Assembly: GCF_964355755.1 (NCBI RefSeq)
Contig: NC_092675.1
Span: 1,245,001-1,309,000 of the forward strand
Length of the DNA stretch: 64,000 bases
Source: Antedon mediterranea
Taxonomy: Eukaryota > Echinodermata > Crinoidea > Comatulida > Antedonidae
Direction of reading: 5' to 3'
Program-made: the position numbers and the translations under genes
The notes under the pieces: model-generated
The model's input: the letters and a program-made list of their open reading frames with translations, nothing else
Databases searched by the model: none
What the model was told of the DNA's origin: nothing
Shown here: positions 1 through 64,000 of the stretch, piece by piece
How the letters are laid out: each line of letters begins with the position of its first letter
Numbering within the stretch: position 1 is the first letter of the stretch

Positions 1-56
1 AAAATTCTCCTACATAAGATTTCTCCGGGAAAATATGTGTATATAATTTATATTTG

Positions 57-1975
57 TGTGTCTTAATCTGTTTGTGATTTAGGCTAATTTCACTACAAGC
101 AGGTTTATGCGAGTTTGGTGTAATGGTTATGTAACAAGCCTTTCAATTAACAATAGCTTCAGTTGACTAACAATAGAACAGCAACGCAAAAATCAAACGA
201 GTGAATTTGAAAAGAAATAGGTTTTTTAAACTACTCGCATCAAAAAACGTGCACATTAAATCAAATTATGTATCAATTAAATTAAAATTACAAATCAAAA
301 ATTATAACTCTTTGCCTCTTGTACAAAAATGAAGTTTTTTGGACAAGTAGTTCTCGAGAAAATGCAATTACAGTTTACTTGTTACTTTAAGACTGCTCGC
401 CGGCTTTTGAAAAATTCTGTCCTATCTTTTAACACTAGCAGGTCTGAAAGTATACTAAAAAGTGGTCCAGAATTGGGACCGTGGTCCCAAATGGTTCCAA
501 AATGTAATGGAATGGTCCTTGAACACATTTCTATCTGTATATTCATTTTGGTTAATTACTTTTTGAGTAATCCTAACAAACAAACTAGCCTTCGCGCATA
601 GCGCGATACTTGGCCAAATCAAAATTGGCCTCCTGACCATGACACGATTTTCACCAAAAGTGTGTGTCTTAATGCTGTGTTGATTTATTCACTACAATCA
701 TGTGTATACGAGTTTGGTGTAAAGGTTATGTTCAACTAACAATAGCTTCAGTCGACTAACAATAGAACAGCAACGCGACAAACACACGGGTGAATTTGAA
801 AAGAATTAGGTTTTTTAAACTATTCGCATAAAAAAACCTGTATATTAAATCAACTTATGTTTTAAAATTACAAATCACAAATTATAACTCTTGCCTCTTG
901 TACAAAAAATGAAGTTTTTTGGAGAAATAGTTCTCGAGAAAATGCAATTTTAGTTTACTTGTTAATTTAAGACTGCTCACCGGCTTTTGATAATTCTCTC
1001 CTATCTTTTAACACTAGCAGGTCTGAAAATAATTTTTTAAAGTGGTCCAGAATTGGGACCGTGGTCCAGATTTTAACCAAAATTAGGCAGTGTCGTCCTT
1101 GCACCAGGTGACATGTATGGTAGTAATTTGAATCAAAACTGTGAGCGCTAGAGTGATGATAAACAAACAAACACACACAAACCAAACAGATCAACATACT
1201 TGGCCAATTTTCAATTTGGCCAAGTAACTAGCCCTCGCGCATAGCGCGATACTTGGCCAAATCAAAATTGACCTCCTGACCATGACACGATTTTCACTAA
1301 AAGTGTGTGTCTTAATGCTGTGTTGATTTATTCACTACAATCATGTGTATACGAGTTTAGTGTAAAGGTTATGTAACCAGTCTTTCAACTAACAATAGCT
1401 TCAGTCGACTAACAATAGAACAGCAACGTGAAAAACTCACGGGTGAATTTGAAAAGAAACTATTCGCATCAAAAAACCTGTATATTAAATCTAATTAAGT
1501 TTTAAAATTACAAATCACAAATTGTACCTCTTGCCTCTTGTACAAAAATGAAGTTTTTTGGACAAGTAGTTCTCGAGAAAATGCAATTTAAGTTTACTTG
1601 TTACTCTAAGACTGCTCACCGGCTTGTGAAAATTCTTTCCTATCTTTTTAACACTAGCAGATCTGACAATAATTCAAAAAGTGGTCCAGAATTGGGACTG
1701 TGGTCCGGATTTTAACCATTTGGTCAGTGTCGTCCTTGCACCAGCCGACATGTATGGCAGTAATTTGGAGTCATTCGAATCAAAATTGTGAGCGCTAGAG
1801 TGATGACAAACAAACAAACAAACACGCAAACACACAAACACAAACCAAACAGATCAACATACTTGGCCAATTTTCAATTTGGCCAAGTAACAAACACACA
1901 AATCAAACAGATCAACATACTTGGCCAATTTTCAATTTGGCCAAGTAACAAACAAACAACAAACTTGGCGGAGGT
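57..1975. repeat. three direct ~600-640 bp repeat units
   Basis: Three related units start near 57, 661 and 1302 at the shared string gtgtgtcttaat. Each carries in the same order a block with gagtttggtgtaa, a block with gtggtccagaattggga, and an end block with short inverted repeats (acttggccaa ... ttggccaagt) next to a caaa/caca-rich stretch. The last unit has the inverted-repeat block twice (about 1860 and 1918). Short ORFs here are not conserved between units, so I see no gene. The family is not recognised; it could be a tandemly amplified piece of a transposon. Confidence 0.75.
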
Positions 1976-2006
1976 AAATAACACCAGACAAATTCAAACT
2001 AGTTAG

Positions 2007-4603
2007 GTCTATCAACTATACCTAAAATGTAGGCCTTATGTAAGAATAAATGTAGGATAAAAAAAAAGGTTAAAGCTCTAGAATAATTATAGAATATTCA
2101 AATAAAAATGATAATATTTGAAAAAATATCATATTTACTTACTTTTAACCAGTGATGAAGGTAGTAAATATACAAATGTCTTAAACTGACGACAGATCGA
2201 ACTTAAACACCAGTACGCACTGCTAACAGTTAACGATATCTCTACTGTATGATTAATGTAATAATTTTATTGAAACTACTGATTGACAATACTCTTCTGT
2301 CGACTCTGCTCTCCCCCTTTTATCTTATCTTGTATCTATGATTCTGTGTACGTGGGACAAATAATCAAGATACAGTATTATACTTCCGGTACAGTTTTTC
2401 TTTGAAACTACTTTATTACAATAATAAGTAAATAAAACAGAAATATTGGTAAATGTATATGGCCTTGTTTTTAGTACATATTTAGACATGTTTAACAAAG
2501 ACTTTGAAGACAGGAACCGGAATAAGCGGCAAGATGCGTAAAATAAAGATATAAGTGTTATATTAAATGTAATTTAGTGTTTCTAAGTTATTGTATTGAT
2601 CATCCGATTTAATTTAGCTGTGTATGAGAAAAAAAACAACAACTTTGTAATCAGGCATCCAATGTACAAGCTTTCTTTTTCTTTTTCTGGAATCCAAGTT
2701 AGCATCCGTTTGCATTTACCAAATGACCGTTCTGGAATTTGCCTGGCATAATTTTTGTAAAACCTTTGGCCACACTGATGATAACCACAAATAAATTATT
2801 TGGACTATTCATCATAACTTCAGCTCTTTAACATTCAGAAATGTATTTTTTTTCTTTCGTTTATGGGTCTTGCGTGACAAGAAATCTCTTCTTGCAAGAT
2901 CCTCTATTAATGGTGTTTTTGTATTGTCTCATAAATTACCACTTTTTTTATTGTATTGCTGTTACCATTGATAGAAACTAATAAATGTTTGAACTGTAAT
3001 TTCAATTAACTTAGCTTTACATGCTTTATTGGTTTTGATAACAATGCTTTAGGAATGCTTGCACGTGCTTCTCTACCTTGCTGCTGTATTGTTGTTCGAT
3101 CAGTACAGCCCATGCTAACAGTCAGTAACCAGGCCTATTAATAGTCAATGTAAGCGGCAAAACAAGCCACTGGTAGAACGTCTTTAATGACAATTCTGTT
3201 ATTTAGGAAGTCAGACCTTATGGTAAGCTTGCTTGTTATACTTTTGAATAGATATTAAAGTACGATTTTTTATACCTATGCTCTATAAATTTGTGATTGA
3301 AGACGATGTTATTTATTTTGCTTTCGGCCTCACAGTAAATCAGTCTGAAACAAAGAAATCAAGGAATAGAGGATCGCAATTGGAATGCTCGGACACAATT
3401 ATAACATTATGTTTGAATAAAAAATGAATTTGGGACACATCAATTACAGATATATTGTCTCTCAAAAACATGAAAAATAAAGAATAATATAATCAGACCT
3501 GAATAGATTATTTTGTAGTTTTAATAAAGTCAATCACTTCCTTAGAAAAAAAATAGTGTTTTCCTTTAAAATGACAGAATAAATGGTAAAATTCCAACAA
3601 AAACCCATTGGCTGGCAGCCAATTTTTTTCTTAAGATGACAGTTTGTTAGGTAAATAAATTGTTTTCAATCCAATTGTTGGTCAAAGTGGATGACTATTA
3701 GATGACATAAAATGGCATATAAAAAAAAATTATATTGTCATACATCTTTAAAGATAAAAATGGATCAATCAATCAATCAATAATAATTTATTTCTCAAAT
3801 AAAAACAAAATCAGTTAACATTTTCTAAAACAATAAACAAAAAATGAGAAAAAAGGTACTTCACTGGAAGCTAAGCTTTAAAATGTGGGGTCCGGGCAAC
3901 ATATTTAAGGATAATTTCCTCTGTCAAAAAAATATGCAATAAGTCTTAATCACAGAATATGTGACACCAAAGTGGTCTAGAAATCGGTGGGCAATACACA
4001 CATCAGAATATTACTGTTTACTCCACAACCGTGTATACATGTATCCATTCTAACGATATGTTAATGACATTTTATCACATTAAAAGCACTTTTTGTTGTT
4101 CAATAGCCAACATTAGTATGAGTGTCACTTATAAAACATTTAGTTCATTGTTGTGATCAACGTTAATTTTTGTTTCAAAATGTTATAAGTGTAAGGCAAA
4201 ACTTTAGTTTGTAAATTCATAAAAACTCAAGTGTTTGGCTAGAAAGTCTTGCTAACAATTGTACTACAGAAAACTAGTTTCTAAAGCTAGTATAGGCCCT
4301 ACACTTAGCAAACTTTAGCACACTCACAGTTTACAAAAACAAAATTTGATATTTACTAAAGTGTCCATATTTATATGCTTTAGTGGATAATCAGTGATGG
4401 TGGAAAACAAAAAAAAGACACAAAATTGGAGAAGCAACTCATTTATTGAAATAGAATGTACTACTGTAAATTATAGATAGTCATATTAATGAAAGATTGA
4501 AACAATCTCAGAAAAGACAAAACAAAAAAAGTACTTTCAGTGAAATAATCAATAATAATAATAATGTTATTAGGCCTATACTGTTAGTCAGTAAAGTACT
4601 GTA
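2007..4603. other. intergenic AT-rich stretch, no gene recognised
   Basis: No ORF with recognisable protein features and no exon resembling the receptor exons on either strand. It contains a short (atca)n run near 3764-3785 and scattered homopolymers. Confidence 0.6.
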
Positions 4604-4779
4604 AAGCCTGTTTTCCTGTCGACGTTATTCGACGCAATTGTCGTTGATCGTTAACAGTTGAAATGATAACGATAGTGAGTACCTTTTCTTGTAAATCGTT
4701 AACATTCTAATGTTTACGTAGAAGATTGCCGGTTTTTGTTAACGATAGCATCGAATAACGTCGACAGGAAAACAGGCTT
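4604..4779. mobile_element. MITE with ~29-bp terminal inverted repeats
   Basis: The left end (aagcctgttttcctgtcg...) and the reverse complement of the right end match for about 29 bp, over a total length of 176 bp with no coding capacity. This is the form of a miniature inverted-repeat DNA transposon. No target duplication was clear: the left flank is ta, the right flank aa. Confidence 0.75.
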
Positions 4780-5434
4780 AATAATACCAGAATTATATAA
4801 AAATATTTCTGATAATTAAACTGAAACGGAAATTTAACAAAAAGGTCATTATACGTAAACTGACGGTTAACAACCTACATAAAACAACCGACGGTATACG
4901 GATGTAGGAAATGAAGAAATACAATATTGTACTACTCTAATATTACATGTCAACTTTTTCAAATAATTTAAATTCCAAATAACTAAAATATGACATTTAA
5001 AATCTAAGTAAGCAGCAAAATTATAAAACATTTTGTTTTGCTAATAGTTAAATGGTTATGGTTAAAGCTATATGATGTTTTGTGAGAAATTACATAGAAA
5101 GGCTGAGCTAGGCTCTATAATTGTTTTGTAATATTTCATTGAAAATATATAATATAAATATTTGAGAATTTGCCAGTACAGTATATAATATTTAGGCCTA
5201 ATCCAGCATGGTATATCGGTGAGAGGTATATTATGCTGCACGATTGACTTAGTTTTTTCCTGTTAATTGTACTGTATAATGGTTGTACGTGCGTATAATC
5301 AGGAGGTTGTCATTGAGGTTTTTCTGTTGTCTTCGATTTCTTGGAGCTAAATAATTGTGTGTACAAATGAAACCAACATGTTTTCCAACGAGTTCAAGAT
5401 GACAAAGGGAAAATTAAAAAAAATATCAGAATGT

Positions 5435-5754
5435 ATTCACTCATTCATCAATTTTAATTACAAAGTGGTACATATTTAGTTGCAAAATCAAAGAACAATT
5501 ACTTAACTATAATCACTTAATTCACATTTACCAAAAATACAAGGCAACCATATTATTATTTACAAAATGATTATTATAAGGTGTAATTTTGCGATACATT
5601 ATTTTTCTTTTATATCATTACTCTCTTAGTTTTGAGAGAGTATTGATATTTAATGGTTACGTTACCTTTATCTATTTTTTATTATGTACTGTATGTGTTG
5701 AAATAAAATAAATTTTAAAAAAAATTAATAAATAAAAAAATTCACTCATTCATC
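5435..5754 (+). mobile_element. retroposon insertion with 15-bp target duplication
   Basis: The 15-mer attcactcattcatc occurs at 5435-5449 and again at 5740-5754. The DNA between ends in AATAAA-like and A-rich sequence just before the right copy. Flanking direct repeats plus an A-rich 3' end are the signature of target-primed reverse transcription, so this looks like a 5'-truncated LINE-type insert of about 290 bp on the plus strand. No reverse transcriptase segment is left to classify it. Confidence 0.7.
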
Positions 5755-6369
5755 TTTTGATTTCGGAATACAATGATTACATGATACATAACATGAAAAC
5801 ATAACTAAAGAATAATTAGTGCTGGGAATTTTAAAATAATAGGCCTAAAGATTGTGAAATACTGTAAATGTTATTTGAGGAAGAATAATGCCAACATTAC
5901 AGTAATTTGATGATAAAAAAAAGATAAAAAGTTAATAGAAAAAAACAATATCAGAATGTATTTTTTCAAGTTATTACTTACGTTTTACCAATGAATGACA
6001 AATTAGTGTATCGGGAAAAAAGGAAGAATTGTGTAACTGAAAACAATGTTAGATAGCGGCAGATTCTGGAATAAAAGTATGTTTTTAAAAGTTTTAATCT
6101 TACTAATCTTGCCTGCATAAGTTCCTATTTCAGAAAAAAGAAAAGTTATATATATGAAAATGGCTGTAGAAATATTTTGTTTATATTGTACAAGCGTACT
6201 AAAATGGTAAATGTATAAATAGAAATGGGCGTCAAAAGGGAAAATAGATAAAAATGTCTTCCAAAAATTACTTAATTATATTAACCGTCCATTTTTAATC
6301 GTTTTTACATTAGCATATATATAGATATATATATATTAACATATATATATAAACACAAGAGGCAAAGAA

Positions 6370-6533
6370 CATTAATTCTAAACCGCCCGGTGATATACTG
6401 AAATTTAATTAATTAATTTGAAACGATAAAGATGAGGAAATCTGTGAGAATGAGAAAAAGTCGCCCCAACCGAGACTCGAACTCGGACCGCCTGCTTGAT
6501 ATGCAGATGTCCTAACCATTAGACCACTGGGGC
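6370..6533 (-). mobile_element. tRNA-derived SINE, family II (copy with intact cloverleaf)
   Basis: On the minus strand 6533-6463 folds as a full 71-nt tRNA: 7-bp acceptor stem (GCCCCAG with TTGGGGC), D arm, 5-bp anticodon stem, T arm CCGAG/CTCGG with loop TTCGAGT. The anticodon would be ATC, which is not an expected nuclear isoacceptor. The head runs into a body (to about 6370) that also follows a degraded head at 26.0-26.14 kb. The shared body makes it a SINE rather than a tRNA gene. Confidence 0.7.
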
Positions 6534-6608
6534 TTTCATGGTATTGTTTGAACATTCTCGGCGTGGTACGGCGGAACAGCACTAGTCCTCAGTTGTACGC
6601 ACGCGCAA

Positions 6609-6745
6609 CAGAGATCAAATTGATACGCCCTCATCTTTCAGTATTTTTATTCACGAGGCGGGATCTCCGAAGAGATACTTTTATATATATAAACACAAGA
6701 GGCAAACAGAGATCAAATTGGTACGCCCTCATCTTTCAGTATTTA

Positions 6746-6793
<48 letters not shown>

Positions 6794-6800
6794 TAGCATA
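6609..6800. repeat. ~38-bp direct duplication and (AT)n microsatellite
   Basis: The segment beginning cagagatcaaattg and ending catctttcagtattt occurs at about 6610-6648 and again at 6708-6746, next to copies of tatataaacacaagaggcaaa at about 6343 and 6683. It is followed by a long (AT)n run at 6750-6790. No coding content. Confidence 0.7.
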
Positions 6801-7583
6801 TATACAGAATACAGACATTTATTGGTCCAAAAATAAATTCGTTTTGTTGACAAGCTCAAACAATTATAAATATAAAAAGTCATGCATACAAAAATACAAG
6901 TGTGATAAAAAAAATCTTATAAAAATACGAATAAACATCGAACATAGACAAAATATATTTAGTAGTATTTAGCATTGCTTGTACGGTATCAGTAGAAATA
7001 AATATTATGTATTGTTAAATATGTATACTCTGAATAAACTTGGAAAGCTTAACCTATTTGTGTTGTGTGTAAATTAGCAGTATTAAATACAGTTAAAAAA
7101 AATTAAATTTTCAATAGCGTTTTTGCAATCTGCGTTTAAACATTATTTTTAGATTATTTTTTCATTGGCCTATGAATCGTTTCTGCAATTTGATGTATTT
7201 TTCTGTAATTGTTATGTCTTAATTTTATTATGCCAAGAAAATGAATTTCCATTTTCAGTGAACCAATAAAATTTCTTGAATCTTGAATCTTATATGCACA
7301 CCAACTACACCACTAAATTGCAATTCAACAAGTGTTTATTCTATTTCTCATTGACCCATCAATTAAATAGCCTCCAAAATTCGAATACTTAGTTGCCAAA
7401 CTGTATATTATAGTACGGTACTTTGTAAAAAGCGGAATTTCTTTTTCAAGATAGTTCCGCTGAAGTCACCACTCAGAAGAAGAAGACAAGAAGAATGACA
7501 ACTATTAACAAACAAGTTATCTATCACGCGAAGCACAGTTGCATATCTAAATGTATATTATTCAATAATGCTCATGTATTCGA
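6801..7583. other. 3' flank / probable 3'UTR of the last receptor
   Basis: No gene seen. On the minus strand an AATAAA lies at about 7333-7338, roughly 250 nt after the stop of the receptor tail that ends at 7584. It is a plausible polyadenylation signal. Confidence 0.45.
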
Positions 7584-10500
7584 CTACGCCTCTGAATTTT
7601 GATGCATTATTCTGAAATCATCTAACGCTATATAGCCAGTAGATAGATGTTCAATAGCATGAGGCGGATCTGGATCCTCATCACCATTTTCTGATCCAGT
7701 TGAATCTGTTTTAGTGGCACAACTAAAGTCGGTTTCTTCATTTGAAACAGTTGTGTATACATACGTGCAGTCATTAAAAGGCGGTTGGATTGAGTTTGTG
7801 GTGGTTTCAGAGATGGGCATCATGTGTGTATACTCTTCTTCCAATTCACTACTTTCGTATGGATAACATACCTCACCTCCCACCAAGTTGCCTTCATAAT
7901 TCATGTGAAAAAATTCCAGTCCTGTATTTGTCTTGCCGGTTTTTAATGGAGCTCTTTCTTCCCTCTGTTTACCTTGTTCTTGCAAATAAGATGCATCCTC
8001 ATCAACATTATCTTCATTGAACTCATCCGGTCTTTTTGTAAGAAGGTCATCAAAGGTTTCTTTTTCAATTGGATGTGGCGATACACTTGGATACATTGTC
8101 TAAGTAAAACCATAGAAATTAGAAAGAAGCATGGTAAAACCAACATGAAATAAGTTTGAACCAACAATTTAGATGGATTTATTCGTTATTGAAAAAATAG
8201 ATGGCATTCCAAGGAACATTCTAGAAAAGGTATTTTTGGAAGAATGCATAATGACTTGTAGCTTGTAAGATCTAGTAGTCTCCACCACTATAAAGCATAG
8301 CGCGGTACTTACAATAATTGGTATTCTTGGTTCTGGCCATGATCTAAAGTATTTGATATGATATTCCTTTTTATAGATATACACAACCACAAATAATGCC
8401 AGTATTATAATACTTGGTGCCAAGATAATCACAGGTATTCTTGAAGCTAGAAATAAAAAGATACAAGTTATATTAATATTTTGATAGTTGGCAATGAGAA
8501 TTAAAGATGCATCATCGTTATGAATCGTCTCTTTATATGAATCACTAACAATTTTGATTTTCATGTAAATTAATAAAATTGTACAACACAATAAAGTTAA
8601 CTAATTGATGATTGTCTGCTGGAAATTAGGCCTACTATAAGAATTTACAGCGACATATAAAAATATCTATTGAAATATGACCTGTACATTTGTTTTAATA
8701 ATACTGTACCAACAAATAGGCCTATCCCAATTCAAACTTTTCTGTAATTGTAATTCTCAAGCATATCATTACGTTTAGTGCGTGTAGTATTTTCGCCCGT
8801 AACTCCTATGCCTGTGACATGGTCAATGTCTGGAGAACTAGGAACTGAAGGATAAAACGGGAATAAATAAGTTTAAAATCAATGGTTTGAGTTATGAATA
8901 ATACACTGTTATGATTACCGATAAATGAATTTCTTATGCCTTCTGACCAAGGTCCAGAGTTCAATTCTAACCTAGTGCTGTTTCAATTTCACTCATTAAG
9001 CCACAAATTAGGCTGCATTGTTTATCCAGTATTATCTTCTGTTGCATGTTTTGGGAAAACAAGAAACACAATCTTGTTGATATTAGTTATTATTATACAC
9101 CATAACAACTAAATGAAAATGTTTGTTATGTGTTCAATTCGTTACATGGTGTGCATTATGTAAATCTTAAAACTGTATCCACTATATAATATTGAAGTAC
9201 TAATGTTTATCCTAATCCAATCAATTAAATTAACTATTATACATTGAATATAATACTTATTTATGACATAAATAATGTCGATATTAATTATGTTCAGGAC
9301 TTGATAATTACTTATTACGTATTGCAGGATGCTACTGATAATTAATAATTGAAACTTACCTTCCTGCTGACTGGTTGAGTGCACAATCTTAAGACTACTG
9401 GCACCTTCCCCTACCTTAGTACTGGCTGTCATCCACACCACATATTGCGTAAAGGCTTCCATTCCTTGAAGTCTATAAGTGATTTTACCTAAAAATTGTA
9501 TTGATCGTTTAACTATATCAGAGCCGGACGTATCTATCAGCAACAAAAACAGATTATTAACATTAATACAGTAGGCCTAAATACAATATCTTTTTAAAAA
9601 CCTTTTCATGTTATTATGTACAGTATCTAAATTATTCTCTTCTGCGTTATGGTTTATTTTGTCTATATTGTTTTTATCTCAATTTATTGACTTTATTCAG
9701 ATAGGATTTCCAACAAAGACCATTCTCATTTATTGCTACTTTTATTATTCTTTCTACCAAAATGTATTAAAATACTTACTTTTTTGGTAGTAAATATGGT
9801 AGTTAGTAATCACACCATTTGGTTTCTCTGGTGGTTGACATGAAATGAATAATACAGTTGCATTTGTTTTTTCGGATTGTACTAAGAGTATTACAGGACC
9901 GGTTCCAGGAACTATAAATAAAACAACGAATAAACAGATTATATGCAGGTTTTCCTTATAGTCTCCTACATCATTTTTCTTATTTTCCTCAGTTTTTATT
10001 TTGTTTAGTTTTCACCTTATATTTTGTCTTGGTATGCACATGCTAGATTATTCGATAAGCCTAACCAACTGTACACATACCACCTTCCAGTGTTTGAGTT
10101 GATGTAGTTGGTCCCCAATCACTCCACTCATTATTTAAAAATCTTGAACGTGCTTGTAAGTTATATTCTGTGTAGTAATCCAGACCAATAATCTTCACCG
10201 TATCATAATGATAATTATAATCATTTGAATCCTAAAAATACGACCATAAATTTCAGTTGCAATATTTTCTCGGTGGTTTCTTCAATATAGATTTGTAACC
10301 CTTTTTAAAATTAGTGTCAGAAATAAAAGGGTATGTATACGGTGCACAGTAACCTTTGAATCTGTAAAATGAGGTCTGTCGTCCACTAGAGATTATGGTA
10401 GCTTCATCTGACACTGCTAACAAAAAATACTCTGATACGCTCTACAAAACATTTGTTTTACTTTAGTTTGACCTAATAGTTTTTTTCTTCAAAACATGCC

Positions 10501-11432
10501 GAAATAGAATCATCAAACATATATATATATATTTATTTACTTTCAAATTTACATAAAATTCATACCATGGTCCAGTTGTTTGGTGAACTCCTGAGGCAAT
10601 AGCGAACTTGATAACGGTAGTACTCGTCATTTGACATAATATCGTATTGTAGATTAAAACTAACTACCAATGAAGTACTGCTTGTTTCTACATTAATATC
10701 AGGCGGGTGAGGAATAGCTGAAATAATGGCGTTAAAAAGTTGTTTTTATTTATTCATTATTTTATATAAGTTAATTATATATAAACGCGCATGTGGAACA
10801 GTCCTACCTCTATAGAAAAAAAATAGAGAAAACTTTCAATACTCAATTGCAATTTTCAAAATATAGCCTATTGTAAAATAATATTTATTTCCTGAAAAAA
10901 TGATAGCAGAAATCACATCTTACTTTCCTTTTTAGGAGAAAAAGACATTTGAGTCGTGGCATTTCCAAGATCGTTTTTAACAGTTATCCTCACACCGTGT
11001 TCTGTTGTATTCATAATATTCCCATAGCAATCATGAGATGGAACTCTACACTTGAACGTACCGATAGGCATAGGACATATTTTCCATTCACTTGTTAAAA
11101 AATCAAAGCATTATATATAATTAGTATTGCAGCACAGTATTCAATGTATAGGCCTACTTCTCTTCACATATTTCTGTAACACAAAACTGTTATAGTAAAA
11201 CAATGGTATTCTATAAGTAACCAGTCAAGAAGGTATAATATATCATAGTTTCTTTATAATAATGTGTCCACCCCATTTGTGGGATGTGTAAACAATACTT
11301 CTTACCCTTGTTTATGTTCATATTCAAATATATAAGTTTCTACTAGATTTGTATCTTCGACCTTTGACCACACACATACATAGTTGACAGCATCGGTTGA
11401 CGAACATGTAAGTATTGGCTTAGTTGGTGCCA
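7584..11432 (-). CDS. module F: cytokine-binding pair, one FN3 domain, stalk, TM/box 1, cytoplasmic tail
   Basis: Domain 1: 11306-11432 (TCSSTDAVNYVCVW) and 10924-11090. Domain 2: 10566-10717 and 10081-10231 (NEWSDWGPTTSTQ). One FN3 in two exons, 9780-9911 and 9360-9533. A 72-nt stalk exon, 8773-8844. TM/box 1, 8313-8446 (hydrophobic run then KYFRSWPEPRIPII). Tail, 7584-8099. Oddities: the FN3 C-strand Trp (ISWTPP in receptors A and B) is Cys here (ISCQPP), and the tail motif GYVP of A, B and C has become TYVY. The SSDQGFHDMS tail motif shared by A, B and C is absent. The stalk exon is the weakest call: its donor is GTAATG and it has no homologue in B. Confidence 0.75.
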
Positions 11433-12587
11433 CTATAAATAGATGTATTGTAATGTAAACATTTTATACTGTTATGGTTGTTTATAGTTATCGTTATTTT
11501 ATATAAGATCTTCTTTTTCCCGCCACACTAATAATAATTAAAACGTAAACTTACCTATGTGCAGCTCTGTTCCATCCGTACTATTTCTTGAATCTGGCAA
11601 ACGACAATGGTATTTATTATTATTATTAGCACCCGTTAAGTTCTGTAATGTTACCATAGCCACTGAATCTGATTAGGAGTGAGTGAGTGGCCGAGCGGTT
11701 AAGACAGTGGAACCGTAATTACGTAGCCATAACATCGGCAGGGGTTCGAGACTCACTCACTCCATGGTTCTGGTGGTCGAACGAGTCTTCTCGGATAAGG
11801 ACTATAAACCGTAGGTCCAATGTACACATCTAGCTCGTGTGCACTTTAAAGAACCTAGTACATCTTTCGAGACGAGTAGGGGGTTACCCCGGTGTATTAG
11901 TACATCACAGCCACTGACCAACTGGGAGACCAGTCTTTGACTGAAGAGTTTGCCCAGTATAAATATAGATTTCAATCAATATGTATTTCTGATTTGTTTA
12001 CTTTAGTGGAATGGGCGGAATTTTTTAAAATTTGTAAACTGATGTCGCAATTACTAGGATTCCTCTACAAAGGATTTCAATCATGAATTCATGATGTTAG
12101 AATTCACTTACCGTTTACGATATTTTCCCGTATTTGACCTTGATACGTTGGTCCCCAGTCACTCCACTCTCTATATTTAAATTGTGAACGTGCTTGTAGG
12201 TTGTACTGAGTGTAGGGCTCAAGTTTACTAATAGTAATTGTATCATAATATCGATAGTCATCTGAATCCTGAAAAGTATATATGTAGATTGTACAGCGTA
12301 AAACAATTATTGTAGATGGAAAAAATAATGTTAACCATCTTCGTATTATTGTGTGCTGGTATTTTTCATCATCGACATCCATTATACAGTGTATACGATC
12401 GGAGGAATCGTTAAACCTAAATTCGTTTTAGTCGTCTATAAATAATTATATAACTCAACTTAATTAGTAAACGTAAATTTATATATAAATGCAAGCAGTT
12501 AAGACAGTTAAACCGTAATTACGTACGGTAACCATAACATCAGCAAGGGTTCAAATCTCACTCGCTCCTGTTCTGGTGGTAGAACAA

Positions 12588-12619
<32 letters not shown>

Positions 12620-15600
12620 ACAGTGTACGCATCTGGCTATTATTATTATATCGATATGCTGCTGATGATGCTGATGCTGCTGCTGCTGATGATGATGATG
12701 CTAATTCAGCTGCTACTGCTGATGCTGCTGATGCTGTTGGTGATGCTAATACAGCTGCTGCTGCTGCTGCTGATGATGATGATATATGGTACTTAGATGT
12801 TAAAATCTAAGATGAATGACAACCATAGCTTATACAATTTCACTTACCTCTGTCCAATTGTCATCTGTATGATTCTTGCAGTAACGAATTTGGTAACGCA
12901 AAGTGTTTTTATAGTGAGTAATATCTGGTTGTAATTCAACGTTAATTTCCAATGATCTTTTTTTCCGTTCTACCTTCTTAATTCTTGGTGGAAATGGGAT
13001 GGCAGCTAAAAAAACAATAACATTTAGCATGTTTGTTTTTATTGTTGCTGTTGTGGTTGTTGTTGGTTCCCCTACAGGCATACCGTACATATTTCATTAA
13101 ACTGAAATGTAAATTATATTATTAATAATAAACTTTTTCTTACCCATGTCAGGATTAAAAGAACGTTGGGTTGAAACATTACCAAGATAATTGGTAACCG
13201 TTACCCTGATGCGATGGTTAGTTCCTGGGTTAAAATAATTTCCATCATCGTCTTGAAGCGGAACATTACACTTAAATTGACCTACATATTCAGGGCAGGT
13301 TCGCCAAGGACTTCCGTTTAAAAAAATTAGAGAATCTGGTCTTTAACATGTTTGTTTGAAATACACATGGTACAATCATAATTAATTAATGATTTATCAC
13401 AACAAAATGTATATAATTATTACTGACAACAATTTTAACAAGTCTTCTTCGCATCTGTTACACTGCAGTACAAAGTTACAATTACTTTGTTGTCAAGGAA
13501 TGTCTTAATTAAGTTGTTATAAGCAGTTAGTACTGCTAAAACATAATAAAAACTTGGTAATATTTGTACATGCTTTTACTTTACTGTGCCATTTTGCAAT
13601 TTCAATACTGTCGTACTCACAATAGCAAGCAAGCGCAGAAATATAACAAAGGAGATACAGGCCGGTGAATAACTTTTCTGGCTGTTTGACTTTATCGTTT
13701 TGATTTAGCTTTTCGCTCGTATCTCCATCGAGATCCTGCCACTGATACCCACAGCACTTTCAGTAATTTGTCTTCGAAATTAAACACTACTTACGTTTCA
13801 TACTTGTATTCAAATATATATGTATCTCTTAAATTTGTGAACTCAATCTTTGACCACTCACACCAATAATCAACAATATTTGTTGAAAAACAGTTGAGTG
13901 TTGGTTTCGTAGTTGGCGCCACTGTAAATGAAATGTTATAATGGATACTGATACTGGTTTGATATTTTTGATCCAGGAGATATGACTAGACAATGAGATT
14001 GTATAATATTTGGATAAAAGAAAAATCAAAAAATTTGTTAAGCTTTGTCTGGACTTGGTTCTCACTAGAGATGCAAGGCATAGACGTAGACAAGCGATTC
14101 GACCAATGACAAGCAACAGTTCGAATAATCCATCGCTTGTGATTGTTTAAATCACTTACGTTGCACATACGTTATTCCGTTGCGTCTGTCTAGTGAGAAC
14201 CAAGCTGAATGAATGTTAGTGCAATGACGTAGTGCTTGTAGTGATTTGACCAAGCACAAGCAATGGATTATCCAATTTTACAACTCCCTGTCCAAACTGC
14301 CTCTTGCGTTGCATCTACATCATTGCTTTGCTTGTGTAATGGGAAAGAAAGACAGAGTCGTTTTGAATAGAAAATAGTATAGGCCTAAGCACTAAACATC
14401 CCGTCTTCCATTTTGTGTAATGAACCAAGTTTTATTACAGCTTGGTAATCATAGTCATGACTATCTCATCACATGGAGAGGTCAGAATTAAATAAATTTT
14501 GTATTGATAAATTGCTTCTCTAAACACTTGATCTTATTCCTGAATTTTAAAATAAACTTACTTCCAATATGTAAAGTTGTTGCGTGCCATAATGAATTTG
14601 GTAAATAACAATAATATTTATAATTTGCCATCGTTAAGTTCTGCAACCTTAGCATAGACACTTTGTCTGATAATATATCTATCTCCGATGGGTCTATTCT
14701 GTCGGTATCTGGTTGGAAACTAGTCGTCCATGTGATATTTCTGGATTTATACGTAGCCGATATATTTAATGTACAACTAATATTTAAATCTGACCCAGCA
14801 TGTAAGATGGGATTCAACGGTGCTATAGTATCTAAAAATCAAAGATAAATTGTTAAATCAAATGGTGTATATTGTGATCAAAGCTGTAAAAAAAATACTA
14901 GCTACTATAGTTGGGTTTTCATCCAATTTTAGGAGGAAAATTATATAAATAATTAATTTTATTCTAATTTATCTGTCATTTTTAAAAAAAAATTGGAAGA
15001 TTTCTATTAGGACCTAGACAACTGTGATAGATTCGGAAGTACGCATACCAGTTGATGACTGAATGGTCCTTGTAAGAATAGGATTTGAGTATTTACCTGT
15101 TATATAGGTTAATAGTATAGAATATGAGATCAAGGAGAGAGAGATGGGTGGGAGAAGGGAACATCTGATCTTTAAATATTCATGCATCATGGGCTACATG
15201 ATGACCGCAATTGTACTGTATTGTGAAAGTTTTAAACTACATTTGAAATCACTCTGGTAATAATGAAAGCAGTTATAAGTAGGGGACAAGACAAAACATT
15301 TTTTATGCAAAGAAGACATATTACAATAAGGATAGATCAAAAACCACCAAGGAGGTGGTGCATTACCATCACGCAAACTTACTTATCTGCTTTTTCATAA
15401 CTTCTGTTTTTCCAATAGAATTAAACACAACGACACTAATATAAAACTGTTCAAACATTGACATTTCTGTAGGAAAATAAAATAAACGTTAACAAAAGTT
15501 TGTGTAAAAGCAGTTTGATAAGCAATATATATAAGAAGAAAACGAGAAAACAAACATTGCAAACACGGGTACGTGTGTACCTGAATTCAATTCAACACGG

Positions 15601-18600
15601 GTACGTGTGTACCTGAATTCAATTCACACGGGTACGTGTGTACCTGAATTCAATTCAACACGGGTACGTGTGTACCTGAATTCAATTCAACACGGGTACG
15701 TGTGTACCTGAATTCAATTCAACACGGGTACGTGTGTACCTGAATTCAATTCAACACGGGTACGTGTGTACCTGAATTCAATTCAACACGGGTACGTGTG
15801 TACCTGAATTCAATTCAACACGGGTACGTGTGTACCTGAATTCAATTCAACACGGGTACGTGTGTACCTGAATTCAATTCAACACGGGTACGTGTGTACC
15901 TGAATTCAATTCAACACGGGTACGTGTGTACCTGAATTCAATTCAACACGGGTACGTGTGTACCTGAATTCAATTCAACACGGGTACGTGTGTACCTGAA
16001 TTCAATTCAACACGGGTACGTGTGTACCTGAATTCAATTCAACACGGGTACGTGTGTACCTGAATTCAATTCAACACGGGTACGTGTGTACCTGAATTCA
16101 ATTCAACACGGGTACGTGTGTACCTGAATTCAATTCAACACGGGTACGTGTGTACCTGAATTCAATTCAACACGGGTACGTGTGTACCTGAATTCAATTC
16201 AACACGGGTACGTGTGTACCTGAATTCAATTCAACACGGGTACGTGTGTACCTGAATTCAATTCAACACGGGTACGTGTGTACCTGAATTCAATTCAACA
16301 CGGGTACGTGTGTACCTGAATTCAATTCAACACGGGTACGTGTGTACCTGAATTCAATTCAACACGGGTACGTGTGTACCTGAATTCAATTCAACACGGG
16401 TACGTGTGTACCTGAATTCAATTCAACACGGGTACGTGTGTACCTGAATTCAATTCAACACGGGTACGTGTGTACCTGAATTCAATTCAACACGGGTACG
16501 TGTGTACCTGAATTCAATTCAACACGGGTACGTGTGTACCTGAATTCAATTCAACACGGGTACGTGTGTACCTGAATTCAATTCAACACGGGTACGTGTG
16601 TACCTGAATTCAATTCAACACGGGTACGTGTGTACCTGAATTCAATTCAACACGGGTACGTGTGTACCTGAATTCAATTCAACACGGGTACGTGTGTACC
16701 TGAATTCAATTCAACACGGGTACGTGTGTACCTGAATTCAATTCAACACGGGTACGTGTGTACCTGAATTCAATTCAACACGGGTACGTGTGTACCTGAA
16801 TTCAATTCAACACGGGTACGTGTGTACCTGAATTCAATTCAACACGGGTACGTGTGTACCTGAATTCAATTCAACACGGGTACGTGTGTACCTGAATTCA
16901 ATTCAACACGGGTACGTGTGTACCTGAATTCAATTCAACACGGGTACGTGTGTACCTGAATTCAATTCAACACGGGTACGTGTGTACCTGAATTCAATTC
17001 AACACGGGTACGTGTGTACCTGAATTCAATTCAACACGGGTACGTGTGTACCTGAATTCAATTCACACGGGTACGTGTGTACCTGAATTCAATTCACACG
17101 GGTACGTGTGTACCTGAATTCAATTCAACACGGGTACGTGTGTACCTGAATTCAATTCAACACGGGTACGTGTGTACCTGAATTCAATTCAACACGGGTA
17201 CGTGTGTACCTGAATTCAATTCAACACGGGTACGTGTGTACCTGAATTCAATTCAACACGGGTACGTGTGTACCTGAATTCAATTCAACACGGGTACGTG
17301 TGTACCTGAATTCAATTCACACGGGTACGTGTGTACCTGAATTCAATTCACACGGGTACGTGTGTACCTGAATTCAATTCAACACGGGTACGTGTGTACC
17401 TGAATTCAATTCAACACGGGTACGTGTGTACCTGAATTCAATTCAACACGGGTACGTGTGTACCTGAATTCAATTCAACACGGGTACGTGTGTACCTGAA
17501 TTCAATTCAACACGGGTACGTGTGTACCTGAATTCAATTCAACACGGGTACGTGTGTACCTGAATTCACACGGGTACGTGTGTACCTGAATTCAATTCAA
17601 CACGGGTACGTGTGTACCTGAATTCAATTCACACGGGTACGTGTGTACCTGAATTCAATTCAACACGGGTACGTGTGTACCTGAATTCAATTCAACACGG
17701 GTACGTGTGTACCTGAATTCAATTCAACACGGGTACGTGTGTACCTGAATTCAATTCAACACGGGTACGTGTGTACCTGAATTCAATTCAACACGGGTAC
17801 GTGTGTACCTGAATTCAATTCACACGGGTACGTCATATGTTTTCTGAATTCAATTCTCAAACCGTTCAAATTGACCTATAAGTCTGCCATCTTGAGTGCC
17901 AAATTACCCAATTAAAGGGCATTTAGGCATTTTCGATAAGGCATTTGAAAGCATGTACTTACCTCTAATGATCATCTTATCAGATGAAACATTATATTGT
18001 TCACTAATTGTTTGAGAATCATTTTTCCACAGAGTTACTTGGTAACCTTGAAGTTTACCTTTCAGCATATCTTTTGAAAATTTCTAATAAAAATAAAAGT
18101 GTAAAAAAGTGTAATGAACATTTATTGTTATATCTATATATAAATTTACGTAAGGGCAAAATTCGGTAAATCGCGCGTTATTTCTAGAATGTTTACTCGA
18201 TGGTATATAAAGTTGGTTAGAATCTCGGTACTGATTTTAACCACCAGATGTAACCCTGTTTACTAATTAAATTGAGTTAGATAATTAGTTATTGACAATT
18301 AAAACAAATTTAGGTTCAACGATTTGCCCCAAATAGGGGTGTTTTTCGATCGTGGTATACACTGTCTAATGGATGTCCGTCTTGAAAAATACCCGAAGAC
18401 AATAATACGAGGATGCTTCGCATTTTCCTATCTCCTCCTACGATAATTGTTTTTAATGGCTGAAAACCGGTTGAACAGCTCGAGTACAGCATCATAATGT
18501 TGAAGACAGGCCTATTTTCTTTAAAAAATACTATTTTGATAGATTTAATATACGTTTATATAAATGTATTGATTTGCGATGAATGGAACATTCCAATCTC

Positions 18601-21600
18601 TGTTCCACAAGTGTCTATTCCCTCAGGCGTCGTAAAGGCCAGTACTGTATACAGTACTCATAACAGAAATTCGATCCATTTTTTTCCCAATCTGTACTGC
18701 AGAGGTTGGATATAATTTTTTTTAAACGGATAATGAGCTACCGTTTTCAGTCGCCGTATATTATGTACAAATCTTTATTATTGCATTTAAACCACCCACA
18801 TCATCACCCTTCCCTCACTGCCATGAGTAGCGTTGTAAAGCCAGTAGAGGATAAGCCTATACGGTGCATCACATGCCCTAAACGCAGAACAACTTTGGTG
18901 GGTAGGGTAGGAACCAACTTAATTATGAATTGGCTCTAAGAAACAATTGAAAACCATTAGGCCTACTAATTAAGTTGAGTTAGATAATTTAATATTATTG
19001 ACGATTAAATCGAACTTATGATTTTCCCCGAATAGAGGTGGTTTTCACAAATTGTTTAACATTATATATAAACATACGTCGTAGTGTATCGTTACATGTA
19101 CTGTACTATTTCAATCGACTACGACGATGATAGTTTCAACAAAGGATTACATCGCAATGTTTTACTGTGTTTAGTGGTATATTATTTGTAAAACATGAAA
19201 ACAATTAATATTTCGTTACAAAATAAAGAATATATTTAAAAATTGTTCCTCTTTGCACCCATCCTCTTCCCCATCCCTCAACCATAATGTTACATACAAA
19301 ACACAAAATAAGTTAGTTTAAATCTGACTTTTAAAACAATTGGTCTCATTGTGTGACAAGTTTCTCTTTCGGAAGTAATTCCCAGGGTGCTAATTTTAGT
19401 TGAGTACATAAATCACAGTGTCTATTTATTCGTTCCTGTAAACGACATGTATTATTGTCCTGCATTATTGTACATTTGAAGTCGCCAGTTTTTTAACGCT
19501 GAAATCATTATGTATTCGAGAACCATCTGTGGGCACGACCTAGATGGTACGCGAGCGAAGCGAGCGTACCATCTAGTATATATAAATTTACGTAAGGTAA
19601 AATTCGGTAAATCGCGCGTTGCTTCTAGAATTTTTCTTCGATGGTATATAAAGTTGGTTGTACTGATTTTAACCACCTAACATAACCCTCTGTTTACTAA
19701 TTAAGTTGAGTTAGAAAATTAGTTATTTACGATTAAAACGAATTTAGGTTCAACGATTTGCACCAATTACCGCTGTTTCCCGATCGAGGTATACACTGTT
19801 TAATGGATGTCGATGCTGGAAAATAGCCGCACACAATAATGAGGATGCTTCGCATTTACCTATCTCCTTCTACGATAATTACGAAGACAAATCAAATTGC
19901 TTTAAAAAAACAAACTATTTTGATATATGTAATACATTACTATACGCGTATACAAATGTATTGCGATGAATGAATATTCTGTCTCCCAGTACTCCATTTT
20001 GGTATAATGCAAGTAGGTAAATTTATGGGTCCTTGTGGAATAAACTTAAAACCTTTAAATATAGTATTGCAATTCTGTTGTTAGTTATAAGTTTTCCTCC
20101 ATGTATAACACATTTTAACAATACTGTAAATACATATTAACCATTTTTGGTCGCCATTTGAAACGCTGATTTCTTACTGTACGTGTGGGTACTGTTAGAT
20201 ATATAAACACATATACAAACTTTATTACTGACAGTTGGTTCTCAACGTTTTTATTGATTAATAATTACAACAAATATAAACGTCGTAGTGGTGTATCGTG
20301 ACATATTATGTACTTTACTATTTCAATCGACTATGACTATGACAGTGACATTTTCAGCAAAGTATTAAATCGCAAATGTTTTTATTAGTGGTATATTATT
20401 TATAAAACATGAAAACAAATATTTCAATACTGAATAGATAAAAGAATTTATTTTAAAATTGTTCCTCTTTGCACCAATCCTCTTCCCCATCCCTCGACCC
20501 TAATGTTACATACAAAACACAAATTGGGTATATTTAAATTTGGTTCAAAAATGTGTTTTTTTCGGAAGTAATTCTCAAGGTACAAAGTTTTAGTTGACTA
20601 TGCAAACGAATCACATGTATTTTACATTCCTGCGGTACGTACATTTTAAATCGCCATTTTTTACTCAGAAATAACTATGTGTATTCGAGAACCATCTAGT
20701 AATGATAATTATTTGAATATCAGTACAAACACACTTATTATTCATGTATTTTAGAACTTCAAATTATAACATTATACTATACCGTCCATTGCACCATGAT
20801 GTCTCTTGTTTTAAAAGTATTTTTTATGACAGTGACACTAAAATCAACATAGCCTTCAGGTTCTAGTTTTATATTAAAAAAAAAAGATTTAAGCAATTAT
20901 TAACAGTATAAATTCTGCTGAATCAGTACACAGTCGCAATGAGTATCGATAAGGTGTGGGGTCAAAATTGCAACAAAAAAAACACATACATTTCCTAATA
21001 CAAAAAAAGGAATAGGCCTACTATAATTGGTAACCGCGCGCATATGTTTTACTAGGGTCAAACAAAAAACAACATTATCAGTTAATTTGTTACCCAATCA
21101 GATAAAGATATCAGATATTAAAGAAAATAATGTGCGCATGGTCAGTCATTGCCGAACAACCAAGTGCCCAATCATAACGCAACAATCTGTATCTAGGTCA
21201 AAGGTTAAAAAATGATCAGATCATTTTTAAAACGGTTGGACAACATCATTCTACAAAATCTCACGTTATAATAAAAATTCATATCATCTTACCACCTTCC
21301 AGTGTTTGAGCTGAATACGTTGGTCCCCAATCACTCCAATCGTTATACCGAAATTTCGAACGCGCTTGTAGCTTGTACCAAGTGTAGGGCTCAAGTTTAA
21401 TAATAGTGATGGGCTGATTATAACGATTATCGTCATCTGAATCCTGAAAAAGTAATTATGAGAGAGAAAATAAATAGAATTGTTGTGAACATCAAGAATT
21501 TAAGTTAAATAAAATTAAGAAAATAAACAAGGCCATATACATGGCTGCAGTCGCGTGCTCAAGTTAGTGTTTACCGACCAACCGACCAACAGACCGACCA

Positions 21601-24600
21601 ACCAACCGACATAGACAGCTGTAGAGTCGCGTTGCACGCGACTAAAAATAATGCTGTTCAAATAGAAACGTGAATTTTGTTCAATATAAGCATCTTGTGA
21701 AGACTCAATTTGATATTAATAAAATATTAAAACCTATGATAATAATGATGAATATGATTTACACAATATAAATAAAGTAATTTTAAGCAACATGGATATA
21801 GATTACAAGGTGGATAATATAATGGAGAAAATAATTGGCTGTAGGCCTATACATATTCGAATAACAATAGAATATAATAACAGAAAAGAAAAATATTTGA
21901 TTAATGATATGATGATTGATCTGTATTTGGTAAACAAGAGTAATACATTCTTACCTCTTTCCAGTTTTCGTTTGTATCATTCTTGCAGTAGCGAATTTGG
22001 TAACGTAAGCTGTTCTTATAGCGACCAGCATCTGGCTGTAGTTGAACAGTAATTCTCAGTGTTGTACTAGTTGGCTCTACCTTCTTAATACTTGGCGTAC
22101 GAGGGATGGCAGCTAAAGCAAATAATAATATATTTCATGGGATTTTCTGTGTTTTTAGGTTACAACTTAAAACTCATGATCCTTTAGTATTAAAATAATG
22201 TTTTAAAGGAAGATTGATTAAATTATTTTTCAATATTCATTGATTTGATCTGCTGCGTAAACACATTGTTTTGTCTTAGTTTATTATACGCAAGTAATAA
22301 TCTTTACTTACCTATGTAACAGTCAAAATTAATTTGGGTTGAGGCTTCACCAATAAAATTGGTAACGGTTACTCTGATACGATGGGCAATTGCTGGATTG
22401 TTTGCAGAATTAATGTTACACCTAAATTCACCAACTTGTTCAGGGCAAGTTCTCCATGAGCTTGAGAAAAACAAGAATTATTAATTATGAATAATCCGAG
22501 TTGGTTAAGTATTTGAAAAATACACGTTACTGCTCTCAAGTGAAGACCATCTCATATGGTCACCGTGCAATATCTTATGCAGCTCCTATGCTTTGGAATT
22601 CTCTTCCAAACTGCATTAAAGATGCACAGTCGGTGGTTCTTTTTAAGAGACTATTAAAAAAGCATATTAATCCCCGTTTTTCTCATTTTCCCTGGTTAGC
22701 GACGAGGGCGTATCCACTAACTTCGCTTTTTTTTTTTTTTTTTTAAATCCCTTTTATCGTATTAGTTTATGTACAACGCTTAGAGGTTTTACAACAGTAG
22801 GCGCTATAGAAATCGAGGTGGTTATTATTATTGTTTCTAGACCTAGAGACCCCCAAGAGCTTAAGGGGAAAAAGATACAGAAAAAGTACATCATAATAAG
22901 ATAAAGATAAGATGCTAATACACATTTTCTTAGAAACAAACCACATTACACTGGTTACAATAAGTTACATAAGATAAGTTACAATATTTGGTATTTAGGA
23001 CATGTATTACTATATTACATAATATAAACCTGAAAACATTTATAATCAAAATAGAAACTCGGGCATTATATTTCTAAATGGCAGCAAATTTAATAGTTGT
23101 TTTATATAATCGGACAGTAGGTACTTACTGTTTATATTCATATTCAAATGTATATGTATCCTTTAAATTTGTGTTCTCGATTTCTGACCACTCACACCAG
23201 TAATCAATTATATTTGTTGAAAAACAGTTGAGTGTTGGTTTAGTTGGTGCCACTGTAAATAAGTAAATTATTCCATACTGTAGTCAAGATAGGTCATGGA
23301 TTGGTTGGTAATTTCAAATTGGGCAAAGAGGTGCATTGATAATGTTAGTAATTCTAAAAGAAAATGCAGAGGCATATGGGGAACCGAGGGTGAGATGGGC
23401 GGTGCTGGTTGTACATACTAAAATAAAGCTGATCCAGCCAGCATTGCAAAATTACAATGGATGTTTTATTGAAGTTGATACATATTTAAAATGTTATCTT
23501 CGTTTGTCAATCATTTGTACTTTTGGAGAATGGATGCGTATAGCCTACACGTCAAAACCACCATCCACCCCCCACCATAGAAAAAATAGTTCGTTTAGTT
23601 GTGGATGTTTTAATCAAACAAATAAAAGGAAACTTTGTGTTATTTTGTCAGTGTATTGAGAGGACATACGAGTACTAAATGTCTAATGAATATGTAATCG
23701 CATTCTTAAATTTAATCTTACTTCCTATATATATATAGGAATTTGGTAAACAATGATATTAATAATCACTTATTGACCGTATCCGGACAACTATCACAAT
23801 TACCACCCGGACAACTACTCTCTGGACAACTACACCTATGATAACTACCCCCTAGACAACTACCCCCTAGGACAACTACCCACTAGGACAACTACCCACT
23901 AGGACAACTACCCACTAGGACAACTACCCACTAGGACAACTACCCACTAGGACAACTACCCACTAGGACAACTACCCACTAGGACAACTACCCACTAGGA
24001 CAACTACCCACTAGGACAACTACCCACTAGGACAACTACCCACTAGGACAACTACCCACTAGGACAACTACCCACTAGGACAACTACCCACTAGGACAAC
24101 TACCCACTAGGACAACTACCCACTAGGACAACTACCCACTAGGACAACTACCCACTAGGACAACTACCCACTAGGACAACTACCCACTAGGACAACTACC
24201 CACTAGGACAACTACCCACTAGGACAACTACCCACTAGGACAACTACCCACTAGGACAACTACCCACTAGGACAACTACCCACTAGGACAACTACCCACT
24301 AGGACAACTACCCACTAGGACAACTACCCACTAGGACAACTACCCACTAGGACAACTACCCACTAGGACAACTACCCACTAGGACAACTACCCACTAGGA
24401 CAACTACCCACTAGGACAACTACCCACTAGGACAACTACCCACTAGGACAACTACCCACTAGGACAACTACCCACTAGGACAACTACCCACTAGGACAAC
24501 TACCCACTAGGACAACTACCCACTAGGACAACTACCCACTAGGACAACTACCCACTAGGACAACTACCCACTAGGACAACTACCCACTAGGACAACTACC

Positions 24601-25669
24601 CACTAGGACAACTACCCACTAGGACAACTACCCACTAGGACAACTACCCACTAGGACAACTACCCACTAGGACAACTACCCACTAGGACAACTACCCACT
24701 AGGACAACTACCCACTAGGACAACTACCCACTAGGACAACTACCCACTAGGACAACTACCCACTAGGACAACTACCCACTAGGACAACTACCCACTAGGA
24801 CAACTACGCATTGCAGTGAACCACCAATATCTTTCTCTGTATTTATGTCCATTTATGCATTACATCATTCCGTTAATTAATCACGCATAACGGAGAGTAA
24901 CTATCGCAAAACCATATAAAAAGTTTACAAAAGAGGTTGTTTAGATGTCAAAGAAAAAAATATTCTCTTCTCTCAAAGTAGAGTTTCTCCAACAGCTAAT
25001 AATATAATTATAAAAGAAACGTTTGTCGTGTTAATGCTGTGGGTTTCAAAATACCATATAAATATTATGCCAAATAATAATTATGTTGGTAATAATCTCA
25101 TACAACATATGGAGTGGACAGAATTAACTACTAAATATTTAATCGTTATTTAAGCTTACTTCCTACGTATACATATGTTCCATGCCATGACGAATCAGGT
25201 AAATAACAATGATATTGATCTTTGTAATTTGCCATCGTTAAGTTCTGTAACCTTAGCATAGCCTCTGAGTCTGATATGATATCTATCTTCGATGGGTCTA
25301 TTCTATCAGTATCTTTACCAAAACTAGTCGTCCATATGATATCTCTTGAGGTATACGTGGTTGATGCATCTAATGTACAAATCATATTTAAATCTGATCC
25401 AGTAGCTACGATAGGGTCCATCGGTGTCATGATCACTAAAAAATAAAATGTTTGTTTAAGAAACTTTAGAACAAGATGTCTCCCTTGTATTAAAATATCA
25501 TCCAAATTTGTTTTCGCAATAAGAATTAATGGTAGAATCTTTTCATGATATTTTTATAAACTAATATTATTATTAGAAAGTACGAAAAAGTATTTGTTTT
25601 ACCTGCACGGGCGCTGGCCTGATATAGTTGTTGAAAACATAAGCCGATAAGTATATATAGTGTAGTCAT
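7584..25669 (-). CDS. gp130-like class I cytokine receptor with three cytokine-binding modules (fused D-E-F gene model)
   Basis: One signal-peptide exon at 25.67 kb and one TM exon plus tail at 8.4-7.6 kb enclose three successive modules. Coding exons: 25603-25669, 25160-25435, 23129-23252, 22312-22460, 21955-22112, 21293-21443, 20783-20862, 17963-18083, 15383-15466, 14562-14831, 13795-13921, 13144-13310, 12848-13005, 12112-12268, 11306-11432, 10924-11090, 10566-10717, 10081-10231, 9780-9911, 9360-9533, 8773-8844, 8313-8446, 7584-8099. All have GT/AG borders and sum to 3714 nt (1237 aa) with no internal stop. Both inter-module junctions are phase 1. Predicted: type I surface receptor signalling through JAK at box 1 RSWPEPR. 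Competing model: D alone is secreted (stop just after the donor at 15383) and E-F is a second gene starting at a possible signal exon at 15096-15190. Exons are near certain; the fusion is inference. Confidence 0.55.
8773..8844 (-). CDS. candidate stalk exon of module F
   Basis: A 72-nt phase 1-to-1 exon between FN3 and TM. The acceptor is tatccttcag, the peptide begins VPSSPDIDHVTG and ends TTRTK, and the donor is gtaatg. Including or skipping it keeps the frame. It stands where A and B have two further FN3 domains. Confidence 0.4.
11555..11673 (-). pseudogene. 3' half of an Ig-like exon, 5' half lost at a SINE insertion
   Basis: The minus strand encodes SDSVAMVTLQNLTG ... KYHCRLPDS ... ELHIG with a good donor (gtaagtt). 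It matches the second half of the Ig exons of B, C, D and E (SDSEAMLRLQNLTMAN, YHCYLPDS). Homology stops exactly where a tRNA-SINE begins at about 11676. I could not find the missing first half or its acceptor on the far side of the SINE. The parent exon is phase 1 at both ends, so skipping it keeps the frame from module E into module F. Confidence 0.8.
11674..11960 (+). mobile_element. tRNA-derived SINE, family I (full copy, inside an Ig exon)
   Basis: The head has a Leu/Ser-type tRNA layout: GGAGTGAG start, A box around tggccgagcggtt, B box ggggttcgagact, closing ctcactcc that pairs with the start. The body (cttctcggataaggac, cctagtacatctttcg, cccggtgta, gggagaccag) continues to about 11960. 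Other copies are at 29983-30232 and 12486-12640. Confidence 0.8.
12112..14831 (-). CDS. module E: Ig plus cytokine-binding pair, no TM or tail of its own
   Basis: Five exons: Ig-like 14562-14831 (starts NTIAPLNPI when joined to D), domain 1 13795-13921 (NCFSTNIVDYWCEW) and 13144-13310, domain 2 12848-13005 and 12112-12268 (REWSDWGPTYQG). All borders and phases match the other receptors, so the module is intact. The next exon to the left is the broken Ig exon of module F. A possible separate signal peptide lies at 15096-15190 (starts MMHEYLKIR, hydrophobic, donor in phase 1). It resembles neither of its neighbours' signal peptides and has no visible upstream acceptor. The intron 12269-12847 holds a SINE piece and a CTG/GAT triplet array. 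Confidence 0.8.
12486..12640 (+). mobile_element. tRNA-derived SINE, family I (truncated copy)
   Basis: Matches the family I head from gcagttaagacag through the B box region and the start of the body, then stops in a tat/ata stretch. It lies in the intron between the two WSDWG-domain exons of module E. Confidence 0.7.
12657..12783. repeat. ctg/gat triplet microsatellite in an intron
   Basis: About 125 bp of imperfect tgctgctgatgatg repeats, 65 bp from the donor of exon 12848-13005. It is intronic, since the exon border is clear. Confidence 0.85.
13665..13760 (-). repeat. fragment of the hammerhead-linked repeat family
   Basis: Its plus-strand sequence matches the reverse complement of the repeat at 57061-57170 (aacttttctggctg, cgttttgatttagcttttc, ccactgatacccacagca), so it lies in the opposite orientation. 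It is cut off before the segment that carries the ribozyme core in the other copies. Confidence 0.65.
14054..14204. mobile_element. MITE with cttggttctcactag ends
   Basis: The ends cttggttctcactaga and (reverse complement) tctagtgagaaccaag form terminal inverted repeats of 15-16 bp around 151 bp of non-coding DNA. It sits in the intron between the Ig and domain-1 exons of module E. Confidence 0.65.
15096..15190 (-). CDS. possible alternative signal-peptide exon for module E
   Basis: On the minus strand an ATG at 15190 opens a 31-codon frame (MMHEYLKIR, then a hydrophobic stretch ending ILLTYIT) that reaches a donor gtaaat in phase 1, the phase needed by the Ig exon at 14831. The signal exons of B, C and D have the same phase, but their sequences (MATFYIL, MAITLTV, MTTLYIL) are unrelated to this one. 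It may be chance. Confidence 0.25.
15383..25669 (-). CDS. module D: signal peptide, Ig, cytokine-binding pair, one 3-exon FN3 domain
   Basis: A signal peptide starting MTTLYILIGLCF (25603-25669) is followed by an Ig-like exon (25160-25435), then cytokine-receptor domain 1 in two exons (23129-23252 with C-x9-C-x-W; 22312-22460), domain 2 in two exons (21955-22112; 21293-21443 ending NDWSDWGPTYSAQ), and an FN3 domain in three exons (20783-20862, 17963-18083, 15383-15466). The last exon ends early compared with its homologue in receptor B. Reading past its donor gives a TGA four codons later (KKQISKFA then stop), so unspliced RNA would encode a secreted receptor. Introns are inflated by two satellites, a LINE piece and tandem Helitron-like units. 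No TM exon lies between this module and the next. Confidence 0.8.
15563..17833. repeat. 32-bp satellite array, about 71 copies, in an intron
   Basis: A near-perfect head-to-tail array. The unit contains acacgggtacgtgtgtacct followed by gaattcaattca. A few units are 31 bp (one a missing) or shorter, near the start and around 17060-17640. Each unit holds an EcoRI site and a ggtac/gtacc inverted pair with a 4-nt spacer. It lies between the second and third exons of the module D FN3 domain. No spacers, so not CRISPR. Confidence 0.97.
18126..20703. mobile_element. two tandem Helitron/Helentron-like units
   Basis: Unit 1 (about 18126-19572) and unit 2 (about 19573-20703) share a start (tataaatttacgtaagg, cggtaaatcgcgcgtt), a middle (ggatgcttcgcattt, cgatgaatg), and an end (gtattcgagaaccatct). 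Unit 1 ends in an inverted repeat (ctagatggtacgc ... gcgtaccatctag) and both end at ctag followed by t. Tandem copies and a ctag|t end fit rolling-circle elements. No Rep/helicase ORF is present, so they are non-autonomous. They sit between the first two exons of the module D FN3 domain. Confidence 0.5.
21528..21650 (-). repeat. interspersed repeat, reverse copy of the one at 28.5 kb
   Basis: Shares ggccatatacatggctgcag, a run of gaccaaccgaccaac, and the tag gcgcgtgctcaagttag region with 28540-28695, in the opposite orientation. The family is not recognised. Confidence 0.6.
22501..22835 (+). mobile_element. LINE 3' fragment (C-terminal end of reverse transcriptase ORF)
   Basis: The plus strand encodes SYGHRAISYAAPMLWNSLPN ... 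FKRLLKKHI, the typical C-terminal signature of L2/CR1/Jockey-type LINE ORF2 (R-A-x-S-x-A-A-P-x-L-W-N-S-L-P). The 3' tail after the stop (acgcttagaggttttacaac, ggcgctatagaaat) resembles L2-type ends. It is strongly 5'-truncated and lies 40 bp from exon 22312-22460 of module D. Confidence 0.75.
23776..24807. repeat. 16-bp satellite array in an intron
   Basis: From about 23868 the unit ctaggacaactaccca repeats without visible error for about 59 copies. About five diverged copies (ccggacaactatcac and similar) precede it from 23776. It lies between the Ig and domain-1 exons of module D. The DNA just right of it (cagtgaaccac, cattacatcatt) also occurs at 33.69-33.78 kb in receptor C, where no array is present. 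Confidence 0.97.
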
Positions 25670-25995
25670 GGTTAATAATTTTATTTGCTAAAACAAAAAC
25701 AATAAAATGGTGAAGTTCATTTGAATATAGTAGTCATGGCAATTTTGCAACAGACAATCCGATCCTCTTTAACAATATACTGTACAGCTGCAAGTGTACG
25801 CCTATGTCTTAAGAAGTGCTAAAACATGAAACAGGTAAACAATATTCTCGAACTAAAATAGTGACTGAACATGACCGTATTCTGTACTAAAATAAGTGTT
25901 AACAAATGTTGAATATATACTCTACACAATATATTAGTAAATGTATTAAAAAATTACTTACTACCATTTTTATCATTAATATCATTAATACAAAT

Positions 25996-26140
25996 AAATT
26001 CTAAACCGCCCGGTGATATACTGAAAATTAATTAATTTAGAAACGATAAAGATGAGGAAATCTGTGAGAATGAGATTCGAACTTGAAACCTTGTGTTTGA
26101 TGTGCAGATGTCGTAAACATTGAACAATACCATGAAAGCC
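25996..26140 (-). mobile_element. tRNA-derived SINE, family II (degraded copy)
   Basis: The body (ctaaaccgcccggtgatata ... gaggaaatctgtgagaatgag) matches 6377-6455. The tRNA head is recognisable (gtgcagatgtcgtaaacatt) but has lost its stems. It lies upstream of the module D signal exon, in the probable 5'UTR intron. Confidence 0.7.
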
Positions 26141-27505
26141 ACAATGGTTTATTGTTTATAAGTATATTCTCTATTATTAATGTATAATTCAGTAAAGGAT
26201 GACTGTTGAAATGAAGGATTTATTTGTCAAATAAAATAAACATTGAATGTAGTCTACCTAAATATCATTTACTGGTAAAGTTCATGAACTCTTACCGATA
26301 GATATACTTATATTAGATAATAGATAGATAAACTTAATTTAATATTTAATAACAGAAAAAAAATAATAAAGAAATATTATATTTTAATAATTTAAATGAA
26401 TCAATATGTATAACATACTTCTTCAAACAAGAGCTCACGTTTACATAATGTGATAATATAATATAGTATAACACTGTGTATTATTCAGCGCTGAGCCGAG
26501 TTATAAATTAAAATTTTAAAAACAGAAACGAAACGAAAATAACGGCTTTTTATATTTAAAAAATTAACTGTTTTATTCGATCTAGTTTTTGGAAAAAATA
26601 ATTTATTTCATTCCCGAGATATTGGGAGAATTAGGCCTATTAAATTAGAAACAAACTTAATTAATTTATCTTTACTCTAGTTCTCTCTTTTTACTCTTGA
26701 ATTAATTTGTTCATTTGTTCAAGGAAGCCATAAATATAGGCCTATAATATGAATGAAGTGATTGTTGTCTACTTCTGAGAATGGTTTGACGTAACGATTC
26801 AGGAAATGGTTAACCACCACGCATCATACATAATACAGTTCAGCATATACAATCAAGATGTATTAAAATCGTTACAACAGATGGACAACAATCGTTTCTC
26901 AAATAATGTACCAAAGTACAATTAATAAACAAAAACCGGATGAATATATTTTTCAACGTGGTTTCTAATACGATTAATATTTACTTATTTCTTCATGTAG
27001 TAAACACACTGTTGCTGGTTTGCACACATTAAATAGACAAGCAATATCTACATGTGAATTGTGATATATATTTAGCTTTAACCTAACATACGTAAATAAT
27101 TTACCTGTGTTATTAGAATTTACAAAACAGTTTACAATGTTATCATAGAAATACAATGTTATAAATCATTCCTTCGTGATTAGTATTAACGTTATACAGT
27201 AATAAGATAAGTCCTTAAAATAAATTAAAATATCAAAATACAAAATCTAAATAATATCGTACATCTCTATCATAATTATGTTAAGTATGTTGCTGAAAGA
27301 TCCAGTTTCAGAATATTCCATTCAAAGATAGGGGTAGAATAAAATTAAATAAAAACTATACTTACTTGCAAATGTAAGTTTACTACGAAATGAACAACAT
27401 CAAATATTTAAGTTTATTTAAACTAGCATGTGTCTCCATGAACTATACATCCATACATGAACGCAGTAATGGTAAATGAGTTTAACGAATGTTAAATAGT
27501 AGTAA
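26141..27505. other. AT-rich upstream region / probable 5'UTR intron of the D gene
   Basis: No coding exon seen. A potential donor (gcaa then gtaagtatag on the minus strand) lies at about 27366. The acceptor just before the D start codon (tttttagc-type, at about 25686) implies at least one upstream non-coding exon. Confidence 0.4.
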
Positions 27506-27509
27506 AAGT

Positions 27510-27562
27510 TAGCCTGGTGCGCATGCGTCTGAATCAGGAATGCTCAATACCAGGAAAATGGC
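27510..27562 (-). promoter_or_regulatory. candidate promoter block upstream of the D gene
   Basis: Contains ctggtgcgcatgcgt at 27514-27528 and accaggaaaatgg at 27549-27561. The same two strings, in the same order and at similar spacing, lie upstream of receptor C at 36536-36594. The first resembles the palindromic NRF1 site TGCGCATGCGCA. Position relative to the transcription start is inferred. Confidence 0.4.
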
Positions 27563-28108
27563 AATTAGTCTTCCATGTTTCCCGTTCACATGTTATGTGT
27601 TTTTGAGATAAGATTAAAGCTAACACTAGTTTAAAGTTCAGAATGGTAGTCCATATTGACTGCTAACAAAAATATTAGTTATTAGGCCTATTATTAGTAT
27701 TACATTTTTCTCCAAAGTTTATTATTTGATTTTTCATCGCCATTTATACCAATTTATTGTAGTAATGTAGAATCATTCACGTTTGCCCTACTATTAGATA
27801 TGTATTTAGAAATTGAATTGAAAATTGAACCTGCATTGGAACACGGTACTAAACTATCCAAACCTAGGAATTTGTTACATAACCTTATATATTATTAACC
27901 TGAATCAAACAACTATTAATTGCTATCATCTAGGCCTAATAATATAGTTGAAATAAAGTTAGGAATAAAGATTCTCTACAAGTAAGCATGTTTTATTGCG
28001 TTGCAATAAATACTCCTATTGCAGTTAATGAAAGGGTCCGTACCGGCATAGTACCGTATAAAATAATTAATGTTCATGAATGCAATGGTACAAATAACTT
28101 CATGATGA

Positions 28109-28226
28109 TACAGTCAACTCTCCCAATACCGGACTCTCTGAAAATCAGAAACTCTCCAAATACCAGACTTTTCGGAAACATACTTGACCAGCCCAAAGGT
28201 GTCTGATATTGGGAGAGTTGACTGTA
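28109..28226. mobile_element. Tc1/mariner-pogo type MITE with TA target duplication
   Basis: The ends cagtcaactctcccaatac and (reverse complement) cagtcaactctcccaatat, 114 bp apart, are flanked by TA on both sides. The cagt start and TA duplication fit the pogo/Tigger group. Non-coding. Confidence 0.8.
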
Positions 28227-28539
28227 TGACATTATCTTCCATCGAATGAAATTATTTGTTCCGTTGGACGGATATAAACCAACCGAAAAGGCAGCGCTCT
28301 AATTTTGGACGCGGAATAGAACAATTATAGACGGCGCATAGCGCCACACTACAGGCTGATTTTTCAACGCGATCAGTCAAAAACCTCGTGTCACACATTC
28401 CAGTTGTTCACTGTGTAACTAAGACGTAAAAGTTCAATAGAGTAGTTATTGAATATCATGTGATAAAACGACAATAATCAACTCGAGTGTGTTAATAATC
28501 ATCATTCACCATTCACCGAATCTGTGTTCGCTTACCGTT

Positions 28540-28700
28540 TTTAGTCGTGTGCAAACGCGACTTTACAGCTCACTATGTCGGTGCAAACGCGACTTTACAG
28601 CTCACTATGTCGGTCGGCTGATCGGTCGGTTGGTCGGTCGGTCGGTAAATACTAACTCAAATTTGAGCACACGACTGCAGCCATGTATATGGCCTTGTTC
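28540..28700 (+). repeat. interspersed repeat with internal duplication and ggtc run
   Basis: gcgactttacagctcactat is present twice (28556 and 28589), followed by a (ggtcggt)n-like run and tgcagccatgtatatggcc. A reverse copy is at 21528-21650. Confidence 0.6.
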
Positions 28701-29372
28701 CTTAATAATGAGTAGAATACACACGTTTTAAGTACAAAAATAAAATATTTATTCAGTATACATTATGGCTAAGACTAGACTAGACTTTTAACCAAGGCTA
28801 GACTTTTAACCAAGACCATTAATAGCAACAAATTCCCAAAGAAGCTGCAGTACATTTACTTATAAATATTCTTCTTACAATTGGCTCCATATCAATCAAT
28901 TTTAATTTTCAGTTCATCTCTCAGTCAAAGATATATGTGGTTATGTTTATAGTACTACACAATACAAATGCAACATTAATACGATAAAAGTATTAAAGAA
29001 AAATATTTCACATAATGTGTTTGCATTGTGTACGGCTATCTTACACTAATTAAGCATTATATTATACAATTTTCTTTTAAAATACAAATTTACATACTTA
29101 AGTTTCTTATCGTAGGATATTAAGCATAAATAATTGTATACAATATTCTTTTTTAAAAACAAATCTATAATCTATATTAGATAAATACAACTGTACTACT
29201 GCACCCTGTATGCCACTTTACCTCCATTATTTTAGCGTTAATTCGTTATTAAATTATTCAAAACCATGTCCGCTCTTAATGGCTTTGATGAGGAACTTTT
29301 TCCGTTTTAATCATCAAACAGAGCACTTTAAGAATTATTACTATCATAAAGAATTGATAGTAGACACTGATT
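28701..29372. other. 3' flank / probable 3'UTR of receptor C
   Basis: No gene recognised. Minus-strand AATAAA motifs occur (for example about 28748), so the 3'UTR may be long. Confidence 0.4.
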
Positions 29373-29858
29373 TTAACTTGAGTGAAGTGTAGGCTTTTGG
29401 TTTGGTAACATTGGTACGTACCCACAGTCTTCGCTTGTAGATGGTATAATTGACTCAATGGTTGAAGTGGAGGGCATATTGGTGTATGATTCAGAATTTG
29501 AGGTATCAGTCGTATAATCGGAAACAAACTCTTCGTTTATTTCGTTCCCTGGAGGATACTGATAACACATCTCACCATTTACAAAGTTACCTGCGTAGTT
29601 AATGTGAAAAAATGCCTTTCCCATATTTTCATTTTCTCTATTTATACCCTGTTGTGCTGGATAAAATGTATCATCATAATTATTAAGTTCATTCTTATAT
29701 GAAGTTTTCTCTTCTATTTGAGAAAAATTCGACATATCATGGAATCCTTGATCAGAGCTTGCTGTGCTTCCGATTGTGCTTTTGTTATTCGGTCTTTTCT
29801 TAAGTTCATCAAACGTTTCTTTCTCTGTTGGAGGAGGGGACAGTTCAGGATCAATCAC
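29373..29858 (-). CDS. receptor C cytoplasmic tail exon
   Basis: Starts VIDPELSPPPTEKETFDEL right after box 1. Shared with A and B: EKExFDxLKxRPN, SSDQGFHDMS, FYPxxQ, INYxGNFVxGE and a GYVP tyrosine. The C-terminal element DDYSQMEI ... FLDNI found in A and B is absent, because the frame ends shortly after GYVPM. This is either a genuine short form or a truncation by an earlier stop. Confidence 0.85.
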   Translation of the reverse strand: MIDPELSPPPTEKETFDELKKRPNNKSTIGSTASSDQGFHDMSNFSQIEEKTSYKNELNNYDDTFYPAQQGINRENENMGKAFFHINYAGNFVNGEMCYQYPPGNEINEEFVSDYTTDTSNSESYTNMPSTSTIESIIPSTSEDCGYVPMLPNQKPTLHSS

Positions 29859-32800
29859 CTTAGAGTATAAAAAGAAGATTTCAAGTGAAAGGAATTGAAA
29901 CTCTATTTCAAACATACATTACCCTTAGCCCTAATCCACTCAATAAACATCGTTAGAACAAATGTTTTGATGATCTTTGCCTTTGAGTAGCTGAGTAGTT
30001 AAGACGGTGGAACCGTAATTACTTAGCCCTAACATCGGCAAGAGTGCGAGGCTCACTCACTCCATGGTTTATGGTGATAGAACAAGTCTTCTCGGATAAG
30101 GACGTAGGTCCAGTGTACACACCTAGCTCATTTGCACCTAGTACATCTTTCGGGTTATCCCGGTGTACTAGTACATCACAACCACTGATCATAACTATGG
30201 GCCCTCTGGGAGACCAGTTTAGGTCGCCCAGTATAATTAAATAATAACAATTTCATAAAGGGTAGGTTTTAAAAAAAGGCAAAGCTTCTATATAATAATT
30301 TTTCAAGTTATAACGCCACATGATGTGTGATTGTACACTAATATACGAATACGGAAATAGTGAATAAACTATACTTACAACATGTGTGAATTTCGGTTCA
30401 GGCCACGGTTTAAAATATTTATCATGGTATTTATGTTTATAGATGTAGGCAATCAGTACAAATGTCAGTATTATGACAATTGGTATGAGGATATATAGAT
30501 AAATGGCTGAAGCTAGAATAAGAAATATATCGTTATTAGTATAATATATAGAGTGAGGTAGATACTACACCTTCTCTTATTATTTATAGGATGTTAAATG
30601 TAAAACAGGGTATTTTAATACCTATACCACCAAAGAACGACGTTTTATCTTTTTTTTATGGAAAATTGCGTTTGGGTTGATTTACAAATATTTTCATGAT
30701 CAAACTACAGTACCATTTGAGACCAAACGAATACTGTATCTAGAAAACCAAGCAACTGCCGCTTGTAAACAAAAGTTATATCGACAATATGAACATCTTT
30801 CAGTACAGTGACGGATAGACAATGCACATATATAATTTGTTTGTTCAATATGCCATTTTAATGTTAAATAATGTTACATTTTCATATTTTCTATAAGCAT
30901 ATGCATAAGTATCATACGGTATTTGTTAAGTTTATCTTTTAAATACACAACTTATATAATAACGTTTCAACAAAATGTATGTGTCCTATAGTCCTAAAGC
31001 TGAAGGTGATGATTGATAGTCAATTTTCAAAGTATAAACTGGTAGATTGAATTAAGAACTTACTTTCCTGGTTGATTTTCTTCGAAACAGGACTATGATA
31101 ACCCGTTTTTGCATCATTGCTGTCCGTCTTCGACGTCCATTGCATGGAAGTTGGGAGGTTTTCATGTAGGCCTACAGCTGTAGTCGTGTAAGTAGTTGTC
31201 TGTGCTAAAATCAAATAAATTAGAACTATTTTAATAAAAGCCTTTACAAAAAAAACTTGCATAAACCATGGACTGGTATGTTATACAAATAAGTGTGTAT
31301 ATATCTTCTTAAAGTATATTGTAAATACTGTACATTTTAGACAAGTTTACATTCTGAAAATTTGAGCCAAGTCCGAGTTGAGTAAAACGTTTTCGTAGCA
31401 AATTCCTCAACACAATCATTAGTCTACTCTCAGTAATAAATCAAATTTGTGCGAAAAGGGTCTAGCTCTAGATCTGATAGAAGGTTCTGGGTTCGAGAAC
31501 TACTTTCAAATGACTAATTATGTATGAGTAAATCAAAATTCAAATATCTTCTAACACAAAATCACTCTACAAAATAATAGATAACTTACCACCTTCATCA
31601 TTGCTGTCCGTATTTGACATCCATTGCATGGAGGTTTGGGGGTTTTCATGTACAGCTATAGGCATATAAGTATTTTGTGCTGAAATCAAATATAAATTAC
31701 ATCATTTTTCATTCTCTCACTGCCTCTCATTTTTATGTTAAACCATCGCCTGTTTTGACAATGTATATTTAATAAGCGAATAATCTTACAGTCTTAAAAG
31801 TAGTTTGATTAATTTCTTACCTGTTTCAGGATAAAAATAAATTTGGGTTGAAGCTTTTCCAAGAAAATTGGTAACATTTACCCTGAAACCATGGCCAATT
31901 CCAGAATTTAGATTAGCCTCATCGCCATCAAATGAAACTTTACACCCAAATTCACCAACCTTTTCAGGACACGTTTGCCAAGAACTTGAGAAAAATAAAA
32001 AAGAGAATTGAACGGTAAGAGGATTTGATTACATTTTGGCAGGTATGGCTTTATTTTATTTTTTCAAAATAATGTTACCCTTGTTTCATTTTATAATATT
32101 GTTTTGAAATATTTATGCATTAATACATATTAATGAATATTATAAAAAATATGAAATTATTATTATTAGTATCTGTATTGCTTAGGTTTAAAACCCATGC
32201 TTTCTAATTACATAGTTCTCAATGAGTCTTCATCAGAACAAGTATTTTCAAACAAAACTTTATCAATTCAACTATATTTAAGCACGGAGGCCAAAATCTA
32301 GTCTGGGTTCCAGACGGAGTTTTGTCTTAATATTAGTAAAAAGATAAATATTTTGGCACATATGGCGTTTCATACGTATACTACTTGATTTTGGATACTC
32401 CGTCTGGGGAAACACGCACAAGTCACGTGGTTTGACACCAAGAATTCTTGGTGCATACGATTATCCGGTTGACTAGTTTCAGCTGCATGCGATTGGCTAC
32501 TCACTCGTACACCGTTTTAATATTCATATTTCAGAATTTCAAAGACTCAACAACTAAGATGATGCGCATGCGCTATGTTACGTTTAGACAATGTGTACTT
32601 GGGTACATTTATGAAAGTTTCTGAAGGCTAGAAATTATTTTATATACCTAGTAGTCTGGTAAACATTTGATGGCATTTTTTCCCAAGAACATGAAACTCG
32701 TCTTGATATGATAGGCTATAGCTTCTCCGCAAATCAAACATTGAATGGATCATTTATTACGCGGAGATAATTTTGATTTAATTCCCACCCAGACCCTGTC

Positions 32801-35395
32801 CTGTTAAGTTGTGTGCCGGTGGTGGTATGTAGGGCTACTTTATTGGCGTTTTATTTGGCAGGTCATGCGTGCGAGTTGAGTGGGACCTACGAAAGAGGCC
32901 TAGGCCAAGGACTAAACAATTAATAAACAAAACAACTTGGCATTACGATTTTATATTTCAACAGTCTCGATCGTACATTCAGCACTGTACGTACGTCTCG
33001 ATCTTTTTCATTTTGAAACAAAATGATCATTGGTTGATTCGAAATCCATATTTACATACCGCCCGCCCAATATAGCCAAATACGGTATGATAACCTACGT
33101 CATTCTTATCGGATGTTTGCGGTCTGCAAATCGATTTCTATACGTGTTTCACAAGTCTGTATTTTCAGACAAAAATCGCGGTCGAAATAAAAACCAATAA
33201 ATTTAAAAAAAAGATAATAAAGACTTGGGGCAAGTCTAGCCAAAATCCAATGTATATTATGTCATAAAAAAAATATATAATTAATCAACCTCACATTTAT
33301 AATATTACGCAAGGCTATGTTTTTATATTCAGTCTTAGGTAAAGGCAAAGGGGACATTTTAAATGGCTATATATTTGAAGTTTTCATATGCAATGCTCAA
33401 CAGTGTGTGTTTAAAATGACTGGTATACTTACGATTTAGTTTCAAACTCGAATGTGTATGTATCTCTTAAATTTGTGTTCTCGATCTCTGACCACTTACA
33501 CACATAATCAACAGTATTTGTTGAAGAACAGTTGAGTGTTGGTTTAGTTGGTGCCACTGTAAATACATTAAAGTACATAATTTGTAATATGTCGTTCAAT
33601 AATCATTAATAGTACAAAAAAGCGAAAATTAGCTAAATTAATTTATTAACAACATATCTGGCTTGTTACAAATGCCGGAGAGGGACTCCCGTACAGTGAA
33701 CCACAAGTTAATATACATCTTTTTCCGTATTATTCCCGTTTATGCATTACATCATTTCATTAATTAATCAGGAAAAACGGAGTGTAGATCGCGCTGTAAC
33801 AAAACCATATTAAGTTTATTTTTTAGCTGTCGAATGAACAATCTTGAAAGCAATTATTTTGGTTGTGGATTTTTAATTTAACCGATTTTAAAATCACCAA
33901 CAGCAACTTACTAATATAATTATATAAGTAACGTCTGTGTTATTGCTGTGGGTTTAGAAACACCAACAACATAATGCCAAATAATAATTATGTTAGTAAT
34001 ATTCTCATACAACATGTGAAGACGACAGAATTAACTACTAAATATTTAATCATTATTTAAGCTTACTTCCTACGTATACATATGTTCCATGCCATGACGA
34101 ATCAGGTAAATAACAATGATATTGATCTTTGTAATTTGCCATCGTTAAGTTCTGTAACCTTAGCATAGCCTCTGAGTCTGATATGATATCTATCTTCGAT
34201 GGGTCTATTCTATCAGTATCTTTACCAAAACTAGTCGTCCATATGATATCTCTTGAGGTATACGTGGTTGATGCATCTAATGTACAAGTAATATTTAAAT
34301 TTGATCCAGCAGCTAGGATAGGGTCCATCGGTGTCATGACCACTAAAAAATCAATTTTTTGTTTAAGAAACGATAGAGTCCATTAGTGACACGATCACTA
34401 AAAAAAAGTATAACAAAACGCTAAAAAAAACCTTGCCTATAAGGAAACATTTTATTCAACCTGAAACCCTAATGTTTTATTTTTTTAATGGTTATCCGCC
34501 ATCCGATATCTGTAGGCCTAAAGTTAAAATAATTTTCTCTTCAAAGTTTGTAATTGTTCCTCGTAATTATATATCAAGAATCGTTAACCACCTGTTTAAA
34601 ATGGAATATCCGTTTCTAAGAAGTTTCGATCATAATAATAATGCAATAATTATTTCCATTTTTGCTGCTTCGCAAAAGCGCACATCGGCATGTATTGATT
34701 TCATTATTAATGGGTATAACGGATGTATTTTACACAAAAATAACGTCTTAAGAAAACATTTCTTTCCTCCTTGCGTCGTGTTTGTTTAATTTGTTGATTT
34801 GTACTATATTTTGTAAAATATGTATCGTTTGCCTGAATAAATAATAATAATAATAACATTTTTCTCAATAATTACAATTTTATAAAACGAAAGAGCAAAC
34901 ATTACGTGCAAAGCTTGTTTGCGGAAAAGCAAAAACAAAAAATGATTATCGAACAATAAAATGTAATTCGAAGAGTAGGTTATCATTATCAATAGATTAC
35001 TTCACATGTTTTAGGTAAACAATTTACTATGTTTTCCAATAACATAAGAATATTTTAAAGATTATAATATCTCCTTGAAAAAAATGTAGTCCTATTTCGT
35101 AATTTTTTCTTTTAATATGCCATTTTCTTTTGATATAATAATATATTTGTTAGCATTTTGTTTTTGGCAAAAGTGAATATTGTAACTATTATTAGGCCTA
35201 TATTAAAACTACAAAATTGCCTATTTAAAGTTTGATTTTATTTATTTTAATTTTCATATTTTGAGGGACATAATATATATCTACAGTATTTCTGTTAAAT
35301 AACTAGTTGAGATGTTTACCTGCACGAGCGTTGGTATCATGAATGTAACTAAATAAAGTCCCGAGTGCGTAGATTACAGTCAGTGTTATAGCCAT
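29373..35395 (-). CDS. receptor C: short gp130-like receptor lacking the WSxWS domain
   Basis: Eight coding exons, 1491 nt, 496 aa: signal peptide 35320-35395 (MAITLTVIYAL); Ig-like 34067-34342; cytokine-receptor domain 1 33433-33556 (NCSSTNTVDYVCKW) and 31821-31984; two stalk exons 31590-31679 and 31064-31204; TM/box 1 30379-30512 (KYFKPWPEPKFTHV); tail 29373-29858. All phases agree. Domain 2 with its WSDWGP motif and every FN3 domain are missing, so it has one of the two halves needed for a classical cytokine-binding site. It keeps box 1 and tail tyrosines (ESYTNM, GYVPM), the latter fitting a YxxM-type SH2 site. It could be a ligand-specific chain, a partner chain or a modulator. A 5'UTR acceptor lies at 35412. 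Confidence 0.8.
29983..30232 (+). mobile_element. tRNA-derived SINE, family I
   Basis: Degenerate head (gtagttaagacggtggaacc, gcgaggctcactcactcc) followed by the family body to gggagaccag. It lies in the intron between tail and TM exons of receptor C. Confidence 0.75.
31064..31204 (-). CDS. receptor C stalk exon 2
   Basis: 141 nt, phase 1 to 1. Its first half repeats stalk exon 1 (AVxxHENxPTSMQW, SNDA/SNDE). Its end (VSKKINQE then donor aagtaagtt) resembles the end of the FN3 exons of A and B (VTKKTSQG then aagtaagtt). It contains a TAGGCCTA octamer that exon 1 lacks, adding Gly-Leu. Confidence 0.75.
31590..31679 (-). CDS. receptor C stalk exon 1
   Basis: 90 nt, phase 1 to 1, encoding a Ser/Asn/Thr-containing linker (AVHENPQTSMQW, NTDSNDEG). 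The 3' border (gaaggtg then gtaagtt) matches the border of the WSDWG exons in B and D (gaaggtg then gtaag), suggesting it was built from a remnant of that exon. No known domain. Confidence 0.7.
34433..34860 (+). other. unidentified ORF with AATAAA and (aat)n tail, possibly a retroposon end
   Basis: A 118-codon frame (34433-34789) followed 40 bp later by aataaataataataataataa. An ORF followed directly by a short AT tail and simple repeat is typical of LINE 3' ends, but I do not recognise the protein. It lies in an intron of receptor C. Confidence 0.35.
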
Positions 35396-36535
35396 GTTTA
35401 TTTAGTTTGATCTGAAAAGAAAATAAATTATAATAATTTAATAATAAATAAGACTGTAAGAGTATTTCAATATAGTTAAAGTTGTAATATGCGCCAGTTT
35501 TACTTATTTATGTACAGAAGTCAGTGGCTAGTCTTTAAGGAATGGTTCCTTGTATAAGGACCACTGTTTAAATATTTTAATACAAAATATAGTATGATCT
35601 AACAAAATCATACGAAAAATCTCAAATTAATTGCAAAAATAGCATGTAGTATAATGAAGTTTGAGTTGGGGGGCGAGTACACTTAAGGCCGAGTTGACTT
35701 GGAGCATAGACCTCTAAATTAGTAAGTCCATGCGTGGAGTAGAGTTGCCTATGGTAAATGACTGAGACCATGGAAGAGTGTAATGTCACTCTTCCTGCTG
35801 AGACCGTGATTATTTAAATAAACTGTTAGCAATCTTAATCTTCAATGGTTTGTATCAAGTGCCATTATCGTTACATTAAACCGTGAATATGTAATAATAT
35901 CTCATTACTTAAATGTAATCACCTTAAAATTTATCCATTACTTTCTTTATTCTAAAATGAAATGTCTGTCTTACCAGACGGTAACTGCGTGAGTTACAGC
36001 AAAATAGGCCTACTCATTCAAACATAAAAACAGATAGATAAAAAAAAATATACGTAAAATTCTGGTACAATATTGTTTACTAGAGATTCCCACATTGCGC
36101 TATGCCTAACATTTCAGTCATTGTTGTCCTAAAGAGATTATTAAACGAAAAAAATTTCGCCCCAATACGGGTATCGTACGCCCACCGCACTAGCGTAAGC
36201 CTGGCGTAAGTCTAGCGTAACTAAAGCCTAGCAGTGGCGTTGTTAACTTCATCCACTACGCCAAGCCCTAGGCGTTTTATGACAGCTACGCACAATGTAG
36301 TATGAAATTAATTTAATAAAAACTTAAAAACGTTAAACTTGCTCCAGGAAAAAAATTTGTCATATAATTATTGATATATATTATATACCTACTTATAACA
36401 TTCGGTTGTCAAGATCCAATCGTACGCTATCGACCCAGCTCTGCATCCCTGACAACACACATTCAATTGAGAATAAATCTAAACAGATCAGCTGTATACA
36501 TGCTACATACATACTCTACAATACGTAATTATTTT

Positions 36536-36600
36536 ACTGGTGCGCATGCGCATGCATACTCGGAACTTAAATAGTCGATATACCAGGAAAATGGATTTCC
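36536..36600 (-). promoter_or_regulatory. candidate promoter block upstream of receptor C
   Basis: Contains TGCGCATGCGCA at 36541-36552, a perfect match to the NRF1 consensus palindrome, and accaggaaaatgg at 36582-36594. The same pair occurs upstream of the D gene at 27514-27561. It lies about 1.1 kb upstream of the start codon, which fits a promoter with a non-coding first exon. A potential donor (ctggtaagac) is at about 35974. Confidence 0.45.
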
Positions 36601-38633
36601 TGAAATACATTATTTGAGGTAAATTGGGGTCAACATTCTCAAGTTCAAAATGGCGGTAAAAGTAAAATAAATATTAACTAGAATTTAATTCATCGAATTT
36701 GACGAATTAATAGAATTGTAGGTGATCACTTTATAAGTTTACTGACATTTAATTTTTTTTAAACGATTCACGTATTTTTTGTAAAAAATTTTTACAACTA
36801 TTTAAAACTTCTGGTGACTAATGTTAAGCCTTTTTTCTGTTTTAGGGCAGTGAAGAAGTGAACCATCAACTGCCATGTTTTGTTCGAAAGTCATTCAGTT
36901 TATGAATATATGTAATGTAATAATTATATAATGTTTACCGATCATCATTTCGTTATCATAACGTTCGTGGATCTCTATATTCAATCATTCTATCATTTGG
37001 TGATTATTAATTTTCATTATGTATTCAAATCACTTCGCACGTCATTCATATTAATGTATTTATAAATAATGACTTTCAACTTCCTTCATTTCATTATTAA
37101 TAGATAATAGCTTTGCACGTCATTCGTTGTTTTTAATTATTTATAGGCCCAGATAATGACTTCGTGGAACGGAGAAAGAAAGAAGGAGCAAGATGATGAG
37201 TTCATGTTATATTTAACATCATAATTAACATGGCTGTTAAAATGTTTCATAGCCAAAAACCCGCCAAGTCTCATGATATGGAACTTGTTTATAAATCATG
37301 GTTTAGTCCTATCCTATCCTGTCCTATTATCCGCTCTATTTCGGTGTTGGCTGATATTTTTAGAACGTCTTGTAAAATAAGTCAATTATTTTATTAAATA
37401 TTAATATTTTTGTTTGTTTCATAGTCAAAAACACGTTATTATACATACGAACTTAGTTCAAATACAGAAGTTTTGTTTAAGACGGAAGGTGTTCTGTTCT
37501 AGGCCTATACCCTCTCAGTCGGGTCAAAATATGAAATATAAAGCCTGTTTTGTTACTTATAAATTGTTTTCACGGTTATTAGTTACGCCAAATCACAAGA
37601 AATGATAATTAAATAATAATAACTATGACTGAATTGAGTGAGTTACTGTTGTAAAATATAAGGGCCTGAGGACTATGTATGCTCGAATAAAATCCATGAA
37701 AATGGAAGTGAATTGAATAGACTCGTCTCACTTGAATAGCTACAGATGGTTACTACGGTATGACATTCTATAATGCTTTATAATTCCGAAATGTATCCCT
37801 TGTATCACGTCTCATTATTATAAACAAGATAATATATTGTTTGAAGGTTTGCATGGCGAAATCAAAATTAATGTTGATATAAAGTTTGCGGTACACCACG
37901 TATATTACTTCTGAAAATAACTGTTGAGTTTGTCGACATTTTTATCAATCAGCAAGTCCAGGAAACTTGAAATATAAGTGGAAAGGGTGGGACTGGTGTG
38001 AAAGCCAGAAATGGCAAGAAAATATAGATATCGATATTGTTTCACTTTCACGTTGATTTAGATATATGTTTTACGTAATAAGAATATTATTAAAAGTTGG
38101 TTTGTGGTACACATCGACCTTTCGGTTTCTTCTACACATCTGTCGTCTTGAGTGATTTTTCCGGGTTTTTTTTTTACTAACTTTAGGCCTATATCTAATA
38201 ATTGAAACACACCTTAAAGTAGTTAAAAATCGAATAGGCCTTGAAAAAAAATAGGTTAGGAATCACTCGCATCGCTGTGTGTTCAAGTCCCTCATAGCAT
38301 GGATTAATGAATAATAAATATATTAAGCAGATTATCTTTGATTGTAGTAACGCAGAATTGGTTTGATTAATTGCTGTTTCGCTGTGACATTAATCAAATG
38401 TAATTTTCACAAGAGCGTGTTGATTAAAAATGGTTACAATGAATATCAAAGAGTAACCAAATTAAAGATAAGTCTCTCTTTACGTGAAAAATATCCTATT
38501 TTAATATTATTACTATTCATTATTTATAAAGCGCCTTTCCAGAAGATCAAAGCGCTATACCACATACAAAAACATAAATAAAAAATGCTACTAGGGGAAC
38601 AAATACGTTTTAGTTGTTTCTTAAAAAGACAAG
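36601..38633. other. intergenic, no gene recognised
   Basis: AT-rich. Short ORFs only, none with family features. Two TAGGCCTA octamers at about 37500 and 38185. Confidence 0.55.
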
Positions 38634-38634
38634 G

Positions 38635-39163
38635 GGTGGATTGCTATAAAACAGTCTTAACTGATGGTCTTAACTCCCCGATTAAAGCCGGCTTTATCAG
38701 ATAGACGGTCTTATTAAAGCCACTCCTGATAGACCATTGCTATAAAACAGTCTTGGATAAGACCGCGTAAAGTAACAAATTGAGGGCGTAGTTTGCGCGT
38801 AGAATACCAAATAAGGTAATGTTCGTCACGCTTGTTCAATTCACAATCATAACAGTACGTACATTTCTACGCGAGAAAATCCATTCTAGGCCTATATAAG
38901 AATAAAATCACCGTTATTATTTGATTTAACACTTAAAACTCGTTTAATTGGTTGTCTTTGACGATAAATAATACGTAAAAGCAACAAAAAGAGAGGTTTA
39001 AGACTGTTTTAAGACTCCTTCGAGTAGGCTTTAATTTTAAAGACCGTTTACAGGTCAGACCGCGGTATAGCAATGGTCTTTTAATAAAGACTACTTGCTA
39101 CGTCACGAATTATAGCCGGCTAAGCGCTAAGACTGTTTATAGACCGCTTATAGCAATCCGCCC
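38635..39163. mobile_element. 529-bp non-autonomous DNA transposon, copy 1
   Basis: Starts gggtggattgctataaaaca and ends ...tataccaatccgccc-type (tagcaatccgccc), giving terminal inverted repeats around gggyggattgctata. It is flanked by aag on both sides. An almost identical copy lies in reverse orientation at 59231-59762. Many internal copies of aagact/gtctta near both ends form longer imperfect inverted repeats. No ORF. Confidence 0.85.
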
Positions 39164-39253
39164 AAGAACTAAGAGCCTATCGGATATCCGAAGGGCTGCT
39201 GTTCCAAAGTTTCTAAATTAGATTATGTTATGTAAAGAAAAACCTCGGAAATT

Positions 39254-40065
39254 ATGGATATTCCCCTTTTCCCTGTTTACAACAATGGCATCAAAATAAG
39301 AACAAGCTCTGAATTACGTCATTGTTGCTGGTTCATTACACATCGCTGGCGCGCGTTCGTACCATTAACGACAAGGGAGACAGAACACGCCGCGGAATCT
39401 TCAAACGTTTCTCACAAACCGTACCTATCCAAAATCAGCACAACACAACGTGTTTACAATTATCTCATTATGAACTCCTTTATTTATATTTTAGAATATG
39501 CTGCCCCTGTTTGGCATGGCGCTATCACTAAGGACATGTCCAAGTCTATTGAAAAGGTACAAAAGAGAGCATTGCGTATCATGCTAGGTAACAACTATTT
39601 GTGCTATGATCATGCATTGTCTGTTACTGGTTTACCTACTCTTGTAGAGAGAAGAAACAAACTTGTGTTGTCTTTCGGGGAAGGCTTATTAAAATCCGAG
39701 CTGTTTAGAGAAATACTTCCCCCTCTTCATAAGCCAGCTCGGTCTCTCAGAGTCAACCGCTTTCTAGAAGTACCTCATGGTAAAACCAGCAGACTTAGGT
39801 CGTCTCCAGTTCCCACCATGGTGGATATAATTAATAGGCACCACTAGCTCTTTTTTAGATATGTAATAAGTGAATGTTTTAAGGTTTTTTATTCATGTAT
39901 GTTTTTAATTGTATGGTACGATATCTAATTTTATTAAGATGTTTCTATTTTTATAGCAATTTTAACTAATTTTTAGTCATTTGTAATACATTTCATTTCA
40001 GTCCTTGACTGTCGTTTTGTAATATATTTTTATATACCGAATAAATAAATAAAAAAAAATATATC
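39254..40065 (+). mobile_element. LINE 3' fragment (reverse transcriptase C-terminal region)
   Basis: The frame ending at 39847 contains LEYAAPVWHGAITKDMSKSI, EKVQKRALRIMLG and GLPTLVERRNKL, a typical LINE ORF2 C-terminal region (CR1/Jockey-like: YAxPVWH, iExVQKRALRIi, LxxLxxRR). The stop is followed by about 190 bp of 3'UTR and aataaataaataaaaaaaaa. 5'-truncated; the first ~55 codons of the open frame are probably not original. Confidence 0.8.
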
Positions 40066-40723
40066 ATAAATTCCAACAAAAAAACTTCCATACAAATTTG
40101 TTTTTATAATTCGGTCTTATAATAGTGATAAGACCAACAACAAAAATGAGAAATTGGTTTGATAAACACAACCGCCTATTATTATAATTCTACTGCGTAC
40201 TATCGCACCCAATCCATCATGTAGTTCCGTTTACACTGGGTATATAAATGATTTATAATTTGCAATACAGGTATAACTTTATCAATATCGATGATAATTA
40301 TGAATTGATTAGGACATTAGGCGCCATTTCTATAGATTTTGGTAGACCCGACGACCACTTGTAGGCTCATAATTATCAAAACAAAGTGCAGAAGGAATCG
40401 TTCCTAACGTGGAATAATAATAATATTATTAATTATACTGTAGCTGTCTAGCATTCATTATTAATTTTACGGTGATCCTTAAACAAACATAACTCGCTAA
40501 CATTGTAATAATGCATGTAAAAACACAAGCAACACCACTGTAAAGGTATTGCGCAACAAAATACAAAATTATGAATTTTGTTGGATTACAAAACCTTGTA
40601 CGTATGAATCTGCCAGCATAACTGACCCCGCCCACTTTACGCGGGCTAAAAATGCGGTCTCAAATCGAATGTTCCTAATAATACGTTTATGACAAAGTTA
40701 CATACAATCACAGTAAATTATCT
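40066..40723. other. intergenic, nothing recognised
   Basis: AT-rich, no exon or repeat identified by eye. Confidence 0.5.
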
Positions 40724-40872
40724 TAAACTCTTTCTACACAATCAAACTAGTTTGACAAAAAAAATGTGCCCAAATATGGTGGCGATATGCCCAAATATGT
40801 GACATGACATCATCATGTCCATCTATGGGCACATCACATTTTTTGTCACATAAAGTTTGTCGTGTAGACAGT
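40724..40872. mobile_element. MITE family X, copy 1
   Basis: Shares tctacacaatcaaactagtt, two aaatatgg/gatatgcc units, catcatgtccat and cacattttttgtcacata with 49099-49243 and 59026-59201. Its outer ends are more diverged than in the 59-kb copy. Confidence 0.7.
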
Positions 40873-41075
40873 ATAATTAATGTTGTCGATGACGAAATGA
40901 TGCCGTCAAGAGCTAGAAAAGATCAGGCTAAAAGATAGTTTTAATTACCTTAAACAAATCAATGCAGTATATTTTCATTTTTTATATAAAAAATACAGTT
41001 TTATGTATCAAAATGTGCTACAAAACTAAATAATTTTCACTACTATACCCTATTTTATTACATTTATGACATTAT

Positions 41076-42259
41076 TCATTCTTGTTTGTTGCTAGTAATA
41101 TTATCAAGAAAGTCTACTAAATTTGCTATCTCCATTTGTGAATAATCATCAATAACACTGTCTGTTTCTAATAAGCCATCCTCTAACGTATCTGATACCG
41201 AGTGTACTGCACCAAAATGGGTTACCATGTAGTCACCAAGGAGCGGTTCACTGGCGTTGGCTTCTGGATGATCTGTGGTTGAAGTAGGTACGTATCCACA
41301 GTCTTCCATTTGAAAAGGTTCGATCGAGTTAATGCTGGTTGGAGAATCGGTAACTATTTTGGTATATGGTTCAGAATCTGAGAAGTCATTGGTAGAAGAA
41401 CACTCCTCTTGTGTTCCTTTCGTTTCAGGATTCTGATTCTCATCGGTAACTATTTTAGTATATGGTTCAGAATCTGAGAAGTCATTGGTAGAAGAACATT
41501 CCTCTTGTGTTCCTTTCGTTTCAGGATTCTGATTCTCATCGGTAACTATTTTGGTATATGGTTCAGAATCTGAGAAGTCATTGGTAGAAGAACACTCCTC
41601 TTGTGTTCCTTTCGTTTCAGGATTCTGATTCTCATCGGTAACTATTTTAGTATATGGTTCAGAATCTGAGAAGTCATTGGTAGAAGAACATTCCTCTTGT
41701 GTTCCTTTCGTTTCAAGATTCTGATTCTCATCAGTAACTATTTTGGTATATGGTTCAGAATCTGAGAAGTCAGTGGTGAAAGAACACTCCTCTTTTGTTA
41801 CTTTCGTTTCGGGATTCTGATTCTCATCTTTCACACATTTACCTTTGTAATTTATTGGGAAATATTCCTGTCCTGCATTTTCTGAATTTGTCACGTCACT
41901 GTTACACCCCATTTTGTTTCCTTTCTTTACGATTTGTTCTTGTGGATAAAATGCATCATCATCATTATCGTTAAGTTCATCTTTGAAGGAGTCTGATCTA
42001 CAGGCAGCATGGTTGTCATAAAATACTTGTTGCTCTTGAACATTAAGTTCTACACGAGACAGAGAAGGAGACATATCATGGAATCCTTGATCAGAGCTTG
42101 TTGTGCTCCTGATTGAGGTTTTGCTATTGGGTCTCTTCTTAAGATCGTCAAATATCTCTTTTTCTCTTGGAGGAGGGGATAACTCTGGATCAATCACCTA
42201 AGAATAAAAACAAAGTTTTTAACATACTGTATGAAGCAGAATGACAGTTTTAGTTTATT

Positions 42260-42294
<35 letters not shown>

Positions 42295-45200
42295 ATTTAT
42301 TGCTAAAAACCAGTTACAAACAACAAAAACACAGAAACTAAGGGAGTAGGCCCCTAAAAGTGAACCTAATCACTATAACAAGAGTTCAGGTTCCGTACTC
42401 CCAAAGTAACAACAATGATATATAATAAACTATATAAAAATATTTAAATAACAAATAGACGAATCAACAGTGTCAATATAAAATAAACGGATAAAATACA
42501 TTATAGTCGATTCAACAAAGTCAATATAAAACATGTGATTTAAGTGAATTTAAAATGCTGGAAAACTGTCTAAAATTAAAGAATGTTTAATCATTTCCGG
42601 TATTATTATGTTTCTGTATTCTGAAATAATACAGTATGAGCAGAGAAACGCCAGGCTGCTACTCAAAAGAGAAAGAAGAATAGAAACATTCAGCAATTGT
42701 AGTAAGTTGGTAAATTGGTCTAAATCAATTACCAAGTAAGAACAGTGGTTTTGTGATCTGTTTATCTGCATTTCACGAGTTGTAACGTCTAGACGGTTTT
42801 GCGATACAGTATCCAGTTATCAGAATGTAACCCTAAGAATACTTTGTGTATTGTAAAGGTCACACATTGAAAGTAGTAAACGAAAAAATGTACTCACAAT
42901 TTGTAAGATTTTTGGCTCTGGCCATTTTTTGAAGTATTTGTCGTGGTATTTACTTCTATAGATGTAGGCAACCAGAACAAATGTCAGTGAAATAAAACCT
43001 AGTATCAGGATTAACGTAGCGATTGATGAATCTAGAATAAAGCAGATACATTTACTATCCCTGTTATTTCACTTTGGAACACATTACCTCAATCTGTAGT
43101 TGGTTCACAAACCATATTATCATTTAAAATCAACCTTTCGAATTATTTAAAGCACATTTTAGTGAATTTTTATTTCTTTTTCTTATTGTTCTTCTGTATT
43201 AATTTAAGATATAGTGTATTTAGACATCATATGTGTTTACTTACCAGGATCGCACTCAAAATTATCATAGATCTCAGATGCAGGTCCGGACCTGCGTGAA
43301 TCATATTCGTCTTTATTGACTGCCCGAACAAGGAATTTATAATGAAGTATTTCTGTGACATCACAGCTAATAAGCAGTGTAAGAGACGTTGTCATAACCT
43401 TTTCAGTCTCATTAATATATTGGTTGTTGTATGTGACTACATAATGGTCAATAGGTCCATTAGGATGCTTTGGTTCGCTCCATTGTAACTGTGTTGTGTC
43501 TTTCAAAAACGTTAGATCTTGAGGGGGTCCAGGAACTGAAAACGCATTTTAAAAGAGTTAGTTATTTAGTTATTAACCAAAAAAGTGTTATGTTAGATCA
43601 AGGCAATCTAACAACAGGACACTGAGCTTGCCGTGCAATGATAGGAACTCGTAACAGTCCTTTGATCTCGTACCTGGCTGCGACAAATACCACAGAACTA
43701 TGTATATTTTCTCCCCGGCGCGTGGTGTGTCTTTTAATGAGAGAGATCTGAACTGATTATTATATTTTTTCCCAAGATTTGTTAAAATCTTGAAATGTTA
43801 TTGCATTGTTATTAAATAGCTTAAGTTTTACTATTACAATATTTACCTCCTATTAATGTCTTGGTAGTATCTTTTGGAAATGCCTCCTGGCCACAAGCAT
43901 AATCAGCTAAACTTTCACTACAAGCAGACACGCTCACTATATACACAGTGTCTCCCAAAAGGTTTTCTAACATTTTGCTCTGTGTTGTCTCGAAATACAA
44001 TGTGCCATTTAACTTAATTTTATAGTGTTTAATATTTCCGTTTATTTCATTTGGTTCATCCCAAACGATTGTTAAACTGCTGTCAGTTATGTTGCTAATT
44101 ATGACATTCTGTGGAACACCGGGAGCTATAGAAAAAAATGATTAGTAGTATCAAAGATTTTTCTTTAAATCCACAAAGGCAAGTGGCATTGGGCCTTTCA
44201 TCAGTAAATATATTTCTTCATAATTGATACTATTTATATTGATATTTATTATTTCTTATTTGAAACGGAAATGCAAATGAATCAATGAGGCTGTGTGAAA
44301 AGGTGATGCAGAGTAAATCCGTAGAGAAATGTCCAAAATATCAGTATCGAAAGACATGTATATAAAGATATTTCCACTGTGATGCATTATAAAGTTGTGG
44401 GCGGTGATTGATAATCCTTGGTATCGTTTTCTAAATTCAAAATAAATTAATCTGATGAAAGTTAGGCAACTTACTTCCCTGGCTTGTTTTCTTGGTAACA
44501 TGAACACTGCTAGGCCCCTCTCCCACGTTGTTACTTACTGTCATCCACACCTTATATTCAGAGAAAGGTTTGAGGTTTCCAAGTTTATAACTTTGTTGTT
44601 CGGAATTCAGAGATAGACCATCAACATAACCATTTGGATCTAACATTAAAATACAAAATATATCGATTTAATCTGTATTCTAATAATGCAACCATAATAA
44701 TTATTAATAAAAACTGATTTGTAAATACAGTATCTTTATTATAATATATACATATACTTACATTCTTGGTAGTAAATATTATATTTAGTAATTACACCAT
44801 TTGGTTTTTCTGGTGGTGTCCATGTAATACTTAATACAGTTGCATTCATCTCTTCTGATTGTACTGATAGTGTAGATACATTACCTGGAACTATACCAAC
44901 AAACAGTATTAATGTTAGCTATAAAATAGTGATGATTTCTCCTAAACCACCAATCTAATTAAAATCTGACTTAATTACATGGTACTGTTAGCACGTCTAA
45001 TAAAGCATATTTGTAATAAGCTACTGTAGTCTAGTAATTAACTGTTAGAGGTACGTTGGTAACATAGGTGTTGCAGGTAAGAGAGAAATTTCAAATAAGC
45101 AAAAAATACCAACAATAAATGAAATTGAGAAAATCTCGAGATTTCGAGATTTTGATTAAATAACTTTAAAATCATTTTTTATCTCTGCTACTTGTGCAGC

Positions 45201-48200
45201 GTGGTTTTCCTGGTTCTACAAACATTTTAAAAATGTACTTCAAATGTTATATGACTTCAATAGCCACTTACTTTGTGTGTTCAAACAATATTTTAAGAGC
45301 AAGTAATTGAGCTTATAGGCCTATCAAGAATGAATAAATTAGTGTAGGCATTACACCATTACATTACACTACATTACACCATTACAGTACTATTGTTGTA
45401 TAAGTTACTCATAATCACACAAATTGTAGGCATTACACCATTACAGTACTATTGTTGTATAAGTTACTCATAATCACACAAATTTATGATTCTTGCGTCA
45501 TGTTATCAAATTGAGTTCAGATTTGCATATATATAAAGATAATGCGTTTGTGTTCTTAGTTCATATATGGTATGTCTAAAACTTCTAGAGATTACTTTTT
45601 CCTAGTATCCGCATATGGGTAAACAAGTATATATACATTGTAATGATTGCCATCTACACTTCAGACGGTATGTAAACAAGCATTGGGTTATATCTATGCA
45701 GCAAATCTAAAACCTTTGCTAGAGAATATTTGTCATTTTACACACTGTTAAACGGCTATCAATGAAATAGCAAGCAAAAAAATAAATTATACCATTAAAG
45801 GGCACTTACCGTCTGAATGGTCAATTATCTGCTTTTTCTCAGCAGCTTCTGTGGACCCAATAGAACTATATGCAACAACACTAATGTAAAACTCATCAAA
45901 CATCGAAATGTCTGTAGGAAAATAAAATATACTTTAACGCATGTTTATGTAAATTTGCATAAATAGTATGTATAATAAGTGTAATAAATGGTCATTTATT
46001 TGCTTTTGCTAAGCAGCTTATGTGGACCCAATATAACTATATGCAACCACACTAATGTAAAAGTCATCAAACATCGAAATTTCTGTAAGAAAATATAATA
46101 AATTTTAAAACATGTCTGTGTAAAATTGCATAACTAGTATGTATATTATAATAAGTGTAAAAGTATTAACGTACCATGTATGGTCATATTAACAGAAAAA
46201 TTAGAAACATTATGTTGTTCACTAATTGTTTGACAATCACTTTGCCACAGAGTTACTTGGTAACCTTGAAGTTTACCGTTCAGTTCATCTTCTGAAAATT
46301 TCTAAAAACAAAACAAAATTGTTTATCAAATATTTATTTTATAAATATTGGTGCCAACGCTGGTAAAGAAAACATTATACTATACCTTCCATTGCACCAG
46401 GATATCTCTTGTAAAAGTATAATTGGTAGCAGTGATATTAAAATCAACATGACCTTCGGGTTCTATTTTTAATAAAGATGTTTACTAAAATTAGTTTGGT
46501 AAACAATAAATAATTATTGGGATTTAAACTTAAGGATTGGGTAAGAAACATCCATCATTTATGGAGAAAGATTGGAGGTACCGACTTGAGGGAGGGAGTC
46601 AGAATTAAACACAATATTTTCCATCGCATCAAATATTCATATTATAACAGAAATTCCCTTGCTGACCATGCCACCTTCCGATGCAAACATGTTATAATTC
46701 CAGTACATACTCAAGAAAGATATTGCTTTTCAGATGTTACTCTACATAGTTTATCTACCGTTGTATCTTTTTAATCGGACTTGCTGTCAACCAACATTTC
46801 TTTGTAATTTTACGAAGATAAATAAATGTCTTATATTATAACATTTGGTATACATTTAAAATAAGTGAAGTCTATGTATTATCAAGACTAGACAAACTTA
46901 CCACCTTCCAGTGTTTGAGCTGAATACGTTGGTCCCCAATCACTCCAATCGTTATACTGAAATTGTGAACGTGCTTGTAGGTTGTACCGAGTGTAGGGCT
47001 CAAGTTTAATAATAGTAATTGTTACATCATAACTATTGTTAACGTATAAATCCTGTAAAGCAAATTATGAAAATAATTAAAAAATATTTTACCTGTATGT
47101 GAATGCTCAAAATATCTAATCAAATCGTAATAAAGACACAAATTTAGACAGATACTCTTAAAAACTACGACAATAATGATGAGATTATGATCATAAAACG
47201 ATTACTGTGGCCTAGAATTTGCAACAGTAAATTCATATTGTACCTCTGTCCAGTTACCGTTAGTGTTATTCTTGCAGTAACGGATTTGGTAACGTAAGCT
47301 GTACGTATATGTAGTAATATCTGGTTGAAGTTCAACATTAATCGACATTGACGTATTGGTTGGCTCTACATGCTGGATATTTGGCGGAAGAGGAACAGCA
47401 TCTAGACGAAACACATTTTACATTTTGTTATTTTCCACACACAGGCAGCCGAATTCGATATGAAAGTTATACATGATATAAGTATTATTGGTGGTAAATC
47501 CAAAGGCAATTACGGAAAATGTGACAAATAAAATTAGCACAAATTTTAATAAAAACGATAAAGTAAAACATCCAGAAAGGAAGTGCCAAGTCAGGGATAA
47601 TGAGATTATTTTTATTGTTATTTCATAAAAACCATTGATTTCTCTTCAATTAACGAATTTATCCTTTTTATTAATTTTTTTATGATATATACTTTTTACT
47701 TGCGCTAATTCTTATAGCTTAATAAGTAATAAATGTTTTCTTACCTTTGCTGGGATCAAAATCAATTTTGGTTAAGGCGTTGCCAAGATAATTGCTTACT
47801 TTTACCCTGACACTGTGGTCAATTCCTGGATTCAAATAAGTTCCATTGTCGTCTTTAAGTGGAACATTACACTTGAAATTACCTACATATTCAGGGCAAG
47901 GATGCCAGCGTATGTTGTTTCTGTGAAATATTAAATAATTTATTTTGGTAATTTGCATATTCAAATAAGTAGCAACATTGTATATAAGAAATAAAGTTAC
48001 TTAGAAAATATTCAATTTTTAATAGATAAAACAAGGAATCTAATTTACAACAAATTCAATCTTTAGAAAGAAAGCTTTATATGCCCTGATGAAATAAAGT
48101 GCCTTTTCTACACACAATTAAACACTAGGTACTTACGTTCCATCTCCATATTCGAATATATACGTATCTTTTAAATTTGTATATTGGATCTCTGACCACT

Positions 48201-49712
48201 CGCACCAGTAATCGACTATATTAGTTGAAAAACAGTTGAGTGTTGGTTTAGATGGTGCCACTATAAATGAGTAAAAACTGTTTTTTTTTAATCTGACAAA
48301 TATGATGAAGATGATGAGTTGGTTGTTATATGGGCCTGTTTTTGGTTTGAGGTGTGTAGTGTGGGTAAAGAAGATCATGCAATTTCAAAAGGAACACATC
48401 TGTGTTATCTATGTCGTTACATTGGTGCTAATTCAGTGTCTTTTATTTCGGAGAAATGTCATCCATATCAACAAACGTACAGACAGAAAAAGAAAAAAGA
48501 AAATTCGCAAGCAACAAGAATATTACAACTATTCAACATATTACGTTGCATGAAGCCATAGATAGATTTTCGCATATACTCATTAAAGGAAGGGACACCA
48601 TCATACTGGAACTACTGCTTCTAGAAACATTCAGTATACGCAAATATTTAATGTTAGGGCATGGTTCTATTAAACAGATTTAATTCCTGAATTTGAATGT
48701 AAACTTACTTCCTATGTGAAAATATGTTCCAGCCCATGACGACGAATTAGATAGATAACAATAATATTGATCTCTATGATTTGCCATCGTTAAGTTCTGT
48801 AACCTTAGCATAGCCTCTAAGTCTGAAATGATATCTATCTGCGATGGGTCTATTCTATCAGTATCTTTACCATAACTAGTCGTCCATATGATATCTCTTG
48901 ATGTATAAGTGGATGAATTATCTAATGTACAAGTAATATTTATATCCGATTCGACAGGTAGGATAGGATCCAACGGTGCAATGGTCACTAAAGATAATAT
49001 GCAATTGATTAAGTACAGCTTTTGTACAAAAACAGCTATCAGACATAAATGTAAAGAAATTAACATTACATTAACATTAATATTGTACGAATGTCTAAAG
49101 CTCTGTCTACACTATCAAACTAGTTTAACAAAAACAAAGTGTCATATGCCTAAATATGGTAGTGATATGCCTAAATATGGTAATGATATGACTTCATCAT
49201 GTCCATTATGAGTACATCACATTTTGTTGTCACATAAAGAGCTATAAAGAAGCCTAAGTAGGGTCTAAAATATAGGAAACGATACACATTTTTCGTTGAG
49301 TATTTATAAGAAGTTCCACTTGTTGTTGAAAAGGAATATAACTAGAATCAAGCATAGCTGTGAAATGTAGTCAGTCTAATTATTTCCTTATTGCTTTCGT
49401 GTCGTATTCGTTTTATTATAGCATGCTATCTTTATAAAATAATTGTTTCCTCTATGATGCTTTCGTGATAGTTTTTTCTGGTCTGACAGGTAAAACAAAA
49501 GGAAACTTTTCTGCAGAAGATTACAATATTACAATATTATGTTTTGTTATGTATCCTTCTAATAAACAGTGGGGGTGTTTTTATTTTCAGGTAAATAATA
49601 GTAATTATTCATGTGAGGAAAGATAAATAATAAATTGTGTTTTACCTGCACCATAACAATAGGCATGATGAATCTTAATGATTAGGCTGGCAAGTATATA
49701 AAATGTAGCCAT
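41076..49712 (-). CDS. receptor B: complete gp130-like class I cytokine receptor
   Basis: Fifteen coding exons, 3381 nt, 1126 aa, all GT/AG and phase consistent: signal peptide 49646-49712 (MATFYILASLI); Ig-like 48709-48987; domain 1 48137-48260 (NCFSTNIVDYWCEW) and 47745-47920; domain 2 47244-47401 and 46902-47052 (NDWSDWGPTYSAQ); FN3-1 in three exons 46386-46462, 46175-46301, 45810-45911; FN3-2 44762-44890 and 44475-44639; FN3-3 43847-44125; FN3-4 43245-43535; TM/box 1 42898-43031 (KYFKKWPEPKILQI); tail 41076-42197. Predicted to bind a helical cytokine and signal by JAK/STAT at the cell surface. It has lost an FN3 domain that A keeps (relic at 45.2 kb). A 5'UTR acceptor at 49732 implies an upstream non-coding exon; 50277-50352 is a candidate. 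A polyA signal follows the stop by about 20 nt. Confidence 0.88.
41349..41830 (-). repeat. coding minisatellite: five 96-bp units in the receptor B tail
   Basis: Five in-frame 32-codon units, each with NDFSDSEPYTKIV and ENQNPETKGTQEEC or close variants, so the tyrosine motif EPYTKI is present five times. Receptors A, C and F have a single equivalent (DQYTKM, ESYTNM, EEYTHM). Units alternate at two sites on the plus strand (ttttggta/ttttagta and cactcc/cattcc), which indicates growth as a 192-bp dimer. The oldest unit, nearest the membrane, differs most (CSFTTDFS). Confidence 0.95.
42253..42420 (-). mobile_element. retroposon 3' end with long A tail
   Basis: On the minus strand non-coding sequence ends in gcaataaataatt followed by about 35 A. 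This is a poly(A) signal plus tail of a retroposed element in the intron between tail and TM exons of receptor B. The left limit of the body is uncertain and the family unknown. Confidence 0.55.
45199..45222 (-). pseudogene. 24-bp relic of a lost FN3 exon in receptor B
   Basis: The minus strand reads tttgtag then AACCAGGAAAACCACGC, identical over 24 bp to the acceptor and first codons (EPGKPR) of the receptor A exon 63758-63899. The similarity then stops. It lies between FN3-1 and FN3-2 of B, exactly where A has this extra FN3 domain. Confidence 0.75.
45350..45484. repeat. ~60-bp tandem duplication in an intron
   Basis: ggcattacaccattacagta through cataatcacacaaat occurs twice, back to back, preceded by a shorter cattacacta run. 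Confidence 0.8.
45995..46082 (-). pseudogene. dead tandem duplicate of FN3-1 exon 3 in receptor B
   Basis: A copy of exon 45810-45911 with an intact acceptor (ttacag). It encodes EISMFDDFYISVVAYSYIGST and then TAA. Two further stops follow and the donor is gone. The flanking intron DNA is duplicated as well (about 170 bp per unit), so this was a tandem segmental duplication whose copy has decayed. Confidence 0.85.
46517..46830 (+). other. unidentified 85-codon ORF in an intron, possibly retroposon debris
   Basis: A plus-strand frame (contains LADHATFRCKHVIIPVH) in the intron between domain 2 and FN3-1 of receptor B, followed by aataaatgtctt. No domain recognised. Homologous introns in D lack it, so an insertion is likely. 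Confidence 0.3.
49099..49243. mobile_element. MITE family X, copy 2
   Basis: Starts agctctgtctacactatcaa. The interior and the cacattttgttgtcacataa end match the copies at 40.7 and 59.0 kb. It lies in the intron after the receptor B signal exon. Confidence 0.7.
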
Positions 49713-50276
49713 GTTGTATTGATTTTATTATCTGGTGAAGAAAAAAATATTTAATCAATAATTTATTATACAATTAATTGATTATATGGAGTGTTTAGCT
49801 ATGTTTAATTATTTTGATGTTGAACTTGAAGAAACTGATTAATCAATAATAATGATAATTAATTAATATTATTAATTCATTTTATAGAGTTTTAACTTTT
49901 GGGGAGAAACAATAAAACTTATGATTAGTAAAGGATTAACATTATATATATTATTAAATAATTATTATATAGTTTAGCCATGTTTATGACCTGCATGAGG
50001 AAAAACATGATAAAAATATATTTATATTTATAGGTGTAGGCTTACATATTATGTGAAATTGTATCTATGTATATGCCGATAGCGTGTAATTTGATACATT
50101 ACACTAAGCTAAAATATAAATATTTGTGATTGCATTTCTAAGAATACAGTGATGTCATGATTGAGGAAATAAAATATGGAATAATAAAAACAAAAAAAAC
50201 TGTAAAAAAACAACATCGTTGGTAGATTATAAGGAAACGCTTCACAGTCAGGTAATGTGATTTGTGTTACTTCTTA

Positions 50277-50352
50277 CCTGGATAAGTCGGTGATCTTTCC
50301 ACCAAAGTTACCGATAATTGTCTTACTTACTCCAGCACCAGTAAATAAGCCT
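50277..50352 (-). other. candidate 5'UTR exon of receptor B
   Basis: Bounded on the minus strand by acceptor-like tgtttcag and donor-like ccaggtaagaag, upstream of the acceptor that precedes the start codon. Non-coding by position. An NRF1-like core cgcatgcg lies at 50439-50446. Weak evidence. Confidence 0.3.
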
Positions 50353-52040
50353 GAAACATAATTTTGCGTACTGTATTAAAACTTATTAATTAAAACCACA
50401 CATTGAAAAGTAGTTTAATTCAATCCGCTGATATGTTTCGCATGCGAGTTATACCTACATTTGGCCCTTATTATATTTTTTAACAATTTATACCAATTAC
50501 GTTTTATTATTTTAAATACTCCTTGGGAACACAGAAAGATGGTTATTTCAGATGTTTACGGAAACTATTTGTTCATAGTACCGAGACTCGGAAGTGTATA
50601 ATGATACTTATAACGATTGGTATTGGCTATTGGATATGACTCTAAATCCTAAAAATATTACCTATACATTTTACATGGATGTATATAGTTATTGGATGAT
50701 AGTAGAAATATTACCAATATTACAAATAACTAAGTAATTTAGTCCAGTGCTTATAATCTTATTAATTTCAGAAAGCTGTATTTAAAGAATTAATAACCAC
50801 TAATGAAACTTTTGATTATACTCAATAATGTTGTCCATCAAAGGGTTTATCTGTGGCTGCGACACGATCAGTTTCTTCACGCCAATTAACAGAACAGTGC
50901 CGTTCATAGTACATAACAGTTGGTATTTGTCGCAGCCAGACATAAGGCAAGGTGAGCTCAGTGTCCTGGGTGATTGCCTTGCTCTTACATTGACATCTAT
51001 TACTACACTTGCGTGCAGTATACACATTTTTCTTTCTTATTTCTGATTATTGTTCATTTGTGATTGCTATATCAGTAAACCTATTCACAACTTTTATATC
51101 AATACACCAGGCAGGAGATTTCTTACAACAACGACAATCGTACAAACGCTCCCTAGTATAAAATAGATAACTTAATAGTATAACAATTATAGGTCAAACC
51201 TGTAAGAACATACACTTACCTTTCACAAGTTCATTCAAAATATTATGTATAAGCATAAAATGCAACACATTTTGAGACCAGCTCCTGCCAGCTACTAAAT
51301 AGAAATGCACTTTAGAATTTGTACCTTTACATTTTAAATAATCATGTTTACTCACTTTACTTATCAGGTTCATACATAAGTGTGTTGCCACAACTCGATA
51401 TTTATTTAACCAGTTCTATAAGTCCAGAAATGATTAAACAACAATTACAAGCTAAACACGTCTCCTTAAATGTTCAAAAGACGCATTATATTCTGTCGGT
51501 TTTTTTCTCTCAAGCTTGGAGCCAAAAAATATGTTGTTCCGTGTGTCTAAAGCAAATAGGCCTTTGGCATGTTTATTTGGCCTATTTGAGTCTATGTACT
51601 AAACACAACTATTTATTTCTTTATTCTGATATAAAATCAATAGGATAAATACACAAAAAAGTACCGAGACGGCAAACTTATTTCCATTGTGGTCCTGGTC
51701 CTACTATAGCCTATTACAGTTCAATAGATGAATAATTCGTTTACAGGAATTGAAAAGTTCATGTCACTATTATACATCATTTTTATTGTTATTTTTGTTA
51801 TTTTTATTGTTAATACGGATGTACCAACACCTTCAAAACACTTTTTAATACGTTTTCTATAGCAACAGAAAAAAGTTTCAACTTTCAAATTCGTAAAGAA
51901 CGATGAACTTCAGATAACACGGACGGTACCTAAAACTTGCAAGTGTATATAAAATAATAGTATAATGTAAAATGTTCTGTATAGAATAACATTGCATATT
52001 TATAATAAGTGTTTAGTGTACCAGACGTATGTTATGTTAA
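50353..52040. other. intergenic region with a short inverted-repeat element
   Basis: ggctgcgaca near 50850 and its reverse complement tgtcgcagcc near 50925 frame a ~90-bp piece. Part of it (cactgagct, ggctgcgacaaata) recurs at about 43620-43690. Otherwise nothing recognised. Confidence 0.4.
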
Positions 52041-52975
52041 ACTGTTTCAATCCTTAGTGTAACAAGAGATTTCAATTCCAACTTTACATGCGTTTGACAA
52101 GTTTTTTCGGTTGAGATTTTATTCAGCAGAGCTTCCACTCGGATGGATTTGATCGAAAAATGACCAAATTTCGACCTTCTTATTTTTCGACATAAAGTGG
52201 TCCCATGGTATGCCGGCACTTTAGGATGAAGATATGGCACTATAATACGTACACATATAGCAATATTAGTGCATAATAATTGGACTTTAAATTCCAAATA
52301 ATTTGGGTGATTTTTCAAAAAAATCCATGTACTAATAGTACAGGGATTTTCTCGAAAAATGACGAAATGTTTATATTTTTCGACATAAAGTTATCCAATG
52401 ACACTTTAAAATGATAATATGACATTATACGTGCACATATAGCAATATTAGTGCATAATAATTGGATTTTAAAAAGGTCAAAATTTGGGTGATTTTTCAA
52501 AAAATCCCTGATTTTCTCGAAAAATGACCAAATTTCGACCTTTTTATTTTTCGATATAAAGTGGTCCAATGACACTTTACGATGATGATGTGGCACTATA
52601 CGTGCACATATAGCAATATTAGTGCATAATAATTGGATTTTAAAAAGGTCGAAATTTGGGTGATTTTTTCGACATAAAGTTATCCAATGACACTTTAAAA
52701 TGATAATATGACATTATACGTGCACATATAGCAATATTAGTGCATAATAATTGGATTTTAAAAAGGTCGAAATTTTGGTGATTTTTCAAAAAATCCCTGA
52801 TTTTCTCGAAAAATGAAAAAATTTCGACCTTTTTATTTTTCGATATAAAGTGGTCAAATGACACTTTACGATGATGATATTGCACTATACGTGCACATAT
52901 AGCAATATTAGTGCATCATAAGTGGATTTTAAAAAGGTCGAAATTTGGGTGATTTTTCAAAACATCCCTGTAGGC
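52041..52975. repeat. tandem repeat field, ~170-bp units
   Basis: At least five diverged units carry aaaggtcgaaatttgg, aaaatccctgattttctcg, acaataaagtggtccaatgac-like segments, and cgtgcacatatagcaatatt (about 52250-52900, spacing roughly 118-183 bp). Small frames seen here only reflect the repeat. Confidence 0.85.
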
Positions 52976-53079
52976 CTACTATACTGCCCCGTCAGGAAAG
53001 AACGACTCAACTTCATAAAAGCATAAAAGTTTTGAGATAATCAACAAAACGTGTTCTTATTTTAGCTCTTCACGTGTGC

Positions 53080-55210
53080 AGATAATGTTATTTTGATTAG
53101 CATAATAAACATGCGCAAAGGCGAATAATGGGTTTTGCGCATGTCAATTGTGCTATAGTAACCAGTTTTATCGAAAAATAAAAAGGTCGAAAATGTGCCA
53201 ATTTTTGAAAAATCCCTGTACTATAGTACAGGAAAATTTGTGAAAAATGGCCGATTTTCGACCCTTTTATTTTTTGACATAGGCCTAAATAGTTACTATT
53301 GCATAATAAACATGCGCAGAACCCATTATTCGACTCTGCGCATTTTTATTATGCTATAGTAACCATTTATGTCAAAAGCGGTTACTTTTGACATAAATGG
53401 TTACTATAGCATGATAAGCATGCGCAGAGTCGACTAATGGGTTCTGCGCATGTCAATTGTGCTATAGTAACCAGTTTTATCGAAAAATAAAAAGGTCGAA
53501 AATTGGCCATTTTTTGAAAAAAATCCCTGTACTATCATAACCAGTTTTGACATAAATGGTTACTATAGCACAATTGACATGCGCAGAACCCATTATTCGA
53601 CTCTGCGCATGTTTATTATGCTATAGTAACCATTTATGTCAAAAGTGACTTAAATGGTTACTATAGCATAATAAACATGCGCAGAGTCGACTAATTGTGC
53701 TATAGTAACCAGTTTTCTCGAAAAATAAAAAGGTCGAAAATTGGCCATTTTTTTTTTGACATAAGTGTTATTGTTTATTGTAAATGTTTATTCTTATGGT
53801 GTTTTTATCCTTAAGGGCCACAATGGAAATAAGTTTGACCTTTGGTTACTTTTTTGTGTTACCCTGAATTCATTCTTTGTATTTTTTTTTTATGTTGTGT
53901 TATTTTATGAATTCGAATAAAGAAATGAAAAAAAAAAAAAAATGAAATAAATTTATTTTTTGACATAAATGGTTACTATTGCATAATAAACATGCGCAGA
54001 GGCGAATAATGGGTTCTGCGCATGTCAATTTTTTTTTTATGTTGTGTTATTTTATGAATTCGAATAAAGAAATGAAAAAAAAAAAAAAATGAAATAAATT
54101 TATTTTTTGACATAAATGGTTACTATTGCATAATAAACATGCGCAGAGGCGAATAATGGGTTCTGCGCATGTCAATTGTCTATAGTAACCAATTTTGACA
54201 TAAATGGTTACTATAGCATAATAAACATGCGCAGAGGCGAATAATGGGTTCTGCTCATGTCAATTGTGCTATATTAGCCGGTTTTATCGAAAAATAAAAA
54301 GGTCAAAATTTGCCATTTTTTGAAAAATTCCTGTACTATAGTACAGGAAAATTTTCGAAAAATGGCCGATTTTAGACCCATTTATTTTTTGACATAAATG
54401 GTTACTATTGCATAATAAACATGCGCAGAGGCGAATAATGGGTGTCTGCGCATGTCAATTGTGTTATAGTAACCAGTTGTGACATAAATGGTTACTATAG
54501 CATAATAAACATGCGCAGAGGCGAATAATGGGTGTCTGCGCATGTCAATTATGCTATAGTAACCAGTTTTATCGAAAAATAAAAAGGTCAAAAATTTGCC
54601 AATTTTTTGAAAAATCCCTGTACTATAGTACAGGAAAATTTTCGAAAAATGGCTGATTTTAGACCCATTTATTTTTTGACATAAATGGTTACTATTGCAT
54701 AATAAACATGCGCAGAGACGAAAAATTGGTTCTGCGCATGTCAATTGTGCTATAGTAACCATTTTTGACATAAATGGTTACTATAGCATAATAAACATGC
54801 GCAGAGGCGAATAATGGGTGTCTGCGCATGTCAATTATGCTATAGTAACCAGTTTTATCGAAAAATAAAAAGATCAAAAATTTGCCAATTTTTGAAAAAT
54901 CCCTGTACTATAGTACAGGAAAATTTTCGAAAAATGGCCGATTTTAGACCCATTTATTTTTTGACATAAATGGTTACTATTGCATAATAAACATGCGCAG
55001 AAGCGAATAATGGGTGTCTGCGCATGTCAATTATGCTATAGTAACCAGTTTTATCGAAAAATAAAAAGGTCAAAAATTTGCCAATTTTTGGACAAAATTT
55101 CGACCTTTTTATTTCATAATGTCGAAATTTCCCTGTACTATAGTTTAGTGAATTTGTCAAAATTTGGGCAAATGTGGACCCTTCTATTTTTGGACAAAAC
55201 TTTGTTATAA
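53080..55210. repeat. nested palindromic repeat field with catgcgcaga hairpins
   Basis: About ten or more units in which tggttactatagcataataa, catgcgcag and, after a short spacer, ctgcgcatg, ttgtgctatagtaacca form long hairpins. They are interleaved with aaaaaggtcgaaaa and aaaatccctgtactatagt segments. Two near-identical copies of an A-tailed insert (ttcgaataaagaaatg plus A run) at about 53875-53945 and 54035-54095 show that whole blocks were duplicated. No gene. Confidence 0.85.
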
Positions 55211-55249
55211 CACACCATAAGATAATAATAATACAATACATGCAAATAT

Positions 55250-56300
55250 AGTAATAGTACCTTATTTTTAAATGTAACCAATTAAGTAAAAAAAAGAAAG
55301 GGTCAAAATTTCCGTCTTATTTTTAACAAATTTTCATCAATAAAATCAATAAGAAAAATAAATTTTTGAGAATACTTTTTAATACTGATTTTATTGTCGC
55401 AAAAATTATACTATGAATTTGTCTGAAAATACCGTAAACACCTTAACCTACCTACAAGTCAAACTTACGCATTTACGAACAATCGTTTAAAACAATTAAT
55501 ATTAACATATATGGAATGTATTACGAAATCATGTAATATAGACAATTTATGCAGAAAAAACATACATACAACATATAAAAATATAAATATTTACAACATA
55601 ATTTATTTATAATTCTAATTTGTTTCCCCAGATCATTGTTATTTACAATATCTATGCTGCAAGATCTATTTTGTCTTAATATTTAATTTGTGTAATTTCA
55701 GATGACCTTGTTCATTATAATAATACAGTATACAAATGGGTTGTACATAATATTGACCAATCTTGTAGATTTACATGTAAACATATAAATGTATGTGTAC
55801 ATGTTCTTTATGTAAACATTCACATCAAATTTCAACAAATATACTGTATTCATACAATTAAGACAATACTTAGTACCGAAATTTAAAAAAATTGCAATGT
55901 AAAATATAATATAAATTAGTATTTAATCTTAGCATGTTGTTGATGCATAATATACATGTTAAACTACAAAAACAATTTTTTAATGTAAATATGCCTAAAA
56001 TATTAAGATAAAATAATTGTACCTCCTATTTTACATTTTGCTAGCTGCAGATATTACTATTACTAACACAAAACTAAACATAATAATATTCTTTTGACAC
56101 GAAGACTAAACACACACATTGAATATAATACCTGCTTTGTTTAATCCTTTGCATTGTTCCAAATCTTTTAATCGTATATTTGCCATCATTATACCTTTTG
56201 TCTTTAAAATATACAAAATACATATAAAAATCAAAGGGCTGCATAGGCAGGATATAGAAAAAAATCAAGATCAAATAAGTTAAAAGTGCCTCAATATAGA
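55250..56300. other. AT-rich intergenic, nothing recognised
   Basis: No recognisable ORF, RNA or repeat boundary. Confidence 0.5.
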
Positions 56301-56345
56301 TTTATTTTAACGACATGTTTCGGGCATAGCCCATCATCAGGTGAA
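56301..56345 (-). ncRNA. hammerhead ribozyme motif (type I), Penelope-linked
   Basis: On the minus strand: ctttcac-like stem I strand, core CTGATGA, stem II TGGGCTATGCCC, GAAA, then ACATGTC with cleavage expected after the C, then GTTAAAAT. Stem I can pair as C-G, A-U, one mismatch, then four U-A pairs. Stem III (ACATGT) is too short alone and self-complementary, as in the minimal hammerheads of Penelope-like elements, which act as dimers. It sits 3' of the GIY-YIG ORF, as expected for a Penelope terminal repeat. Confidence 0.8.
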
Positions 56346-56559
56346 AAGAATTGTAACAAAGGATAACATATATAAGTCACAAAATTACATAATAAAACAA
56401 ATCAGCCAATCAAAGATGTTAACAAACAAAAGGCATAGTTATAAAGGCACGCCTCCAAAAGCTATGGTGTACAAAGCAGGAATGGTTGCTTATAAAGCAG
56501 GAAATTTAAAACAAAGACAAAAGCTTCAAGTGTAAATAATAGTTAATATGTGAATGTCT

Positions 56560-56846
56560 CTGGCAAAATTAATGTTTAAAGGATCTAAATTGTACATTTA
56601 TGCCGGTAGGGGCAAGAGTGCCAAGCTTTACAATTATTCTTTCTTCTATAATTCTACGAGATGTCTCAGAACCATTACATACTTTAACACCAGAAATAGT
56701 AATATCCGAAAGAGAATGCTCATTATTACAAAAATGGGTGGCTACAGGTAATCCGGGAGTCTTTAGTTTAATAGACCTTAAATGTTCTACAAACCTATCA
56801 CCTAACCTGCGTTTAGTTTCACCAATATAACCAAAATACATATATA
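56560..56846 (-). mobile_element. Penelope-like retroelement fragment, GIY-YIG endonuclease end
   Basis: The minus-strand frame has FGYIGETKRRLGDRFVEHLR, VATHFCNN, and RRIIEERIIVKLGTLAPTGIN. These match the GIY-YIG endonuclease of Penelope-like elements: GYIG, R and H of RFxEH, the later Glu, and the P-x-G-I-N end. The reverse transcriptase part is missing; the fragment starts abruptly at an (AT)n run. Downstream DNA to about 56300 is its probable 3' region with a ribozyme. Confidence 0.85.
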
Positions 56847-56867
56847 TATATATATATCCAATCTGCA

Positions 56868-56918
56868 GACAGTACTGTTTCGATCTTATTAGATCTCGTC
56901 AGTGCAGCTCAGGTTTCG
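56868..56918 (-). ncRNA. hammerhead ribozyme motif with all three stems
   Basis: Minus strand: stem I CTGCA, core CTGACGA (fits CUGANGA), stem II GATC-TAATAA-GATC, GAAA, stem III ACAG-TA-CTGT, then C (cleavage NUH = GUC) and stem I strand TGCAG. Stem I pairs perfectly over 5 bp, stem II over 4, stem III over 4. All core residues are present. Confidence 0.85.
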
Positions 56919-57004
56919 AAATGAAATGTACCGCAGAACTGGCACAATATATAGGCTGAGCCAGGAATGCGGGACATGGTACACTGATTATGAACACAAA
57001 GAGC

Positions 57005-57006
<2 letters not shown>

Positions 57007-57040
<34 letters not shown>
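57007..57040. repeat. (AT)n microsatellite
   Basis: About 17 tandem AT units. A shorter run is at 56841-56857. Confidence 0.95.
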
Positions 57041-57043
<3 letters not shown>

Positions 57044-57060
57044 CAAAGGCAAATAACTGA

Positions 57061-57205
57061 AAAAATGACAATGCTGTGGGTATCAGTGGCTGGATCTCAA
57101 TGGAGATACAAAATAAAAGTGAAAAGCTAAATCAAAACGAGAAGTAAAACAGCCAGAAAAGTTAGCAGAGCTTTCGGGCAACACTAGCCCTTCATCAGTG
57201 CAAGT
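57061..57205 (-). ncRNA. hammerhead-linked repeat with ribozyme core
   Basis: Core at 57172-57198 on the minus strand: CTGATGA, stem II GGGC-TAGTGTT-GCCC, GAAA, stem III AGC-TCT-GCT, then A. I see no stem I partner for the gca before the core, so it may be incomplete. The rest of the repeat (to about 57061) is shared with 60190-60355 and 13665-13760. Confidence 0.65.
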
Positions 57206-57534
57206 GATATATATGTGTTATATAAATCGTTTTTAAGATAGGCTGACATTTTTTGACATTTTTGCTTAGTGATAGGTTAAATTCTCATTTATTACATGTC
57301 AGGTATAAGGTTGCTTGGGATTTTCCAATTAATATTATTATTAAAACCTCATTTTTTCAGACAATATGCGCCGGCCGACTGGGTGGAAACATCCCTAATT
57401 CATTATCACACAAATACGGCATCAAAATATGTAGATCCAGTGTAATATAGGTATGAAGGTAAACACAGGTCAACTGACAGAAAAATTATTTATTAGAGTG
57501 TAAATAGAGGTAAAGGTCCCATATTCAATTCTGA

Positions 57535-57739
57535 ATGTAATAAGCTGTTAGGAGCTCCATTTGACAAGCCTAGGCATTATGTGGTAGGGTGGCCAGTTCC
57601 TTTCCACACCACCTTAGCCGCGCTTTTATTTTCAACCAGGTACTCATTTACAGCTAAGTATACTGGGAGTTGTCAGGAATTGAACCCAGGTCTCTCTGTG
57701 TGACAGTCAAGTGTCCTCACCACTCGGCTACACAACTCC
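57535..57739 (-). mobile_element. tRNA-derived SINE, family III, next to receptor A
   Basis: The minus-strand head has A box tagccgagtggtgagga and B box gggttcaattcc, with outer GGAGTTGT/ACAACTCC pairing. The body includes aataaaagcgcggctaaggt and ggccaccctaccac. It lies 55 bp after the receptor A stop codon, so it is probably inside the 3'UTR. Confidence 0.75.
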
Positions 57740-57793
57740 TTATTAGGGGGTAATGGAGCAAAATGAACATACCCTCTAGTTGGTAGAATTGTT

Positions 57794-58579
57794 TCATTCT
57801 TGTATGGTGCTAGGAATATTATCAAGAAATTTGGATAAAATCTCCATTTGTGAATAATCATCAATTTCACTGGCTGTATCAGTGAAGTCATCGGCCAACG
57901 TATTTGAAACTGGGTGCGGTAATCTACCATCATTTGTTATGTAATCCCCAATTATAGGCTCACTGTTGCGGTCTTGCACAAGCGCATGGGATTTATCCAC
58001 ATACCCTAACTTGTTATTATCGCTATTAAAATAATTTATTTCCTTTACATTTGTACTAGGTACATACCCACTATCTTCATTGGCAAATGGTCGAATTGAG
58101 TTCATGCTGGTTGGTGAAATGGGAACCATTTTGGTATATTGATCAATATTTGAAGTATTATCAGGCATGGAAAAAACCAACTCCACTTTTGATCCTCTCT
58201 TTACAAGATGCCGATATGGTATCTCACCTTCCACAAAGTTTCCTTCATAATTCTTGTTAAAATACTCCTGTCGCGTATTGCCTGAAAGAGTTGCACCACT
58301 TTTGCACAGCATTTCTTTTTCTGTCTTTTTCTGTTCTTGTGGATAAAATGCATCATCGTCGTCAATTTCTTTAAAGGAGTGTGATGTACCGACAGTTTTA
58401 TCTTTTTCACCTTGTTCTTGCATTTTCTCTTCTATTTGAGAAACAGAGTTTGACATGTCATGGAATCCTTGATCAGAGCTTGTTGTGCTTCCGATTGTGG
58501 TTTTGTTATTCGGCCTCGTCTTAAGATCGTCAAATATCTCTTTTTCTCTTGGAGGAGGGGACAACTTTGGATCAATCAC
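57794..58579 (-). CDS. receptor A cytoplasmic tail exon
   Basis: 261 codons with all shared tail elements: EKEIFDDLKTRPN, SSDQGFHDMS, AFYPQEQ, NYEGNFVEGE, DQYTKM, DSGYVPS, IGDYITND, DDYSQMEI, FLDNI. Conserved tyrosines (YTKM, YVPS, YITN, YSQM) are candidate SH2 docking sites; two fit YxxM. No YxxQ STAT3-type site is evident, so the signalling partner is open. Confidence 0.87.
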   Translation of the reverse strand: MIDPKLSPPPREKEIFDDLKTRPNNKTTIGSTTSSDQGFHDMSNSVSQIEEKMQEQGEKDKTVGTSHSFKEIDDDDAFYPQEQKKTEKEMLCKSGATLSGNTRQEYFNKNYEGNFVEGEIPYRHLVKRGSKVELVFSMPDNTSNIDQYTKMVPISPTSMNSIRPFANEDSGYVPSTNVKEINYFNSDNNKLGYVDKSHALVQDRNSEPIIGDYITNDGRLPHPVSNTLADDFTDTASEIDDYSQMEILSKFLDNIPSTIQE

Positions 58580-61500
58580 CTTAAAGTATAAAACAAAATT
58601 TCAGATAAATAACTATTGTAGCGATTGTAATTTGTAAAATATTAAAGTAATGCAAAAATATTGCTGCCCTGTATAAAAGTTGTATGGATATTGAGAAATT
58701 ACTATAATAATTAACCATCATTATAATGATCGTTCAAATCCTATAAATGACCATGTTTGAAGCTTGGTTTTGGTATCTTTAGCTGTCTTTTCATGAAAGA
58801 ATAAAATACACATAGCTTCTATAAGGTTTGAAGGTTGAAGTATAACCAAACTTGTTTTTGGGGTGGTCACATCAAATAATAATAATAATTAATGCAAGTA
58901 TAGCATTAATTCAAATTATTACTTTTAAAATAAATATTGATTATACAGCATATATAAAGATTACGAATAAAGCTAATTATTATTAAAGTTGCATCGTTAG
59001 TAACTATAGTACACTGACGTTTTTAAGCTCTGTCTACACTATCAAACTTTATGTGACAACGAAATGTCATGTGCCCATATATGGACATGATGATGTCATA
59101 TCACTATCATGTTTTAGCATATCACTACCATTTTTTAGCATATCACTACCGTATTTGGGCACATCACACTTTTTGTTTAGTTTGATAGTGTATACAGAGC
59201 TGTAGAATAGATTATTGGTAACTCCAAGGGCGGATTGCTATAAGCGGTCTATAAACGGTCTTAGCGCTTAGCCGGCTATAATTCGTGGCGTAGCAAGTAG
59301 TCTTTATTTATAGACCATTGCTATACCGCGGTCTGACCTGTAAACGGTCTTTAAAATTAAAGCCTACTCGAAGGAGTCTTAAAACAGTCTTAAACCTCTC
59401 TTTTTGTTGCTTTTACGTATTATTTATCGTCAAAGACAACCAATTAAACGAGTTTTAAGTGTTAAATCAAATAATAACGGTGATTTTATTCTTATATAGG
59501 CCTAGAATGGATTTTCTCGCGTAGAAATGTACGTACTGTTTAATGATTGTGAATTGAACAAGCGTGACGAACATTACCTTATTTGGTATTCTACGCGCAA
59601 AGTACGCCCTCAATTTGTTACTTTACGCGGTCTTATCCAAGACTGTTTTATAGCAATGGTCTATCAGGAGTGGCTTTAATAAGACCGTCTATCTGATAAA
59701 GCCGGCTTTAATCGGGGAGTTAAGACCATCAGTTAAGACTGTTTTATAGCAATCCACCCCAAGTGTAAATAAGTGTTTAAATATATACTTACAATATGTA
59801 AGAATTTTGGATCAGGCCACGGTTTAAAATATTTAGCATGATATTTATGTTTATAGATGTAGATAACAAGGACAAATGTCAATATTATGACACCTGGTAT
59901 TAGGATGACTGTAGAGATTCCTCCTGGAACTAAAAAAAAAAAAATCGTTAAATATAGTAAACAGATGATTTATTTTCTTCTTTTTATTTGACAACTTAAT
60001 ATTTATCAATTAGGGTAGATTAATTAATTAGATTGAAATTGAGTTGATTTACAGTCGGACAATTTGATACGAACATTCTAATGAAACTGCTAATTTACTG
60101 TACATAATATACCAAAGGTATAATATATGAAACACAGGACTATTTTGTACTACACTGTATACATAATGAACATTTAATAATAATAAGTGCAAAGGCAAAT
60201 TGCTGAAAAAAAACTGTGGGTATCAGTGGCTGGATCTCAATGGAGATACAAAATAAAATAAGCAAAAAGCTAAATCAAAACGAGAAAAAGAATAAAAAAA
60301 CAGCCAGAATTAGCAGAGCTTTCGGGCAACACTAGCCCTCCATCAGTGCAATTACTAACAATAAGGAAATCTTATATTATTTTTTATGATAAAGTCGCAG
60401 ATTTAACATGTTTGGGAAATTGGTTCCAAAGTGGAAAAGTAAATGACAGTTATCACAAGATTTGGATGAAAATATCGAGCAACTAGAATTTGTAAACATA
60501 ACAATTTAAAAACTCAATCAAATAAAAAATTCAATAAAACTGCATTTTTTCAATAGTTTGTCTACTAACTAACTAAATAAGTTTTAAGTTGTCATTTGTA
60601 CTGTTTATATTGCACAGGTAAACAAGCCTGTGTACAACTGACTGGTAAAAACCTGTGAATGACACAGGTTGCTAAACATATACAAACTTGTGTCAATCAA
60701 AGTATACTTACAAGGATCATTGTTACTACTGCTACTACTATTACTACTACTAGCTTCAGCACGTGGAGTGGGAGTACACAGGATACTTTCATAAAAAATG
60801 TTTGCAGGTCCCTTGATCTCGTCTCCATTTTCATCCTTATTTACTGCCTTAACACTGAATGTATACTGGAGATTTTTTGTATTACATTTAACATCCACAT
60901 CTAATGACCTAGACATAGTTCTACGTTCCTCCTCTTCATCATTCTCTTTTCCATATGCGACTACATAATGGTCAATTTTAGGTCCATTTGGATGCGTTGG
61001 TTCGCTCCATTGTAACTCATTTGTGTCTTTCAAAAACTTTACATCTTGAGGTGGTCCAGGAACTGAAAACATATAAAAACACTCAAAATATTACATAAAA
61101 AACAAATCAGATATTTGTGACACTTTACATCAAAAGCCCATCAACCAACAGTATCATAGGCAAGTTTGATAATAATATCACCTCACATGTATCACATGTG
61201 ATTTCTGTATCGTGGAAGGTTAGGTTATAGGTTATGAAACAGCTGTCACATGTGAAACACATAAGATGCTCTATCACAGAATTTTCTTATGATGCTAGAC
61301 AAATATAAATACAACAATGCCAAAATCAGCTGAATAAATTGATATAAATATTTACCTCCTATCAATGTTGTGATATAAACTTTTCCTTCTTCGCTACATG
61401 GTTTAACCAAACTCTCGCTGCATGCAGACACGCTCACCTCATACACTGTGTATCCAAAGAGGTTTTGAAAAACAGTGTTTGTGTCTGTGGTATTCTTAAC

Positions 61501-63899
61501 CTCCAATGTTTGGTTCAATTTAACAAGATAGTGAATTAATCCATTTTTTTCAGATGGTGCATCCCATACAATTGTAAAACTGTTGTTAGTTGAGTTGTGT
61601 TTGATATTCTTCGGAACACTAGGAGCTGAAAATAAAAACAAATAAGAAAAAACCTTTGAATAAATTTTATGTCAAAGAAAATTGAACTTTCATCTGTAAG
61701 GCCTGCCTCGTCTGGTATATATTGTTTTTAATATTCATAAACTATTTATTATCGATTAATTCTGACTACACACATAACCACAAGGGATTTTATTTATGTG
61801 CTATACTTACTATAGGGAAACATTTCTTAAACTTTTATAAATAATTTGTCATCAATTTTAATAGCAAGATAACAACTATTCTTAAATCCAAGCATAGTAT
61901 TAATTCAGTCATTTAACACTTATTTGCAGAAACACAGGTGTAGCATGAAGTCAGGATAGTGCTATCAATAATACTTTTTTAATGTGAAAATTAATAAATT
62001 TGATTACGGTAAAATTAACTTACTTCCCTGGCTTGTTTTCTTGGTAACATGAACACTGCTAGGCCCCTCTCCTGCATTGTTACTGACTGTCATCCACACC
62101 TTGTATTCAGAGAAGGGTTTGAGGTTTGCAAGGTTATAACTTTGTTGTTTGGAATTCAGAGATAGAAAATTAACATCACCATTTGGATCTAACATTAAAA
62201 TACAAAAACAAAACATAGAATAATTCTTACAAAATGTGAAATATTTATTTTTATTTTCTTCATTTTTCAGTTTATTATTATTTCCAATTAGCATACAGTT
62301 ACCATCAATCTACCACTCTGTAGGGAAAAAATACATTTGAATCGACATTATGATTAAAAAAATTAATTTTGGAAGCAGATTAATTGAATAAAAGTAGTTT
62401 TAGAACAGAAGGCGTTTCATAAAATTATCAATAATATTCATTGAATTCAGAAAAAAATGTTCATTTATTTGCACAACTATTCCATCATTTCCAGGCTCAT
62501 TTTTAAATATTTGATTACCATAATAATGGTATGTAAAATACTTACATTCTTGGTAGTGAATGTTATAGTCCATTACACATTCTGGTTTCTTTGGTGGAGT
62601 CCATGAAATACTTAGTACAGTTGAATTCATCTTTTCTGGTTGTACTGATATTGAAGTTACATTACCTGGAACTATAACCACAATAATGACATAATTTTAA
62701 AACAAAATAATTACAGTGGCACTATAGGCTGGTGGTTAAACTTATTGCTTACAAATCCCAGGGTCCTGCGTCCAAATCCTAGTCGCAATACAGTATCAAG
62801 ATTGTTGTAGTCAAAACAGCACACTACCTACTGTAAGCCTAGTAAATAAGGACTTATTATGCTCAACTGCTACCGCTACCTATTCCTACCATTAGTCAAC
62901 AATTTTATACCGGCCGACTGTACATGCGAGCAGGAAACATGTAAATAGTGATGGGTCTGAATTATAGGGCGTCTGTATAATATCAAGCAAAAGGTCAGAG
63001 TTCAGGTGTACTTTGGAGAATACTATATTTCACTTTTCTAGAATTTGCCAGACAGACAATTTTTTTACAACAGAAAAAATAAAATGGTTAATTCACTTAA
63101 GTTGTTGAAAAAAAAATATTATACCAGTTTGCTTTGTCGATTCATTTAATATAGAAAATTCCCCATCACCATGTTCATTTCTTGCTTTCACTTTGAACTT
63201 GTAAATGGTGCAGGCTTCAAGATCTTTTACATTGTACGATATCTTTTCCGTAGAATTAGAATCAATTGTTACATTTTCAGGACTATAAAAAAAATGTATT
63301 TAATTTCAGTCATGAGGTACTGAGGTATGATCAACTAACGTATAGCCACACATTCTTAGAAAGTACCGATGAAGAAGTCTATCTGTACGGCGACTTTACA
63401 AAGATTTGAAGTGACAGGCTGTGGGAGTACTGTAGTTAGCTACATCATTTTCACTAATTATTATTACTGTTCATAATATTATTAATAAGAAATTATTCTG
63501 TAAAACTCTTCATTATAGCAGCCTAATTTGTTTATTTTAAATATCAGTTGTTTATGTTATGCCTGCGTATACCATAAATAATATCGGACTTACCATATGA
63601 CAGATCATTGCAATATAAACATTTAGATATTTTGAATATAACATGTTTGTGTAATTTGCATATTATAGTAGTATCCAATTAGATTTACTACCATGTTCTT
63701 ACTTAATGATCTATGCATTCATTATGTTATAAAAATGAATAAAATAAATGTGCTTACGACACTTTGCTATCAATTTTTCTCCATTCCAGTACGTAAGTAT
63801 TAAGATTCGAACTTCCAGGTTTACGCGGGAATTTCCAACTGACATGTACTTCACTTGTTGACATGGCCGTGGCTTCAAGCTTGCGTGGTTTTCCTGGTT
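57794..63899 (-). CDS. receptor A: 3' part of a gp130-like class I cytokine receptor
   Basis: Eight exons from the window edge inward: FN3 domain starting EPGKPRKLEA, 63758-63899 and 63125-63282; FN3 62546-62671 and 62024-62188 (NAGEGPSSVHVTKKTSQG); FN3 61356-61625; FN3 60712-61062; TM/box 1 59793-59929 (KYFKPWPDPKFLHI, the most canonical box 1 here); tail 57794-58579. They total 2135 nt and phases agree. The signal peptide, Ig and cytokine-binding exons must lie beyond 64000. The membrane-proximal FN3 exon ends in an Asn/Ser run from AGT/AAT triplets that lengthens the juxtamembrane hinge. It is the closest relative of B in domain plan and in the tail, where both carry DDYSQMEI and FLDNI at the C terminus. 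Confidence 0.87.
59026..59201. mobile_element. MITE family X, copy 3 (clear inverted ends)
   Basis: agctctgtctacactatcaa at the left and its near-complement (tttgatagtgtatacagagct) at the right give ~22-bp terminal inverted repeats. The interior matches copies 1 and 2. Confidence 0.8.
59231..59762. mobile_element. ~530-bp non-autonomous DNA transposon, copy 2 (reverse)
   Basis: Reverse complement of 38635-39163 with only a handful of differences. It runs from ggcggattgctataagcggt to gcaatccacccc and is flanked by aag on both sides. It lies in the intron between tail and TM exons of receptor A. Confidence 0.85.
60190..60355 (-). repeat. hammerhead-linked repeat, core mutated
   Basis: Same family as 57061-57205. 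The core reads CTGATGG instead of CTGATGA, with stem II and GAAA kept, so it is probably inactive. Confidence 0.7.
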
Positions 63900-64000
63900 C
63901 TACAAAAGTTTACAGAAATAACAGTCATTATTAATAACAGATTTATGCAACCAATATGAAAAAAAAATCAATTTTAGAGCAAAAGATAGAATAGTAGAAC

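Follow-up and report, generated by a model that had tools for sequence, protein, structure and literature searches.

The window analysed here is a 64-kb stretch of DNA (C6:1245001-1309000) from a 354-Mb, 18-contig genome. It contains 26 exact copies of the octamer TAGGCCTA, one of them in a predicted receptor stalk exon and others in repeats. Base composition predicts 0.58 copies, and dinucleotide shuffles of the window (n=100) gave a mean of 0.50 and a maximum of 3. An earlier sequence-only reading had reported 26 copies against fewer than one expected; every copy was present, at coordinates shifted by 0-3 bases, and the low expectation was confirmed by computation. The features of the window are as follows, with the strand given for the two exons.

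4571..4578, TAGGCCTA, exact match
5193..5200, TAGGCCTA, exact match
5840..5847, TAGGCCTA, exact match
8627..8634, TAGGCCTA, exact match
8717..8724, TAGGCCTA, exact match
9572..9579, TAGGCCTA, exact match
11149..11156, TAGGCCTA, exact match
14380..14387, TAGGCCTA, exact match
18958..18965, TAGGCCTA belonging to a dispersed repeat family, no private insertion (comparison of family copies)
21013..21020, TAGGCCTA, exact match
21842..21849, TAGGCCTA, exact match
26632..26639, TAGGCCTA, exact match
26737..26744, TAGGCCTA, exact match
27683..27690, TAGGCCTA, exact match
27931..27938, TAGGCCTA, exact match
31167..31174, minus strand, TAGGCCTA in the predicted receptor stalk exon, codons GGC CTA (Gly-Leu) gained relative to the paralogous exon (alignment, translation)
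31651..31652, minus strand, plain TA, the empty site in the paralogous stalk exon (alignment, translation)
34513..34520, TAGGCCTA, exact match
35193..35200, TAGGCCTA, exact match
36005..36012, TAGGCCTA, exact match
37500..37507, TAGGCCTA, exact match
38184..38191, TAGGCCTA, exact match
38887..38894, TAGGCCTA, common to both copies of a 98.7% identical inverted duplicate (partner 59497; alignment)
45316..45323, TAGGCCTA, exact match
48126..48131, TAGGTA, a private 4-bp insertion at TA (spacer GG), the form expected of a shorter scar (one alignment)
52971..52978, TAGGCCTA in a repeat unit, adjoining units reading CCTGTACTAT (reading of units)
53280..53287, TAGGCCTA in a repeat unit, plain TA in other units (alignment)
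59497..59504, TAGGCCTA, duplicate of the 38887 copy (alignment)

On the minus strand the sequence of the exon at 31167 is ...TAVGLHENLPTSMQW... and that of its paralogue near 31651 is ...IAVHENPQTSMQW...; their translations are AVGLHEN and AVHEN respectively. Alignment of the octamer with the TA at 31651 revealed a clean GGCCTA insertion, as had been proposed, and the GGC CTA codons would amount to an in-frame gain of Gly-Leu in the predicted stalk exon. Also on the minus strand, a receptor tail exon at window positions 41076-42197 carries ~5 tandem copies of a 31-32-residue unit (DENQNPETKGTQEECSSTNDFSDSEPYTKIVT).

Empty sites were sought by all-against-all alignment of sampled DNA. In seven places, alignments of repeats or paralogues showed that the motif-free state was plain TA. 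Within the window, changes from TA to TAGGCCTA were found at 31167, at 53280, where the octamer in one repeat copy (GACATA-GGCCTA-AAT) was aligned with several motif-free copies, and at 52971, where reading of the adjoining tandem units (CCTGTACTAT) bore out an insertion previously written as CCTGTA-GGCCTA-CTATA. Elsewhere, TAGGCCTA at L044:1536 was an insertion into a repeat with TA in 30 of 32 copies, and further sites at which the octamer was opposed by TA were L048:1618, L018:2111 and one arm of the L001 inverted duplicate. A genome pattern search with a high-copy MITE also recovered one copy reading CCCA-TAGGCCTA-TATGG, the other copies reading CCCATATATGG. An empty TA was seen at 7 of 71 TAGGCCTA sites with homologues, as compared with 13 of 1,203 other TA-NNNN-TA sites (Fisher p=5e-5), and GGCCTA accounted for three of nine private 6-bp insertions in repeat copies. 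The octamer thus arises by insertion at TA.

Not every comparison was of this kind. The octamer at 18958 had been put forward as a fourth paralogous example, but 16 of 19 sampled copies of its family were identical and the others were substitution variants, and the TTTA sequence with which it had been compared had only the right flank in common. This octamer belongs to the repeat family and the example is therefore not an insertion. The expectation that presence and absence would always take the form of octamer and TA stood at the clean insertions but failed at a dispersed-repeat site in L028 and its relatives, which varied by substitution (TAAGCCTA versus TAGGCCTA). One repeat, represented by an older set of 36 copies, showed no scar events, and genome pattern searches with two young high-copy repeat families gave one and none. 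The low numbers in the young families leave the overall rate of scarring uncertain.

Genome-wide word statistics were obtained from pattern counts and from samples. The pattern count for TAGGCCTA was 128,871, as compared with 1,589 for the reversed word ATCCGGAT; the dimer TAGGCCTAGGCCTA was counted 3,605 times, its comparison word twice. In a sample of 168 kb, consisting of the window and 13 spread 8-kb pieces, there were 73 TAGGCCTA places at a density akin to that of the genome and with unrelated flanks. The octamer lay 60-fold above a dinucleotide model in this sample. It was the sole extreme among the 16 palindromes of the form TA-NN-N'N'-TA; the runners-up were TATATATA (7.8-fold) and TACCGGTA (4-fold), the latter being the next word with G or C. 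The flanks of TAGGCCTA closely resembled ordinary TA flanks. A literature search, in which coverage lacked most subscription journals, found no paper that describes TAGGCCTA as a motif of genomes.

A single exact palindrome in such extreme excess is what would be expected of a short site that selection or gene conversion maintains, either for protein binding or as an analogue of the bacterial highly iterated palindromes. In the cyanobacterial highly iterated palindrome HIP1, one exact octamer is likewise hugely over-represented in the genome. Here, in contrast to HIP1, the word is produced by a 6-bp insertion at TA, has truncated companions and decays by substitution. Single-substitution neighbours of TAGGCCTA occurred at about twice expectation outside hotspots, as in decaying neutral sequence, and copies arose by TA insertion alongside shorter, non-palindromic versions. 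We consider maintenance of the palindrome very improbable.

The octamer was strongly clustered, with for example 11 copies in 430 bp at C1:159224-159652. A hotspot set of 14 stretches (5.8 kb, obvious duplicates removed) was picked by TAGGCCTA density only, one of them (L107) coming from a locus retrieved for its transposase. Spacers, defined as the DNA between successive TAs, were tallied once for each place. In the hotspots there were 76 GGCC, 44 GGC/GCC, 16 GC, 15 GG/CC and 5 CG spacers, with other G/C triplets at a single place. In cold DNA there were 62 GGC/GCC spacers and 109 other G/C triplets (triplets hot versus cold, p=2.5e-15), and GC and CG spacers were in a ratio of 16 to 5 in hotspots as compared with 50 to 122 in cold DNA (p=4e-5). 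In hotspots, then, a spacer consists of zero to two G and after these zero to two C, G(0-2)C(0-2), and since the stretches had been picked by the full octamer only, the result for the shorter spacers is independent of that choice. TAGCCTA and TAGGCTA together were counted 95,779 times in the genome, and were at ~2.6 times expectation in samples.

One-substitution neighbours of the GGCC core were found at six places in the hotspots, which matches expectation, so that the GGC/GCC spacers there are not decayed GGCC. The shorter spacers are primary products. Two of the shorter forms were also caught directly in alignments, as an insertion converting TA to TAGGCTA in L034 (TA in 16 of 18 copies) and one converting TA to TAGGTA at window position 48126. 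The excess of substitution neighbours outside hotspots indicates that many isolated scars are older, and the hotspots look younger than these. Longer spacers were rare: GGGCC/GGCCC occurred at three places in hotspots as compared with 76 for GGCC, and TAGGGCCCTA was absent, indicating that each end gives at most two bases.

Ordinary repeat biology, in which a TAGGCC hexamer multiplies by replication slippage and is carried along in dispersed repeats and tandem arrays, with mutation in addition, would account for the dimers and longer arrays that exist, and for certain copies that lie in tandem arrays or, like 18958, in a dispersed family. Part of the genomic TAGGCCTA copies were indeed inside tandem arrays. 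However, nearly all sampled copies were lone octamers with unrelated flanks, and slippage can neither make the first TAGGCC unit from TA nor produce GGC, GCC and GC spacers at separate TAs. The empty-site alignments also disfavour this explanation, which we regard as improbable.

The tandem arrays at C1:813816-816220 and C1:904701-905152, with units of 27-30 bp and 34 bp respectively and TAGGCCTA in each unit, would be scars captured into satellites. The near-identical duplicates L094:260-290 and L095:238-268 each carried four-unit TAGGCC arrays, with a CTA difference exactly at the array end. A ~2-kb element in a TAGGCCTA hotspot (L092:740-2750, C1:80289-82299) had inverted ends composed of tandem AGTCGCCCCATCGCA-like units.

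Insertion at TA and the spacer series suggest that TAGGCCTA is, rather probably, the excision footprint of a TA-targeting cut-and-paste DNA transposon with 5'-GG...CC-3' termini. Such an element would insert at TA and duplicate it. When the element leaves, its transposase would cut the non-transferred strand at a point two nucleotides into each terminus. The resulting ends, ...TA-GG and CC-TA, would then be sealed by end joining to TA-GGCC-TA. Loss of bases at one or both ends would yield TA-GGC-TA, TA-GCC-TA, TA-GC-TA, TA-GG-TA and the like. Each scar would make two TAs from one, providing more targets in scarred regions and helping to build hotspots, so that local enrichment may feed itself. 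The transposon would have Tc1/mariner-like chemistry, a high germline excision rate and a low copy number.

The stagger of the cut is two nucleotides in Tc1 and Tc3 and three in Sleeping Beauty, and the usual ends of the IS630-Tc1-mariner superfamily are of the CAGT type. The events described here took place at TA and left TA on both sides of the added bases (GGCCTA insertion), with a spacer of ~2-4 bp and trimmed variants (GGCC, GGC/GCC, GC, GG/CC). Insertion strictly at TA is characteristic of the superfamily, with a stagger of three nucleotides in Mos1 (PMC5481204), and Tc1/mariner elements leave footprints of 2-4 bp (PMC7913693). Our sites are thus like Tc1/Tc3-type footprints in the TA target, the TA duplication and the 2-4 bp end-derived spacer (PMC7913693, PMC5481204). 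They are unlike them in that GGCC implies GG ends, in the dense hotspots, and in the presence of >100,000 scars with no intact element in the sampled DNA.

A search for intact transposons with 5'-TA-GG...CC-TA-3' termini had also been proposed by the sequence-only reading: no such inverted-end element was present in ~316 kb (~0.1% of the genome), and no GG...CC-ended element at 11 transposase loci (4 DDE_3 Tc1-like, 7 DDE_1 pogo-like). With ~0.1% of the genome read, a low-copy element would easily be missed. The genome has eight Tc1-like DDE_3 loci and 47 pogo-like DDE_1 loci; GG ends were absent from the four and seven read. The Tc1-like L101 ended in AAYATATTTAARATGGAGG at TA, and the ends of the pogo element L104 at TA read CAGTAGAACC, also given as CAGTAGAACCTCCATTTTACGTAC. 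The mariner Transposase_1 domain had no match in the genome, and control genomes were equally without a match. The sample held no convincing TA-flanked inverted repeats with GG ends, clustering of all TAGG-plus-24-base words for a family starting TA|GG returned ordinary internal repeat sequence only, and repeat copies contained no long insertions bounded by TAGG...CCTA. The claim of an excision footprint gained support, well beyond that available to the sequence-only reading, from the clean TA insertions, the trimming series and the TAGGCTA and TAGGTA events, and, as the element itself was not found, the transposon is something we infer.

Other results also count against a footprint. In known animal elements intact copies usually far outnumber footprints, and the ratio is inverted here. 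GC spacers in hotspots (16) exceeded the six expected under independent trimming, and single-G and single-C spacers were also above that prediction, partly from TAG trinucleotide runs. As to the ratio, neutral scars fix at their rate of origin, and it can be argued that >100,000 of them could in principle come from a family with few members and very high mobility.

The main rival is a break-and-add process without an element. Germline breaks staggered at TA, made by a nuclease or domesticated transposase, would receive up to two G per 3' end, supplied by an activity that needs no template or resembles telomerase, and end joining would give TA-G(0-2)C(0-2)-TA. This predicts the same G-then-C series and explains the lack of an intact GG...CC element in the searched DNA. 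It resembles the N-additions that occur at V(D)J junctions, since junctions of G followed by C would result if 3' ends were extended by G, but differs from them in being sharply limited to two bases on each side and strictly confined to a TA context. Non-templated addition normally yields a broad range of lengths, and if telomerase were copying TTAGGG, the telomere repeat seen in L011, the addition of three G would be anticipated. The two-base limit (GGGCC/GGCCC 3 versus GGCC 76; TAGGGCCCTA 0) speaks against this rival, which we consider possible but rather unlikely. It also seems unlikely that a germline process, possibly driven by a domesticated transposase and not by a resident element, cuts TA again and again and inserts GGCC, whole or trimmed, between the duplicated TAs, thereby producing self-feeding hotspots and two-codon insertions and acting as a major source of small insertions.

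Other candidates were rejected. Insertion of telomere-derived sequence was dismissed because the repeats at the start of contig C3 (L011) are CCCTAA/TTAGGG, not TAGGCC. PHIS elements (PIF/Harbinger, ISL2EU and others) have target duplications of TWA, AT, ANT, CWG or TNA (PMC4482050), and the duplicated bases here are TA with unconstrained flanks. A MITE-like 140-bp stretch in L102 has TAGGCCTAGGCCTA at both ends, and its inverted similarity is confined to the motif. L102 also shares with L103, on a different chromosome, a pogo-transposase segment that is 99.7% identical over 3.1 kb and carries the same two TAGGCCTA dimers in both.

The pogo/Tigger-type elements of the same genome (L104, CAGTAGAACC at TA) also target TA, but their scar would have CAG/CTG instead of GGCC. 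TACAGTA/TACTGTA, which was only 3-fold over expectation (window position 18650 and genome-wide) and also appeared as private 5-bp insertions converting TA to TACAGTA, is likely to represent a second scar type, weaker than the first, made up of the classical three-base footprints of pogo/Tc1.

Transposon scars are normally studied locus by locus. On the footprint reading they would here dominate the word content of a 354-Mb animal genome, with >100,000 octamers and tens of thousands of shorter forms from a source that is rare or gone. Such scars would be a fossil archive of cut-and-paste events, would show in nature how staggered ends are trimmed by germline end joining, and would give transposition a way of adding in-frame codons to genes. 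The window also contains three copies of a very abundant MITE of ~165 bp with ends AAGCTCTGTCTACACTATCAAAC (40721-40871, 49094-49239 and 59020-59205), which had ~20 matches in the ~300 kb sampled.
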